A stretch of DNA of 55,699 bases. Source: Salinicola peritrichatus (GTDB taxonomy: Bacteria; Pseudomonadota; Gammaproteobacteria; Pseudomonadales; Halomonadaceae). Positions 1-55,699 of the stretch are shown piece after piece. The DNA is taken from positions 1 to 55,699 of the forward strand of contig NZ_PZJU01000034.1 of assembly GCF_003206715.1 (NCBI RefSeq), read 5' to 3'. The notes beneath the pieces are model-generated. The model made no database searches. It was given only the letters and a program-made list of their open reading frames with translations, and was not told the DNA's origin. The stretch's first letter is position 1; each line of letters opens with the position of its first letter. The translations under genes and the position numbers were made by a program.

Positions 1-316
1 CATGATGGGCGGCTATGGTTGGGATGCCCAAGGTTATAACCTGAGTGATCAACAACGCAGCCGACTACGCACCATCCAACAGCAGTTGATCAAGCAGCAG
101 ACGCCATTGATGCAACAGATGGTCGCGCATCGGGGAGAGCTACAGTCCCTCTATATGGATCCCACTACCGAGCCCAAAGCGATCAGCGATGAATACGGTC
201 AGTTATTTTCGCTACGCCAGAAGATGATTCAGAACATGCTGGAAGCGCGCAAACAAGCCGCAGACGTGCTGGGCCAAGGAACCTCCCAACATCAGGGAGA
301 ATCTCAAGGCCAGTAG
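1..316 (+). CDS. Spy/CpxP/ZraP-like periplasmic protein, C-terminal part
   Basis: The reading frame is open to the left edge, so the start codon and presumed signal peptide lie outside the window; about 104 residues are visible. They are helical and rich in Gln, Met and Arg. An LSDQQRSRLRTIQQQL stretch near the visible start matches the LTxxQ-type repeat of the Spy/CpxP/ZraP family, periplasmic chaperones and metal-stress sensors. A second amphipathic helix (residues 60-90) and a short Gln/Gly tail follow, as in ZraP-like proteins. No neighbouring two-component system is visible. The family assignment rests on motif and composition only. Confidence 0.6.
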   Translation, partial: MMGGYGWDAQGYNLSDQQRSRLRTIQQQLIKQQTPLMQQMVAHRGELQSLYMDPTTEPKAISDEYGQLFSLRQKMIQNMLEARKQAADVLGQGTSQHQGESQGQ

Positions 317-482
317 ATGTGTAGCATCGGCGCAGGTACGCGCCCCCCTCATCCTGCCCGTTCCCGTCTGCTCGATAGCAGTAGCGCGGCCAGTGCCAGA
401 GTGGCGACACCGACCGCACCATTCGGAGTCTACAAGACGTCGGGGCTCGGGCGTGAGGGTGGCCGCAACGGTTTCGATGTAT

Positions 483-512
483 ACGAAGGGCGGCATTCTG
501 GCCGCCCTTCGT
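483..512. terminator. perfect 12-bp stem-loop between Spy-like gene and mqo
   Basis: ACGAAGGGCGGC (483-494) pairs perfectly with GCCGCCCTTCGT (501-512) around a 6-nt loop. It lies between two convergent genes, just past the mqo stop. There is no strong T-run on either side, so it is probably a bidirectional terminator or mRNA 3'-end stabiliser. Confidence 0.65.
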
Positions 513-536
513 GTTATCGAACATCCCCGGGATAGG

Positions 537-2141
537 TTAGCTGCCGCTGGTTTCCGGCTCGGAGTGTGACGCTGGCGTCGTGGTCAGGTCCGGCTCGGTA
601 AGTTCCAGCAGCTCGCGGGACATGGCGCGGACGTCATACAGAAGCTGCGGGTTCTCGGCCAGTGCCTTGCCGTAGGAGGGAATCATCGCTTTCAGCTTGG
701 CCTGCCATTGCTCGCTGGCGACCTGTTCGGGGAAGACCCTTTCCAGCAGTTTGAGCATGATCGAGGGCGCCGTCGATGCGCCTGGCGAGGCGCCCAGCAG
801 GGCGGCGATCGTGCCTTCCGCGCCGCTGACCAGCTCGGTGCCGAACTGCAGCGTACCGCCCTTGCCCTCGATGTCCTTGATCGTCTGCACGCGCTGGCCG
901 GCGGTCCACAGCTTCCAGTCCTCACGCCTGGCTTCGGGGTAGTAGTTTTGGAGTTCCTTGAACTGGCCGCTTTCGGACATGCGAAGCTGACTGATCAAGT
1001 AACGCACCAGATCCATGTTGTTGAGACCCACCTTGGTCATCGGCCACAGATTGTTGGGCGTGATCGAACGCATCAGGTCGGTCCAGGAACCGTTCTTGAG
1101 AAACTTGCTCGAGAAGGTCGCGAAGGGACCGAACATGATTGCCGGCGTACCGTCGAGGATGCGCTTGTCGATATGCGGCACCGACATTGGTGGAGAGCCG
1201 GCCGGTGCCATGCCATAGACCTTGGCGTCGTGCTTGGCGACCACGTCCGGGTTGGTGGTGTAGAGGAACTGTCCGCCAACAGGGAAACCACCGTATTGCC
1301 TGGCTTCGGGGATACCGGACTTCTGCAGTAGTGGCAGCGCGGCACCACCGGCACCGATGAACACGAAGCGCGCGTTGACGCTGCGTTCGTTGCCGCCGCC
1401 ATGGGTGTCGGCGACGGTGACCTTCCAGGTGCCATCCGGGTTGCGCTTGAGGTCGCGTACCTGGGTGTTGACCGAGAGGTGGAAATTGTCGTGGCGCGAC
1501 AATGAATTCATCATCTGGCGGGTGATCTCGCCAAAGTTGACTTCGGTGCCGATCGCCATGCGGGTTGCCGCCACCGGGTCCTGCTGGTCGCGGCCGGTCA
1601 TCACCAACGGGATCCACTCCGCGATCTTGGCGGGGTCGTCGGAATATTCCATCCCGGCGTAGAGCGGATTGCCGTGCATCGCTTCGAAGCGCGCCCGCAG
1701 ATATGCGACCCGCTCCTGCCCCCAGACGAAGCTCAGATGCGGCACGGTGTTGATGAACGACCGGGGATTGGAGAGGACGCCCTCGCGGACCTGGCTGGCC
1801 CAGAACTGGCGCGAAACCTCGAACTGTTCGGTGATGCCGATGGCGCGCTGGATATCGACGCTACCGTCCGGTCGAGATGTGGTGTAGTTCATTTCGGCGA
1901 AGGCCGAGTGACCGGTGCCGGCGTTGTTCCAGACGTTGGAACTCTCCTCGGCGGCCTTGTCCAGGCGCTCGTAGAGATGAATCGTCCATTCCGGTTGCAG
2001 AGTCTGCAGCAGGGTTCCCAAGGTGGCACTCATGGTGCCGGCCCCGATGAGAACCACGTCGACGCTTTGGGTGTCGCCGGATTCCGCTCCTGTCTGGGTA
2101 GCAGGCAGGGAGCAGAGCGTAATGCCATGACGCAATTTCAT
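537..2141 (-). CDS. mqo: malate:quinone oxidoreductase
   Basis: A 534-residue FAD-dependent, membrane-associated malate dehydrogenase that oxidises malate to oxaloacetate and passes electrons to quinone in the TCA cycle. A dinucleotide-binding motif ([16 protein letters not shown]) sits near residue 27, followed by the Mqo-typical [20 protein letters not shown] and [13 protein letters not shown] stretches. Length fits the family. About 25 residues precede the FAD motif, so the true start could be slightly internal; no strong ribosome-binding site precedes the ATG. It is a single gene with a 298-bp upstream region facing a small secreted protein gene. Confidence 0.95.
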
Positions 2142-2439
2142 GAAGGTTCTCTGTCTGATGGATACGGACAGGCGCGAACGCGAATACGCACATAGTTTAA
2201 TGACGTCGCACTGCTAGTGCCATGCTTGAGCGTCATAAACCTGACAAGAACATGTTGCGAATGGCTTTCTTCGGGCGGCGAACGTAAACCTCGAACCACG
2301 ATTCGGCATGTGATTCAGGCGTCGCACGGCGATAGACGGATTCGACTACTGGACCCTTGACGCCAGCAATTTCTTTTAGCATGCTAAGTATGTGTTGCGG
2401 CAAAACGCCGCAGGCATGTCATTTGCCCAAGGAGTAGTT

Positions 2440-2616
2440 ATGAAAGCGCTCAACAAGCTGTTTTCCATGTTGGCCGCTATCGTCGTCTCCGCCGTGTTGC
2501 CGTTTTCCATGGCACCGGAGAGCGAGGCTAGCCAGCACCAGAGTTCCTACAGCAGCGCCGATGTCGCCTCCTCGGTTGCGGGAGAAGAGGAGAAGCAGGA
2601 CAGCGAGTCGGCTTAG
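2440..2616 (+). CDS. small secreted or membrane-anchored hypothetical protein
   Basis: A 58-residue product. AAGGAG at 2429-2434, five bases before the ATG at 2440, supports this start over an upstream in-frame one at 2392. The N-terminus (MKALNKLFSMLAAIVVSAVL) looks like a signal peptide: two lysines, a hydrophobic core, then a possible SEA/S cleavage near residue 30. The remaining ~28 residues are acidic and Ser/Glu-rich (VAGEEEKQDSESA), without cysteines. No family is recognised. It stands alone between mqo and the carbonic anhydrase gene. A short polar acidic secreted peptide is plausible for a halophile. Confidence 0.55.
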   Translation: MKALNKLFSMLAAIVVSAVLPFSMAPESEASQHQSSYSSADVASSVAGEEEKQDSESA

Positions 2617-2735
2617 GCCGTACGAAAATTACCTGCGCCTGCCCGGTCGAAATCTCATTTGGCTAAAGTCGGCTGGTCGCAGGCTCCGACGCGGGTGAGG
2701 ATGGAAATGTTTTCCATGACTGCGGAGATCCGTCC

Positions 2736-3272
2736 ATGCCCGTCTACGCCTACCAAGATCTCACTCCTAGCCTGCCGGAGGGCGATCGCTACTGGATCGC
2801 CCCTGGCGCCCATGTCATCGGCCAGGTCGAATTGGGGCGCGATGTCGGTATCTGGTTCAACGTGGTGATCCGGGGCGACAACGAACGGATCATCGTCGGT
2901 GACGGCAGCAACATCCAGGAAGGCTGCATGCTGCATACCGATCCCGGCTTCGTGCTGCGTGTCGGGCGTGGCTGCACCATCGGTCACCACGCCATCCTGC
3001 ATGGCTGCACTCTGGGCGACAACACCTTGATCGGTATGGGCGCGACGGTGTTGAACGGCGCCCGAATCGGCAACAACTGCCTGGTTGGCGCCAATGCCCT
3101 GGTGACCGAAGGCAAGGAGTTCCCCGATAACTCGTTGATCGTCGGCGCCCCGGCCAAGGCCGTGCGCACGCTCGATGACAAGGCCGTGGAAGGGCTCAAG
3201 GCTTCGGCGGCACATTACGTCGAGCGCTGGCAGCAATTCTGTGAAGGATTGAAAGGCATCGATATCGATTGA
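2736..3272 (+). CDS. gamma-carbonic anhydrase family protein (YrdA-like)
   Basis: A 178-residue left-handed beta-helix protein built from hexapeptide repeats. It carries the family signature: the RGDNERIIVGDGSNIQEGC turn, MLHTD and IGHHAILHGC, which supply the expected metal-binding histidines, and the C-terminal NSLIVGAPAKAVRTL before the final helix. Members are trimeric metalloproteins; some hydrate CO2, but many YrdA-type proteins show weak or no activity, so the reaction is uncertain. The gene precedes a thioredoxin-like gene by 73 nt on the same strand. Confidence 0.88.
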   Translation: MPVYAYQDLTPSLPEGDRYWIAPGAHVIGQVELGRDVGIWFNVVIRGDNERIIVGDGSNIQEGCMLHTDPGFVLRVGRGCTIGHHAILHGCTLGDNTLIGMGATVLNGARIGNNCLVGANALVTEGKEFPDNSLIVGAPAKAVRTLDDKAVEGLKASAAHYVERWQQFCEGLKGIDID

Positions 3273-3345
3273 TCCCTCCATGGCTTCCGTAGGGCGAACG
3301 AGTTTGCGTCTACACTGGGAGCAGCATCGTCCCGGGGAGCCAGAA

Positions 3346-3672
3346 ATGAATCACGACTACACCACCGATGAACCCGGCCGTGACGAGCTGCGCGCGATGC
3401 GCGGCCCTGTCGTGGTCGAATTCGGCGCGCCCTGGTGCCCCTGGTGCCAGGGCGCGCAGCCGCTCATCGCCCAGGCCTTCGAAGGGCACGAAACGCTTGC
3501 CCACTACAAGATCGAGGATGGCAAGGGACGCCCGCTGGGGCGTTCGTTTGGCGTCAAGTTATGGCCGACATTGATCTTTTTGCGTGATGGCGAAGAGATG
3601 GCCCGGCGCGTGAGGCCCGAGTCCGCGGAAACGATACGCGAAGCGCTGGCACAAATCATAACGGCCGAGTAA
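3346..3672 (+). CDS. thioredoxin-like protein with CPWC motif
   Basis: A 108-residue cytosolic thioredoxin-fold protein. The start at 3346 (MNHDYTTDEPG) is preferred because GGGGAG at 3334-3339 lies six bases upstream; an in-frame ATG at 3280 lacks a site. The active-site stretch is FGAPWCPWCQG, a CxxC with Pro-Trp between the cysteines rather than the Gly-Pro of classical thioredoxin. The cis-proline loop follows as VKLWPTLIFLRDG. It has no signal peptide. Probably a disulfide reductase or peroxidase partner; the specific role is unknown. Confidence 0.8.
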   Translation: MNHDYTTDEPGRDELRAMRGPVVVEFGAPWCPWCQGAQPLIAQAFEGHETLAHYKIEDGKGRPLGRSFGVKLWPTLIFLRDGEEMARRVRPESAETIREALAQIITAE

Positions 3673-3711
3673 TCGGTTACGCTGCGCCTTTTCCCGGACA
3701 GGAGAGTCTCC

Positions 3712-4644
3712 GTGGCAGCAGGAAGCCTACTCACGCTACTCGACGATATCGCCACCCTGCTCGACGACGTCTCGTTGATGACCAAGGTCGCCGCCAAGAA
3801 GACTGCCGGCGTGCTCGGCGACGATCTGGCGCTCAATGCCCAGCAGGTCACCGGCGTGCGTGCCAGTCGCGAACTGCCGATCGTCTGGGCCGTGGCCAAG
3901 GGGTCGCTGCGCAACAAGCTGATTCTGGTGCCGGCGGCATTGCTGATCAGCGTTGTCGCGCCCTGGCTGATCACGCCATTACTCATGATCGGCGGCGCCT
4001 TTCTCTGCTACGAAGGGGCGGAGAAGCTCGCCCACAAGTTCCTGCACGCCGACGGCGAGCAGCATAAGGAGGAGGTGCGCAAGGCCGCACGGATGGACTC
4101 CAAGGAGGAGCGGCTGGCGTTCGAGAAGGAGAAGATCCAGGGCGCGGTACGCACCGATTTCATCCTGTCGGCGGAGATCATCGCGATCACGCTCGGTTCG
4201 GTGGCCGCCGCCGCGTTCACCCAGCAGGTGGTAGTGCTGGCGATCATCGCCGTGGCCATCACGGCGGCGGTCTATGGTCTGGTCGCGGCCATCGTCAAGC
4301 TCGACGATCTCGGCTGCTATCTCAACGAGCGCAACTCGGGCGCTGCGCAGGCGATCGGACGTGGCATTCTATGGGCGGCACCCTACTTGATGAAGCTGCT
4401 TTCCATCGTCGGCACCATCGCCATGTTCCTGGTCGGCGGCGGCATTCTCACCCATGGTATTCCCTTCCTTCATCACGCTATCGAAGACCTGGCCGAAATG
4501 CCGGAAGACATTCCCGGGATCGGCGTGATCGTCCAGCCGCTGACGCCAATGCTGCTCAATCTCGGCTTTGGCATCTTGGCCGGCGCGATCGTGCTCGGCG
4601 TTGTCGCGTTGATCAAGAAACTGCGTGCCGGCATGGCCCGCTGA
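3712..4644 (+). CDS. DUF808 (YedI-like) inner-membrane protein
   Basis: A 310-residue membrane protein starting at GTG 3712. The N-terminal part ([28 protein letters not shown]) and the [24 protein letters not shown] stretch match the DUF808/YedI family. Hydrophobic segments occur near residues 75-105, 155-190 and 220-250 and again at the C-terminus, separated by a charged loop ([15 protein letters not shown]). No biochemical function is established for the family. It lies between the thioredoxin-like gene and the ligD operon on the same strand. Confidence 0.85.
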
Positions 4645-4748
4645 AAAACTTCCGTCGACGCTGAATCGCTCTTCGTTAACCCCGGTACGCGTGTCGTCCG
4701 TTGCCATTCGTCTACGCTGAAAAGTGTTTCAGGCGAAGGAGGCAACGG

Positions 4749-7346
4749 ATGGCTGACCTCGAAACCTACCGCCGCAAGCGGGACTTCTCGCGCACGCCCG
4801 AACCGCGTGGTCGCCGTGGCAGGCGTGGCAAGACCTCGCGTTTCGTGATCCACAAGCATGACGCCAGCCGGTTGCACTACGACCTGCGCCTGGAGGAGGG
4901 CGGCGTGTTCCGCAGTTGGGCGCTGCCCAAGGGCCCCAGCCTCGAACCGGGGGAGAAGCATCTGGCCGTTCAGGTCGAGGATCACCCGCTCGACTACGGC
5001 GATTTCGAGGGTGTCATCCCCGAGGGCTACGGTGCCGGCACGGTGATGATCTGGGATCGGGGCGAGTGGCGTGTTACCGGCAAGCACGACGCCGGCCAGA
5101 TCGATCTCGAACTCGACGGCGACAAGCTCAAGGGCGCGTGGACGCTCAAGCGCATGCAGGGGCGCGAACGCGACGGCAAACAGTGGCTGTTGATCAAGCG
5201 GCACGACGAGGGCGAGGCCCGAGTTCCCAAGCGCCTGGACGACGTCAGCGTCGACTCGGATCGGAGCATGGCGCAGATCGCCGAGGCGGCAGCGGGCGGC
5301 AAGCGTTCCTCGGAGGACACCAAGCGTTCCTCGACCAGTAGGACGTCGAAGCGCAAGGCGTCGCCCCGAACGGGCGCCAGCGTCGGGATTGCCGGCCTCG
5401 AGCGGATCGAGGGCGCGCGTCAGGGCCGCTTTCCCACCAATCCCGCCGCGCACCTGGCGACGCTGGTCGATGAGACGCCAACCGGCGATGCCTGGTATCA
5501 CGAGATCAAGTTCGACGGTTATCGCATCCTGGCGGGGCTCGATCGCGGCAAGGTGCGTCTGCTTACCCGTAACGGACACGACTGGCGCGATCGATTCCCC
5601 GAGATCGCGGCCGCGCTGGAGGCGCTGCCGGTAGAGAAGGCGCTGTTCGACGGCGAAGTGGTGGCGCTCAGGCGCGACGGCATCAGCGATTTTCGGCGCC
5701 TGCAACGCGCCTTGAGCGAGGAGCGCACCGGTTCGTTGATCTACCAGGTATTCGACCTGCTCTACCTCGACGGTTTCGACTTGCACGAGGTGGCGCTGGG
5801 CGAGCGCAAGGCAGTGCTGGCGAAGCTGTTCGAGGCCTTGGCGCTACCGAACGGCACCAGGCTGCGCTATACCGATCACATCGAAGGCCAGGGGAGGGCG
5901 TTTTTCGAGCAGGCGAGCCGAAGCGGGCTCGAGGGCGTGATTTCCAAGCGTATCGATTCCCCCTACCGTGGACGACGCAATCGCGATTGGGTCAAGGCGA
6001 AGACCGAACGCCAGGCCGAGTTCGTCGTCGGCGGCTATACCGACCCGCAAGGCTCGCGCTCCGGTTTCGGCTCGCTGTTGATCGGCGCCTATGACGACGA
6101 CGGCAAGTTTCGCTATTGCGGCCGCGTCGGCGCCGGTTTCTCCCATGCCCAGCTCGATCAATGGCAGCGGTCGCTCGCGCGAACGACGCGCAAGACCTCG
6201 CCCTTCGTCGAACGCGACATTCCCGATCTCGGCGCCACCCACTGGGTCACGCCGCGCTGGGTGATCGACGTCAACTTCAGCGAATGGACCAATGACGGTC
6301 GTCTGCGCCATCCCCGCTATCGCGGGCTGCGCGAGGATCGCGATCCGCGCGACATCCACTTGAGTCAGCAACAGGCCACGGGGGTCTCCATGTCCGTTTC
6401 CAATGGCAAGCCCGGTGACAAGTCTTCGCAAAAATCGGCGTCCCAGGGCGGGAGCCAGGTTGCCGGCGTCACCCTGACCCACCCGGATCGAGTGCTGTTC
6501 GAGGATGCCAAGATCACCAAGCAGCGCCTGGCGGAGTTCTACGCCGAGCATGCCGAGTGGATTCTGCCGGGGCTGGCCGAGCGCCCGTTGACGTTGCTGC
6601 GCTGTCCCAGCGGTATCGGCGGCGACTGCTTCGTGCAGAAGCATCCGAGCGACACCACGCCCGGCAACCTGCCCAGCGTCCCGATCCGGGAGAAGTCGGG
6701 CACGCACGACTATCTCTATGTCCGCGACGCCGTCGATCTGGTCGCGCTGGTCCAGCTCGGGACGATCGAGTTCCACGTCTGGAACAGCCGCATCGACGAT
6801 CTCGAGCGTCCCGATCAGCTGGTCTTCGATCTCGATCCCGCGCCGGAGTGCAAGTGGAAGGCCGTGATCGACGTGGCGCGCCAACTGCGCGAGTCGCTCG
6901 AAGCGCTCGGTCTGCGGGCCTTCCTGCGCACCACCGGCGGCAAGGGCCTGCATCTGGTGGTTCCGATCAAACCCCGTGCGGACTGGGACACCGCCAAGGC
7001 CTTCGCCGAGGCGGTCTGCGAGCGTTGCGCCGAGAAGAACCCTCAGGGACTGACGCTCAACATGTCCAAGCAGGCGCGTCGCGGCAAGGTCTTTCTCGAC
7101 TACCTGCGCAACGGCCGCGGCGCCACGGCGGTGGCCTCGTACACGGTGCGGGCCAAACCCGGCGCCACGGTCGCCACGCCCGTTCGCTGGGAGGACCTGG
7201 GGGCATCGCTCACCGCCGACCGCTATACGCTGGACAACCTGCCGCGGCGTCTCGCCTCGCTCAGGCGCGACCCGTGGGAGGGCTTCGATCAAGCACGCCA
7301 GGCGCTGACCAAGAAGCGCTGCCGCGATGCCGGAATGGAGATCTAA
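4749..7346 (+). CDS. ligD: multifunctional NHEJ DNA ligase D
   Basis: An 865-residue ATP-dependent ligase for bacterial non-homologous end joining. The start at 4749 is chosen because AAGGAGG lies at 4736-4742; an upstream in-frame ATG at 4701 has no site. Domain order is Pseudomonas-like: phosphoesterase (about 30-160), basic Ser/Lys linker (about 175-220), ligase (about 225-540), primase-polymerase (about 570-850). Phosphoesterase residues by analogy with P. aeruginosa LigD are all present (H37, H43, D45, R47, H79, Y83). The adenylated lysine is K254 in EIKFDGYR. The polymerase metal pair is D694/D696 in FDLDPAP. All three activities should therefore be intact. First gene of ligD-ku-ku. Confidence 0.96.
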   Translation: MADLETYRRKRDFSRTPEPRGRRGRRGKTSRFVIHKHDASRLHYDLRLEEGGVFRSWALPKGPSLEPGEKHLAVQVEDHPLDYGDFEGVIPEGYGAGTVMIWDRGEWRVTGKHDAGQIDLELDGDKLKGAWTLKRMQGRERDGKQWLLIKRHDEGEARVPKRLDDVSVDSDRSMAQIAEAAAGGKRSSEDTKRSSTSRTSKRKASPRTGASVGIAGLERIEGARQGRFPTNPAAHLATLVDETPTGDAWYHEIKFDGYRILAGLDRGKVRLLTRNGHDWRDRFPEIAAALEALPVEKALFDGEVVALRRDGISDFRRLQRALSEERTGSLIYQVFDLLYLDGFDLHEVALGERKAVLAKLFEALALPNGTRLRYTDHIEGQGRAFFEQASRSGLEGVISKRIDSPYRGRRNRDWVKAKTERQAEFVVGGYTDPQGSRSGFGSLLIGAYDDDGKFRYCGRVGAGFSHAQLDQWQRSLARTTRKTSPFVERDIPDLGATHWVTPRWVIDVNFSEWTNDGRLRHPRYRGLREDRDPRDIHLSQQQATGVSMSVSNGKPGDKSSQKSASQGGSQVAGVTLTHPDRVLFEDAKITKQRLAEFYAEHAEWILPGLAERPLTLLRCPSGIGGDCFVQKHPSDTTPGNLPSVPIREKSGTHDYLYVRDAVDLVALVQLGTIEFHVWNSRIDDLERPDQLVFDLDPAPECKWKAVIDVARQLRESLEALGLRAFLRTTGGKGLHLVVPIKPRADWDTAKAFAEAVCERCAEKNPQGLTLNMSKQARRGKVFLDYLRNGRGATAVASYTVRAKPGATVATPVRWEDLGASLTADRYTLDNLPRRLASLRRDPWEGFDQARQALTKKRCRDAGMEI

Positions 7347-7348
7347 AC

Positions 7349-8125
7349 ATGGCGGCACGGGCAATCTGGAAAGGCGTGATCCACATCGCCGAAGAGCGGG
7401 TTCCGGTCAAACTCTACGCGGCGGTTTCCGATCGCAACGTGCATTTTCGACTGCTCGATCGACGCCGGCATCGTCCGGTGCATCAGCAGATGATCAACCC
7501 GCAGACGGGAAAGAGCGTGCCCCGGGAAGATCGACACAAGGCCGTGGTGGCCGACAATCGCGACAAGATCCTGTTCGACGAGGAGGAACTGGCCGAGTTG
7601 GCGCCGCCGCCTTCCCGTGACATCCAAGTGATGCACTTCCTCCCCGCCGGAACGATCGATCCGCAGTGGTACCAACGCCCCTATTTCCTGGGGCCGGACG
7701 GTGACGATGAGGCCTTCGACGCGCTGGCGGCGGCGCTCGCCGACAGTGGAAGAGAAGGCCTCGTGCACTGGGTGATGCGTCACAAGGCTTATGTCGGCGC
7801 GCTGCGCGACCGCGACGGGCATCCCGTCCTGATCGCCTTGCGCCATCTCGACGAAGTCGTCGATGCCGCTGCGCTGGAGCCGCCGGGCGGGGGCAAGCTC
7901 AATGCCGGAGAAGTGAATATGGCCACCGAACTGGTCAATATGTACGCCGCCGACTTCGAGCCCGAGACCTATCAGGACGAGTATCGGCAACGTCTGGAAT
8001 CGCTGGTGGAAGCCAAGCGCCGAGGCAAGCGGGTCAAGGTCAAGCGTCGCCGTCGTCAGGCGCCTTCGGACGATCTTGCCGCTTCGCTCAAGGCCAGCCT
8101 GGCCCGGGAGCGTCGACGTGCCTAA
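7349..8125 (+). CDS. ku: Ku protein, first copy
   Basis: A 258-residue bacterial Ku homologue, the DNA end-binding ring that recruits LigD. It starts (MAARAIWKGVIHI) two bases after the ligD stop, so it is translationally coupled. The core beta-barrel shows the usual FRLLDRRRHRPVHQQMINPQTG, VMHFLPAGTIDPQWYQRPYFL and VLIALRHLDEV stretches. The C-terminus is short and basic (KRRGKRVKVKRRRRQ), a DNA-binding tail. It differs clearly in sequence from the second Ku that overlaps its 3' end, so the two look like long-separated paralogues rather than a recent duplication. Confidence 0.93.
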   Translation: MAARAIWKGVIHIAEERVPVKLYAAVSDRNVHFRLLDRRRHRPVHQQMINPQTGKSVPREDRHKAVVADNRDKILFDEEELAELAPPPSRDIQVMHFLPAGTIDPQWYQRPYFLGPDGDDEAFDALAAALADSGREGLVHWVMRHKAYVGALRDRDGHPVLIALRHLDEVVDAAALEPPGGGKLNAGEVNMATELVNMYAADFEPETYQDEYRQRLESLVEAKRRGKRVKVKRRRRQAPSDDLAASLKASLARERRRA

Positions 8126-9185
8126 ACACGAGGAACGCGGTTTTCGCGGACCCCGCCCGTTCTGGTCCGGCACCATCGCCTTCGGTCTGGTCAATCTGCC
8201 CGTCGGGCTCTACCCCGCGCAGCACTCGCGGGAGCTCTCGTTGCGTGAAGTGGACGAAGACGGCACCCCGCTCTCGCGACGCTTCTTCAGCGAGCACGGG
8301 CGCAAGCCGCTCAAGCCGCGCGAAGTGGTTCGCGGCATCGAGGTCGCCGACGACCGCTATGTGGTCGTCGAGGAGCAGGAGATCGAGGACGCCGCGCTCG
8401 AGCATCGCCGCGAGATCGAGCTGAGCCGGTTCGTGGCGATCGACGAACTCGATCCGTTCTATTTTCGACGCGCGTACTTCCTGGTGCCGGACAAAGGAGC
8501 GCTCAAACCCTACCGTCTGCTGGCCGAGGCAATGGAGCGGGCCGGTCGGGCGGGCATCGCGACGCTGGTGATGCGCGGGCGGGAAGCGCTGGTGGCGATA
8601 CTCGCCGAAGGCGGCATCCTGCGCGCCGAGGCGCTGCGCTTTCATGACGAACTGCGTTCGCCGGAGTCGGTCGGGTTGGAAGAGCCGGAGGAACCGCCGA
8701 GCCAGCGCGAGCGCCAGCTACGTCAGGCGATGGAACGCCTGAACGCCAAGACGCTCGATCCGGACGAACTGATCGACCCGCACATGACGGCGCTGAAAAA
8801 GCGCGTGCGCCAGAAGCGGCGGCGTCACGAGGACGTGATTCCCGCAAGCCAGGACGACAGGGAAGCAGCAAACGACGAAGACCAGGACAGTGCTGAAGTC
8901 ATCGACCTGATGCAGGTATTGAAGCGCAGCCTGAAGCGTGGACGTGTGGAGCCTTCGGACGATCGCAGCCGAGACAACCGCAGCCAGAAAAAAGCGGCCC
9001 GTAACGGTTCGTCGCGCCGACGGCAATCGTCGAGCCGGTCATCGAAATCGCCGAAAGCGTCGCAAGCGGAACTGTCGCAACTCTCGCGGGACGCGCTCTA
9101 CGAACGCGCCCAGGCGCTCGATATCCCCGGCCGCAGCCGCCTGAGCAAGGCCGAGTTGGTCGAAGCGATCCAGTCGCGTCAGTAG
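8118..9185 (+). CDS. ku: Ku protein, second copy with long C-terminal extension
   Basis: A 355-residue Ku paralogue. GTG at 8118 (MPKHEERGFRGPRPFWSG), overlapping the first ku stop by 8 nt, begins the conserved WSGTIAFGLVNLPVGLY core. The core runs to about residue 245. A low-complexity Arg/Lys/Ser/Gln tail (about 255-315) follows, then a final helix-extended-helix (LSRDALYERAQALDIPGRSR, then LSKAELVEAIQSRQ) resembling SAP or Rho-N-type nucleic-acid-binding modules. Such tails in bacterial Ku influence DNA binding and ligase recruitment. Adjacent, unequal Ku paralogues behind ligD suggest a heterodimer, as described for some rhizobial Ku pairs; this is an inference. Confidence 0.92.
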   Translation: MPKHEERGFRGPRPFWSGTIAFGLVNLPVGLYPAQHSRELSLREVDEDGTPLSRRFFSEHGRKPLKPREVVRGIEVADDRYVVVEEQEIEDAALEHRREIELSRFVAIDELDPFYFRRAYFLVPDKGALKPYRLLAEAMERAGRAGIATLVMRGREALVAILAEGGILRAEALRFHDELRSPESVGLEEPEEPPSQRERQLRQAMERLNAKTLDPDELIDPHMTALKKRVRQKRRRHEDVIPASQDDREAANDEDQDSAEVIDLMQVLKRSLKRGRVEPSDDRSRDNRSQKKAARNGSSRRRQSSSRSSKSPKASQAELSQLSRDALYERAQALDIPGRSRLSKAELVEAIQSRQ

Positions 9186-9751
9186 ATCGCTTCCATCGCC
9201 AGCAGTTCGCGCTCCAGCGAAAAGACATGGGGATCGTCGAATTCCAGCTCGCGCAGCGCCGCGGCCAGGTTGAGCAGATAGTCGCGATTGGGACCGCTGG
9301 GACCGTGGGAAACGGCGATCTGGCGTGCGATCTCGGCTTCCGGGGCCGGCCCGAGCCAGGCGGCGTTGTCCTTCCGGGCCAGATAGACCACGCCCTCGGC
9401 CCGGCTGCCGTCGTCGAAGGTCATGTCGGTGACGACGCGCAGATAGCCATTCTTCTCCCGCACGTCCAGGGGCTCGAAGACGCTGGGCGCAATGCGGTAG
9501 GCCATGCCGTGGCAGACCGCATCGGGATCGCGAACCAGCGTGACGACACGGCCCGGGGCCTCGAGCGTGCCGCGATGATCGTGCGAGCCCTGCCAGAAAC
9601 GTCGCGTCCAGCCGCGAATCGAGGCCGGACGGCGTTCCAAATAGTCGAAGTCGGCCTTCCAGATCAGCGAGCCGTAGCCGAACAGCCATACCGACTCGTG
9701 ATTGTCGAAGTGGTTCATCAGACGATTGTGAGCGGTGGTATCGAAAGACAT
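9179..9751 (-). CDS. ChaC-like gamma-glutamylcyclotransferase
   Basis: A 190-residue protein if started at 9751 (MSFDTTAHNRLM); an upstream GTG at 9826 and a downstream ATG (MNHFDNHES) remain possible since none has a good ribosome-binding site. VWLFGYGSLIWKADF is the ChaC/GGCT substrate-binding loop, followed by GWTRRFWQGSHDHRGT and the motif region VYLARKDNAAWLGP. ChaC enzymes cleave glutathione to 5-oxoproline and Cys-Gly in the cytosol. Its 3' end overlaps the second ku by 7 nt convergently. Confidence 0.85.
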   Translation of the reverse strand: MSFDTTAHNRLMNHFDNHESVWLFGYGSLIWKADFDYLERRPASIRGWTRRFWQGSHDHRGTLEAPGRVVTLVRDPDAVCHGMAYRIAPSVFEPLDVREKNGYLRVVTDMTFDDGSRAEGVVYLARKDNAAWLGPAPEAEIARQIAVSHGPSGPNRDYLLNLAAALRELEFDDPHVFSLERELLAMEAIY

Positions 9752-9902
9752 GTCGTTAGAAGCCGTGCAGAAGAACGCCAGTTTGTCAGCAGCCCCGACA
9801 ATATGCGGTGTGGCCGAGGCGTTCACAAGTCACCGGTGTTTGACGAAATGCCCTGATCTGCCACTGTGAAAAGGCAATGCCAAGGCAAGCTTGGGAGACA
9901 TC

Positions 9903-10553
9903 ATGGCCAGCCAGAAACGGATTGTCGAAACGCTGCTGGAGCGTCACGGCAAGACTTTCGCCAGCGAACTCGGCGTCGACCTGCGCAAGAACACCCCTTC
10001 GCCGCTGTTTCGGTTGCTCTGCTACGCGTTGCTGACCAGTGCGCCGGTGGGCGCAGATCTGGCCATGCGCGGCGCCAAAGCGATGGTGAAGGCGGGTTGG
10101 ACGACAGCGAAGAAACTCGAGGCGAGCGATTGGGAAACCCGTGCCCGGGTGCTCAACGAATCCGGCTATGCCCGGGTCGACGAGAAGACCGCCAGCCAGC
10201 TCGAAGAGATGAACACGCGATTGCTCGACGAATACGGCGGCGACCTGCGCAAGCTTCGAGACGCGGCGAACGGCGATCCCAAGACGCTGCGCAAGCGACT
10301 CAAAGCGTTCAAGGGCATCGGCGGCACCGGCGCCGATATCTTTCTACGCGAGGTCCAGCTGGTATGGGACGAGTGTTATCCCTATGCCGACAAGGCGGCC
10401 CTCGCCTCGGCGGAAAAGCTCGGGCTCAAGGCGGATGCCGGCAGACTGGCTCAAAAGGTGTCGCGTGAGGACTATCCTCGACTGATGGCGGCGCTGGTAC
10501 GCTGCAAGCTCGCCAAGGATAGCCAGGATGTGCTTGCCGCCGCCCGTCAGTGA
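9903..10553 (+). CDS. HhH-GPD superfamily (endonuclease III-like) protein
   Basis: A 216-residue protein starting at ATG 9903 with GGGAG five bases upstream. The helix-hairpin-helix region reads LKAFKGIGGTGADIFLREVQ and is followed by VWDECYPYADKAAL, the position where base-excision glycosylases carry the G/P-rich segment and catalytic aspartate (YAD here). No Cys4 iron-sulfur loop is present, so it is not canonical Nth or MutY. Function is probably DNA-repair related but unproven. The adjacent NHEJ operon is suggestive context only. Confidence 0.72.
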   Translation: MASQKRIVETLLERHGKTFASELGVDLRKNTPSPLFRLLCYALLTSAPVGADLAMRGAKAMVKAGWTTAKKLEASDWETRARVLNESGYARVDEKTASQLEEMNTRLLDEYGGDLRKLRDAANGDPKTLRKRLKAFKGIGGTGADIFLREVQLVWDECYPYADKAALASAEKLGLKADAGRLAQKVSREDYPRLMAALVRCKLAKDSQDVLAAARQ

Positions 10554-10577
10554 CGGCCGTTATCGCCAGTTTCGAGT

Positions 10578-11957
10578 TCAATCGGCGGCCGCTTCGGCGG
10601 CCTCCCGGGGCAGGATTAGATTGAGCACGATCGATACCAGCGCGCCGGGGATCAGGCCGGATTCCAGCAGCACGCCGATCTGCCCGGGCGCGCCCGCGTA
10701 GAGCCCGTTCTGGGCCGGCAGGCCGATGGCCACGGCCAGCGAGACGCCGACGATCAGCATGTTGCGCTTGTTGAACGCGGCATGGGAAAGCATCTTCACC
10801 CCCGCGCTGGCGATCATGCCGAACATGATGATCACCGCGCCGCCCAGCACCGCGGCGGGGATCGCCGACACCACCGCACCGAGCTTGGGAATCAGCCCCG
10901 CCAGCACCAGGAAGCCGCCGCCAATGGCGACCACGAAACGGCTGGCGACGCCGGTCAGCGCGACCAGCCCGACGTTCTGGCTGAAGCTGATCTGCGGGAA
11001 GGCGCCGAATAGCGCGGCGAAGCTGCTGGAGAGACCGTCGGCCATCACGCCGCCGGAGAGTTCGCGCTTGGTCGCCTCGCGTTCGGCGCCGCCGATCGCG
11101 GTGCCGGAAATATCGCCGATCGACTCGGCGCAGGTCACCACCGCCATCAGCGCGATGGCCAGAATCGCCGCCGGGTCGAAGCTGAGGCCCATCTGCAGCG
11201 GCAGCGGCAACTGGAACCAGCTCGCCTCGCCGACCTTGGAAAAGTCGAGCAGACCGAACGGCGCCGCCGCCACGCAGCCGACGAGGATGCCGATCAGCAC
11301 GGCGGCTTCCGACAGAAATCCGCGGCAGAACTGATGAAACGCGACCGTGACCACGAACACCAGCGCGGCCAGCAGCAGATGATGCGGCGCGCCGAAATCA
11401 GCGGCACCGACGCCACCGCCGACGTAGGCGAAACCCACCGGCAACAGCAGGATGCCGATCAGCAGCACGAAGGTGCCCGAAACCACGGGCGGGAAGAACA
11501 CGCTCAGGCGCTTGTAGAAAAGGCCCACGACCGCCATCGCCAGCCCGCCGATCAGGGCGCCGCCAAAGACCGCCGGCAATCCCTGGCTGGCGGCGATCGG
11601 AATCATGACCGGCACGAAACCGAAGCTGGTGCCCATGACGATCGGCAGGCGCGCCCCCAGCGGGCCGATGCCCAGCGTTTGCACCAGCGTGGCGATACCG
11701 GCGACGAACATCGCCATCTGCACCAGGAACACCGTATCACTGCCGGAGAGGCCGGCGGCACCAGCGATGATCAGGGGCACGGCGGCATTGCTGACGAACA
11801 TCGCCAAGACATGTTGTATACCAAGTGGAATGGCTTTTCGCAGCGGCGGAAAGTAATCGACATCACGAAGTCGCGCGGAATCCGGCGCTGGTGAATGCGT
11901 ATTGACATCTGATTTTGTTGAGGAATTGGATTTATCTGCAACGGCTTCCTGACTCAT
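10578..11957 (-). CDS. NCS2 family uracil/xanthine permease
   Basis: A 459-residue polytopic inner-membrane transporter of the nucleobase:cation symporter-2 family (about 12-14 hydrophobic segments). A hydrophilic N-terminal extension of ~30 residues precedes YFPPLRKAIPLGIQHVLAMF, the conserved first-helix entry. The family signature is seen as SQNVGLVALTGVASR, with the helix-8 acidic region AVVTCAESIGD. Whether it takes xanthine, urate or uracil cannot be decided from sequence. The hydantoinase-type hydrolase and amidase 1 kb away would fit purine or pyrimidine salvage, but they are on the other strand. Confidence 0.9.
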   Translation of the reverse strand: MSQEAVADKSNSSTKSDVNTHSPAPDSARLRDVDYFPPLRKAIPLGIQHVLAMFVSNAAVPLIIAGAAGLSGSDTVFLVQMAMFVAGIATLVQTLGIGPLGARLPIVMGTSFGFVPVMIPIAASQGLPAVFGGALIGGLAMAVVGLFYKRLSVFFPPVVSGTFVLLIGILLLPVGFAYVGGGVGAADFGAPHHLLLAALVFVVTVAFHQFCRGFLSEAAVLIGILVGCVAAAPFGLLDFSKVGEASWFQLPLPLQMGLSFDPAAILAIALMAVVTCAESIGDISGTAIGGAEREATKRELSGGVMADGLSSSFAALFGAFPQISFSQNVGLVALTGVASRFVVAIGGGFLVLAGLIPKLGAVVSAIPAAVLGGAVIIMFGMIASAGVKMLSHAAFNKRNMLIVGVSLAVAIGLPAQNGLYAGAPGQIGVLLESGLIPGALVSIVLNLILPREAAEAAAD

Positions 11958-12023
11958 GGACGACTCCGGGTGGCATTATTCTTGTCTCTAGGATGTCGGT
12001 TACTGTAAAAGCTTTTTGTGTAC

Positions 12024-12051
12024 AAAAAAATACCCAAGTCCTGGAGGACTT
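12024..12051 (-). terminator. intrinsic terminator of the DUF1232 gene
   Basis: On the minus strand AAGTCC-TCCA-GGACTT is followed by GGGTA and seven T residues (12030-12024). The hairpin begins at the stop codon of the DUF1232 gene. Confidence 0.75.
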
Positions 12052-12481
12052 AGTCTGCCTCCGGTTTTGGCCACCAGCGGGACAACGCCTCGTCGGCCCG
12101 GCGTTTGACGTCCTCATCGATATAGATCGAGACCGCCACCAGCGCGGCCGCCAGCACGCTGGCGTCATCGGTATAGCCGACGCCGGCGATGAAGTCGGGA
12201 ATCGCATCCAACGGCGAGACGAAATAGCCCAGCGCGCCGACGATGGTCGATTTGGCCCAGATCGGTACGTCGGGCCGCTTGAGCACGTAATAGAGCTGCA
12301 GCGCCTTGAGCGCGACTTCGCGCCCGGCGCGCTTACCGAAACGGGTCAGCTTGCGCCAGAAACGCTCTTCGCTATAGGCGCTGCGGTGGGTGTTCACATC
12401 CTTCGTGTCGACATCATCGTTCGGCAGATGAATGGCGTCGTCGTGGGGCAGATCGTCGGGGGAGCGAGAAAGCGGTGACAT
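12050..12481 (-). CDS. DUF1232 (YkvA-like) small membrane protein
   Basis: A 143-residue protein starting at 12481 (MSPLSRSPDD), preceded by a GGAG seven bases upstream; an in-frame ATG at 12523 adds 14 residues. The acidic first ~45 residues are followed by the DUF1232 core (IWAKSTIVGALGYFVSPLDA, then IPDFIAG), containing the family's YFxSPxDxIPD signature, and one hydrophobic helix (VLAAALVAVSIYI). The molecular function of the family is unknown. Confidence 0.85.
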   Translation of the reverse strand: MSPLSRSPDDLPHDDAIHLPNDDVDTKDVNTHRSAYSEERFWRKLTRFGKRAGREVALKALQLYYVLKRPDVPIWAKSTIVGALGYFVSPLDAIPDFIAGVGYTDDASVLAAALVAVSIYIDEDVKRRADEALSRWWPKPEAD

Positions 12482-12647
12482 CGTGTGGCTCCGTCGTGGC
12501 GGGCAGTCGTTCTGACTTCTCATGCACAGTCTAGCTAGCGCGGCTGGAGCGGCACAACGCCGTTGGCCCGGTTCCCGCGTCAGTACATCGGCGGCGCCAC
12601 TCGGACGCCTGCTTTGTCGCTTGTGGCGAAGCGGCGTAACGATTTTA

Positions 12648-12920
12648 CTAGGGCCTGTTCATACTATTCACGCGGCCACGACGGAGCCGGTTTTTTCGTG
12701 AGGCTAGGCGCGAGCCTCGGGTTTTGGTGGTTCCAAGCGCTTGGCTCGTAACAACGCCTCGCGGAAAAACCGGCCCGTCCCTTCGGGTTGCGCGTCAAAT
12801 ACGCCCAGGCTTCGTTGCGTGACTGGATAAGGAAACCACCCTTATCGGCGTCCCGCGCCTTGCCTGAACGCATTTGACGCAGCAACGCGGCTCGCGGCGC
12901 ATAGGGTGAACAGGTCCTAG
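12648..12920. repeat. 273-bp structured element with terminal inverted repeats (MITE-like)
   Basis: The ends CTAGGGCCTGTTCA (12648-12661) and TGAACAGGTCCTAG (12907-12920) are inverted repeats with one mismatch in 14. Inside are two large stem-loops. The first pairs 12686-12704 with 12756-12774 (19 bp, 2 mismatches) and encloses a smaller AGGCT/AGCCT hairpin and the palindrome CCAAGCGCTTGG (12733-12744). The second pairs 12792-12810 with 12862-12880 (19 bp, 3 mismatches) and encloses GATAAGG/CCTTATC (12826-12846). It carries no transposase. A much shorter relative with the same ends lies at 34907-34973. It fills most of the 469-bp gap between the DUF1232 gene and the M20 hydrolase gene; the remainder (12482-12647) shows nothing recognisable. 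Confidence 0.75.
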
Positions 12921-12950
12921 ACAGTGCATCAGGGATAACAAGGATAAGGA

Positions 12951-14225
12951 ATGACAATGGTAACTACCGAGATGCTCCAGCCTTTGCCCGCCATCGACGG
13001 CGAGCGGCTATGGCAGACACTGATGGAACTGGCCACCATCGGCGGCACGTCCAAGGGCGGCTGCAATCGCCAGGCGCTGACCGACCTCGACCGCCAGGGC
13101 CGTGAACTGTTGACCCGTTGGTGCGAGGCGGAAGGGCTGACGGTGCGCTTCGATGCCATCGGCAACATCTTTGCCCGTCGCCCCGGGCGCAATCCGAATG
13201 CCGATCCGATCGTCATCGGCAGCCATATCGATACCCAGCCCACCGGCGGCAAGTACGACGGCTGTTTCGGGGTGCTGGCGGCACTAGAGGTGATCCGTAC
13301 CCTGAACGCCCACGGCATCGAGACCGAGCGGCCGATCGAACTGGTCTCCTGGACCAACGAGGAGGGCTGCCGCTTCGCGCCCTGCATGATGGGCTCCGGC
13401 GTGTTCGCCGGCCAATTGACGCTGGAAGACGCGTTGGCGCGCACCGACGCCGATGGCGTCACCGCCGGCGAGGCGCTGGCGGCGATCGGCTATGTCGGCG
13501 ACGATGCCAGCCGGCCGGCCCGCTTCGCCGGCTATCTCGAAGCGCATATCGAGCAGGGGCCGATTCTCGAGGATACCGGCGACACCATCGGTGTGGTTAC
13601 CGGCGCGCTGGGGCTCAAGTGGTTCGACGTGACCGTCACGGGGATGGCTGCGCATTCCGGATCGACGCCGATGCATCTGCGCCGCGACGCATTGCTCGGC
13701 GCCATCCGGGTGGTCGAAGCGGTCGAGCGCATCGCCCTGGCGCACCAGCCCGATGGCCGTGGCACCGTCGGTGCGTTCCAGGTCTCGCCCGACTCACGCA
13801 ACGTGATTCCCGGCCAGGTGACGCTCAGCGTCGACTTCCGCCACAGCGATGGCGAGGTGCTGGCGGCCATGATGAGCGAATTCCGCAGCACGCTCGACAC
13901 GATCGCCGACGAGGCCGGACTGGAGATCGCCGTCACGCCGACTGCCGACTATCCGCCGCAGCACTTCCATCCCGCCTGCATCGCCGCCGTGCGTCGGGGC
14001 GCCGAGGCGGGCGGTTATGCCCATCGCGACATCGTCAGCGGCGCCGGACACGATGCGGTATTCGTCAGCGATGTCGCGCCGACGGCGATGATCTTCATCC
14101 CCTGCGAGAAGGGCATCAGCCACAACGAGGCCGAGTACGCCAGCCCCGAAGACGTTGCCGCCGGCGCCAACGTACTGCTGCACGCCACCCTGGAATTGGC
14201 CGGCCGCGCAGTCGAGGGAGTCTGA
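12951..14225 (+). CDS. M20 Zn-dependent hydrolase, hydantoinase/carbamoylase (allantoate amidohydrolase) type
   Basis: A 424-residue cytosolic metallo-amidohydrolase of the family that hydrolyses N-carbamoyl-amino acids, beta-ureidopropionate or allantoate. Binuclear metal-site stretches are present: GSHIDTQPTGGKYDGCFG, ELVSWTNEEGCRFAPCMMGS, the AHIEQGP segment and the C-terminal SGAGHDA. The dimerisation-domain signature GMAAHSGSTPMHLRRDAL is also clear. Two AAGGA sites (12940-12944 and 12946-12950) serve ATG 12951 or ATG 12957, so the start is ambiguous by two codons. It is followed after 2 nt by an amidase gene, indicating a two-gene operon for ureido or amide nitrogen release. Confidence 0.88.
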   Translation: MTMVTTEMLQPLPAIDGERLWQTLMELATIGGTSKGGCNRQALTDLDRQGRELLTRWCEAEGLTVRFDAIGNIFARRPGRNPNADPIVIGSHIDTQPTGGKYDGCFGVLAALEVIRTLNAHGIETERPIELVSWTNEEGCRFAPCMMGSGVFAGQLTLEDALARTDADGVTAGEALAAIGYVGDDASRPARFAGYLEAHIEQGPILEDTGDTIGVVTGALGLKWFDVTVTGMAAHSGSTPMHLRRDALLGAIRVVEAVERIALAHQPDGRGTVGAFQVSPDSRNVIPGQVTLSVDFRHSDGEVLAAMMSEFRSTLDTIADEAGLEIAVTPTADYPPQHFHPACIAAVRRGAEAGGYAHRDIVSGAGHDAVFVSDVAPTAMIFIPCEKGISHNEAEYASPEDVAAGANVLLHATLELAGRAVEGV

Positions 14226-14227
14226 GC

Positions 14228-15643
14228 ATGTCCGAGTCGATCTCCAGCACCGGATTGGCCGACTTGAGTGCGGTCGAGGCACTGACGCTGTTCGCGCGCG
14301 GGGAACTCTCCCCGCTGGCGCTGACCCGGGATTGCCTGGCGCGGATTGAGCGTCACAATCCGGCCGTCAACGCCTTCTGCCATGTCGATACCGAAGGCGC
14401 GCTGGCCGCCGCGCGGGCTTCCGAGGCGCGCTGGCGGCGCGGCGAGCCGATGGGGCCACTCGACGGTGTTCCCGCGACGATCAAGGATCTGACCCTGACC
14501 GCCGGCATGCCGACCCGCAAGGGCTCGACCACGACGCCGGCGGGCGGCCCCTGGGAGATCGATGCCCCGTTCACCGCCCATCTGCGTGCCGCCGGCGCGG
14601 TGCTGCTGGGCAAGACCACGACGCCGGAATTCGGCTGGAAAGGCGTCACTGACAACCCGCTTTACGGTATCACCCGCAACCCCTGGAATCCCGAGCTGAC
14701 CGCCGGCGGCTCTTCCGGTGGCGCTGCGGCAGCGTCCGCGCTCAATCTCGGCCTGCTGCATCAGGGCAGCGATGCCGGCGGTTCGGTTCGCATTCCCTGC
14801 AGTTTCACCGGCACCTTCGGACTCAAGCCCACCTTCGGCTGGGTGCCCCAATGGCCGGCCAGCGCCATGACCACGCTGTCGCATCTGGGACCGATGACCC
14901 GCAGCGCGGGTGACAGCGCGTTGATGCTCTCGGTGATTGCCCATCCCGATCCGCGCGATGGCTATGCCGGCCCGGCCTGTCCGCTGGACTGGTTGGCCGA
15001 GCCGCCGGCCGATCTTCAGGGCATGCGTATCGCCTACAGCCGCGACCTGGGCTACGTCTCGGTGGCGCCGGAGATTCTGCGCGCGGTGGATGCCGCGGTC
15101 GAACGGCTAAAATCGCTGGGGGCCGAGGTGATCGAGACCGATCCCGGCTTCGCCTCGCCCAAGGCGACCTTCGATACGCTCTGGCACGCGGGCGCCTCGC
15201 GCTTGCTGGATGGCCTCGACGCAGCACAGCGCGAGGCGCTCGATCCCGGCCTCAGGGCGATCGCCGAGCACGGCAAGACGCTCTCGCTTACCGACTATCT
15301 CGTCGCTCGCGAACAGCGGGCGGCGCTCACGGCACACATGGCCGAATTCCACCGCGAGTTCGATCTGCTGGTGACGCCGACGCTGCCGCTGGCACCGTTC
15401 ACCGCCGGGCATGACGTACCGCCGGGCAGCAACTATGTCGACTGGGTCGACTGGACCCCGTTCAGCTATCCCTTCAACCTCACCCAGCAGCCGGCCGCCT
15501 CACTGCCCTGCGGTCTCGATGACCAGGGATTGCCGGTAGGACTGCAACTTGTCGGCCCACGCTATCGCGACGACCGGGTGATGGCGGTGGCGCGCCTGCT
15601 CGAAACGCAACTGCCGAGACTGGTGCCGCCGATGGGTGCCTGA
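14228..15643 (+). CDS. amidase signature family amidase
   Basis: A 471-residue serine amidase. The Ser-cisSer-Lys triad is visible: K86 in PATIKDLTL, cis-Ser S162 in AGGSSGGAAAA and nucleophile S186 in GSDAGGSVRIP, with the family's 24-residue spacing between the two serines. It is not obviously GatA because no gatB/gatC is nearby. The start at ATG 14228 lies 2 nt after the M20 hydrolase stop, so the pair is coupled and likely acts on successive amide or carbamoyl bonds of one substrate. The substrate is unknown. Confidence 0.9.
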   Translation: MSESISSTGLADLSAVEALTLFARGELSPLALTRDCLARIERHNPAVNAFCHVDTEGALAAARASEARWRRGEPMGPLDGVPATIKDLTLTAGMPTRKGSTTTPAGGPWEIDAPFTAHLRAAGAVLLGKTTTPEFGWKGVTDNPLYGITRNPWNPELTAGGSSGGAAAASALNLGLLHQGSDAGGSVRIPCSFTGTFGLKPTFGWVPQWPASAMTTLSHLGPMTRSAGDSALMLSVIAHPDPRDGYAGPACPLDWLAEPPADLQGMRIAYSRDLGYVSVAPEILRAVDAAVERLKSLGAEVIETDPGFASPKATFDTLWHAGASRLLDGLDAAQREALDPGLRAIAEHGKTLSLTDYLVAREQRAALTAHMAEFHREFDLLVTPTLPLAPFTAGHDVPPGSNYVDWVDWTPFSYPFNLTQQPAASLPCGLDDQGLPVGLQLVGPRYRDDRVMAVARLLETQLPRLVPPMGA

Positions 15644-15699
15644 TTTCCAGCCCATCTACCTCGGCGGCTGGTTGCCTCGACGCATCCTTGCATGCTCGT

Positions 15700-17268
15700 T
15701 CAGCCGCCTTGTCGCCTGCCTTGACGCATGAACCAGGCTGGAACGATGGCGATGAAGAACACAATGGCGACGATATAGAAACCGTCCTGATAGGCCAGCA
15801 GGCGTGCTTTCGGCAGGAGTACCGATTCCAGGTAGGCCATGGCGCCCGGTGGTGTTCCGCCGGAAAACCGATCGCCAAAGGGGTTGCCCCAATGCGAAAG
15901 CAGTAATGTCAGGCGGTTGATCGCCTCGATTCCGGCGGGATTTTCCGGGGTCAATGCCTGTGCCAAGGCATCGCCATGGAAAACCGTACGCTGTTCAACC
16001 AGTACCGACAGCAGGTTGACACCGAAGGCGCCGCCCAACTGTCGCACGAAGTTGAGACTGCCGGACCCCTGCGCCAACTGATCATGCGGCAGTGCACGCA
16101 AGGCGCCGGCATTCAGCGCGGGCAGCATCAGTCCGAGTCCCACGCGCCCGAACAATACCCACGTCGCTAATGTCCAGAAAGGCGTGTCGACGTCGACGCT
16201 TCGGGATAACCAGCATGAGCAACCGAAGATTGCCAGTCCGGCAACGACCGGCATATGGGCGGGTAGACGATCGCTGAGTTGCCCGGCGATGGGAAAAACG
16301 ATGGCCAGGACGAACCCGGCCGGCATCAACAGCAGTCCCGACCGGGTCGGCGTATAGCCCTGCACGGTTTGCACGAACAGCGGCACGATGTAGGTCGAGC
16401 CATAGATACCGGCGCCTAGCGCGAACGCGACCAGGCAGGCGGCGGTAAAGCGTCTATTGGCGAACACCCGTAAGCTGAGCAGGGGATGCGCCGTGGTCAG
16501 TTCCCAGATCACGAACCCCGCCGTGGCGAGCAAAGCCGCGGCGAACAGCGCCAGGATCGTATTGGAGCTCCAGCCGTCTCGCTGACCGTTGGAAAGTCCT
16601 GACAGCACGGTGGTCAATGCGACGACCAAAAGACAGAAGCCGATGAGATCGAAGCGTCGATCGTGCCCGGCGGTTTGATCGTGTCTCGGGAGGAAGAAGC
16701 ACGCCGCGACGATCCCCGCGATGCACACCGGCACTACGACCAGGAACACATCACGCCAGCTGTATTGGTCGACCATGATTCCGCCAAGGGTGGGCCCCAA
16801 TGCCGGAGCTAGCACGATTCCCACCCCGTAGATACCCATCGCCGTGCCGCGCTGCTCGATGGGAAAGACCTGCGAAATGACTACCATCGCCAATGGCTGG
16901 ATCAGTCCCGCTGCGCTTCCCTGCATCACGCGGGCAAGGATCACCTCGCCGCCATTGCTACTCGCCGCCCCCAGCAGGCAGCCAAGAATGAATAGCACCA
17001 GGGCGGCGATGAATGCGGCACGATACCCCAGTCGATCCAGCGCCCAGGCCGTCAACAGCATCGTCGCGGTCATTGCGGCGAGAAAGCCGGTCGATAGCCA
17101 CTGCACCTGGTCCTGGCCCAGGCCGAAAGCGCCCATGATGTCGGTCATCGCCACGTTGACGATCGTTGCCGTTGCCGTGGTGGAAATGGTCCCGAGCATC
17201 ACCGTGGCGGTGGCCAGCCATTTGTAGGCCGGCCCATAGCGCGCCGAAAGCGCCTCAATCGGCGACAT
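15700..17268 (-). CDS. emrB: DHA2-type MFS multidrug efflux pump (EmrB-like)
   Basis: A 522-residue, 14-helix major facilitator of the DHA2 drug:H+ antiporter family. It shows the early membrane segments KWLATATVMLGTISTTATAT and IVNVAMTDIMGAFG, WLSTGFLAAMTATMLLTAWA, the motif-A-like LDRLGYR loop, and motif C as GIVLAPALGPTLGGIMVDQYS. It overlaps emrA by 14 nt and belongs to a marR-emrA-emrB operon, so it should pair with the periplasmic adaptor EmrA and an outer-membrane channel encoded elsewhere to expel hydrophobic toxicants. Substrate unknown. Confidence 0.92.
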   Translation of the reverse strand: MSPIEALSARYGPAYKWLATATVMLGTISTTATATIVNVAMTDIMGAFGLGQDQVQWLSTGFLAAMTATMLLTAWALDRLGYRAAFIAALVLFILGCLLGAASSNGGEVILARVMQGSAAGLIQPLAMVVISQVFPIEQRGTAMGIYGVGIVLAPALGPTLGGIMVDQYSWRDVFLVVVPVCIAGIVAACFFLPRHDQTAGHDRRFDLIGFCLLVVALTTVLSGLSNGQRDGWSSNTILALFAAALLATAGFVIWELTTAHPLLSLRVFANRRFTAACLVAFALGAGIYGSTYIVPLFVQTVQGYTPTRSGLLLMPAGFVLAIVFPIAGQLSDRLPAHMPVVAGLAIFGCSCWLSRSVDVDTPFWTLATWVLFGRVGLGLMLPALNAGALRALPHDQLAQGSGSLNFVRQLGGAFGVNLLSVLVEQRTVFHGDALAQALTPENPAGIEAINRLTLLLSHWGNPFGDRFSGGTPPGAMAYLESVLLPKARLLAYQDGFYIVAIVFFIAIVPAWFMRQGRRQGG

Positions 17269-18406
17269 CGATGGATACCTCGACCATCAGCCCTGGTTTG
17301 AGACGTGCGTCATGCCGATCCAAGGCTATCCGTACCGGCACACGTTGGGTCACCTTGGTGAAATTTCCCGAAGGATTCGGACTCGGCAGCAGAGCGAACT
17401 GGTTGGTTGCGGCATTACCGACTCGCAATACCTTGCCGCGCAGATCGAAATCGGGATAGGCATCGACGCTGATGCGCACGGGCTGGCCGACCTCGACGTC
17501 GCCGATCTCGGTTTCCTTGATATTGGCTTCGACCCACACCTCGTCGGGATTGTGAATCATCATGACCCACTGACCGGTCTGGACGTAGTCACCGGCGTCG
17601 GCCATGGTCTTGTCGACCACGCCGTTCACCGGCGACTTCAAGACCCGGTCCTCGAGTTCCTGACGCAATTGATCCGCCTGGGCCACGAGCGACTTACGCT
17701 GTTGGCGTTGAACGTCGATCTGTCGCGTCAGCACATCTATCTGTCCGAATTGAGCGGCGGCATCGGCAAGGTCGGCACGCCGGGAGACCAACTGAGCCTG
17801 CGCCTCGCGCAATTCGTCCTGGTGCTGCAATAGTGTGCTGTGCGCGTTATCCCAGGCCTGTCGGCTGATCGAGCGGGACTTGAGCAATGCATCGATACGG
17901 TCGAAATCCGCTTGCGCCAGAGTCACCTGGTGCTGCGCGCTTGCCACGACCGCTTCGGCGGCATCGACTTGAGCCCGTGCATCGTCGACGCCGGCCTGGT
18001 TGGTTTTACGCGTCGTCTCGCGCTGGGTCATGTATTGCTGGATCTGGGCATCGGCGGCGGCAATGCTTGCCTCCAGGGCGGCCAGTTGCAGGCGGGTGGC
18101 GCGCATGTCGAGACTTGCCAGGGTTTCGCCCTTCTCGACACGGTCGCCTTCCATTACCGGCCTGCTCATCAGCCAACCGTCGACCCGGCTGGCAATGGTG
18201 ACCATCTCGCCCTCGATACGCGCATCGTTTTCCTCGACGTGTCCCTGGCGCCATTGCATCCAGTGCCAGCCATAAAGGCAGAGCGATATCAGCACGATCA
18301 CCGCGAGCGCCAAGGCGATGGCATGGCGTCGTGTCAGCTGGCGCGGATGGTAAAAACGCGAGCGGGGGGAAAGGACAGTCTCTTGCGCGGAACGGTCGTC
18401 ATCCAT
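17255..18406 (-). CDS. emrA: HlyD-family membrane fusion protein (EmrA-like)
   Basis: A 383-residue periplasmic adaptor. GGGAGG at 18413-18418 lies six bases before ATG 18406 (MDDDRSAQ), favouring it over the ATG at 18412 that abuts the site. One N-terminal membrane helix (HAIALALAVIVLISLCLYGW) anchors it. Then come the first lipoyl half (VTIASRVDGWLMSRPVMEGD), a long coiled-coil hairpin (about 105-215) and the second lipoyl half with VLKSPVNGVVDKTMADAGDY. The beta-barrel contains the family's WVEANIKETEIGDVEVGQPV stretch. It overlaps marR by 8 nt. Confidence 0.92.
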   Translation of the reverse strand: MDDDRSAQETVLSPRSRFYHPRQLTRRHAIALALAVIVLISLCLYGWHWMQWRQGHVEENDARIEGEMVTIASRVDGWLMSRPVMEGDRVEKGETLASLDMRATRLQLAALEASIAAADAQIQQYMTQRETTRKTNQAGVDDARAQVDAAEAVVASAQHQVTLAQADFDRIDALLKSRSISRQAWDNAHSTLLQHQDELREAQAQLVSRRADLADAAAQFGQIDVLTRQIDVQRQQRKSLVAQADQLRQELEDRVLKSPVNGVVDKTMADAGDYVQTGQWVMMIHNPDEVWVEANIKETEIGDVEVGQPVRISVDAYPDFDLRGKVLRVGNAATNQFALLPSPNPSGNFTKVTQRVPVRIALDRHDARLKPGLMVEVSIDVAD

Positions 18407-18860
18407 CCTCATCCTCCCGTTCCAGCTTTGCCAATTCATCGAGGATCCGCTCGAGCACCCGCTGGGCGGCGCCAATGTCCTCGTCGCTTAATCCTGCGAG
18501 CACACGCTTGCGCACTGCCTGAGAAACCGCTTCGACACTGGCCACCGTTGTTTTCCCTGAAGGGGTCAGATGCAACACCTTGACCCGTCGGTCCTGTCCT
18601 TCGCGACGATCGACCAGCCCTTCGCGTTGCAGCGTGTCCAGCAGGCGAACGATCGAGGAATCATCCAGTGCGAGTGATCTGGCCAGATCCTTCTGGGGCA
18701 TGGGAGCTGGTGCCCGAGCCAACTGCAGCAGCGGTAGCCAGGTCGCCTGGGTCAAACCAAATGGTTGCAAGCGCCGATCCACGCAGCGCCGCCACTGGCG
18801 CGCGGTTCGCGCTACCAGCGGGCCAAATCCACTGCGAAGGGGAGCATCGTCGGAAGTCAT
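18399..18860 (-). CDS. MarR-family transcriptional regulator
   Basis: A 153-residue winged-helix regulator: helical dimerisation ends flank the DNA-binding segment (MPQKDLARSLALDDSSIVRL, LDTLQREGLVDRREGQDRR, VKVLHLTPSGK). The length fits. It is the first gene of the marR-emrA-emrB operon and probably represses it, releasing DNA on binding an aromatic inducer. A palindromic AT-rich site 39-64 bp upstream of its start is the likely operator. Confidence 0.9.
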   Translation of the reverse strand: MTSDDAPLRSGFGPLVARTARQWRRCVDRRLQPFGLTQATWLPLLQLARAPAPMPQKDLARSLALDDSSIVRLLDTLQREGLVDRREGQDRRVKVLHLTPSGKTTVASVEAVSQAVRKRVLAGLSDEDIGAAQRVLERILDELAKLEREDEDG

Positions 18861-18876
18861 CGCGTAGACCTATGTT

Positions 18877-18946
18877 GCGTACAATCGATATCGGTAGCTT
18901 AGTAATTGTTTATATAACAACTAATGGCAAGCCATCAATTGTACGC
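18877..18946. promoter_or_regulatory. putative MarR operator region with nested inverted repeats
   Basis: The core TTGTTTATATAACAA (18906-18920) is a 5-5-5 palindrome flanked by TTAG (18899-18902) and CTAA (18921-18924), an AT-rich site typical of MarR operators. It is bracketed by a second perfect 9-bp inverted repeat, GCGTACAAT (18877-18885) and ATTGTACGC (18938-18946), whose centre lies at almost the same point. It is upstream of marR on the minus strand. Confidence 0.6.
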
Positions 18947-19211
18947 TCCCGTCTCGTTGACCTTTCCAACCCCGCCGGGTGCGGCAAGGCAGCCTTGCGT
19001 GGATGGATCACCGCTTAGACATTGGTCGTAACATCCGATAATGGGGGGCTTTGCGGCTGCCACTGCAGGGAAACCCTATGTATCTGTTTTACAAGTCTTA
19101 AAGGGCTGTGGGTCAGGCGATGCGGTATGGTTGGATAATCTCGAATGTCACTGACGTAAACGGTGGGTATGAATTAACGGTTGATCTCCAAATGCGTTCT
19201 CATCTAGCTTG
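18947..19211. other. long non-coding upstream region of the 2HCT gene, nothing recognisable
   Basis: Between the MarR operator and the LacI-type operator there is AT-richer sequence with no credible ORF, RNA or repeat. It probably holds promoter elements for the downstream carboxylate transporter, but no convincing -35/-10 pair was found. Confidence 0.5.
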
Positions 19212-19231
19212 ATATGGAAACGGTTCCATAT
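19212..19231. promoter_or_regulatory. LacI-family operator upstream of 2HCT transporter
   Basis: ATATGGAAACGGTTCCATAT has perfect 8-base inverted arms and an ACGG centre close to the CG-centred palindrome bound by LacI/GalR regulators. It lies 100 bp before the transporter start. A LacI-type regulator is encoded at 21859-22932, beyond the two-gene operon, and is the likely binder. Confidence 0.75.
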
Positions 19232-19330
19232 ACTCGTATTCAGTACTACTGTGCCGGCTATTTTACGGCCTTTAGACGAGGTATATGGATGCATTCCCAA
19301 TGGGTTGTCCTTTGAGATGAGGAGGGCGCT

Positions 19331-20617
19331 ATGGCGACGGAAGCTGCGCTCGTTCAGGACGAGAAAAAGAGCGATTTAACGCTATTCAGCATGCCGCTAG
19401 TTTGGTTCTTTTTGCTGTTTTTGGTGACTACGACTTCTGTCTATACGGGGACCATGCCCGGTGGAATCGTAGGCAGTCTGATATTCTTGATATCGTTGGG
19501 CGCTATTCTGGGTTGGGTTGGTGATCGAACCCCCATCATTCGTTCGTTCTTCGGTGGCGGTGCCATCGTGGCTATTTTCGTGCCCGCCATCATGGTCTAT
19601 TTTCACTTGATCCCTCAGAAGACCCTGGATGTCGTTAACGATTTCATGGTTGGTGGTGGGTTTCTCAATTTCGTCATTGCTGGCCTGATAACCGGAAGCA
19701 TTCTCGGCATCAATTCCAAGGTTCTCGTCTACGCAGGCGTACGCTATATCATTCCGTTGCTGGCGGCGGTTGCCGGTTCGGCCTTGCTCGCCGTTATCGT
19801 GGCGGCCATCGTGGGCTTTGACTTACGCGAGGCGGTCATGGTCATCGCGCTACCGATCATGGGCGGTGGCATGGGTGCCGGAGCCGTGCCGATGTCACAG
19901 ATGTATGCCTCCGCCCTGGGACACGATCCCGCCTATTACATCTCCATTCTGGTACCCGCGTTGGCGTTGGGTAATGTTTTCGCGCTGATCATGGGTAGCG
20001 TACTGAATATGATCGGCAATCGTTTCCCGAGTCTGTCGGGGAACGGGAAGGTATTGAAGAATTTCGAATACGAAGAGGATAAGCGGGCGCCGCTGGATGT
20101 AGGAAAAATGGGCGCTGGATTGGTGCTTTCCTGCGGGTTTCTCGCACTGGGTTATATTCTTCATATCTTCATTCCGATCCATCCTTATGCGCTGATGATT
20201 CTGTCTGTCGCACTCATCAAGGTCAGCAACATCGTTCCACAATCCGTCGTTGATGGTGCGAAACAGTGGTATGAGTTTTGTATCCGTAATTTCGTGATCG
20301 TCATTTTGACCGGAATCGGCATCGTCTATACGGATATTGGCGCCGTCCTGGGGACGCTGAGCCTGAGTTATATCCTGATCATTTTCGGGGTCGTTGCGGG
20401 CGCCGCGCTGGGAGCCGGAATAGCCGGAAAGCTGGTGGGTTTTTATCCCATCGAGGCTGCAATCACGGCAGGATTGTGCATGGCCAACATGGGCGGGACG
20501 GGAGACGTCGCCGTACTATCGGCAGCCAATCGCATGGAACTGATGCCTTTTGCGCAGATATCGTCGCGGTTGGGTGGAGCGTTGATTCTATTGATCGCTG
20601 GTTTCCTCCTATTTTAA
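19331..20617 (+). CDS. 2-hydroxycarboxylate transporter (2HCT, CitS-like)
   Basis: A 428-residue polytopic membrane protein of the 2HCT family, whose known members move citrate, malate or lactate with Na+ or H+, or as exchangers. Both hallmark GGxG re-entrant loops are visible: PIMGGGMGAGAVPMSQMYA and MANMGGTGDVAVLSAANRM. A strong GAGGAGGG site precedes the ATG. Third codon positions look more AT-rich than in neighbouring genes, hinting at separate ancestry. It is followed after 36 nt by an enolase-superfamily dehydratase, so the transported acid is probably that enzyme's substrate, perhaps a sugar acid rather than citrate. Confidence 0.9.
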   Translation: MATEAALVQDEKKSDLTLFSMPLVWFFLLFLVTTTSVYTGTMPGGIVGSLIFLISLGAILGWVGDRTPIIRSFFGGGAIVAIFVPAIMVYFHLIPQKTLDVVNDFMVGGGFLNFVIAGLITGSILGINSKVLVYAGVRYIIPLLAAVAGSALLAVIVAAIVGFDLREAVMVIALPIMGGGMGAGAVPMSQMYASALGHDPAYYISILVPALALGNVFALIMGSVLNMIGNRFPSLSGNGKVLKNFEYEEDKRAPLDVGKMGAGLVLSCGFLALGYILHIFIPIHPYALMILSVALIKVSNIVPQSVVDGAKQWYEFCIRNFVIVILTGIGIVYTDIGAVLGTLSLSYILIIFGVVAGAALGAGIAGKLVGFYPIEAAITAGLCMANMGGTGDVAVLSAANRMELMPFAQISSRLGGALILLIAGFLLF

Positions 20618-20653
20618 ATCGTTTTCAATTCCGGAATTCATAGAGAATTTTTC

Positions 20654-21841
20654 ATGAAAATCACCGATGTCGAAATATTGCCGGTCAATCGCTTCTTGTA
20701 TGTCCGGATCACGACGGATGAAGGACTGACAGGGATTGGGGAATCGGGAGCCTGGGGATTTCTCGACGCATCCGCACAGGCCATGGAGACCTTCAAGCAA
20801 TATCTGATCGGCAAGGATCCGCTGCATATCGAGCACCATTGGCAATATCTCTACCGCTCGTTCCACTTCCGGGGGGCGGCGATCATGGGCGCCATCAGCG
20901 CGATCGACATCGCCCTGTGGGATATCGCCGGGCAGTGGTTCGATGCGCCGATCCATACGCTGCTGGGCGGGCCATCCCGTCACAAGGTCCGCGCCTATTA
21001 CCACGTCAGCGGCGAGACGATCGAGGAACTGATCGATGAATGCGTCCAGGCCAAGGCGCAGGGTTATAGTGCGGTGGGGCATTTATCGCCTTTCCTGGAC
21101 GAGCCCCGGAGCAAGCCCTACTTCATGCCTTACGCGCAGATGATCAACGAAGCCGCCGACCGGGTGAGAATGCTGCGCGAAGCCGTGGGCGACGAGGTCG
21201 ATCTTTGCCTGGAGTTGCATCGCCGCATGAAACCCGGCGAAGCGATCGCCTTTGCGCAAGCGGTGGAGCCTTGGCGCCCATTCTTCCTGGAAGATCCCAT
21301 TCCCCCCGACAACTTCGATGCGATGGGGCTGGTGGCCGGCAAGACCACGGTTCCCATTGCCACGGGGGAACGGATCCATACGATCCAGGAATTCCAGATG
21401 CTGATGTCGCGCAATGCCATGACCTATGCCAGAACCAGCGTCTGTTTGTGCGGCGGCATCACGGGGACGCGCAAGATCGCCGCCATCGCCGAGTCTCATG
21501 GCGTGCAGATCGTCCCGCACAATCCGCTGAGTCCCGTCAGCACCACGGCCTGCCTGCACCTGTCGGTCGCCGTGGACAATTTCGCCGTCATGGAATTGCC
21601 CGACCACGATACCGTCTCGGCGACCGAGCGCTACACCAGCAGCGACTCCGTCGGCCAGGGCTCGTTCAAGCAGAGCGACATGGTGACCTGGGTGCCCAGG
21701 GCGGAAAACGGCTTCATTGCCGCGCCCGAGCGGCCGGGGCTGGGTATCGCGCTGGTCGATGACGTGACCGAGCGATTCCCCTATCGGCGGCGGGAAGTGA
21801 ATACCCGGCTGCATGTGGATGGTTCCGTCGTGGATCAGTAA
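20654..21841 (+). CDS. enolase-superfamily acid-sugar dehydratase (galactonate dehydratase-like)
   Basis: A 395-residue mandelate racemase/muconate lactonizing-type enzyme; such enzymes remove a proton alpha to a carboxylate with Mg2+ help. The N-terminal capping domain (MKITDVEILPVNRFLYVRIT) precedes the barrel. Candidate metal ligands are E187 (ELHRR), E213 (FLEDPI) and E239 (ATGERI), with acid/base candidates H189 and H289 (VPHNPLSP). Each is offset by exactly +4 from the D183/E209/E235/H185/H285 set of E. coli galactonate dehydratase, except that the first ligand is Glu instead of Asp. Expected to dehydrate an aldonate or aldarate; the actual substrate is unknown. Confidence 0.82.
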   Translation: MKITDVEILPVNRFLYVRITTDEGLTGIGESGAWGFLDASAQAMETFKQYLIGKDPLHIEHHWQYLYRSFHFRGAAIMGAISAIDIALWDIAGQWFDAPIHTLLGGPSRHKVRAYYHVSGETIEELIDECVQAKAQGYSAVGHLSPFLDEPRSKPYFMPYAQMINEAADRVRMLREAVGDEVDLCLELHRRMKPGEAIAFAQAVEPWRPFFLEDPIPPDNFDAMGLVAGKTTVPIATGERIHTIQEFQMLMSRNAMTYARTSVCLCGGITGTRKIAAIAESHGVQIVPHNPLSPVSTTACLHLSVAVDNFAVMELPDHDTVSATERYTSSDSVGQGSFKQSDMVTWVPRAENGFIAAPERPGLGIALVDDVTERFPYRRREVNTRLHVDGSVVDQ

Positions 21842-21858
21842 ACCATCGCGAGGCTGGC

Positions 21859-22932
21859 TCAGGCGCCGGCTTCGTCAGCCAGCCTCTTGACCGACTCGCG
21901 CTTTTCCAGCCAGGTGGGCAAGAGGACGCTTTCGGCCTTGGATGCCGGATGATTGATGCGATGGAGCAGGAGATCGACGGCTTCCGTCGTAAGCGCCTCG
22001 AAATCGCGATTGACGATGGAGATCGCCGGTGACAGCAGGCGAGTCACATCGGTCTCGTCGAAGCCGATGATGGAAACGTCCTCGGGATAGCGCAGGCGGC
22101 GCTTGCGTAGATAATCCAAGGCGCCGATCAGGGCGCGGTTGCTGCCGACGACGATCGCGGTAGGCGGTGCGTCGAGTGCCATCAGCTTCGCCATGGCGTC
22201 ATAACCGCTAGCCACATCGTGGCGCACGGTGGCAACCCGTTCGGATGCCAGCGCCAGCCCATGCCCGGCCATGGCGGCCTCGATCGACTTGCGGCGCTCC
22301 CGCCCGGGTAGCGTCGTTCGATCCGTGATCAGTAGCCCAATGCGGCGATGGCCCATCTCGACGAGATGATCGACGGCCTGTTGGCAGCCGGGCCGTTGAT
22401 CGCTGGCGACCACCGTGGCATTCCCATGTACCAGCGCGCGGTTGAGAAGCACCACCGGCACTTCCATCGTCTCGATGAGTTCTGCCGTCCGGGGCGAGGC
22501 ATCGTCGTTCAGTGTCGCCATGATCCCGCTGGCACCTTGGTGGGCCAGCGTTTGGAAGAGCTGTGCTTCCAGTCCCGGATCGTCGTTGGTGACACCGAGA
22601 AAGAGCTGATAGTCGTTATCCAGAAGCAACTGCTGGGCCTTCTGGACGATGGCAGCGAACATCGGATTGGTGATATCGCTGACGATGACACCGATGCTGC
22701 GTAATCGGTTCGAGCGCATGCCGCTGGCGATGAAGCTGGGCTTGAAGGAGAGCGATTCGATGGCCTTGAGAACCCTTTCGCGGGTTTCTTCGCCGACGTA
22801 ACCGCTGTCGTTGATGACCCGTGAGACCGTTCCCATGCCCACGCCGGCCGCTTTTGCCACATCACGAATCGTGGGTGCTCGTTCCTTTTTCAATATTCTT
22901 CGACCTCGTCCCGTTTCCTGATGATCTGCCAT
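21859..22932 (-). CDS. LacI-family transcriptional regulator
   Basis: A 357-residue repressor. Start taken at 22932 (MADHQETGRGRR); longer in-frame extensions to 23040 are possible, and no strong ribosome-binding site marks any. The HTH is TIRDVAKAAGVGMGTVSRVI plus hinge helix (residues about 20-70), followed by a periplasmic-binding-protein-like effector domain with VSDITNPMFAAIVQKAQQ and IIGFDETDVTRLLSPAISIV. It is convergent with the dehydratase gene (17-nt gap) and likely controls the transporter-dehydratase pair through the palindrome at 19212-19231. A sugar acid is the probable inducer. Confidence 0.9.
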   Translation of the reverse strand: MADHQETGRGRRILKKERAPTIRDVAKAAGVGMGTVSRVINDSGYVGEETRERVLKAIESLSFKPSFIASGMRSNRLRSIGVIVSDITNPMFAAIVQKAQQLLLDNDYQLFLGVTNDDPGLEAQLFQTLAHQGASGIMATLNDDASPRTAELIETMEVPVVLLNRALVHGNATVVASDQRPGCQQAVDHLVEMGHRRIGLLITDRTTLPGRERRKSIEAAMAGHGLALASERVATVRHDVASGYDAMAKLMALDAPPTAIVVGSNRALIGALDYLRKRRLRYPEDVSIIGFDETDVTRLLSPAISIVNRDFEALTTEAVDLLLHRINHPASKAESVLLPTWLEKRESVKRLADEAGA

Positions 22933-23167
22933 GCTGGCCGTTTTTATAGTGCGGTGGCCGCTGGAATGGGTCAAAGGCATTGTTGATTGGCTACGATCAC
23001 GAAGAGTTAGGGGCGCGCATGTAGCGTTTCCAGCATCCAAGCGTTCCAGATGGCATCAAGCTGAGAGGTTTGGCCGAAATCGTCCGCTTTTGCGTATGCC
23101 TCGTCCTCGTTGCCACATTTGGCGGACGCTAGCATGAGTCTCCACATTGAAACTGGAGTATCTCGCA

Positions 23168-23731
23168 ATGTCCGATATGGCCCTACTGTTGATTGATGTT
23201 CAGGCTTCGTTTACGGCCAAGAATTACTGGGACGAGGCATTGGCCGAGGTTTGGCGTCCGCGCCAGCGCCGGCTGCTCGATCTGGCCCACGAGGCCGGCC
23301 TGCCGGTGATCCGTATCCTGCACGAGGAGCCGGGCAGCATGACGCCCTTCGATCCCGACTCTGGTTTGGTACGTCCATTGATGGGGTTCGAGGATGATGT
23401 CGCAGTGACTTTTCACAAGCGTGCGCACAATGCCTTCACCGATACCGGGTTGGAACGCTGGTTACGGCTTGCCGGCATCAAACGCCTGGCCATCAGCGGT
23501 ATCCGTACCGAGCAGTGCTGTGAAACCACCGCTCGAATCGGTTCGGATCTAGGCTTCGAAATCGATTTTGTCAGTGAGGCGACGCTGACCTTTCCCATGA
23601 CCCGAGCTGGTCGTCAATGGAGCGCCGAGGAGATTCATGCTTGCACCGAACTGGTGCTGGAAGGGCGCTTTGCGCGTATCGTTGATATTGCAACCTTACA
23701 GCGTGAGTGGCTGGCAACGGAAACGGCTTGA
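23168..23731 (+). CDS. isochorismatase-like cysteine hydrolase
   Basis: A 187-residue alpha/beta hydrolase of the isochorismatase/nicotinamidase superfamily. The start at 23168 (MSDMALLLIDVQ) follows a GGAG; an in-frame ATG at 23147 adds seven residues. The catalytic triad is visible: D10 in LLIDVQASF, the Lys of FHKRAHNAF, and C117 in GIRTEQCCETTAR. Family members hydrolyse amides or ethers of small acids. Its stop overlaps the start of the GlxA-type regulator by one base (TGATG), so the two are coupled. Confidence 0.88.
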   Translation: MSDMALLLIDVQASFTAKNYWDEALAEVWRPRQRRLLDLAHEAGLPVIRILHEEPGSMTPFDPDSGLVRPLMGFEDDVAVTFHKRAHNAFTDTGLERWLRLAGIKRLAISGIRTEQCCETTARIGSDLGFEIDFVSEATLTFPMTRAGRQWSAEEIHACTELVLEGRFARIVDIATLQREWLATETA

Positions 23732-24690
23732 TGCCCGAACCTTCTCTAGTGATTGGCGTGTTGATGCTGCCGGGGCAAGTGCCCCTGGATCTGGCCGGGC
23801 CATTACAGGTATTGCAGAGCGCCGTGCAGCAGGGCGCGGCCTTGCAAGTGCGTTATTTCGGACCGACACGGAGCTTGGCATGGATGGGGCCCTTGCAGCT
23901 CTCCGGTATCGAACCGTTGCCTCATGAGCCCATATCGCTCGATTTATTGCTCGTGCCGGGTCAATATCGCCAATGCCTTGATTCGGCGACGCGGCAGACC
24001 GCCGTGATCTGGCTGCGCGAGCAAGCCGCAAGCTGCCGAACGTTGATGGCGGTGTGTTCCGGCGCCTTGTTGCTGGCGCGCGCCGGCCTGCTCGATGGCC
24101 GGCGTTGTACCACTCACCATTCATTGCTCGATGAGTTGCGGAAGCTGGCTCCCAACGCCAAGGTGCGCGGTGATTGCATTTTCACCGAGGATGGCAATTA
24201 CCTTACCAGCGCTGGTATTTCCACTGGTATCGATACCATGTTGCATTGGCTGACCCGCACCCAGGGGCATCGCATGGCTCTGCAGGTAGCACGCGAACTG
24301 GTGCTCTATTGGCGACGCAGTGGCCAAGAGCCGCAGATCGGCGCTTGGCTGGAAGGGCGCAACCATGTCGATGCGCGTATTCATCGTTTGCAGGATGCGC
24401 TAGCGACCCGGTTGGATCGACCCTGGGCGCTAAAGGAGATGGCGAATCAGGCCGCGATGAGCGAGCGCCACCTGCGACGACGCTTCACCGAGTTGACCGG
24501 CATGTCGCTGAACGATTATCTGGCGCGGCTGCGTCTGCAACTGGCGCGCCAGCTCATGCACGAGACTGACTGGAGCCTGGCGCGAATTGCCGAAGCGTCG
24601 GGGTTTGGCGAGGAGCGGCAACTCAGGCGCGTCTGGCAGCGCTTCGAATCAGGCACTCCCTCGGCATGGCGGCGCTTGACGCAGCGCTGA
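23731..24690 (+). CDS. GlxA-type AraC-family regulator with DJ-1/PfpI domain
   Basis: A 319-residue regulator: an N-terminal amidotransferase-like DJ-1/PfpI domain (about 1-175) with LMAVCSGALLLARAGLLDGR, then an AraC DNA-binding domain (about 215-315) carrying two HTH motifs (LKEMANQAAMSERHLRRRFT and LARIAEASGFGEERQLRRVW). The DJ-1 domain in this class senses a ligand and is not thought to be catalytic. It is coupled to a cysteine hydrolase gene, a common arrangement that suggests autoregulation of that enzyme. Confidence 0.88.
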   Translation: MPEPSLVIGVLMLPGQVPLDLAGPLQVLQSAVQQGAALQVRYFGPTRSLAWMGPLQLSGIEPLPHEPISLDLLLVPGQYRQCLDSATRQTAVIWLREQAASCRTLMAVCSGALLLARAGLLDGRRCTTHHSLLDELRKLAPNAKVRGDCIFTEDGNYLTSAGISTGIDTMLHWLTRTQGHRMALQVARELVLYWRRSGQEPQIGAWLEGRNHVDARIHRLQDALATRLDRPWALKEMANQAAMSERHLRRRFTELTGMSLNDYLARLRLQLARQLMHETDWSLARIAEASGFGEERQLRRVWQRFESGTPSAWRRLTQR

Positions 24691-24811
24691 AAATGCCCTT
24701 TCCAGCCGCCTGGCGCAGACCAGGCGTATCGTGTCGAATGGCGTCGATGACGACACGGCACCGGGCGTTTTTCACGTCGATTATTTTTCACACCCGCCAT
24801 GGAGAATAGCA

Positions 24812-25153
24812 ATGTCCGTCCTGGCCAAGACGCCGAAGCCCCCATACTACTCGGTCATCTTCACCTCGCTGCTGAGCGGCGACAACGAAGGCTACGCCGC
24901 CATGGCAACGCGCATGCTTGCGCTGGCCGAGCGTCAGCCCGGCTTCCTGGGCGTCGAGTCGGCCCGCGAAGCGCTTGGCATCACCATCTCCTACTGGACC
25001 GATCTCGAGGCCATCCGGGCCTGGAAGCAGGATATCGAACACCAGCAGGCGCAGCGGCTGGGGCGCGAGCGCTGGTATTCGGCCTATCGGACCCGTATTG
25101 CCCGGGTCGAGCGCGATTACGGTCTGGATGACGAGACGCTGGCCCGGCGCTGA
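24812..25153 (+). CDS. antibiotic biosynthesis monooxygenase (ABM) domain protein
   Basis: A 113-residue dimeric alpha-beta barrel protein. GGAG at 24801-24804 sets the start at 24812 (MSVLAKTPKPPYYSV). The pattern YYSVIFTSLL ... MLALAERQPGFLGVESARE ... ITISYWTDLEAIRAWKQDIE is typical of small YgiN/ABM-like proteins, including heme-degrading and quinone-acting members. No catalytic residue can be assigned. It stands 121 nt after the AraC gene and converges on the FMN oxidase gene. Confidence 0.8.
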   Translation: MSVLAKTPKPPYYSVIFTSLLSGDNEGYAAMATRMLALAERQPGFLGVESAREALGITISYWTDLEAIRAWKQDIEHQQAQRLGRERWYSAYRTRIARVERDYGLDDETLARR

Positions 25154-25245
25154 CACTGGATAGTTCAGTAGTCCAATTGACGGGCGCGTCTGGCTGATGG
25201 CCGAAGACCATTTTCGGCGCATTCCGATGTGGTATGGCGGTCAAA

Positions 25246-26325
25246 TCAACACAAGACGTGTGGTCCCAGCTCCGAAACGCGGGAGCAACCGAGGTGGCCG
25301 AGAGTGGTCCAGAATTCTTGGCGCAGGATCCTGAGCACGGCTCGTACTCCCGCTTCGCCATCGGCGGCCAGCCCCAGCGCCACGGTTCGGCCCAGTGCCA
25401 CCGCATCCGCGCCCAGGGCCAACGCCATGGCAATGTCGCTGCCACGGCGGATACCGCTGTCGAAGACGATGGGGACATCGTTGCCGGCGGCACGCCGAAC
25501 CTCGGCTAGCGTCTCGATCGCGGCGGGCATCCGGTCGATGCTGCGGCCGCCGTAGTTCGAGACATACAACCCTGCCGCGCCAGCCCGGAGCGCGGCCTCG
25601 GCGTCCCGGGCCGAGGTGACGCCCTTGACGATGCAGGGCAGCGGCGAGGCGGCCATGACCCGCGCGGCCTGTTCCCAGTTCCAGCGGGGACGGGTGAAAT
25701 CCAGCTGCTCGGCCAGTGCCGCCGGGTCCGATAGGCCGGGACCGAAGTTGGCAGGTCCGGTTTCACCGCGGACGGTGAAACGGTCCTCGGTCATCCGTTC
25801 GCGCCACTGGCGGATCGGCGAGTAGGTGACGCAGATATGGGTGTAGCCCGCATCCCGAGCCCGGCCGATCAGTTGCAGTACCGCCTCTTCCTCGCCGACG
25901 AAAGTCACCTGGAAGATGGCCGGCGCCGGTGAGGCGGCAGCGACCGTCTCCAGCGAATGGGCGGCGGCCACCGGCACCATTTGCCGGATGCCCTCGGCCG
26001 CGGCCGCCCGGGCCACGGCCAGGTGCCCTTCGGGATGGAACAATGCCTCGCCGCCGCCGAAGGGGGCGACATAGGCGGGGAAGGATAGCTCATGGCCCAG
26101 TACTCGGGTCGCTGTCTCGGGATTCGTGATCCCGGCGAACAGCGGCGTGGAGAAGCGCAGTCGGTCGAAGGCGGCGGTATTGTCGCGCAGCGTCACCTCG
26201 TCGCCGGTGCCGCAGTGTAAATAGTTCCACGCCACCTCGGACAACTGGCGGCGCGCCTCGCGCTCGATGCCGCGCAGGGTGGTGAATCTCTCCGCGGTGG
26301 CATAGCGGTCGTCGACACGTGTCAT
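25246..26325 (-). CDS. FMN-dependent alpha-hydroxyacid oxidase/dehydrogenase homologue with altered active site
   Basis: A 359-residue TIM-barrel flavoprotein. The start at 26325 (MTRVDDRYATAE) has a GAGGA upstream on its strand. It aligns with glycolate/lactate oxidases: AWNYLHCGTGDEVTLRDNTA at the N-terminus, CIVKGVTSARDAEAALRAGA carrying the FMN-contacting Lys, VFDSGIRRGSDIAMALALGA at the phosphate site. However, the catalytic-His motif SNHGGRQLD reads SNYGGRSID, with Tyr at residue 258. The VDTP motif reads TYSP, with Tyr at residue 168 in place of Asp. Classical alpha-hydroxyacid oxidation is therefore doubtful. Last gene of a three-gene group with a DadA-like oxidase and a solute-binding protein. 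Confidence 0.8.
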   Translation of the reverse strand: MTRVDDRYATAERFTTLRGIEREARRQLSEVAWNYLHCGTGDEVTLRDNTAAFDRLRFSTPLFAGITNPETATRVLGHELSFPAYVAPFGGGEALFHPEGHLAVARAAAAEGIRQMVPVAAAHSLETVAAASPAPAIFQVTFVGEEEAVLQLIGRARDAGYTHICVTYSPIRQWRERMTEDRFTVRGETGPANFGPGLSDPAALAEQLDFTRPRWNWEQAARVMAASPLPCIVKGVTSARDAEAALRAGAAGLYVSNYGGRSIDRMPAAIETLAEVRRAAGNDVPIVFDSGIRRGSDIAMALALGADAVALGRTVALGLAADGEAGVRAVLRILRQEFWTTLGHLGCSRVSELGPHVLC

Positions 26326-26447
26326 CGGCTCAGTCCTCTCTGTACGCGGCGGGCGCCTCCAGCCGGTATGACCGGCCAGCACGGCGATGTATACGGTTAC
26401 GGCAAACGGCGCCATGCATGGCGACGTTGCGGAAACGGAAATGGGGA

Positions 26448-27551
26448 TCAGGCACCGGGAGCATAGGCTTCGATGGGCAGTTCCGGCTTCTCGCCGACTA
26501 GGGACTGGGCGAGAAGCCGGCCAGCGAAGGGGCCGATCGAAATGCCGCCTGCGCCAAGGCCGTTGCCGAGCGCAAGGTTGTCGAATCCGGGGACTCGGCC
26601 GATGATCGGCCGGACGCTGGAAGCGGCGGGGCGGAAGCCGATGCGGGTCTCGATCAATTCGGCATCGGCAAGTCCCGGTGCGATATCGAGTCCCGCGCCC
26701 AGCACCTCGAACTGGCCTTCGGCGGTTACGCGGTAGTCGAAGCCGGAATCGTCCTCGCGGGTGGCGCCGACGACGATGCGGCTGTCGTCGAAGGCCAGCA
26801 TGTAGTAGCTGTTCATCGGCAACAGTACCGGCCAGTTGGCGGTTGCCGTGCCCGCAAGTCGCAGGTGGACAATCTGTCCCTTCTGTGGCTTGACCGGATG
26901 CATCAATCCCAGGGGACGCAGAATCTGCGCCGCCCAGGCGCCAGCGCAGACGACGATTTCGTCGGCCGCGATCTCGCGCCCGGTACTGTCCAGCGCACGC
27001 GCCCGGCCGCCATGGGTCGACAGGGTTATGTAGTCGTTGCGATAGCGCGCCCCCATCGTCACGGCGGCCCTGACCATGGCCGCCGACAGCCGGCGGGCAT
27101 CGACCCGGGCGCCGCCCGCGATGTGAATGGCCTCCAGCCCCTCGCGCAGGGGCGGGAAAAGCGCTCGCGCCTCGGTGCTGCCGAGCCGGCGTATCTCGCC
27201 CGCTTCGGGCGCGTCGGCGGTCCGCGCAGCGATTCGTTCACCCGCGGCGGCGAACTCGGCGGGATTCTCGGACACCACCAGCGCACCGACCCGGCGATAG
27301 CCGAGATCGGTCTCGCCCCGCGCCTCGAGACCCGCAATCAATTCGCCGTAATAGCGGGCGCCGGCGGCATACATGGCGTACCAGTCGGGGTCGGTCAACC
27401 GTGTCGCCCATGGGCAGACGATGCCCGCTCCGGCCAGTGTCGCCTTGCCCGGATGGACCTCGTCGACGATTTCGACCTGGTGGCCGCGACAGGCAACGTC
27501 GTAGGCGGTACTCGCGCCGAACATGCCGGCGCCGATGATCAAGAATTTCAT
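26448..27551 (-). CDS. DadA/glycine oxidase-like FAD-dependent oxidoreductase
   Basis: A 367-residue flavoprotein. The start is set at 27551 (MKFLIIGAGMFGASTAYDVA) because GGAAG lies five bases upstream; an in-frame ATG at 27572 is less favoured. The Rossmann GxGxxG is at the extreme N-terminus, with LAGAGIVCPW, IVVCAGAWAAQIL and the C-terminal IGRVPGFDNLALGNGLGAGG typical of D-amino-acid dehydrogenases and glycine/sarcosine-type oxidases. The product is a cytosolic or membrane-associated amine oxidase. Lying 64 nt behind the solute-binding protein gene, it probably oxidises the imported compound. Confidence 0.85.
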   Translation of the reverse strand: MKFLIIGAGMFGASTAYDVACRGHQVEIVDEVHPGKATLAGAGIVCPWATRLTDPDWYAMYAAGARYYGELIAGLEARGETDLGYRRVGALVVSENPAEFAAAGERIAARTADAPEAGEIRRLGSTEARALFPPLREGLEAIHIAGGARVDARRLSAAMVRAAVTMGARYRNDYITLSTHGGRARALDSTGREIAADEIVVCAGAWAAQILRPLGLMHPVKPQKGQIVHLRLAGTATANWPVLLPMNSYYMLAFDDSRIVVGATREDDSGFDYRVTAEGQFEVLGAGLDIAPGLADAELIETRIGFRPAASSVRPIIGRVPGFDNLALGNGLGAGGISIGPFAGRLLAQSLVGEKPELPIEAYAPGA

Positions 27552-27615
27552 TGTGCTTCCATTCTGGTTCATGGGCGCCTGGTAGCGAGCGCCAGTCGAG
27601 GTTCGGAACCGATGA

Positions 27616-29223
27616 TCATTCGACCGTCACGCCGGATAACCGCGTCGAGCCAAAGATCGCCGGGACGTAACCCTTGACTTGTTGCGAGACGGCAGTGATG
27701 GCGTCCGCGCCGCCGAGAATGACCGCCGGTACCTCTTCGTGCAGCCGCTCCTGCGCCTGGTGGTAAAGCGTCGCGCGTTCCTGCTGATCGGTAATCCGGC
27801 CGGCCCGGTTCATCGTTTCTATGAACTGGTCGTCGCACCAGGCCCCAATGTTGGAAGGACTGGGCTGTCCCTCGGCGTTGCAGGTGAAATAGTTGTTGGG
27901 AATCTGGCTGGGATCGGGGAAGTCGTAAATGCCGCCGAACATGCCGACCGGGGCCTCTCCTGCCCGTGCGCGATCGAGATATTCGGCCCATTCGTAGGTC
28001 ACGATCTCGGCCTCGACACCGATCTTGGCCCAGTCGGCCTGAATCATTTCCGCGGCGCGGCGCCCACTCGGCATGTAAGGGCGCGCGACGGGAATGGCCC
28101 AGATCTGGGTCTCGAAGCCGTCGGGATAGCCGGCTTCGGTGAGGAGTTCCCTGGCATGTTCCGGGTCGTAGGGGTAGGGCCCGATGTCCGTCGCCGATCC
28201 CCAGAGTGCCGGCGGGATCACCGCGCCCGTCACGTGGCCCATGCCGTTGTAGACCGACTGCACCAGGGGCTCGATCTCGATCGCCTCGGCCAGCGCCCGG
28301 CGTACTCGCTTGTCCTGGAACGGCTTCTCGCGGAAGTTGAAGGTAATGAATCCCGACGAGGCCACGGGCGTCGCCACCGCGTCGATGCCCGGTGCCTCCT
28401 CGATGGTCTCGCGATCGGCGAGGTTGGGATAGAGCGCCACCTGGCATTCACCGGCCAGGGCGCGTTGCAGGCGTGTCGATGCATCGGGGGTAATGGCCAG
28501 CACCACGGTGTCGACCATCGGCGTGCGGTCGGCGATACCTTGCTCGGCGCCCCAGGTCTGGGCGAAGGGCAGTAGCCGGACCATCGAGTCCTGCTGATAG
28601 GCTTGCAGCTCGAACGGGCCGGTACCGATGGGGTCGCGGTCGAATGCCTCGGGGGTGCCGGCCTTCATCATCGCATCGGCATATTCGGCCGAGGTCATCG
28701 CCAGCGAGCCGTGGGCCAGGATACCGATGAACGGCGCCAGGGGTTCCTTTAGCTTGAAGGCAACGGTGTAGTCATCGATCTTTTCGACGCTGGCCAGGGC
28801 ATCGGCCAGTTTGGTATCGAAAGTGATGTAGATGCCGCCGCTCACCTTGGCGTAGGGATGACCGGGATCCATCATTCGCTGGAAGGTGAACATGACATCA
28901 TCGGCGTTGAAATCCCGCGTCGGACTGAAATCGGCATTCGACTGCCACTTCACGCCATGACGAAGGTGAAAGGTGTAGGTCAGCCCGTCCTCCGAGATGT
29001 CCCAGCTTTCCGCCAGCGCCGGCTCGATGTCGGACGACCCCTTCTTGACCGAGACGAGGCCGTCGTAGATCTGCCCCAGCACGTAGGCCGTGGTACCGCT
29101 CGATGTCAGTTCCGGGTTGAAGGTGTCGGGCGAGCCCTCGATGCAGACCGAAAGCATGTCGGCGTGGGCTATCGGGGCAACCGAGAAGAGTGCCGCGAGA
29201 ACGAGGGTTTTTCTTGTAATCAT
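27616..29223 (-). CDS. ABC transporter family-5 substrate-binding protein (DppA-like)
   Basis: A 535-residue periplasmic protein with a signal peptide ([21 protein letters not shown]). Mature regions match the dipeptide/oligopeptide/nickel-binding family 5: [49 protein letters not shown] and the C-terminal half with [16 protein letters not shown]. No permease or ATPase genes are nearby, so it must use components encoded elsewhere. First gene of the group with the two flavoenzymes. Confidence 0.92.
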
Positions 29224-29393
29224 GCGAACTCCCTATCGAATGTAACGAGAACCGCACTCGGCCCCCGGAATTCCAGAACAGCGTCGGGCGGGAGCCATTC
29301 CTGGTACGGGAACGCCATGTTTTATTAGCCTTTTCGCTACTATGAATGCCAAATAATCGTTGCTCCGTAAACTATTATCGCAACTCATCTGTA

Positions 29394-29440
29394 ATGCCCC
29401 GGCGAATATTCGCCAACTCGAAGCCTTTCATGCCTATTGG
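29394..29440 (+). pseudogene. possible remnant of the 5' end of a lysR gene
   Basis: Directly after an ATG at 29394 the bases from 29399 read PANIRQLEAFHA, the usual first residues of many LysR regulators, but in a frame shifted relative to the ATG. Deleting two of the four C residues at 29397-29400 restores MPANIRQLEAFHA. After that the similarity is lost. It sits divergently about 170 bp from the dppA-like start, the normal place for a LysR regulator. Short and unproven. Confidence 0.35.
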
Positions 29441-29649
29441 CAACGGAGGCGGTTGCCCCGCCATGCTGCGGAGCCGCGAGCGTCGGTCGATGGCGACGCC
29501 GTGCCCACCACCTGCCAATAAAGGAGAGAATCCGCAAACCAGGATGGCGTGGCTCAATCTTGCTTGTCGGGCAGAGATAATGGTCTGCTATAAGAACTCT
29601 GGCTTTTCCACAGGATCATCGCCCACAGAACCATCGAAAGGAACCGACG
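29441..29649. other. intergenic region upstream of pgm
   Basis: Apart from the short lysR-like stretch before it, this part of the 426-bp gap shows no gene. It must contain the pgm promoter; TATAAG at 29589-29594 is a possible -10, but no well-spaced -35 was found. Confidence 0.4.
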
Positions 29650-31314
29650 ATGAGCATCGACCCCCAAGCAGGACGCTTGCCCGACGAACACAGCCTCGCC
29701 AACCTGCCGCGCCTGGTTTCGCGCTATTACAGCGAGCATCCGGATCCCAGCGATCCCGGCCAGCAGGTCGCCTTCGGCACTTCCGGACATCGCGGTTCGT
29801 CGTTGAAGACCAGCTTCAACGAGTGGCACATTCTCGCCACCACCCAGGCGATCTGCGAGTACCGTCAGGCGCAGGGCGTCGATGGGCCGTTGTTCATCGG
29901 TATGGATACTCACGCGCTGTCGGAGCCGGCCTTCGTCTCGGCGCTGGAAGTGCTGGCGGCCAACGGCGTCGAGACGCGGATCGATGCCGGTTGCGAGGAG
30001 ACCAGCGGCGAGGTGGGTTATACGCCGACGCCGGCAATCTCCAACGCGATCCTGGTCTACAACCGGGGCCGGTCCAGCGGTCTGGCCGATGGCATCGTCA
30101 TCACGCCGTCGCACAATCCGCCGGTGGATGGCGGCTTCAAGTACAACCCCACCAATGGCGGCCCGGCCGATACCGGGGTGACCAAGTGGATCCAGGAGCG
30201 CGCCAACGCGCATCTGGCCGACGGTCTCAAGCAGGTCAAGCGTATCGATTACGCCAGGGCGATCGAAGCGCCGACGACCCAGCGCTTCGACTTCATCGAC
30301 AGCTATGTCGGCGGCCTCGACCGGGTGATCGACATGGCCGCGATTCGCGATTCCGGCCTCAAGTTCGGTGTCGATCCGCTCGGCGGCGCCGGCGTGCACT
30401 ACTGGCCCCGGATCGCCGAGAAGTACGATCTGCCGCTGGAGGTGCTCTCGACCACGGTCGATCCGACCTTCCGCTTCATGCGCGTCGACTGGGACGGCAA
30501 GATCCGCATGGATTGCTCGTCGCCCCACGCCATGGCCGGGCTGATCGAGAACAAGGACCGCTTCGACGTCTCCTTCGCCTGCGATACCGATCATGATCGT
30601 CACGGCATCGTCGCCCGTTCCACGGGGCTTCTGAATCCCAATCACTATCTGGCCGTGGCCATCGAGTATCTCTTCACTCACCGCCCGAACTGGGGCGACA
30701 AGGCGGCCATCGGCAAGACCCTGGTGTCGTCGTCGATGATCGATTACGTCGCCGAAGGATTGGGCCGCAAGGTGATCGAGGTGCCGGTGGGCTTCAAGTG
30801 GTTCGTCGATGGGCTGATCGAAGGCAGCCTCGGTTTCGGCGGCGAGGAGTCCGCCGGCGCGTCGTTCCTGACGCTCGACGGCAAGCCCTGGTCGACCGAC
30901 AAGGACGGCATCATCCTCGGCCTGCTCGCCGCCGAGATCACCGCCGTGACCGGCAAGGACCCGGGCGAGTGCTATCAGGCGCTGACCGAGCGCTTCGGCG
31001 CGCCGGTCTACCAGCGCGTCGACGCGCCGGCCAATCGCGAGCAGAAGGCCAGGCTCGGCAAGCTCTCGCCCGAGCAGGTCACCGCCGACACGCTGGCCGG
31101 CCATCCGATCACCCGCAAGCTGACCGAAGCCCCCGGCAACGGGGCGGCGATCGGTGGCTTGAAGGTGGTCACCGATGCCGGCTGGTTCGCCGCGCGCCCC
31201 TCCGGCACCGAGGATGTCTACAAGATCTACGCCGAAAGCTTCGAGGGTGAGGAGCACTTGAAGCGCATCCAGCAGGAAGCCAAGGCGCTGGTCGACGAGG
31301 TACTGGCGGGGTAG
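29650..31314 (+). CDS. pgm: alpha-D-glucose phosphate-specific phosphoglucomutase
   Basis: A 554-residue enzyme interconverting glucose 6-phosphate and glucose 1-phosphate via a phosphoserine. Conserved elements in order: [10 protein letters not shown] (substrate loop), [13 protein letters not shown] with the catalytic Ser, [10 protein letters not shown] (Mg2+ loop), [10 protein letters not shown] (sugar-binding loop), and the phosphate-binding [16 protein letters not shown]. Length matches E. coli Pgm. Its product feeds ADP/UDP-glucose synthesis, which would supply the glucosyl donor for glucosylglycerol, whose phosphatase gene lies 1.5 kb away. It converges on the aldehyde dehydrogenase gene with a 6-nt gap. 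Confidence 0.96.
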
Positions 31315-31320
31315 GTTTAT

Positions 31321-32769
31321 TTACCCCATATGGGTGACCAGCTTGGTGGTGAGGTAGGCTTCCAGCGCTTCGCTGCCGCCTTCGGAGCCGTAGCCGGAAT
31401 CCTTGATGCCGCCGAACGGCAGTTCGGGCAGCGCGATACCCAGGTGGTTGATGGTCAGCATGCCCGCTTCCAGCCGGTCGCTGAGCGCCTGGGCGGTTTT
31501 CGACGAGGCGGTGAAGGCGTAGGCGGCCAGGCCGAACGGTAGACGGTTGGCCTCGGCCAGTGCCTCTTCCAGGTCGTCGAACGGTACCAGCAGCGCCAGC
31601 GGGCCGAACGGTTCTTCGTTCATCGCGCGCATCTGCGGCGTCAATCCGGTCAGCACGGTCGGTTCGAAGAAGTAACCGGGGCCGTCGCTGCCCTTGCCGC
31701 CGAGTTGAACGGTCGCGCCCTGGCTGCGGGCATCTTCGATCAACGCTTCCAGTGCCGGACGACGGCGCTCGTTGGCCAGCGGCCCCATGGTCACGTCGGG
31801 GTCGAGTCCGTTGCCGACCTTGACCTCGCGGGCCAGGGCGACGAAGCGCTCCAGGAAGGTTTCGAACACGCCGCGTTGGATCAGGAAGCGGGTCGGCGAG
31901 ACGCAGACCTGGCCGGCGTTGCGGAATTTCGAACCGGCGAGCAGCCGCGCGGCCTGCTCGACATCGGCATCGTCGAAGACCAGTGCCGGCGCGTGGCCGC
32001 CCAGTTCCATGGTGGCGAGCTTCATGTGCTCGCCGGCCATGGCGGCCAGTTGCTTGCCGACCGGGGTGGAACCGGTGAAGGTGACCTTGCGGATCGTCGG
32101 ATGAGGAATCAGGTAGCTGGAGATTTCCGCCGGTACGCCGTAGACCAGACCGATGACGCCGGCTGGTACGCCGGCATCGGCGAAGGCGCGAATCAGCTCG
32201 GCCGGAGAGGCGGGCGTCTCTTCCGGCGCCTTGACGATGATCGAACAGCCGGTGGCGAGCGCCGAGGAGAGCTTGCGCACCACCTGGTTGATCGGGAAGT
32301 TCCACGGCGTGAAGGCCGCGACCGGGCCGACCGGCTGACGCACGACACGCTGCTCGACGCCGGCTGCCCGCGCCGGCACGATGCGCCCGTAGGTACGCCG
32401 ACCCTCCTCTGCCAGCCAGTCGATGGTATCGGCGGCGGCCAGGGTTTCACCGCGTGCCTCGGCCAGCGGCTTGCCCTGTTCCTGGGTCATCAGCCGTGCG
32501 ATGCCATCGGCGCGTTCGCGCAGCAGTTCGGCCGCCTTGCGCATGATCTTGTAGCGCTCGAACGCGGAAGTGGCGCGCCAGACCTGGAAGCCACGTTCGG
32601 TGGCGGCCAGGGCCGCGTCGAGATCGGCGGTGGTGGCGTGTGCAACCCGGCCGATCACCTCGCCGGTAGCCGGATTGACCACATCGATCTGGCGACCGTC
32701 GCTGCCTTCGCGCCATTCGCCATCGATGTAGAGTTTTACGTCGGAGTAGGATTGTGTTTCGAGTGGCAT
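31321..32769 (-). CDS. gabD: NAD(P)-dependent succinate-semialdehyde dehydrogenase-like aldehyde dehydrogenase
   Basis: A 482-residue aldehyde dehydrogenase that oxidises a semialdehyde to its acid. Visible motifs: [20 protein letters not shown] (cofactor site entrance), [20 protein letters not shown], the [11 protein letters not shown] segment with the general-base Glu, and catalytic C289 in [12 protein letters not shown]. The sequence style is GabD-like ([24 protein letters not shown]), but glutarate-, malonate- or other semialdehydes are possible. No gabT is adjacent. It lies 45 nt behind the glucosylglycerol-phosphatase gene on the same strand. Confidence 0.85.
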
Positions 32770-32814
32770 TCTTCGAGGTTCCTTATTGATGTGTTGTATG
32801 TCGCCGTTCAGCCA

Positions 32815-34155
32815 TCATAACCGTTCGGCGCCGGTTGCGGAGCCGTGCCTTGCCCGACGTTCGGCCAGCGCGCAGAAGAAATCGATGTACTGGATGTGGC
32901 CGCCGGGGAAGATCACGTCCAGGCGCAGCGGATCGTCGGCATCGGTAATGCCTTCCAGACCCGGCCAGGCATCGACGTTCGGGTCCTCGGCGTGGCGCGC
33001 GAGCCGTTCGGCATCTACCCCGGCGCGGCGTACCTCGCCGCCGCTGCTGTCGACGTAGAGCACCCGGTTGCCGCTGTCGAACGCATCCCCTAGCTGCTGG
33101 ACCAGAGTCAGAAAGCCGCGATCGCTGCCGCCGCGCAGACGCTCCACCCGGCCGTCGGCTTCGTGGGTGAACGAGGTCACCGTATCGCCGACGCCGACGA
33201 TCGTCGGCATCAAGGCGGGGTCGAAATGCTCGCGCGCGAGCTGCAACAGCGCGGCGTGATCGCGTGGCGCCTCGCGGGCGTTGAAGGCTTCGCCCAGCGG
33301 GTAGTGGCCGGTATGGCGGTGATAGTAACGGTTCAGGATCACCAGCACGCCGACTTCCTTGACGGCGCCACGCAGCATCAGTTGGAAGTCCGTCGTGCCT
33401 GCTGTCTTCGTGCCGGCGTTGTCGTCGCCGTCGCTCTCCCGCAGGCGCTCGTTGCCTTGCGCATCCCGGCCAGCATTGGGGGCATAGTGGATGAAAAAGG
33501 CGTCGTCGAGGCCGGCCTGGCTGGCGGCTTCCAGGCGATCGCGCATGAAATCGGCAACGGCGATCTGCAGCGCTCGATAGCGAGCGGGAGCGTCCCGCCA
33601 ATGGCGGTAGAAGACGTTGAGATTGAGCGTCGGCGAGGCCAGGTTGTCGAGCACGGCGCTGGCGATCAGGTCGCGCTTCGCTTCCGAATCCACGCAGTAG
33701 GGTGGCCTGGACAGCAGGTCGTCGAGGAAAGCCTCGGCCCGGGCCGGGAAATCGCGCAGGAAATCGAGCTCGGCCTGGCTGACGCCGGGGTGGGAAACGT
33801 TGCCGAAACGATCCTGCCACTGCACGCCGCCGGCGCCGAGCCCGGGTAGATAGCGGCCCTGTTCGCCAGCGCGATCGGTGGTGTCGAACAGCGATTCGAC
33901 GATGCCGTTGACGCCACGCGAGCCGATGTGCTCGCCGTTGGTCAGTACATAGAAATGACCATCCAGGTCTCGCGCGGCATCGAGATAGCGACGCTCGAGG
34001 CGGCGCGTCAGCGGATCGCCGACCAGCCCCATGCACACCCCGTCGAGATCCTGAATGATCAGCAGGTTGTCGATCGCGGCCAGCTCCGCGATCAGCCCCG
34101 CGTGGTCCAGGGAAAACGCTTGTTCATTGATCATGGCGACTTTTGGATCGTTCAT
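32815..34155 (-). CDS. ggpP: glucosylglycerol-3-phosphate phosphatase (StpA/GgpP-like)
   Basis: A 446-residue cytosolic HAD-like phosphatase resembling the cyanobacterial salt-tolerance protein StpA, which dephosphorylates glucosylglycerol 3-phosphate to the compatible solute glucosylglycerol. The recognisable stretch is LLIIQDLDGVCMGLVGDPLT with the DxD nucleophile motif, then HFYVLTNGEHIGSRGVNGIV. The C-terminal VIFPGGHIQYIDFFCALAE is also characteristic. The start at 34155 (MNDPKVAMINEQ) is tentative; 34188 and 34134 are alternatives and none has a clear ribosome-binding site. No synthase gene (GgpS) is in the window. In some pseudomonads the two activities are fused; here the phosphatase stands alone. 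Confidence 0.75.
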   Translation of the reverse strand: MNDPKVAMINEQAFSLDHAGLIAELAAIDNLLIIQDLDGVCMGLVGDPLTRRLERRYLDAARDLDGHFYVLTNGEHIGSRGVNGIVESLFDTTDRAGEQGRYLPGLGAGGVQWQDRFGNVSHPGVSQAELDFLRDFPARAEAFLDDLLSRPPYCVDSEAKRDLIASAVLDNLASPTLNLNVFYRHWRDAPARYRALQIAVADFMRDRLEAASQAGLDDAFFIHYAPNAGRDAQGNERLRESDGDDNAGTKTAGTTDFQLMLRGAVKEVGVLVILNRYYHRHTGHYPLGEAFNAREAPRDHAALLQLAREHFDPALMPTIVGVGDTVTSFTHEADGRVERLRGGSDRGFLTLVQQLGDAFDSGNRVLYVDSSGGEVRRAGVDAERLARHAEDPNVDAWPGLEGITDADDPLRLDVIFPGGHIQYIDFFCALAERRARHGSATGAERL

Positions 34156-34206
34156 GGCGACAGTATATCGAGCCGCACCGCCGAGCATAGCCCGGCCGGG
34201 CAGGCG

Positions 34207-34821
34207 TCAGTCGGGTGCGCGCTGGTGTGCCCGGCAAATATGCTGCCAGAGCGCGGTCAGTTGCGCCGGCGAACCGGGCTCGACGCGGCTGGCCTCGACC
34301 GCCAGCACCGGCACGTGCAACGTGGCGAGGTGGTCTCGATACAGCCGGTGAAGGTCGCTCAAGTATTCGGCGGTGATCGCCGCCTCGAAGTCGCGTCCAC
34401 GCTCGGCGATGCGCGTCAATAGCGTCGGCGTGTCGGCGTCGAGATAGACGATCAGCGTTGGCTGGGAACCGCCGGCCGGCATCGCGTCGGCGATCTCGCG
34501 GTAGAGCGCGAGCTCGCGCCCCTTCAGCACCAGTTCGGCGAAGATGCGATCCTTGAGCAGGGTGTGGTCGGCGACCGTTATTGTCCCTGCCGCGGGCGTC
34601 AGCGCCTCGAGCTGACGATGGCGCGACACCAGGAAATCGAGCTGAGCCGGCAGCGCCCAGCGTTCGGGATCGGCATAGAAATCGGCCAGAAAGGCGTTGC
34701 GCTGATAATTTTCCAGGCTCAGGCGCACCGTCTCTCGTGTCTGCTGGCGAAGATACGCCGCCAGCTGGCGGGCAAGCGTGGTCTTGCCTGCACCGATAGG
34801 GCCCTCGATCGCGATGTGCAT
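34207..34821 (-). CDS. deoxynucleoside kinase family protein
   Basis: A 204-residue P-loop kinase. The start at 34821 (MHIAIEGPIGAGKTTLARQL) brings Walker A to the N-terminus as in deoxyadenosine/deoxyguanosine kinases; a 34854 start adds 11 residues. The ENYQRNAFLADFYADPERWA segment, the DHTLLKDRIFAE pair (DR[SY]-like motif) and the LID Arg-rich TRIAERGRDFE match the dNK family, which phosphorylates deoxynucleosides for salvage. It is first in a run with ggpP and gabD; the functional link to these is unclear. Confidence 0.85.
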   Translation of the reverse strand: MHIAIEGPIGAGKTTLARQLAAYLRQQTRETVRLSLENYQRNAFLADFYADPERWALPAQLDFLVSRHRQLEALTPAAGTITVADHTLLKDRIFAELVLKGRELALYREIADAMPAGGSQPTLIVYLDADTPTLLTRIAERGRDFEAAITAEYLSDLHRLYRDHLATLHVPVLAVEASRVEPGSPAQLTALWQHICRAHQRAPD

Positions 34822-34906
34822 GTCCCTGCGCCTTCCGTGGTGAGCCTTCAGCATAGTCCAGGCGGCCGGCGGGCCGCTTGCCCGGCGGTCGGGCGCGACT
34901 AGTCTG

Positions 34907-34973
34907 TTAGGGTCTGTTCACGCTATTCACGCGGCCACGCGGCCACGCGGCGCATGGGGTGAACAGGCCCTGG
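34907..34973. repeat. 67-bp deleted copy of the TIR-bounded repeat element
   Basis: Ends TTAGGGTCTGTTCA (34907-34920) and TGAACAGGCCCTGG (34960-34973) are inverted repeats (11 of 14) and match those of the 273-bp element at 12648-12920. The adjoining subterminal sequences CTATTCACGCGGCCACG and GCGGCGCAT are also shared, but both internal stem-loops are missing. The junction contains three near-identical 8-bp units ACGCGGCC (34929-34952). Confidence 0.7.
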
Positions 34974-34983
34974 GATCGGTGAT

Positions 34984-35012
34984 TTGACAGCCATCGCCCA
35001 AGCCTGGATAAA
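34984..35012 (+). promoter_or_regulatory. sigma70-type promoter of the CNNM/CBS gene
   Basis: TTGACA at 34984-34989 and GATAAA at 35007-35012 are separated by 17 bp. It directly follows the 67-bp repeat copy and lies about 30 bp before the gene start. Confidence 0.5.
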
Positions 35013-35042
35013 AGACCTTCACTGTTCATATAGCGGCCCCAT

Positions 35043-36062
35043 ATGCTTCTGCTGACGGCATTCGTCGTTCTCTCGATCGGTTTTTCCTTCCTCTGTTCGG
35101 TGCTGGAAGCCGCACTGCTTTCGCTGACGCCGAGCTACATCGCCCAGCTCAAGGAAACGCGCCCGCGCCTCCACGATTCGCTCAACGATCTCAAGTCCAA
35201 TATCGACCGGCCGCTGGCCGCGATTCTGACCCTCAACACCATCGCGCATACCGTCGGTGCCACCGGCGTCGGTGCACAGGTGGCGGCGATATTCGGCGAG
35301 GCCCACGTGGCGATCGCCTCGGCATTGATGACCTTCGCCATTCTGGTGTTCTCCGAGATCATTCCCAAGACGATCGGGGCGACTTACTGGCGCGCCCTGG
35401 CGCCGCTGCTGCCTCGGTTGCTGCGCTTCATGGTGTCGACGCTGCTGCCCTTCATCTGGCTTTCCGAGATGATCACCAACCGCATCGCCAAGTACGAGAA
35501 GGATGTCGACATGCGTGGCGAGATCAAGACGCTGGCGCGTATCGGCCTTGAGGAGAAGGCCCTCGATGCCGACGAGACACGCACCATCGTCAATATTCTC
35601 AACCTGCACGAAATTCCGGTGAAGAGCGTGATGACGCCGCGCACCGTGTGTGAAACGGTGAGGCCGGACATGCGCGTGGCCGAGTTCGATCAGCGCTACG
35701 GCAAGGCCCAGTTCACCCGCTATCCCGTGATGGACGGCGCCGAGCGGGCGCTGGGGTACGTGCACAAGGCGGACACCTATCACACCGAGGATGAGCAGAC
35801 GCTCAAGGCGATCATGCACCCGATTGCCGAAGTCGACGAGAGCGACAGCGTCGAGCAGGTCTTCACCGCGATGCTCAAGGATCACAACCACATGCGGGTG
35901 GTCTACGACGAGCACGGCAGTTGGGTCGGCCTGATCACCATGGAGGACGTGATCGAGACGATTCTCGGTCAGGACATCGTCGACGAGACCGACAACGTGC
36001 GTAACCTGCGCAAGTACGCCAAGCAGCGCTGGCTGAAGCGGATTCGTCCCGATGCCTCCTGA
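35043..36062 (+). CDS. CNNM-domain and CBS-pair transporter-like protein (HlyC/CorC family)
   Basis: A 339-residue membrane protein. The DUF21/CNNM membrane domain (about 1-170) shows SVLEAALLSLTPSYIAQLKE, LAAILTLNTIAHTVGATGVG and ILVFSEIIPKTIGATYW. A CBS pair follows (about 190-315; VKSVMTPRTVCETVR, MRVVYDEHGSWVGLITMEDV), ending EDVIETILGQDIVDETD. The larger C-terminal CorC/HlyC transporter-associated domain of long homologues is absent. Family members are implicated in Mg2+ and Co2+ export or Na+/Mg2+ exchange. Convergent with the phn operon (24-nt gap). Confidence 0.9.
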   Translation: MLLLTAFVVLSIGFSFLCSVLEAALLSLTPSYIAQLKETRPRLHDSLNDLKSNIDRPLAAILTLNTIAHTVGATGVGAQVAAIFGEAHVAIASALMTFAILVFSEIIPKTIGATYWRALAPLLPRLLRFMVSTLLPFIWLSEMITNRIAKYEKDVDMRGEIKTLARIGLEEKALDADETRTIVNILNLHEIPVKSVMTPRTVCETVRPDMRVAEFDQRYGKAQFTRYPVMDGAERALGYVHKADTYHTEDEQTLKAIMHPIAEVDESDSVEQVFTAMLKDHNHMRVVYDEHGSWVGLITMEDVIETILGQDIVDETDNVRNLRKYAKQRWLKRIRPDAS

Positions 36063-36086
36063 GGCCGCTCGGGCGGTGCGGGGCGC

Positions 36087-36887
36087 TCAGATCACCTTGC
36101 GCCGCAGCCAGGCGGCGACCAGCTCGCCCAGAACCACCAGCACGATGATCGCCAGCAGCACCGTCGCCACTATTTGCCACGCCAGGGTATCGATGGCGCC
36201 CTGCAGGATCACGCCGATGCCGCCGGCGCCGACCAGCCCCAGCACCGTCGATTCACGCAGGTTGATGTCCCAGCGCAGGATACTGACCGCGAAGAAGGTG
36301 GGAACGACCTGCGGTACGATGGCGTAGAGCACCACCTTGGCGCGCGACGCGCCGGTGGCCTCCAGCGCCTCGACCGGGCGGCGGTCGATCTCCTCGATCG
36401 CCTCGCCCAGCAGCTTGCCGAGAAATCCCAGCGAGCGAAACATGATCGCGATGATGCCCGCCAATACCCCCGGGCCGAAGATCGCCACGAACAGCAGTGC
36501 CCAGATCAGCGTGTTGACCGAGCGGCTGGAGACCAGGATGAAGCGCCCCAGCCACAGCGTGAAGCGGTTGGGCGTGGTGTTCTGGGCGGCGATGTAGGCG
36601 ATCGGCAACGACAGCAAGACCGCGGCGAACGTCGCAATGGTGGCGATGTTGAGCGTCTCCACCAATGCCCACAGGATGGCGTCGAGTCGGCTCACGTCCG
36701 GCGGCACCATGCGTGAGAACAGATCGCCGACCTGGGCTGGCGCGTCCCATACCCAGGGCCAGATAATGTCGATGCTTTCCACCGACCACACCACCGCCAA
36801 CACCACGATCATCAGCGTGGCGAAGCGTCTCCAGCGCTGCGCCGGGGTATAGCGCGTCCACGTCCGTTCGGCGACGCTCGTACTCAT
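36087..36887 (-). CDS. phnE: phosphonate-type ABC transporter permease (second)
   Basis: A 266-residue inner-membrane permease. About six hydrophobic segments surround the coupling motif EALEATGASRAKVVLYAIVP and the signature STVLGLVGAGGIGVILQGAI. LPIAYIAAQNTTPNRFTLWL matches PhnE. Its start overlaps the preceding phnE by 4 nt (ATGA), so it is last in a phnD-phnC-phnE-phnE operon. It likely forms a heterodimeric pore with its neighbour. Confidence 0.92.
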   Translation of the reverse strand: MSTSVAERTWTRYTPAQRWRRFATLMIVVLAVVWSVESIDIIWPWVWDAPAQVGDLFSRMVPPDVSRLDAILWALVETLNIATIATFAAVLLSLPIAYIAAQNTTPNRFTLWLGRFILVSSRSVNTLIWALLFVAIFGPGVLAGIIAIMFRSLGFLGKLLGEAIEEIDRRPVEALEATGASRAKVVLYAIVPQVVPTFFAVSILRWDINLRESTVLGLVGAGGIGVILQGAIDTLAWQIVATVLLAIIVLVVLGELVAAWLRRKVI

Positions 36888-37690
36888 CCGATGTTCCTCC
36901 TGATACGACCGCTGACCGCCTCGCTGATCAGGATCACGCCGATGATCACCAGGGTGATCGCCAGGGCGAAATCGTAGTCGTAGCGACCGAAGGCGTTCAT
37001 CAAGGTGGCGCCGATGCCGCCGGCGCCGACGATGCCCACCACTGCCGAGGCGCGCAGGTTGCTATCGAGTTGATAGATCGCCAGGCCGATCTGGCGCGGC
37101 ATGACCTGCGGCAATACCGCGAACTGCAGCACGCCGATATAGGGCGTGCCACTGGCGCGCAGCGCCTCCACCTGGCCCCAGTCGATCTCCTCGATGCGCT
37201 CCGCCAGCATCTTGGCGACGAAACCGATCGAATAGAGCGTGAGCGTCAGGATACCGGCCACCGGTCCGAAGCCCACCGCCTTGACGAACAGGATCGCCAC
37301 GATCACCGGATGGAAGCTGCGGGCGACGATGATGATCGCGCGGCCGAGCAGATAGATCGGCTTGGCGGCGACGTTGCGCGCCGCCATGAAGGCGATCGGT
37401 ACGCTCAGGGCCAGGCCCAGCAGCGTCGCCAGAATGGCAATCTGCAGACTCTCCAGGAAGCCGTCGATCAGCAGTTCGTAGCGCGAGAAATTGGGCGGCA
37501 CGGCGCCGGAAAAGATGCGTGCGGCTCGAGTGAAGCCCTGGCTGATGCGCTCGATATCGAACGGCAGCGTCGAGACCGCCCAGATCGCGTAGACCACGAA
37601 CCCGACCACCAATCCCCAGCGCAACCAGGGGTTGGCGATGAATGGCGGTTTGCGCCAGGTGCGCGTGGTGATGTGTTCGGCGTGGCTCAT
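36884..37690 (-). CDS. phnE: phosphonate-type ABC transporter permease (first)
   Basis: A 268-residue permease starting at 37690 (MSHAEHITTRTWRKPPF), overlapping phnC by 4 nt. The coupling loop is VEALRASGTPYIGVLQFAVL with ASAVVGIVGAGGIGATLMNA downstream; VPIAFMAARNVAAKPIYLLG is shared with the second permease, indicating an old tandem duplication. Forms the membrane channel of a phosphonate, phosphite or phosphate-ester importer. Confidence 0.92.
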   Translation of the reverse strand: MSHAEHITTRTWRKPPFIANPWLRWGLVVGFVVYAIWAVSTLPFDIERISQGFTRAARIFSGAVPPNFSRYELLIDGFLESLQIAILATLLGLALSVPIAFMAARNVAAKPIYLLGRAIIIVARSFHPVIVAILFVKAVGFGPVAGILTLTLYSIGFVAKMLAERIEEIDWGQVEALRASGTPYIGVLQFAVLPQVMPRQIGLAIYQLDSNLRASAVVGIVGAGGIGATLMNAFGRYDYDFALAITLVIIGVILISEAVSGRIRRNIG

Positions 37691-38478
37691 GACGTGGCCA
37701 TCCGCCAGGAACCCGCGGCGGCTTCCTGCCGCTCGGCCGCGGGCGTGCCGCTGTAGACCGCGTCCATCGCCGACTGGTCGAGATCGTCCGGACCGCCGTC
37801 GAAAATCAGCTTGCCGAAGCGCATGCCGACGATGCGCTGCGTATATTCCCGGGCCTCGGCGACATTGTGGATATTGATCAATACCGGTAGCGAAAGCTCC
37901 TGGGAGAGCGACTGCAGCAGTTCCATGATCTGACGCGAGCTGACCGGGTCGAGCGATGCCGTCGGTTCGTCGGCGAGCAGGATTTCCGGCTGCTGCATCA
38001 GCGCGCGAACCACGCCGACGCGTTGGCGCTCGCCGCCGGAAAGCGCATCGGCGCGCTGGTTGGCATAGTGGGCGATGCCGACCCGCTCCATCAGATGGTA
38101 GGCGCGTTCTATGTCCTCGGCCGGATACTTGCGCAGCGCCGCGCGCCAGTAAGGCAGGTAGCCGAGGCGGCCGCACTGGACGTTCTCCATCACCGTCAGT
38201 CGATCGACCAGGTTGAAGCCCTGGAAAATCATGCCGATGCGCCGTCGCGCCTTGCGCAGTTCCTCGCGCTTGAGCCGGGTCAATTCCAGGCCGTTGAGTT
38301 CGATGCTGCCCTCGCTGGGTTCGACCAGGCGGTTGATGCAGCGCAGCAACGTACTCTTGCCCGCTCCCGAAGCGCCGATGATCGAAACCACCGACTCGCC
38401 GGGCACGTCGAGATCGAGCCCGCGCAGCACCGGTTCTCCGTTCCCGTAGCGCTTGACCAGATTGCGGATTCTCAGCAT
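37687..38478 (-). CDS. phnC: phosphonate-type ABC transporter ATP-binding protein
   Basis: A 263-residue ABC ATPase. Walker A is IGASGAGKSTLLRCINRL, the signature is DALSGGERQRVGVVRAL, and Walker B is EILLADEPTASLDP. The PhnC-typical IGMIFQGFNLVDRLTVMENV is present. GAGGAG precedes ATG 38478 by about seven bases. It energises the two PhnE permeases. Confidence 0.93.
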   Translation of the reverse strand: MLRIRNLVKRYGNGEPVLRGLDLDVPGESVVSIIGASGAGKSTLLRCINRLVEPSEGSIELNGLELTRLKREELRKARRRIGMIFQGFNLVDRLTVMENVQCGRLGYLPYWRAALRKYPAEDIERAYHLMERVGIAHYANQRADALSGGERQRVGVVRALMQQPEILLADEPTASLDPVSSRQIMELLQSLSQELSLPVLINIHNVAEAREYTQRIVGMRFGKLIFDGGPDDLDQSAMDAVYSGTPAAERQEAAAGSWRMATS

Positions 38479-38533
38479 GCGTTGTTCTCCTCGCATGACG
38501 GTCGGCGGCGGGCCGCCGCCGACCCTCGCCGAT

Positions 38534-39544
38534 TCACTCGACGTTTTCCTGGGAGTAGACGACGCCGTTGGCATCCTGGATATCGCGAATCACCTCCCAG
38601 TCCTTCTGATACGTCACCGGGACGAACTTGGTCACGCCGTCGAACTCCTCGCCGAGTTCGGTGCCCTCCATGTCGAAGCTGAAGAACGCCTCCTTGATCT
38701 TGTCGATCAGTTCGGGCTCGAGATTGTAGGCGTAGGTATAGGAGGTGGTCGGGAAGCGCTTCGACTCGAACACGACCTTGACCTCGTCGGGGTCATAAAG
38801 ACCGCGTTCGGCCATGCGATCGACCACTTCGGAGGCCACCGGCGCGGCGTCGTAGTCGCCGGCGACCACTCCCAGCATCGACTGGTCGTGCGAGCCGGAG
38901 TAGACCACTTCATAATCCTCGTCCGGGGTGATGCCCTGCTTGGGGAACAGCGCACGAGGCGCGAGATTGCCGGAATTGGAGGTCGGCGAGGTGTGGGCCA
39001 CCCGCTTGCCCTTGAGGTCGCTCAGTTCGTCGATGCCGCTGTCCTTGCGAGTGTAGACCTGCAGGGTATAGCCGAACTCGCCGTCGTCGCTGCCCATGAT
39101 CGCGAACGGGACGGCGCCGGCAAGGTTGACCGCGAACGGCGTCGGGCCGGTGGAAAAACCGGCCACCTGGATGCGGCCGCTGCGCATCGCCTCGATCTCG
39201 GCGGCGTTGGACTGGACCGCGTAGAAGCGCACGTCCTTGCCGGTGACCTCGCTGAGGTGCTCGATGAACGGGTCCCAGATGTCGGCATAGATGGCGGGGT
39301 CCTCCACCGGGGTATAGGCGAAGACCAGCGGGTCGGGATCGAGGTACTGCGACGGATCGGTCGGCGCGTCGGCCACCAGGTCGCCGTCGGCGTCGCAGTA
39401 CATCGGCGCCAGATCGCCACGCTGCGAACACTCCTCGGCGGCGGACGCCGACATGGCGATACCGCAACCCAGGGCCAAGGTGGTCAAAAACGAGAGAGGC
39501 GAGCTTGGAGAAAGCGACGTGGATCGCGAGGAACGTCGTTGCAT
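38534..39544 (-). CDS. phnD: phosphonate/phosphite-type substrate-binding protein
   Basis: A 336-residue periplasmic protein. CAGGAG upstream sets ATG 39544 (MQRRSSRSTS), followed by a signal peptide ending about residue 36 (MSASA-AEEC). The binding-protein core includes VFAYTPVEDPAIYADIWDPF, SGRIQVAGFSTGPTPFAVN and KRVAHTSPTSNSGNLAPRAL, the PhnD ligand loop. An unusual N-terminal insert, MYCDADGDLVAD, resembles a DxDxD Ca2+-binding loop. First gene of phnDCEE. No phosphonate-cleaving enzymes are encoded in the window, so the ligand could equally be phosphite or a phosphate ester. Confidence 0.9.
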   Translation of the reverse strand: MQRRSSRSTSLSPSSPLSFLTTLALGCGIAMSASAAEECSQRGDLAPMYCDADGDLVADAPTDPSQYLDPDPLVFAYTPVEDPAIYADIWDPFIEHLSEVTGKDVRFYAVQSNAAEIEAMRSGRIQVAGFSTGPTPFAVNLAGAVPFAIMGSDDGEFGYTLQVYTRKDSGIDELSDLKGKRVAHTSPTSNSGNLAPRALFPKQGITPDEDYEVVYSGSHDQSMLGVVAGDYDAAPVASEVVDRMAERGLYDPDEVKVVFESKRFPTTSYTYAYNLEPELIDKIKEAFFSFDMEGTELGEEFDGVTKFVPVTYQKDWEVIRDIQDANGVVYSQENVE

Positions 39545-39621
39545 GGCGTTGGCTCCTGAAACGGAGGTCGTTATTGGCGACATCGACTACGCGATTTGTC
39601 TGTCGGTCAGGGCCGTGGTCG

Positions 39622-39641
39622 ATGTCATGGTTTTGTCACAG
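39622..39641 (-). promoter_or_regulatory. weak Pho-box-like site upstream of phnD
   Basis: Read on the minus strand, CTGTGACAAAACCATGACAT resembles a pair of CTGTCAT-type PhoB half-sites spaced by AAAA, though the second half is poor. It lies about 80 bp before the phnD start. Suggestive only. Confidence 0.3.
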
Positions 39642-39738
39642 TGTGCGCAAAATCCGTCGCGAAGCGCATTCGACTTTCGCTATTGAGCATCATCCATGTT
39701 CGTTTCCGAGCAGAGAAACGGGTTGGCGACAATATTGT

Positions 39739-39752
39739 TATGTTATAACATA
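39739..39752. promoter_or_regulatory. Zur-like palindrome upstream of COG0523 GTPase
   Basis: TATGTTATAACATA is a perfect 14-bp palindrome within an AT-rich stretch, resembling the TGTTATA-TATAACA core of gammaproteobacterial Zur boxes. It lies 72 bp before the COG0523 gene, a family frequently controlled by zinc limitation. Confidence 0.6.
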
Positions 39753-39823
39753 TTTAATGTTCTAAGGCGGGAACCTCCGCTTGTCCTGCCGGTTCGACCG
39801 GTACCTGATTGCAGGAGATTGTC

Positions 39824-41023
<1,200 letters not shown>

Positions 41024-41059
41024 TTTCCCGGCTCTGTGGTCTGGTCTCCACTAGAGTTT

Positions 41060-41099
41060 CCCCGGTCCCCTCGAAAGAGTCGGGCCGGGGTTTTTTTTT
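41060..41099 (+). terminator. strong intrinsic terminator after COG0523 gene
   Basis: CCCCGGTCC (41060-41068) pairs with GGGCCGGGG (41082-41090), with one G-T wobble, and is followed by nine T residues. Confidence 0.85.
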
Positions 41100-41185
41100 G
41101 GCCGCCCGGCCCGATTCGCGCCATTGCCAAGAAATTATTAGCCGGCTACATTTTGTGCCATTCCAACCTCTCTCAGGAGCGTTCC

Positions 41186-42286
41186 ATGGCAACACCGAAA
41201 CTCTTCACGTCGCTGAAGCTCGGCCAACTCGAACTTGCCAACCGCATCGTCATCTCGCCGATGTGCCAGTACTCCGCCGACGGCGAGGGCAGCATGACGG
41301 ACTGGCACACCATTCACCTGGGACATCTCGCGCTTTCCGGGGCGGGGCTTATGATTATCGAAGCCTCGGCGGTATCGCCGGAAGGACGCATCACGCCCTG
41401 GGACGTGGGCCTCTATTCGGACGCCAACGAGCAGGCGATGGCACGCACCCTCGAGGCGGTGCGAGCCTATTCGCCGATGCCGGTCGGTATCCAGCTCGCC
41501 CACGCCGGGCGCAAGGCATCCTGTCAGGCACCCTGGAATGGCGGCGCGCAACTGGGGCTGGGCGAAGGCGGCTGGGAAACCATCGCGCCTTCCGCCGTGC
41601 CGTATCAGCAGGACCAGCGCCCGCCGCAGGCAATGAGCCGCGAGCGTATCGAGCAGCTCAAGGTGGACTTCATCGCTGCCGCGAAGCGCGCCGACCGGCT
41701 CGGCATCGAGCTGATCGAGATCCATGCCGCCCACGGCTACCTGCTGCACGAATTCCTGTCGCCGCTCTCCAACCGGCGCGACGACGAATACGGCGGCAGC
41801 CTGGAGAACCGCATGCGCCTGGTGCTCGAAGTCTTCGACGCGGTGCGCGCCGCGTTTCCGGCCGACAAGCCGGTAGGCATTCGCATCTCGGGCAGCGACT
41901 GGGTCGAAGGTGGCTGGGATCTCGAACAGAGCGTCGAGCTGGCGAAGGCGCTGGACGCGCGTGGCTGCAGCTTCATCGACTGCTCCGGCGGCGGCCTCGA
42001 CCCGCGCCAGGCGCTCGACGTCGGCCCCAATTATCAACTGCCGTTCGCGCGTCGCATCAAGCAGGAGGTCGACATGCCGGTGATTGCGGTCGGCCTGATC
42101 ACCGAGCCGGAGCAGGCCGAAGGTATCGTCTTCAGCGGCGAGGCGGACGCCGTCGCCTTGGCACGCGGCATGCTCTACGATCCGCGCTGGCCGTGGCACG
42201 CCGCCGCCAGGCTCGGCGCCAGCGTCCACGCGCCGAAGCAGTATCTGCGCAGCCAGCCGCATACGCTCAAGCAGCTGTTCGAATGA
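41186..42286 (+). CDS. old yellow enzyme family oxidoreductase (YqjM/XenA-like)
   Basis: A 366-residue FMN-dependent ene-reductase. AGGAG at 41175-41179 sets ATG 41186. The YqjM-class Cys is C27 in SPMCQYSADGEG. The substrate-binding pair H180/H183 lies in IEIHAAHGYLLHEFLSPLSN, with NRRDDEYGGSLENR downstream, and FMN-phosphate contacts lie in IAVGLITEPEQAE and ALARGMLYDPRWPW. It reduces activated C=C bonds with NAD(P)H and belongs to the thermophilic-like/XenA subclass. Monocistronic between terminators. Confidence 0.93.
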   Translation: MATPKLFTSLKLGQLELANRIVISPMCQYSADGEGSMTDWHTIHLGHLALSGAGLMIIEASAVSPEGRITPWDVGLYSDANEQAMARTLEAVRAYSPMPVGIQLAHAGRKASCQAPWNGGAQLGLGEGGWETIAPSAVPYQQDQRPPQAMSRERIEQLKVDFIAAAKRADRLGIELIEIHAAHGYLLHEFLSPLSNRRDDEYGGSLENRMRLVLEVFDAVRAAFPADKPVGIRISGSDWVEGGWDLEQSVELAKALDARGCSFIDCSGGGLDPRQALDVGPNYQLPFARRIKQEVDMPVIAVGLITEPEQAEGIVFSGEADAVALARGMLYDPRWPWHAAARLGASVHAPKQYLRSQPHTLKQLFE

Positions 42287-42328
42287 GCCGGTAACAACGC
42301 CTTCGAGCGCCGCGCTGATCGCATCGAC

Positions 42329-42362
42329 CACGCCCCGTATCGCTGCTGCGATACGGGGCGTG
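42329..42362. terminator. perfect 14-bp bidirectional stem-loop
   Basis: CACGCCCCGTATCG (42329-42342) and CGATACGGGGCGTG (42349-42362) form a perfect stem with a 6-nt loop between the convergent ene-reductase and SDR genes. No long T-run. Confidence 0.7.
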
Positions 42363-42439
42363 ATGTATTCGGATGCGATGTTGTTTGGCGCCCTTTCTCT
42401 CGGTCCGCCTCACCGTTCAATGCTTTCCGCTCTCGAACG

Positions 42440-43135
42440 CTAGACCGTGTCCTCGATCCGCCAGTTGACCGGCACTTCGGCGATGCTGGCCGATGGTGGC
42501 AGTTCCAGCAGCAGGCGAACGATGCGTGCGACATCCTCGGGCTGGGTGACCTCCTCGGCATCGATATCGGCGCCAGCGGCCATGTCGGTGGCGACGAAAC
42601 CGGGGCAGATCGCGGTGGCGCGCACACGCGTCTCCGCACTGCAGTGACGCAGGCCGTGGACGAACGCCTGTGCCGCGAACTTGCTCATGGCGTAGAGCCC
42701 CGACCCCGCCGAGCGCACCCGCTTGCCCGAGAGCGACACGATCGACACCACCTTGCCGCGTTCGGCGGCGACGAGGTGGGGCCAGGCCTGCTGCGTCAGT
42801 AGCATCGGCGCCTTGGCGTTGACCGCCATGACCCGGTCGAATTCGTCGCTGTCCGCTTCCAGCACCGAGGCGCGGCTGAGAATGCCGGCGTTGTTGACCA
42901 GCGCATCGATGCCGCCGAACACGCGTACCGTCTCCTCGACCCAGGACCGGGCGCTCTGCGAATCCAGCGCATCGTAGTGGCAGACCAGCCAGTCATTGCG
43001 CTCCGGACGTTCTGCGGGCTCGGTCCGACAACCGAGGCTGACGCGCCAGCCGGCGGCGTGAAGGGTCTCGGCGATGGCGGCACCGATGCCACGATTGGCA
43101 CCGCTGACCATGACCACGGGGGCGTCGTTGGACAT
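42440..43135 (-). CDS. short-chain dehydrogenase/reductase (SDR)
   Basis: A 231-residue classical SDR. The cofactor motif GANRGIGAAIAETL is near residue 13, NNAG at ALVNNAGIL, the catalytic Ser in IVSLSGKRVRS, and the YxxxK motif as YAMSKFAAQAF; CPGFVATDM follows. It reduces or oxidises a carbonyl/alcohol with NAD(P)(H). It lies 67 nt downstream of the aminotransferase-like gene on the same strand, so it might be co-transcribed with the deacetylase-kinase-phospho-lyase cluster and act on its aldehyde product, but the gap leaves this open. Confidence 0.88.
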   Translation of the reverse strand: MSNDAPVVMVSGANRGIGAAIAETLHAAGWRVSLGCRTEPAERPERNDWLVCHYDALDSQSARSWVEETVRVFGGIDALVNNAGILSRASVLEADSDEFDRVMAVNAKAPMLLTQQAWPHLVAAERGKVVSIVSLSGKRVRSAGSGLYAMSKFAAQAFVHGLRHCSAETRVRATAICPGFVATDMAAGADIDAEEVTQPEDVARIVRLLLELPPSASIAEVPVNWRIEDTV

Positions 43136-43202
43136 CTCTGGTTCCTCGAGTTGAGACGGTCTGGGGCGGGCCGAGTGACAGGCCGCCGGCTTCCCGGTCA
43201 GC

Positions 43203-44483
43203 CTAGCGGGGCGTTGCCCATCCCGCGAGCGAAGCCGCCAGCGCGTCGCTCAGTCTGTCCACGTGTTCCCGGGCGAATACCAGCGGCGGGCGGATCTTGA
43301 GCACGTTGCCGTGGGGGCCGGTGGCGCTGATCAGCACACGGCGCCGACGCAGCCCATCGACCAGGGTCTGTGCGCCTGCAGCGTCCGGGCGACCTTCGGC
43401 ATCGAGGACATCGACCCCAGCCAGCAGACCGCTGCCGCGCACCTCGCCGAGCCGCTCGCTCGCCCTGGCCAGCTCGTCCAGGCAGTCGTGCAGGTAACGT
43501 CCGACGCGGGCGGCGTTGTCGATGACGTCCTCTTCTGCCATCACCTCCTGTACCGCGAGTGCGGCAGCGCAGGCCACCGGATTGCCGCCGAAGGTATTGA
43601 AGTAGCGCGCGACCTCGCCGAAGTGATCCATCACGTCGCGTCGCGCCACGACTCCCGCCACCGGATGACCGTTGCCCAGGGGCTTGCCCAGCGTGACCAG
43701 GTCGGCCGTGACGCCATGACGTGCAAAGCCCCACATCGTGCCGGTGCGGCCGAGTCCCGCCTGTACCTCGTCGGCGATGTAGAGTCCGCCGGCACGACGG
43801 ATCGTCGCCACCGCCGGGGCGAGGAATTCGACCGGATCGGTAACGATCCCGTCGCTGGAAAACACGCCGTCGAGCAGCAGGGCCGCGGGACGAATGCCGT
43901 GAGCGACGAGATCGTCGATCGCCGCCTGCACGCCGGCGGCGAAGCGCTGCCCCATGGCAGCTTCACCGTCGCCGCAGTCGACCGGTGACGGTACGGTCCT
44001 GACGGCATCGCCTAGCCTGACGCGGCTGCCCAGCGACGGCGAGGCCTCTGCAATCGCCTGGGTCACGCCGTGATAGGCGAATTCGGTAACGATCAGCCCC
44101 TCGCCGCCGGTGAACGTGCGTGCCATGCGCAGGGCCAGATCGTTGGCCTCGCTGCCGGAGCAGGTGAACACCATCTGCGCCAGCGGCGCGGGAAGCGACT
44201 CGGTCAGACGCTCGGCGCAGTCGAGTATCGTCTCGTGCAGGTAGCGGGTGTGGGTATTGAGCGTGGCCGCCTGACGGGCGATCGCCTCTACCACGCGAGG
44301 ATGGCAGTGGCCAACGCAGGCGACGTTGTTGTAGGCGTCCAGGTGCGGCGCGCCATGGCGGTCGAAGAGCCACACGCCGTCACCGCGTACCGGATGGAAC
44401 GGCTCGTCGTAGAACAGCCGGTAGGAGGCACCGAGCAGACGGCGGCGGCGTTCGAGTAGGGTGTCGTCGTAAGGGTCCGTCAT
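43203..44483 (-). CDS. class-III PLP enzyme, AGXT2L-type phospho-lyase (5-phosphohydroxylysine or O-phosphoethanolamine lyase-like)
   Basis: A 426-residue PLP enzyme. The start at 44483 overlaps the kinase gene by 4 nt. From memory it matches human ETNPPL/PHYKPL more closely than true aminotransferases: LDAYNNVACVGHCHPRVVEA, LNTHTRYLHE, MVFTCSGSEANDLALRMART, IADEVQAGLGRTG, TLGKPLGNGHPVA with the PLP lysine, ARYFNTFGGNPVACA, and VLISATGPHGNVLKIRPP. Those enzymes eliminate phosphate and ammonia from phosphorylated amino-alcohols to give aldehydes. Coupling to a hydroxylysine-kinase-like gene strongly supports that chemistry. Ordinary transamination cannot be excluded. Confidence 0.8.
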   Translation of the reverse strand: MTDPYDDTLLERRRRLLGASYRLFYDEPFHPVRGDGVWLFDRHGAPHLDAYNNVACVGHCHPRVVEAIARQAATLNTHTRYLHETILDCAERLTESLPAPLAQMVFTCSGSEANDLALRMARTFTGGEGLIVTEFAYHGVTQAIAEASPSLGSRVRLGDAVRTVPSPVDCGDGEAAMGQRFAAGVQAAIDDLVAHGIRPAALLLDGVFSSDGIVTDPVEFLAPAVATIRRAGGLYIADEVQAGLGRTGTMWGFARHGVTADLVTLGKPLGNGHPVAGVVARRDVMDHFGEVARYFNTFGGNPVACAAALAVQEVMAEEDVIDNAARVGRYLHDCLDELARASERLGEVRGSGLLAGVDVLDAEGRPDAAGAQTLVDGLRRRRVLISATGPHGNVLKIRPPLVFAREHVDRLSDALAASLAGWATPR

Positions 44484-45574
44484 GCGTGCGGGCCTCCCGC
44501 GATGGTGGCGTCGTCGAGCGCCGCTGACAGGCGGCGTTCGAATGTCGCGGCCGGCAGGCTGGCGCAGTGGCGCAGAGCCCGCCACGAACCGGCGGTATTG
44601 CGCAGCAGATAGGCGGCATTTTCCGGATGCCGGCTGGCGCGGTAGGTCGAGACGGTGATCGCCATGGCGAGCCGCGTCTCGACCAGACCGCGCAGCAGTT
44701 CGACCTCCTCGGCACGCAGCGCCGACTGCCGATGATAGCCGGCAATCAGCGCCAGCGAGCCGGCCAGCGGATCGTCGGGATCGTTCATCTGGTACGCCGC
44801 AGCGACGGCCAGGTCGACGATCCGGGGGGCGAAGAGCATGTCGCCGAAGTCGATGATCCCTGCCGGCCAATCGGCAACGCCGTCGATCAGCGATTTCGGG
44901 TCGAACAATACGTTATGGCCATTGAGATCGTTGTGGATCGGCTGGCGTGGCAGCCGGGCCAGACGCGGTCGCAGCCGGTCGCGGAAGTCGCTCAGGTGCT
45001 GGCGGATCAACTCACGCTCCTCGGCCTCGACCAGGCTGTTGGTCTGCGGCATCAGCGCATCGGCACGCTGCAGATCCCAAGGCATGGGCTGATCGGCCAC
45101 CGGATGCTGGAAGTCGGCGAGCGCGTCGTCGATACGCGCCAGCCAGACGCCCAGCGTGCGACGGAAGGTCCGTGACGGCACCCGCCCGGCCAGCGGCGTT
45201 CCCGCCACGAAGGTCGACAGGCGCACACGGCTGATCCGGCCGTCCTCGAGTCGATGGGGCGGCGCCGGATCACCATCGAGGGCGTTCACCACGCGCGGAA
45301 TTGGCAGGGTCGGATCGCGCTCGGCCAGCCGCGTCAGCGCACGAACCTGGAAGTCCGTCACCGTCTCGCGCTCCGCCGGATGGGTGAACTTGAGCAGATA
45401 GCGGCGGCCGTCGGCAGCGGTGGCGCGGAAGTTGCGATCGCGTTCGCCGGCCAGCGGCTCGAGCGTGGCTTCGAGGCCGAAACGCGCTTCGAGCAGCTGT
45501 CGCGCGGTAGTGAGGGAAACCTCCAGCGCTGGTGCGTCCAGCACGTCTTCGTCCGGACTCGCTCGGTCGGTCAT
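44480..45574 (-). CDS. hydroxylysine kinase-like (APH-fold) phosphotransferase
   Basis: A 364-residue kinase of the aminoglycoside phosphotransferase fold. The catalytic loop is IHNDLNGHNVLFDP and the metal-binding loop IIDFGDMLFAPRIVDLAVA; YLLKFTHPAE carries the ATP-contacting Lys. The C-terminal RASRHPENAAYLLRNTAGSW resembles the same region of human 5-hydroxylysine kinase (HYKK/AGPHD1). It would phosphorylate a hydroxyl of a small amino compound using ATP or GTP. Its start touches the deacetylase stop (TGATG) and its 3' end overlaps the phospho-lyase gene, so all three are coupled. Confidence 0.82.
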   Translation of the reverse strand: MTDRASPDEDVLDAPALEVSLTTARQLLEARFGLEATLEPLAGERDRNFRATAADGRRYLLKFTHPAERETVTDFQVRALTRLAERDPTLPIPRVVNALDGDPAPPHRLEDGRISRVRLSTFVAGTPLAGRVPSRTFRRTLGVWLARIDDALADFQHPVADQPMPWDLQRADALMPQTNSLVEAEERELIRQHLSDFRDRLRPRLARLPRQPIHNDLNGHNVLFDPKSLIDGVADWPAGIIDFGDMLFAPRIVDLAVAAAYQMNDPDDPLAGSLALIAGYHRQSALRAEEVELLRGLVETRLAMAITVSTYRASRHPENAAYLLRNTAGSWRALRHCASLPAATFERRLSAALDDATIAGGPHA

Positions 45575-46626
45575 CACGCAAATCCCGCCAGGGCGCTTGC
45601 CAGATTGTCGCCCAGCGCATCGGAGAGATAGCCGCCTTCCTGTATGAGCACGGTGGGCAGGCCGAGCTGGGCGATGCGCCGGGTGATGCGTTCGAAGCCT
45701 TCGGTGGTCACCGCCACGCCCTGGTAGGGATCGTGTTCGTAGGCATCGAGCCCCAGCGATACCACCAGCGCCCCGGGGGCAAACGCGGCGATGCGCTCGC
45801 AGGCGCGATCCAGCTCGCGCAGATAACCCACGGTATCCAGCCCCTTGGGCAGCGGCAGATTGAGGTTGTAACCCTCGCCCTCGTGGCGTCCGGTCTCGTG
45901 AGCATGGCCAGTGAAGAATGGCGTCATGAAATGCGGGTCGGCATGCAGCGATACCGTCAGCACGTCGGCGCGCTCGTAGAAGATGCCCTGGTTGCCGTTG
46001 CCGTGATGGACGTCGATATCGAGTATCGCCACGCGTTCGTGATGTCGGCGCAGATCGCAGGCCGCGATGGCAGCGTTGTTGAGATAGCAGAAGCCGTTGG
46101 CGCGTTCGGCATAGGCATGATGTCCCGGCGGCCGGCACAGCGCATAGGCGACCTGATGACCAGGCTGAACCTTATCTGACGGAGCATGGCCCGCGGATAC
46201 GTGCGCTGTGGCGCTCAACGCGCAATTGGCGGCGCCGATCGCGGCCCGCCAGGTGCCGGCGCCGACCGACGCGGCCATGTCGCCCAGGTGAAAGCCGACC
46301 CGGCCGACCAGGTGGTCGGGATAGGTGCAGGGCTCGCCGGGGAACGGATGGATGTTGGCGACGACCTCCTCGGGGTTACGATCTTCCAGCTCGAGCCAGC
46401 GGGCATGCACGTGCTCGAGAAAGTCGAGATAGCGCGGCGTGTGCACCGATTCCAGCGGTTCGCGGCCGAAGGCGGCGGCGGGCATGAGCGTATGGCCGGC
46501 GCGCCTTGCCGCTTGCTCGAGACGCTCGGCGCGCTCCGGCTGCTCGTTGCTGCGCTGGACCTGACCGCGAACGACGAAGAACTGCGGGTCGTGATCGTGA
46601 TGGGTATCGCTCGTGAAAACGTGCAC
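45574..46626 (-). CDS. HDAC-like deacetylase (acetylpolyamine amidohydrolase type)
   Basis: A 350-residue arginase-fold Zn amidohydrolase. AGGAG (46633-46637) six bases before GTG 46626 (MHVFTSDTHHDHDP) decides the start over ATG 46677, which is embedded in a palindrome. Active-site elements: RPPGHHAYAE (tandem His), LDIDVHHGNGNQGIFY (Zn Asp/His), SLGLDAYEHDPYQG (Zn Asp) and QEGGYLSDAL with the catalytic Tyr. PQFFVVRGQVQRSNEQPERA at the N-terminus fits bacterial polyamine/acyl-amine deacetylases. It should free an amine from an N-acetylated substrate. First gene of the cluster, so probably the entry step. Confidence 0.87.
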   Translation of the reverse strand: MHVFTSDTHHDHDPQFFVVRGQVQRSNEQPERAERLEQAARRAGHTLMPAAAFGREPLESVHTPRYLDFLEHVHARWLELEDRNPEEVVANIHPFPGEPCTYPDHLVGRVGFHLGDMAASVGAGTWRAAIGAANCALSATAHVSAGHAPSDKVQPGHQVAYALCRPPGHHAYAERANGFCYLNNAAIAACDLRRHHERVAILDIDVHHGNGNQGIFYERADVLTVSLHADPHFMTPFFTGHAHETGRHEGEGYNLNLPLPKGLDTVGYLRELDRACERIAAFAPGALVVSLGLDAYEHDPYQGVAVTTEGFERITRRIAQLGLPTVLIQEGGYLSDALGDNLASALAGFA

Positions 46627-46675
46627 GCGTGACTCCTGGGTCGTCGTTGTCGGTCCGCTATCGCTATTCAGATGC

Positions 46676-46687
46676 ATGATGCATCAT
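46676..46687. promoter_or_regulatory. 12-bp palindrome, candidate GntR operator
   Basis: ATGATGCATCAT is a perfect palindrome between the divergent deacetylase (start 46626) and gntR (start 46802) genes, in an otherwise GC-rich region. It lies 50 bp upstream of the deacetylase start, where a repressor site is expected. Confidence 0.55.
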
Positions 46688-46801
46688 ATTGGCAGTGAGC
46701 TTACGCCGAGTGGCGTCAGGAACCAAGTCATGGTGATGATGGCTGGGCATGCGCCAGGGTTCGCGGTAGCGTAGCGTCGGTTTCCCGCTTCGAGAGACGA
46801 T

Positions 46802-47488
46802 ATGGATCACCGGTTCGATCGCGTCGAGCATGCTTCGCTCGGCGGCAATGTCTACGCCCACCTACGCGATTCGCTGATCAGCGGGCAGCTCAAGCCCGAC
46901 GACCGCCTGCGTATCCGCGAGCTGGCCGATCAGTTCGGCACCAGCGTCACGCCGGTACGCGATGCGATCTTGCGTCTGTGCAAGGAGCAGGTGCTGGAGA
47001 TGCGGTCCGCCCGCGACATTCGCGTGCCGGTGATCGACGTCGCGCAGTACGACGAAATCTATCGGCTGCGACTGGAGCTTGAAGGAATGGCAGCAGCGCT
47101 GGCCGCGGCGAACATCGAGGCAGCCGGCATGGAAGCACTGACTCGGCAGGTGGAGGACAATCATCGGGCGATCGCCGCCGGCGATATGGCCAAGGCGATG
47201 AAACTCAACCAGCAGTTTCACTTCGCCCTGGCGGCACTGGCCGAGTCACCGTTGCTCGAGCGCTTTATCGACAGCCTGTGGATGCGCGCCGGGCCGGTGA
47301 TCGCTCTGGCCTATCGCGCCTTCTCCGAGCGGGTCGCGATCCAGCACCATTGGGAGGTGCTGGAAGCGCTGGAACGGCATGATGCCGACGCCGCCGGCGC
47401 CGCGATCCGTCGCGATATCGAAGATGGCTACGAAATGATGACCCGATTCCTGACCACGATGCAGTCGGATCTCGATAAACGACGTTAG
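46802..47488 (+). CDS. GntR-family regulator with FCD domain
   Basis: A 228-residue regulator. The N-terminal winged helix (GGNVYAHLRDSLISGQLKPD, LRIRELADQFGTSVTPVRDA) is followed by an all-helical FCD ligand domain (about 85-215) with EIYRLRLELEGMAAALAA, the conserved Asn/His-bearing MKLNQQFHFALAALAES, and VAIQHHWEVLEALERHD (metal/ligand histidines). It is divergent from the deacetylase-kinase-phospho-lyase operon and probably represses it, with an organic acid or the pathway substrate as effector. Confidence 0.9.
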   Translation: MDHRFDRVEHASLGGNVYAHLRDSLISGQLKPDDRLRIRELADQFGTSVTPVRDAILRLCKEQVLEMRSARDIRVPVIDVAQYDEIYRLRLELEGMAAALAAANIEAAGMEALTRQVEDNHRAIAAGDMAKAMKLNQQFHFALAALAESPLLERFIDSLWMRAGPVIALAYRAFSERVAIQHHWEVLEALERHDADAAGAAIRRDIEDGYEMMTRFLTTMQSDLDKRR

Positions 47489-47598
47489 CCCGGCACCGTT
47501 TTGCGAGTGTCGATCAGGCGCTATCTTCGAACGCTCGCGCGCCGGCGGCCGTGCTATTCCTCGGACATCAGGCTGGCGCCGTTGCGCTCGGCGAACAC

Positions 47599-47640
47599 CT
47601 GTATTCGAGGCCGTTTCACCAACGGCAACTACAGGCGGGC
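47599..47640 (+). pseudogene. fragment resembling a LysR effector-domain segment
   Basis: The frame through 47599-47631 reads CIRGRFTNGN, identical to residues of the LysR protein encoded at 50196-51095 (HACIRGRFTNGNLPAW). The DNA matches closely (GGCCG-TTCACCAACGGCAAC). Flanking residues do not align, so this is at most a short gene relic upstream of the antiporter. Confidence 0.35.
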
Positions 47641-47698
47641 ACAGCCGTATCTCAGCGACTATGTTGTGACGACGCAACCAGACAAGGAGAACAGTCGC

Positions 47699-48970
47699 AT
47701 GGAGGCGAACATTTTCGTCGTCGCGCTGGCCGTACTGGCCTTTGGAATGCTTGCCGGTCGGTTGCAGAGTTCCCCGCTTACCATGCCGATAGTGTTTACT
47801 ACGGCGGGCATCGTGCTTGGGCCGGGCGTTCTCGGCATCATCCACTTCGATGTCCACAATGAGACGATCAGCGCGCTGGCCGAGGCGGCGCTGGTCGTCG
47901 TGCTCTTCACCGATGCCTCGCGCATGGATCTGCGCAAGGTACTGAAAGAGCATACGCTGGCCCTGCGCCTGCTCGGCTTCGGATTGCCGCTTGCCGTCCT
48001 CGTGGGTACCGGGGCCGGCCTGCTGCTGCTGCCGACCTTGTCGATTGCGGCAGTGGCCCTGCTCGCCGCAACGCTGGCCCCCACCGATGCAGCGCTTGGC
48101 CAGGCATTCGTCGGCAACCAGACCGTGCCACAAAGAATTCGCCAGACGCTGAACGTGGAGAGCGGGCTCAACGATGGCCTGGCCGTCCCGTTCATCACCG
48201 TGCTGCTCGATGTCGCCCGCCACGAGACCGGCTCGGCGCTCGGCTATGTCGGGCTGTTCGTCTCGTTGGTCGGTATCGGTATTGCCGTGGGCGTCGCGGT
48301 GGGCTGGCTTGGCGGGCGCATTCTCGAATGGAGTGCCTCGCGCGACTGGGCCACGGATACCACCCAGCGGCTCGCGACGATCTCCCTCGCCGCCGTGGCG
48401 TTCGCCGGCAGCGAGCTGCTGGGAGGTAATGGTTTCGTTGCGGCCTTCAGCGCAGGGCTGGTGGTCGGCACGTCGGCACGTTCGCTGCTGCCCCGCACCA
48501 CCGGCTTCGCCGAGGCCGAAGGGCAGCTGCTCACTCTGGTTACCTTCCTGCTGTTCGGGACGATCATGGTCATCGACGTGCTCGGCGACGCCAGCTGGCG
48601 TGTCATCGTGTATGCCCTGATCAGCCTATTCGTCGTACGCCCCATTGCCGTCGCGATCTCGCTGCTCGGCACCGGGCTTTCGCCGGCCAGCGTGGGCTTT
48701 CTCGGTTGGGCCGGGCCGCGCGGTCTGGCCTCCATCGTCTATGCGGTACTCATCGCCGAGACAGCCGGGGTACCCGGCGCCGATCTCGTCTTCATCGTCG
48801 CCGCCTGGACCATTTTGCTCAGCATCTACCTGCACGGACTCTCATCCGCACCGCTGAGTGCGCGCTATGGCGCTTACACGCGTCGATCACGGGACCAGAG
48901 CTCGCCGGAGCATCAGGATTCTGCCGGGCTTCCCCTGCGCTTGCCCGCACGAGGCGATACGTCCAGGTGA
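47699..48970 (+). CDS. CPA1-type cation:proton antiporter
   Basis: A 423-residue membrane protein. ATG 47699 follows AAGGAG at 47684-47689. About 12-13 hydrophobic helices carry the CPA1 signatures LLAATLAPTDAALGQAF and NVESGLNDGLAVPF, the ND motif that binds the transported ion. LGWAGPRGLASIVYAVLIAE is the conserved NhaP-like C-terminal segment. It likely exchanges Na+ or K+ for H+, useful in saline habitats. A Ser/Arg-rich hydrophilic tail (~35 residues) ends the protein. Confidence 0.9.
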   Translation: MEANIFVVALAVLAFGMLAGRLQSSPLTMPIVFTTAGIVLGPGVLGIIHFDVHNETISALAEAALVVVLFTDASRMDLRKVLKEHTLALRLLGFGLPLAVLVGTGAGLLLLPTLSIAAVALLAATLAPTDAALGQAFVGNQTVPQRIRQTLNVESGLNDGLAVPFITVLLDVARHETGSALGYVGLFVSLVGIGIAVGVAVGWLGGRILEWSASRDWATDTTQRLATISLAAVAFAGSELLGGNGFVAAFSAGLVVGTSARSLLPRTTGFAEAEGQLLTLVTFLLFGTIMVIDVLGDASWRVIVYALISLFVVRPIAVAISLLGTGLSPASVGFLGWAGPRGLASIVYAVLIAETAGVPGADLVFIVAAWTILLSIYLHGLSSAPLSARYGAYTRRSRDQSSPEHQDSAGLPLRLPARGDTSR

Positions 48971-49190
48971 AGGATCCGTTGTCATGACGACCGGCGCGCA
49001 CAGAGCTGAGCCAGCAGCCGCTGGCAATCCTGATGGTGTCAGTCGGCGAGCGCTGGTCAATGATTCTCCGTCACGTTGACCAGAATCGTGCGGATGCCGG
49101 CAGCGCGCCCGCCTTCGAGGTCCAGCGGGCTGTCGCCATCATGAGCAGATCCGACGGCGCTGCCGGCCGCCGTCGCCGACGCCCGCTGTT
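48971..49190. other. intergenic region, no gene recognised
   Basis: No credible gene. On the minus strand, one frame (49140-49060) reads DGDSPLDLEGGRAAGIRTIL and ends at a stop; it loosely recalls the C-terminal motif of HAD hydrolases or an ankyrin-type repeat, but there is no start and only ~45 codons. Confidence 0.35.
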
Positions 49191-50060
49191 TTATTCGCCT
49201 CCGATACGATCCAGCAATGCCATCTGGGCATCGGGTATTTCCAGCGCCACCGCGTGAATGTTTTCCTGCAGATGCTCGGGCGACGAGGTGCCGGGAATCA
49301 GCAGAATATTGGGCGAACGCCTGAGCAGCCAGGCCAGCGCCACCTGCATCGGCGTCGCGTCGAGCGTCTTCGCCACCTGGAAAAGCGTGTCCGACTGCAA
49401 CGGCGTGAATCCGCCCAGCGGGAAGAACGGCACATAGGGAATGCCGTCCGCGGCAAGCTGGTCGATCAACGCATCGTCGTCACGATTGGCCAGGTTGTAC
49501 TGATTCTGCACGCAGGCGATAGGGACGATCTTCTGCCCGTCCGCGACCTGTCTGGCGGTAACGTTGCTCAGCCCGATGTGCTTGATCAACCCGCGCTCGC
49601 GCAGCTCCGCAAGCGTCGTCAACGGCGCTTCCAGCGAGCCTTCCGCCGGGCCGTGAACGTCGAGCATGCTGCGCAGGTTCACGACTTCCATCTGCTCGAG
49701 GCCCAGGTTGCGCAAATTGTCTTCCACCGCCCGGGTCAGCTCGGCCGGTGACATCGCGGGCAACCAGGCGCCTTGTTCGTCGCGTCGGGCGCTCACCTTG
49801 GTGACGATGCAGAGATTTTCGGGATAGGGATGCAGCGCCTGCTTGATCAGCTGGTTGGTGACGTGGGGGCCGTAGAAATCCGAAGTGTCGATATGATCAA
49901 TGCCCGCGGCGATCGCGTCCTTGAGCACCTGCACGGCACGGGTCGGATCCCTGGGCGGGCCGAACACGCCGGGACCGGCGAGCTGCATGGCGCCATACCC
50001 CATGCGTTTGACCCGGCGGTCGCCGAGGGCGTAGGTGCCGGCTTTGTCGATGAGGGACAT
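49191..50060 (-). CDS. aldo/keto reductase (YdbC-like)
   Basis: A 289-residue NADPH-dependent TIM-barrel reductase. AAGGAG precedes ATG 50060 (MSLIDKAGTYALGD). The catalytic Asp/Tyr are in IDHIDTSDFYGPH and the Lys in CIVTKVSARRD. The usual His position reads VVNLR, as in the YdbC group of carbonyl or pyridoxal reductases. The cofactor-end motif LIPGTSSPEHLQENIHA is present. Divergent from a LysR gene that probably controls it. Confidence 0.9.
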   Translation of the reverse strand: MSLIDKAGTYALGDRRVKRMGYGAMQLAGPGVFGPPRDPTRAVQVLKDAIAAGIDHIDTSDFYGPHVTNQLIKQALHPYPENLCIVTKVSARRDEQGAWLPAMSPAELTRAVEDNLRNLGLEQMEVVNLRSMLDVHGPAEGSLEAPLTTLAELRERGLIKHIGLSNVTARQVADGQKIVPIACVQNQYNLANRDDDALIDQLAADGIPYVPFFPLGGFTPLQSDTLFQVAKTLDATPMQVALAWLLRRSPNILLIPGTSSPEHLQENIHAVALEIPDAQMALLDRIGGE

Positions 50061-50195
50061 GCGTTCACTCCTTGCGAAGGCAGTGTTTTGGAAACGGTGC
50101 TTGGAGAACAGCGGATAGAACGACTTCATGGTAGGCCTACCCCCGCTGTGCGACTATTCTATTCAATCGAGACAGGTCGTACGGGGAAATGCACA

Positions 50196-51095
50196 ATGAG
50201 CGCGGATCTCGCTGATCTACAGGCGGTGCTGGCCGTCGCCAAGGCCAACGGGTTTCGAGAAGCCGCGCGACTTACCGGCAGCAGTCCTTCACGTTTGAGC
50301 GATGCGGTGCGTCGGGCCGAGACCCGGCTGGGTGTTCGGTTGTTTCATCGCACCACGCGGGCGGTCACACTGACGCAGGCGGGTGAAGCGCTGGTCGCGC
50401 GGCTATCGCCTGCGTTGGCGGAAGTGGAAAGCGCGCTGGATGCGATCAACGGGTTCAAGAATCGGCCGGCCGGCACGCTGCGGCTCAACGTGCCGGTCAG
50501 CGCCTCGCGACTGGTATTGCCCTCGATTCTGCCCGCCTTTCTCAAGGCGTATCCGGAGATCCGCGTCGAGATCACGGCCGACAGCGCGGTGACCAATATT
50601 CTCGCTGCGGGATACGATGCCGGCATTCGCTACGACGAACGCCTGGAGCAGGACATGATCGCCGTGCCCATCGGCCCACGCGAGCAGCGTTTCGCGCTGG
50701 TCGCCTCGCCCGACTATCTGGCGCGTCGCGGCATGCCCGTGCATCCGCAGGAACTGCTGCAGCACGCGTGCATTCGTGGCCGCTTCACCAACGGCAACCT
50801 GCCTGCCTGGGAGTTCGAAAAGGGCGAAGAGCTGATCCAAATCGAGCCTCGCGGGCCTTTGGAAGTCAGCATTGGCGGCGGGGTCGACCTCGGCGTCGAA
50901 GCCGCACTGCAGGGCGTCGGTCTGATCATGATCTTCGAGCAGTGGGTCGAACCGTATCTTGCCAGCGGCGCACTGGTGCCGGTACTCGAATCCTGGTGGC
51001 CGCGTTTTTCCGGCCCCTATCTCTACTATTCCGGCCGTCGCCTGGTGCCCGCGCCGCTGCGGGCCTTCATCGATTTCGTTCGCGAGCGCGCCTAG
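50196..51095 (+). CDS. LysR-family regulator, divergent from aldo/keto reductase
   Basis: A 299-residue regulator. GGGGAA precedes ATG 50196. The HTH is FREAARLTGSSPSRLSDAVR in the first 60 residues, and the effector domain has TLRLNVPVSASRLVLPSILP and YDAGIRYDERLEQDMIAVPI. The CRG-type HACIRGRFTNGNLPAWEFEK loop follows. The 135-bp divergent spacing to the aldo/keto reductase gene is the classic LysR-target arrangement. Confidence 0.92.
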   Translation: MSADLADLQAVLAVAKANGFREAARLTGSSPSRLSDAVRRAETRLGVRLFHRTTRAVTLTQAGEALVARLSPALAEVESALDAINGFKNRPAGTLRLNVPVSASRLVLPSILPAFLKAYPEIRVEITADSAVTNILAAGYDAGIRYDERLEQDMIAVPIGPREQRFALVASPDYLARRGMPVHPQELLQHACIRGRFTNGNLPAWEFEKGEELIQIEPRGPLEVSIGGGVDLGVEAALQGVGLIMIFEQWVEPYLASGALVPVLESWWPRFSGPYLYYSGRRLVPAPLRAFIDFVRERA

Positions 51096-51198
51096 CGCGA
51101 CGCAATCTCGCAGAGTCTCTGTTCTCGGAAATCAGCCTCAGCGACCGAGCCGGAAGATAGCGTATCCTGTGTCGTTCTCGCTGATCGGAGCTTGTCCC

Positions 51199-52131
51199 AT
51201 GCGCATGTCGCCGCTGCCTCCGCTGAATTCTCTGGTTGCCTTCGAAGCCGCCGTACGCCACATGAGCTTCACGCGGGCCGCGGTCGAACTGAATCTTTCC
51301 CAGAGCGCGATCAGCCGCCAGATCGTGCATCTCGAGGAGTTTCTGGGGCGGCAGCTGTTCGTGCGTCAGCAGCGTCGGCTGATTCTCACCCGCGCCGGCG
51401 AGACCTACGCGCTGCAGGTTCGGGCCATTCTGGATGACTGCGTTCACGCCACCGCCGAGGTGATGAAGAGCACCGGAGAGAACGAGCTGACGGTGGCCTG
51501 CACCGCCGGCGTGGCGCAGTTCTGGATGGCGCCTAAGCTGAGCCGGTTCCGCCGCGAGTATCCCAACGTCAAGCTGCGCCTGATCGTGCGCGACGGCGTC
51601 ACCTCGCTGTCGTCGTTCGAGTTCGACATCGGCCTTTACTACCTGAAGCGAGAGACCCTGCCGGGTTTCGAGACGCACTACCTGATTCCGGAAAAGGTCT
51701 TTCCGGTGTGCGCGCCCGCTTATCTAGAGGCGTGTCGCGATCGTCACGGGCTCTCTGACGATCAGCGGCTTCAACCCGGGCATCTGCTGCAGGAGACGCT
51801 ACTGACGCTGGAAGATGCTCAGAGTTTATGGATCTCTTGGGAGGACTGGTTCGGCTATCACCAGCTCGCCAGCGCATCGACGAACAACGCCGTGGTATTC
51901 AATCACTATCCGTCGCTGGTCGAAATGGCCGTCCATGGGCAGGGCGTCGTGCTCGGCTGGCAGCACGTGATCGACAGTCAGATCGAACGTGGCCTGCTGG
52001 TACGGGCGTCCGATCACTGGGCCAGCCATGGCGGCGGCTACTTCCTCGTCACGCCCGAAGAGCGGCGGGAAAACTTCGCCACGCGCTGCTTCAAGCGCTG
52101 GTTGATGGAGGCGGCCCCCGCCACCGAATGA
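51199..52131 (+). CDS. LysR-family (GcvA-like) regulator
   Basis: A 310-residue regulator. GGAG at 51187-51190 fits ATG 51199. The N-terminus MRMSPLPPLNSLVAFEAAVR with MSFTRAAVELNLSQSAISRQ and LEEFLGRQLFVRQQRRLILT is GcvA-like. The effector domain contains DIGLYYLKRETLPGFETHYL. It precedes, on the same strand, an amidohydrolase and an SSS symporter gene, which are its likely targets. Confidence 0.9.
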   Translation: MRMSPLPPLNSLVAFEAAVRHMSFTRAAVELNLSQSAISRQIVHLEEFLGRQLFVRQQRRLILTRAGETYALQVRAILDDCVHATAEVMKSTGENELTVACTAGVAQFWMAPKLSRFRREYPNVKLRLIVRDGVTSLSSFEFDIGLYYLKRETLPGFETHYLIPEKVFPVCAPAYLEACRDRHGLSDDQRLQPGHLLQETLLTLEDAQSLWISWEDWFGYHQLASASTNNAVVFNHYPSLVEMAVHGQGVVLGWQHVIDSQIERGLLVRASDHWASHGGGYFLVTPEERRENFATRCFKRWLMEAAPATE

Positions 52132-52278
52132 AGCGCACGATCGATGCGTTGACCGCATGCATGCATGCGTTTTTTGCGTTTTCAGGTTCTCGAGGCGCTG
52201 GGTAGGCTCATGCCGTATTCGGATGACTATCACGACAGTACTTCACAAGCACAACATCGCCTCCCAAGAGCCCAATCC

Positions 52279-53544
52279 ATGACCGAACTCTCCTCTTCAC
52301 GCTCCTCGCAAGCCGTCCTGTTCCGTAATGCCGACGTGGTCGACGGTTCGTCGTCCGAACCGCGTACCGGCGTCCAGGTCCTGGTCGAGAATGGCCGCAT
52401 CGTTCAGGTGGCTGACGAGTCGATCGACGCGCCACACGCCCGCGTCGTCGACCTTCAGGGTCGAACCCTGATGCCCGGACTGATCGACTGCCACGTGCAC
52501 GTCATCGCGACGACCGCCGATCTCGGCGCCAACGCGCTGCTTCCCGATTCCCTGATCGCGGCCCGCGCCACGCCGCTCCTGAAAGGCATGTTGATGCGAG
52601 GTTTCACCACCGTGCGTGACGTCGGCGGTGCCGATCGCGGCATTCAGCAGGCGGTGGCGGAAGGGCATTTCGTCGGCCCGCAACTGGTGATCTGTGGCAA
52701 GGCGTTGTCCCAGACCGGCGGCCACAACGACTATCGCGGCTTCTATGACGAGCGCGACGATCAGTACCAGACCCGGCGTCTGGGCTCCATGGGGCGCATC
52801 TGTGACGGCGTCGAATCCGTGCGGCGGGCCGTGCGTCAGGAGATCAAGGCCGGTGCCCAGTTCATCAAGGTGATGGCCAACGGCGGCGTGTCGTCTCCCA
52901 GCGATCCCATCGATTTTCTGAGCTTCTCTGTCGCCGAGCTCGAGACGATCGTCGAGGAAGCCAGCAACGCCCAGACCTACGTCAGCGCGCACCTCTACAC
53001 CGACGAAGCGATCCGGCGTGCCGTGAAAGCCGGCGTTCATTCGCTCGAGCACTGCAACCTGATCACCTTCGAGACGGCGCAACTGGCCGCCGAACGCGGC
53101 GCCATGGCGTGTCCGACGCTCGTCACCTACGAGCGGCTGAAGGCGGAAGGGGCGGAATATGGGCTCAAGCCGGAATCCGTGGCCAAGATCGACGACGTGC
53201 GCCTGGCCGGACTCGAGAGTCTGCAGACCATGCGCGAGGCGGGCCTGCCGATGGCCTTCGGCACCGATCTGCTCGGCGAGATGCAGCCGCACCAGTCCGA
53301 AGAGTTCGTGATCCGCGCTCAGGTATTGCCGCCGCACGAGGTGATCCGCAGCGCCACGCTGACCGCCGCCAAGCTTCTGCGCATGGAAGGCGAGATCGGC
53401 TGTATCGCGCCGGGCGCCCGGGCGGACCTGATCGTGGTCGACGGCAATCCGCTGGAAGACATGCGGCTGCTGACCGGCCAGGGCGAGCATCTTTCTCTGA
53501 TCATGCAGAGCGGTCGCGCGGTCAAGGATCGATTGAGCCGCTGA
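52279..53544 (+). CDS. metal-dependent amidohydrolase (prolidase/imidazolonepropionase-like)
   Basis: A 421-residue enzyme of the amidohydrolase superfamily starting at ATG 52279 (MTELSSSRSSQ). Binuclear-site features: LIDCHVHV, the bridging carboxylated Lys candidate in AQFIKVMANGGVSSP, VSAHLYTDEAI, VHSLEHCNL, and the Asp of AFGTDLLGE. The C-terminus shows the family's GCIAPGARADLIVVDGNPLE. Characterised relatives hydrolyse Xaa-Pro dipeptides or N-acyl amino acids. It lies 124 nt before an SSS symporter gene that may import its substrate. Confidence 0.88.
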   Translation: MTELSSSRSSQAVLFRNADVVDGSSSEPRTGVQVLVENGRIVQVADESIDAPHARVVDLQGRTLMPGLIDCHVHVIATTADLGANALLPDSLIAARATPLLKGMLMRGFTTVRDVGGADRGIQQAVAEGHFVGPQLVICGKALSQTGGHNDYRGFYDERDDQYQTRRLGSMGRICDGVESVRRAVRQEIKAGAQFIKVMANGGVSSPSDPIDFLSFSVAELETIVEEASNAQTYVSAHLYTDEAIRRAVKAGVHSLEHCNLITFETAQLAAERGAMACPTLVTYERLKAEGAEYGLKPESVAKIDDVRLAGLESLQTMREAGLPMAFGTDLLGEMQPHQSEEFVIRAQVLPPHEVIRSATLTAAKLLRMEGEIGCIAPGARADLIVVDGNPLEDMRLLTGQGEHLSLIMQSGRAVKDRLSR

Positions 53545-53668
53545 CATCGCGACGACACGCGAATGCCGGTATCGCAAGTGCCGGTATCCGAATGACGGCT
53601 TCGAGCGAATAGCGATCGAAGCCAATAACGACCGAAGCAAATAACAACCATAAAAGGAGACTGCGACC

Positions 53669-55057
53669 ATGCAGGCATTCTTCGTCATTGCCTATATCTT
53701 GCTGATGATCGTCATCGGACTGTACTTCTCGCGGCGCAAGGTCCACGACGATACCGACTTCATCGTGGCGGGACGTTCGCTCTCCACGATGGTCCTGACT
53801 GCGACGCTACTGGCGACTTTCGTCGGTTCGGGGTCGATCGTCGGCGGTGCCAGCTTCGTGTTTCAGCACGGGCCGGGTGCGGCGATCTTCTTCTTCGCCG
53901 GCACGCCGATTGCCGCTCTGGTGGTCTATTTCCTGCTGGCGCGAAAGATGCGGCGTTCGCGGGCAACCACCATTCCCGGTCTGATCGAGGAGCGCTTCGG
54001 ACCCACGGCACGCTCCATCGCCTCGCTGATCATTCTGCTGGCCTACGTCGGCATCGTCTCCTACCAGTTCACCGGTGCCGGCCAGGCGCTCAACCTGGCC
54101 TTCGGCCTGCCGGTGTGGCAGGGCGTGCTGATCGCTGCGGTGGTGATGATCGGCCTGGCGACCATGGGCGGGCTGGTCTCGGTGGCGTACACCGACTATC
54201 TCAGCGCCGTGATCATCTTCGGCAGCATGTTGATCGCGTTGCCCCTGGTGCTGACGCGGCTGGGCGGTCTCGACGGCATGCTGGAAGCGCTGCCAGCAAC
54301 GCATCGCACGCTGCTGGGCGGGCTGTCGTCATGGCAGGCGCTGGGCTACTTCCTGCCGCTGTTCCTGCTGATCCTGGGCGATCAGAATCTGTTCCAGCGC
54401 TTTGCCGCCGCGCGTGATCCGGCCACGGCCAAGAAGGCCGCCATGGGCCTGGTGATCGCCTCGATCGTCTGTACCGGCCTGATCACCCTGCTGGTCTGCG
54501 CCACGCGGGTGATGTACCCCGACATCACGCCTTCCACGGCCATGATGACGCTGGCACAGCAGGGTTTGCCCACGGTCGTCGGTGGCCTGTTGCTGGCCTC
54601 GATCGTGGCGCTGCTGCTGACGACGGGGAACTCCTATCTGCTCTCGGCATCCGCCAGCCTGACGCAGGACATCCTCGGCGGTCTGCTGAAGATCCAGATC
54701 GCGCCAGGCAAGGCACTGATGGTCAACCGGCTGACCGTCGTCGGCCTGGGCGTACTGGCGTGGATCCTCGGGGCGTTCTTCCCCAGCGTGCTGGCGATGC
54801 AGATGTACTCCTACGGCATGTATGGTGCCGCCATCACCCCGGTCTTCCTGGCTGCGCTGCTATGGCCGCGGGCGACGCCGGCCGGCGCACTGGCGGCGAT
54901 GATCGTCGGCGGCGTCATGACGCTGGTGTGGGAGATCGCGCTGGGCAAGCCGATGGGCTGGAACAGCGTGCTGGTGGCCATGCCACTGGCGGCGGTCACA
55001 CTGATCCTGGTCAGCCTGGCTGGCAAACGTCAGCCGGCGGTATCGATGAGCAGCTGA
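53669..55057 (+). CDS. sodium:solute symporter (SSS family)
   Basis: A 462-residue, ~13-helix Na+-coupled transporter with a clear AAAAGGAGA site upstream. The SSS pattern is visible: YFSRRKVHDDTDFIVAGRSL, LLATFVGSGSIVGGASFVFQ, ATTIPGLIEERFGPTARSIA and GDQNLFQRFAAARDPATAKK. It forms a pair with the preceding amidohydrolase. Substrate unknown; peptides, amino acids or nucleobase-type compounds are possible. Confidence 0.92.
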   Translation: MQAFFVIAYILLMIVIGLYFSRRKVHDDTDFIVAGRSLSTMVLTATLLATFVGSGSIVGGASFVFQHGPGAAIFFFAGTPIAALVVYFLLARKMRRSRATTIPGLIEERFGPTARSIASLIILLAYVGIVSYQFTGAGQALNLAFGLPVWQGVLIAAVVMIGLATMGGLVSVAYTDYLSAVIIFGSMLIALPLVLTRLGGLDGMLEALPATHRTLLGGLSSWQALGYFLPLFLLILGDQNLFQRFAAARDPATAKKAAMGLVIASIVCTGLITLLVCATRVMYPDITPSTAMMTLAQQGLPTVVGGLLLASIVALLLTTGNSYLLSASASLTQDILGGLLKIQIAPGKALMVNRLTVVGLGVLAWILGAFFPSVLAMQMYSYGMYGAAITPVFLAALLWPRATPAGALAAMIVGGVMTLVWEIALGKPMGWNSVLVAMPLAAVTLILVSLAGKRQPAVSMSS

Positions 55058-55099
55058 TTGCGTGCTGGGTGTCTTGCATCGTGGCATTCCGCGCTAGTG

Positions 55100-55699
55100 T
55101 GGTGTTTTACAAGTAAGACTCATTAATCAGGCCTGTCTTTCTGCCGATTCAGTGAGGCAGCCGCTCTGCCAACAGAGGCGATAATGTCATCCGCCGTTTT
55201 TCGCCACTGGAACGGTTGGGGATCTTCGTTGTAAATCGTCAGATAATGCCGAATCGATTTTTCCAAATCGCTTACGCTAGTGTGCGCTTGCCGCTTGATC
55301 CATTTCTCGCTGATCGTGGAGAAAAAGCGCTCCACCAGATTCAGCCATGAGGCCGATGTGGGGGTGAAATGGACATGATAGCGCGGCCTCTCTGACAACC
55401 AGGTTTTCACCTTGTCCGTCTTATGAGTCCCATAATTGTCCATGATGAGGTGAACATCCAAGCCCGCTGGCACATCCCTGTCGATGGCATTGAGAAACGT
55501 GATGAACTCCGCGCTGCGATGGCGACGCTTGAGACGTCCAATGACCTCACCCGTCGCCACGTCCAGGGCAGCGAACAGCGACGTCGTCCCATGGCGCTGG
55601 TAGTCATGGGTGCGCGTTGCAGGTTTGCCGACAGTCAGTGGGAGTCCGGGTTGGGTGCGGTTCAACGCTTGAATCTGGCTTTTTTCATCAACCGATAAC
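55100..55699 (-). mobile_element. IS630-family insertion sequence, partial
   Basis: The right boundary of the window cuts an IS630-type element whose transposase is on the minus strand. The non-coding end about 55100-55122 (GGTGTTTTACAAGTAAGACT) probably includes the terminal inverted repeat; the other end is outside, so it cannot be verified. Confidence 0.7.
55123..55699 (-). CDS. IS630-family transposase, C-terminal part
   Basis: About 192 codons, open to the window edge, so the N-terminal HTH part is missing. The DDE catalytic triad is visible: the first Asp in [20 protein letters not shown] (up to the edge), the second in [19 protein letters not shown], and the Glu in [36 protein letters not shown] and [15 protein letters not shown] are typical of IS630. 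No internal stop is seen in the visible part, so it may be functional. Confidence 0.9.

Follow-up and report, generated by a model that had tools for sequence, protein, structure and literature searches.

Background

To our knowledge, routes that pair a kinase with an ammoniophospholyase are known mainly from mammals and from a few bacteria, and many bacterial deacetylases of the HDAC fold have no known natural substrate. In the mammalian system (HYKK and PHYKPL) a kinase is followed by a class-III PLP ammoniophospholyase, the same succession as in the operon described here; the mammalian hydroxylysine pathway has, as far as we know, neither a deacylase nor an importer, whereas the operon has a deacylase. 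The operon is located in a 55,699-nucleotide stretch of Salinicola peritrichatus (contig NZ_PZJU01000034.1), hereafter called the window. No paper on an operon combining a deacetylase, a kinase and a phospholyase was found among the matches listed from the open-licence PMC literature.

Organization of the operon and its regulatory region

The three genes, here called DEAC1, KIN and PLP, are all found where they had originally been placed (Table 1), with an overlap of 1 nt between DEAC1 and KIN (TGATG) and of 4 nt between KIN and PLP (ATGA). They had been described as fused, but they are overlapping, separate genes; fusions of kinase and lyase do occur elsewhere. The expected SDR gene is present and begins 67 nt past PLP, and the facing GntR/FCD gene is present as well. 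Of the aldehyde dehydrogenase that had been associated with the operon, the existence in the window could be confirmed, but no link with the operon is visible there.

Table 1 Positions of the operon genes and of related features in the window
Feature	Position	Strand	Description
DEAC1	45574-46626	-	350 aa; Zn amidohydrolase with HDAC fold; opens the operon; PF00850, 236.7 bits
KIN	44480-45574	-	APH-fold small-molecule kinase, 364 aa
PLP	43203-44483	-	426 aa; class-III PLP enzyme, ammoniophospholyase group; 444 bits to the C-terminal part of PRK06148
SDR oxidoreductase	42440-43135	-	Last gene of the unit; PF00106
GntR1	46802-47488	+	GntR/FCD regulator, divergent from the operon; PF00392 and PF07729
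AGGAGT	46632-46637	-	Ribosome-binding site of DEAC1, from sequence
ATGATGCATCAT	46676-46687	.	Perfect palindrome, some 50 bp before the start of DEAC1; probable GntR1 operator
Aldehyde dehydrogenase gene	31321-32769		About 11 kb from the operon; adjoins a glucosylglycerol-phosphatase gene

DEAC1 starts with GTG at 46626, five bases downstream of AGGAGT; an alternative ATG at 46677, overlapping the edge of the palindrome, appears less likely as a start. The sequence CAGGAGT also occupies the place of this ribosome-binding site in loci L039 and L040, though not in L038. A scan of the window gave no RNA families at the gathering threshold and no tRNAs.

The palindrome between regulator and operon is probably the operator of GntR1. 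The sequence TGATGCATCAT is common to the four intergenic regions compared, and one copy of TGATGCATCA lies 40–60 bp upstream of DEAC1 in all five genomes searched. In the 4.6-Mb genome TGATGCATCA has four copies (reversed control, one). In genome G032 the exact decamer does not occur more often than its reversed control (two versus three copies), and 16 out of 100 shuffled versions of the window reach one hit to the palindrome when one mismatch is allowed.

Conservation of the gene context

The linkage of the three genes is conserved. In 80 DEAC loci, which are phylogenetically non-independent, KIN and PLP are both found no more than 10 kb away in 13 of those 14 whose DEAC is at least 60% identical, and in two of the remaining 66, some of which have short flanks (Fisher p = 4.5e-12). 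In a sample of 299 genomes, KIN is found within 10 kb of a DEAC at three places outside its own genome, against 0.19 expected (p = 0.001). Chance neighbours are ruled out by this conserved linkage and the excess in the sample. The complete set occurs in 8 of 18 Salinicola genomes, in Halotalea and in Burkholderiales, always in one gene order, while DEAC1 and the close PLP enzyme are absent from the other 10 Salinicola genomes. An in-frame start 4 nt inside the preceding stop is seen between DEAC and KIN in 7 and between KIN and PLP in 5 of 14 three-gene loci; most others have short gaps, with a DEAC-KIN gap of at least 424 nt in L058 and a broken kinase frame in L061. The question raised by the original prediction, i.e. 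whether the three genes are conserved together, is thereby answered positively, and its view of a kinase/phospho-lyase pair joined to a deacetylase in one regulated unit is supported across families.

The kinase and the lyase also occur apart from the deacetylase. At 37 of the 41 KIN places in the 299-genome sample no DEAC lies within 10 kb, and the kinase-lyase step can therefore do without a DEAC; 18 of these 41 places, judged by frame length alone, fall within an open frame of 779 aa or more. The locus L069 carries a DEAC1-clade gene with no KIN or PLP within 10 kb. On plasmids, an HDAC gene lies beside KIN in 2 of 12 records read with flanks (taken from the best 40 of 312 with KIN; a thirteenth repeats L014), and KIN and PLP lie near DEAC in one of seven new loci read (from the best 40 of 168 with DEAC). 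The SDR gene goes with the unit in those Salinicola loci that were read, as it does in three of six Comamonadaceae loci (56–61% identity), preceding DEAC1 in the Comamonadaceae loci L058–L060; it was not found with the unit in the Halotalea or Achromobacter loci.

A peptide/nickel-type ABC importer is often encoded close to the three-gene set, joined in part of the loci by a class-II aldolase-like gene. In several species a GntR gene stands between the operon and a divergent group containing the importer and the aldolase-like protein, to which Salinicola adds a 2-hydroxyacid dehydrogenase and a second HDAC-fold enzyme. In genome G001 the importer, the aldolase-like gene, DEAC2 and an M20 hydrolase are present without DEAC1. 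This group of partners suggests that what is imported may be a larger conjugate, with the amino alcohol as one half. The original prediction did not include the palindrome, the importer with its partner genes or the separate, probable ethanolamine version in this genus.

Characteristics of the encoded enzymes

The best PDB matches of the PLP enzyme are 5g4i (a phospholyase, 363 bits), which we take to be the Arthrobacter phospholyase A1RDF1, and 6tor (ETNPPL, 312 bits), followed by the next family at 164 bits. In the tree, whose outgroup branches are long and whose root is uncertain, it is found with both solved phospholyases, split from three aminotransferases at 100/99. The protein also has all 17 group residues, including GKPxGNGHP around the lysine; each of these residues is shared by 95% or more of the 48 lyase-group rows and is missing from the aminotransferases, of which only three were compared. 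Judged by its sequence, the enzyme groups with the ammoniophospholyases rather than the aminotransferases. The match to phospho-lyases noticed originally holds in all three respects, no placement among ordinary transaminases was found, and identity as an ordinary aminotransferase is ruled out by bit scores, tree and group residues. The DEAC-linked rows are spread over more than one clade (two changes), and at the cut-offs used only four columns distinguish them from the rows labelled as ethanolamine, a label that preceded the per-locus permease search and includes L030, where neither permease nor kinase was found. Copies were left out of the trees (L038, L042, L051 and L146, copies of L053, L052, L014 and L041), as was the cut-off GABA transaminase of L015 from the outgroup; through the open-frame or length filter, no tree includes the kinases of L018, L034, L057 and L061 or the PLP genes of L028 and L057.

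In KIN, the catalytic motifs of the APH fold are intact, with D216, N221, D242 and D245 invariant in 34 aligned rows, and the structure model has a pLDDT of 93.7. Its nearest solved folds among the matches listed are homoserine kinase, N-acetylhexosamine kinase and aminopropanol kinase; HYKK is absent among the structure matches listed, which excludes nothing. The homologue search scored 7,999 candidates; among the best 120 of 253 homologues, 33 of which entered the structure alignment, 'hydroxylysine kinase' occurs as an automatic name only. Support for the closeness to hydroxylysine kinase suggested originally comes from such names. In the kinase tree the DEAC-linked kinases of Halomonadaceae and Burkholderiales, 17 of 21, cluster together (91/94).

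The best PDB matches of DEAC1 are the acetylpolyamine amidohydrolases 3men and 9gkz (273 bits), and its alignment displays the HDAC fold with the RPPGHH and EGGY motifs and the Zn ligands. Residues H158/H159, D195/H197/D284 and Y323 (Mycoplana ApaH numbering) are invariant in the DEAC1 clade. According to PMC11532494, the acetylpolyamine amidohydrolases constitute cluster 4 of the bacterial deacylases and have a PIS motif at 290–292 and, for the distal amine, Glu106 (His in the Pseudomonas enzyme). In all 22 DEAC1-clade rows (19 distinct loci, L057 left out) Glu106 is replaced by Val, Glu17 by Phe, Phe27 by Asn and the PIS motif by PY(Q/R/K), albeit that these polyamine-linked residues are rare in the other compared DEACs too. 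A polyamine substrate appears less likely because of these replacements, and the hydroxy-polyamine originally considered loses ground with it. A function as plain acetylpolyamine deacetylase is likewise made less probable by the loss of these residues from the clade. The whole DEAC1 clade also keeps Arg25 of the entrance loop, a residue that recurs in 27 of the 79 other DEACs. In the window protein, Mycoplana positions 25, 27, 106 and 291 correspond to Arg25, Asn27, Val107 and Tyr301, respectively.

A separate, probable ethanolamine version in Salinicola

Six other Salinicola loci (L024–L029) encode a second PLP enzyme, 53–55% identical, with an APH kinase nearby in each case. In five of the six (all except L026) an ethanolamine permease (TIGR00908, 614 bits, cut-off 382) or a relative lies beside this enzyme; L032 has one as well. 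The kinases of these loci split from KIN at 100/100, no DEAC match was found in L024–L029, and the window holds no relative of the L024 permease at E 1e-10. On the sequence evidence, the window kinase differs in kind from those that accompany ethanolamine permeases in Salinicola. A plain ethanolamine pathway is made less likely by the permease, the kinase split and the lack of a permease relative in the window. One genus would thus possess two versions of the pair, a probable ethanolamine version and another with a different substrate, and automatic names such as hydroxylysine kinase and 4-aminobutyrate aminotransferase are therefore unproven for such records.

Proposed pathway and candidate substrates

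We propose, with a probability of roughly 0.75, that the operon serves the breakdown of a 1,2-amino alcohol carrying an N-acyl group, in the simplest case N-acetyl. DEAC1 would hydrolyse the amide to the free amine, and KIN would use ATP to phosphorylate the adjacent hydroxyl group. The PLP enzyme would bind the amine as an external aldimine and eliminate the phosphate, leaving an enamine product that would hydrolyse to an aldehyde (or ketone) and ammonia; the aldehyde or ketone would then be reduced or oxidised by the SDR. GntR1 would control the operon via the intervening palindrome. The gene order, the protein families, the intact catalytic residues, the conservation and the common palindrome are observations, whereas we infer each reaction as well as the control by GntR1; the chemistry originally put forward (deacylation, phosphorylation, elimination) is supported on the same footing.

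As to the substrate, an amino-alcohol conjugate outside the specific candidates comes first, at just under even odds. An N-acetyl-hydroxylysine-like amino acid is second and doubtful; next are an N-acyl ethanolamine or aminopropanol and, equally unlikely, an N-acyl hydroxydiamine or hydroxyectoine-derived amine. Tentatively, and at somewhat less than an even chance, the operon may form the central part of a bacterial pathway not yet described, whose substrate would be a 1,2-amino alcohol in a peptide-like or hydroxyacyl conjugate. This conjugate would be imported by a dedicated peptide/nickel-family ABC transporter and degraded by a non-polyamine HDAC-fold hydrolase, the kinase and the ammoniophospholyase, while the acyl half would pass to the aldolase-like protein and the 2-hydroxyacid dehydrogenase. 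If true, this would be a nutrient not yet known to be degraded by such a route.

Acetylated 5-hydroxylysine would be deacetylated by DEAC1, converted by KIN to 5-phosphohydroxylysine and by the PLP enzyme to 2-aminoadipate semialdehyde, as in mammals. This is possible but doubtful: the logic of kinase and ammoniophospholyase is the same, relatives of KIN bear the automatic name, and Val in place of the polyamine-binding acid, together with the invariant Arg25, would suit a carboxylate. Against this, Arg25 is shared with other DEACs, and two KIN-PLP pairs lie by amino-acid-type ABC genes with no HDAC gene listed in the 15 kb covered; no lysine-type transporter or aminoadipate gene is among the neighbouring genes named. 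Use of N-acylethanolamine or N-acyl-aminopropanol, with acetaldehyde or propionaldehyde as products, is less likely again, since Salinicola has its separate version with permease, distant kinase and no counterpart of the permease in the window; it is nevertheless suggested by the names of the two solved PLP relatives (phospholyase and ethanolamine-phosphate phospho-lyase), by the aminopropanol kinase 6ef6 among the nearest KIN folds, and by the few columns distinguishing the two kinds of PLP enzyme.

Acetylated hydroxypolyamines (e.g. N-acetyl-2-hydroxyputrescine) as a nitrogen source are improbable in view of the residues replaced in DEAC1 and of the peptide/nickel family of the linked importer, even though the closest solved relatives of DEAC1 act on acetylpolyamines and two DEAC-less KIN-PLP pairs are near an ABC transporter and GABA-degradation genes. 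Slightly more improbable is a hydroxyectoine route, in which N-acetyl-3-hydroxy-2,4-diaminobutyrate would be deacetylated, phosphorylated and converted by elimination to aspartate semialdehyde. The host belongs to a halophilic family, and on a Chelatococcus plasmid HDAC, KIN and PLP genes are followed, after a few others, by an Lrp-MocR-eutB-eutC-doeA ectoine cluster; however, this is a single case, with an HDAC 42% identical to DEAC1 and two genes between HDAC and KIN, the importer is of another family, and many carriers are Burkholderiales, which we do not know as halophiles. The least probable reading, an ordinary omega-aminotransferase operon with unrelated neighbours, would fit the class-III aminotransferase domain given by Pfam, but is contradicted by the lyase-group position of the PLP enzyme and by the conserved linkage of the three genes.

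Comparison with known systems

The preferred reading, a catabolic unit for an N-acylated 1,2-amino alcohol, has partial counterparts in several known systems. ETNPPL (6tor) and the Arthrobacter phospholyase (5g4i) belong to the same group as the window PLP enzyme and have most group residues in common with it, but neither falls within the 41-row group (96/92) to which the window enzyme belongs; we know of no DEAC partner for either. The kinase-lyase fusions PRK06148 and PRK06149 have profiles covering KIN N-terminally and PLP C-terminally (positions 7–339 and 586–1009, respectively, for PRK06148); they differ from the operon in being single proteins of about 1,000 aa with an extra middle region, and no DEAC part was matched in them. 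The aminopropanol kinase of bacterial microcompartments (6ef6) is 20% identical to KIN; the genes named around the operon include none for a microcompartment. The ethanolamine loci of Salinicola resemble the operon in having a PLP enzyme with an APH kinase nearby, and differ in their permease, distant kinase and lack of a DEAC match. Finally, the cluster 4 acetylpolyamine amidohydrolases, as described in PMC11532494, share the fold, motifs and Zn ligands of DEAC1 but not the clade's replacements of Glu106 and the PIS motif. The chemistry is recognisable from these systems, whereas the combination of genes and the nutrient seem to be undescribed; a conserved operon coupling both enzyme families gives a testable prediction for each of them, namely of which N-acyl amino alcohol serves as the nutrient.

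Operon structure

The window is a 55.7-kb contig of a Salinicola genome. Its sequence bears out the coordinates and overlaps originally given for an HDAC-fold deacetylase (DEAC1), an APH-fold kinase (KIN) and a class-III PLP enzyme (PLP), but not their description as fused: they are separate genes that overlap by 1 nt between DEAC1 and KIN (TGATG) and by 4 nt between KIN and PLP (ATGA). DEAC1 most likely begins with GTG at 46626, with AGGAGT five bases ahead of it; an alternative, longer frame, opening with ATG, would start on the final two bases of the palindrome that is the candidate operator.

Coordinates of the operon genes, the divergent regulator and the candidate operator in the window
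Feature	Position	Strand	Description
GntR1	46802-47488		GntR/FCD gene, divergent from DEAC1
ATGATGCATCAT	46676-46687		Candidate operator, between GntR1 and DEAC1
DEAC1	45574-46626	-	HDAC-fold deacetylase
KIN	44480-45574	-	APH-fold kinase
PLP	43203-44483	-	Class-III PLP enzyme
SDR	42440-43135	-	Oxidoreductase, 67 nt after PLP

The only nine-base words common to the intergenic regions compared (window, L039, L040 and L038) belong to the TGATGCATCAT core of ATGATGCATCAT. The pattern TGATGCATCA occurs four times in the 4.6-Mb own genome and 3, 4, 3 and 2 times in four relatives, versus once and 0, 0, 0 and 3 times for its reversed control, and one copy is found about 40-60 bp upstream of DEAC1 in all five genomes. 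The site recurs upstream of DEAC1, yet other copies exist, and in one relative (G032) the control is as frequent. With one mismatch the pattern occurs once in the window (0.19 expected), a count reached by 16 of 100 shuffles.

The PLP enzyme

Among solved structures, PLP scores 363 bits with the Arthrobacter phospholyase 5g4i and 312 bits with the ethanolamine-phosphate phospho-lyase 6tor, versus 164 bits for the next family after the phospholyases. A 51-row tree splits the lyase group from three aminotransferases with branch supports of 100/99; PLP falls within a set of 41 rows (96/92) to which neither solved enzyme belongs, the root being uncertain because the outgroup branches are long. Seventeen positions are common to at least 95% of the 48 lyase-group rows and occur in none of the three aminotransferases, and PLP has all 17. 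Bit scores, tree and residues together argue against a place among ordinary omega-aminotransferases, the outcome that the original prediction had named as speaking against itself. The PLP enzymes linked to a deacetylase homologue (DEAC) are not one clade: seven are from Halomonadaceae (100/99), a second set of 13 is from Burkholderiales and Bradyrhizobium (84/95), and those of L017 and L050 are unplaced.

Conservation of the gene linkage

Eight of the 18 Salinicola genomes, our own included, have DEAC1 (at least 82%) and a close PLP enzyme (at least 80%), and ten are without; gene order was read in six of the eight. A scan of genome contigs with the DEAC alignment identified at least 80 loci. 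Among the matches listed, 14 loci have at least 60% identity, and in 13 of these both KIN and PLP are found no more than 10 kb from DEAC (Salinicola acroporae, Halotalea, three Achromobacter, Caballeronia, Pseudorhodoferax, Comamonas, two Pseudacidovorax, Paracidovorax, Curvibacter and Cupriavidus), the sole unlinked locus being L069 from Comamonas. For the remaining 66 loci, some of them short-flanked, the matches listed include KIN and PLP only in two, both from Bradyrhizobium, where these genes lie on the far side of importer genes. Of the 21 DEAC-linked kinases, the 17 from Halomonadaceae and Burkholderiales cluster together in the kinase tree (91/94), outside which fall the Bradyrhizobium pair and those of Chelatococcus and Tritonibacter. 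On the Chelatococcus plasmid pTAD1 (L017, 3838-14909), the HDAC, KIN and PLP genes precede an ectoine/hydroxyectoine utilisation cluster by a few genes.

In a sample of 299 genomes, DEAC was found within 10 kb of KIN in four of 41 places, one of which is the window; the other three compare with 0.19 expected (p 0.001). The association is real, though 37 of the 41 KIN places do without DEAC within that distance. In the Salinicola loci read, SDR belongs to the unit, and in three of six Comamonadaceae loci an SDR with 56-61% identity lies upstream of DEAC1; it was looked for and not found at the Halotalea, Achromobacter and Cupriavidus loci. Another recurrent HDAC-fold cluster, with no kinase, was seen in many loci (L091-L131; Mesorhizobium, Ensifer and others), in the order DMF-amidase-like protein, class-III aminotransferase, BKACE-like cleavage enzyme, GNAT and DEAC, some loci missing parts.

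Residues of the deacetylase

The nearest solved relatives of DEAC1 are the acetylpolyamine amidohydrolases 3men and 9gkz (273 bits). In an alignment of 115 DEAC proteins and three solved chains, the DEAC1 clade was defined as the 22 rows (19 distinct loci) with more than 58.5% identity to DEAC1; the catalytic residues are invariant in these and in the other 93 rows. PMC11532494 links Glu106 and a PIS motif to polyamine binding in bacterial deacylases. In all 22 clade rows Glu106 is replaced by Val and PIS by PY(Q/R/K). Further replacements (Glu17 to Phe, Phe27 to Asn, Glu117 to Ala) affect positions that we assume to be polyamine-related. Such loss is not peculiar to the clade, as Val106 occurs in 56 and Phe17 in 68 of the 79 remaining DEACs, with Ile291 in just two. 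Tyr291 and Thr225 mark the clade (22 of 22 rows, none of the other 93), while Arg25, Ser26, Asn27 and Arg164 are invariant in it and, except for Asn27, not rare elsewhere. This residue pattern suggests that the substrate is not a polycation, and the entrance loop would be compatible with a carboxylate.

Metal genes were observed near deacetylase loci, namely a ZigA zinc GTPase in the window (39809-41023; 697 bits, cut-off 600), metal ABC transporter genes in L041 (12391-15130), and Fur and metal ABC genes in L045 (8171-12307); they possibly reflect metal supply for metallohydrolases, or possibly chance.

Importer and partner module

An ABC importer of the peptide/nickel family, here labelled Dpp, has a binding protein scoring best with the NikA and Opp4A models, far under their cut-offs. 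In the congener G004 (L041/L146), module and operon are contiguous: a second HDAC-fold enzyme (DEAC2), a GhrA-like 2-hydroxyacid dehydrogenase (model NF012013; the own-genome copy scores below its cut-off), DppDCBA and a class-II aldolase-like protein (322 bits with PRK07044, against a cut-off of 207) run in one direction, and a second GntR, DEAC1, KIN, PLP and SDR in the other. Importer and aldolase-like gene also flank DEAC1 in Halotalea, three Achromobacter and Cupriavidus. Six Comamonadaceae loci of the scan have importer genes near DEAC1 without the aldolase-like gene; neither turned up at the Comamonadaceae plasmid locus L012, read with 7 kb flanks, or at L057, where the contig starts with DEAC1. 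An M20 (ArgE/DapE-type) gene accompanies the module in G001, G017 and five Comamonadaceae loci, and is absent from G004 and from the own genome's stretch of contig C49, which carries the module separately (L138; DppA 91%). In G017 about 27 kb separate the module from the operon, with a symporter gene (L142) in between that shares 92% identity with its counterpart at the right end of the window, which makes C49 the probable continuation of the window on that side. G001 carries DEAC2 and the M20 gene along with the module, but no DEAC1, and as sole PLP match one of the ethanolamine kind.

Other genes in the window

A glucosylglycerol 3-phosphatase (32815-34188, -; TIGR02399, 476.7 bits, cut-off 365.5) lies beside a phosphoglucomutase-like gene (29650-31311, +) and an SSADH-like aldehyde dehydrogenase (31321-32769, -), possibly as an osmolyte cluster; the latter is probably the aldehyde dehydrogenase meant in the original prediction. 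A hydrolase (12993-14207, +) matches a Zn-dependent hydrolase of the allantoate/carbamoylase type from the Chelatococcus locus (44%, 406 aa) and perhaps serves purine use, outside the operon, since a xanthine/uracil-type permease (10578-11957) is nearby. A LigD-type multidomain DNA ligase (4701-7343, +) and a gene that by eye reads like Ku (8076-9182) would make a bacterial end-joining pair. A 2-hydroxycarboxylate transporter adjoining a mandelate-racemase/MLE family enzyme (19331-21838, +) forms a small catabolic pair, and 52165-55057 (+) holds genes for an amidohydrolase whose kinship with Xaa-Pro dipeptidase scores 262 bits, below cut-off, and for a sodium/solute symporter.

Candidate substrates and proposed route

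Salinicola also has a second PLP enzyme of the lyase group, 53-55% identical to that of the window. At L024 it adjoins a TIGR00908 ethanolamine permease (614 bits, cut-off 382) and an APH kinase; across six such loci (L024-L029), this permease, or one related to it at about 40-94% identity, is present in five and a kinase in six, with no such permease in the stretch read of L026. A 100/100 split separates their kinases, grouped with two others, from the KIN group. These loci probably represent a bacterial ethanolamine route by kinase and phospholyase, and a separate version in the genus argues against ethanolamine as substrate of the DEAC-linked one. Since, with the cut-offs chosen, only four columns distinguish the two types of PLP enzyme, it is the kinase, permease and DEAC that carry this argument rather than the lyase. 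Acetylated hydroxylysine as a nutrient is the best single named candidate, if in itself an unlikely one. The peptide-family importer, the second HDAC-fold hydrolase and the 2-hydroxyacid dehydrogenase suggest that the imported compound is a larger conjugate, its other half a hydroxy acid.

No description of the DEAC-KIN-PLP gene set was found in the literature among the matches listed; a Herbaspirillum operon in PMC13275390 is annotated with a 'hydroxylysine kinase' and a '4-aminobutyrate aminotransferase'. Judging from the protein families, we propose that DEAC1 would hydrolyse an N-acyl amino alcohol, KIN would phosphorylate the hydroxyl beside the amine so freed, PLP would eliminate phosphate, giving ammonia and an aldehyde, and SDR would finish the route. 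The kinase-lyase logic of this unit is the same as that known from mammalian hydroxylysine breakdown, mammalian phosphoethanolamine breakdown and bacterial aminopropanol use.
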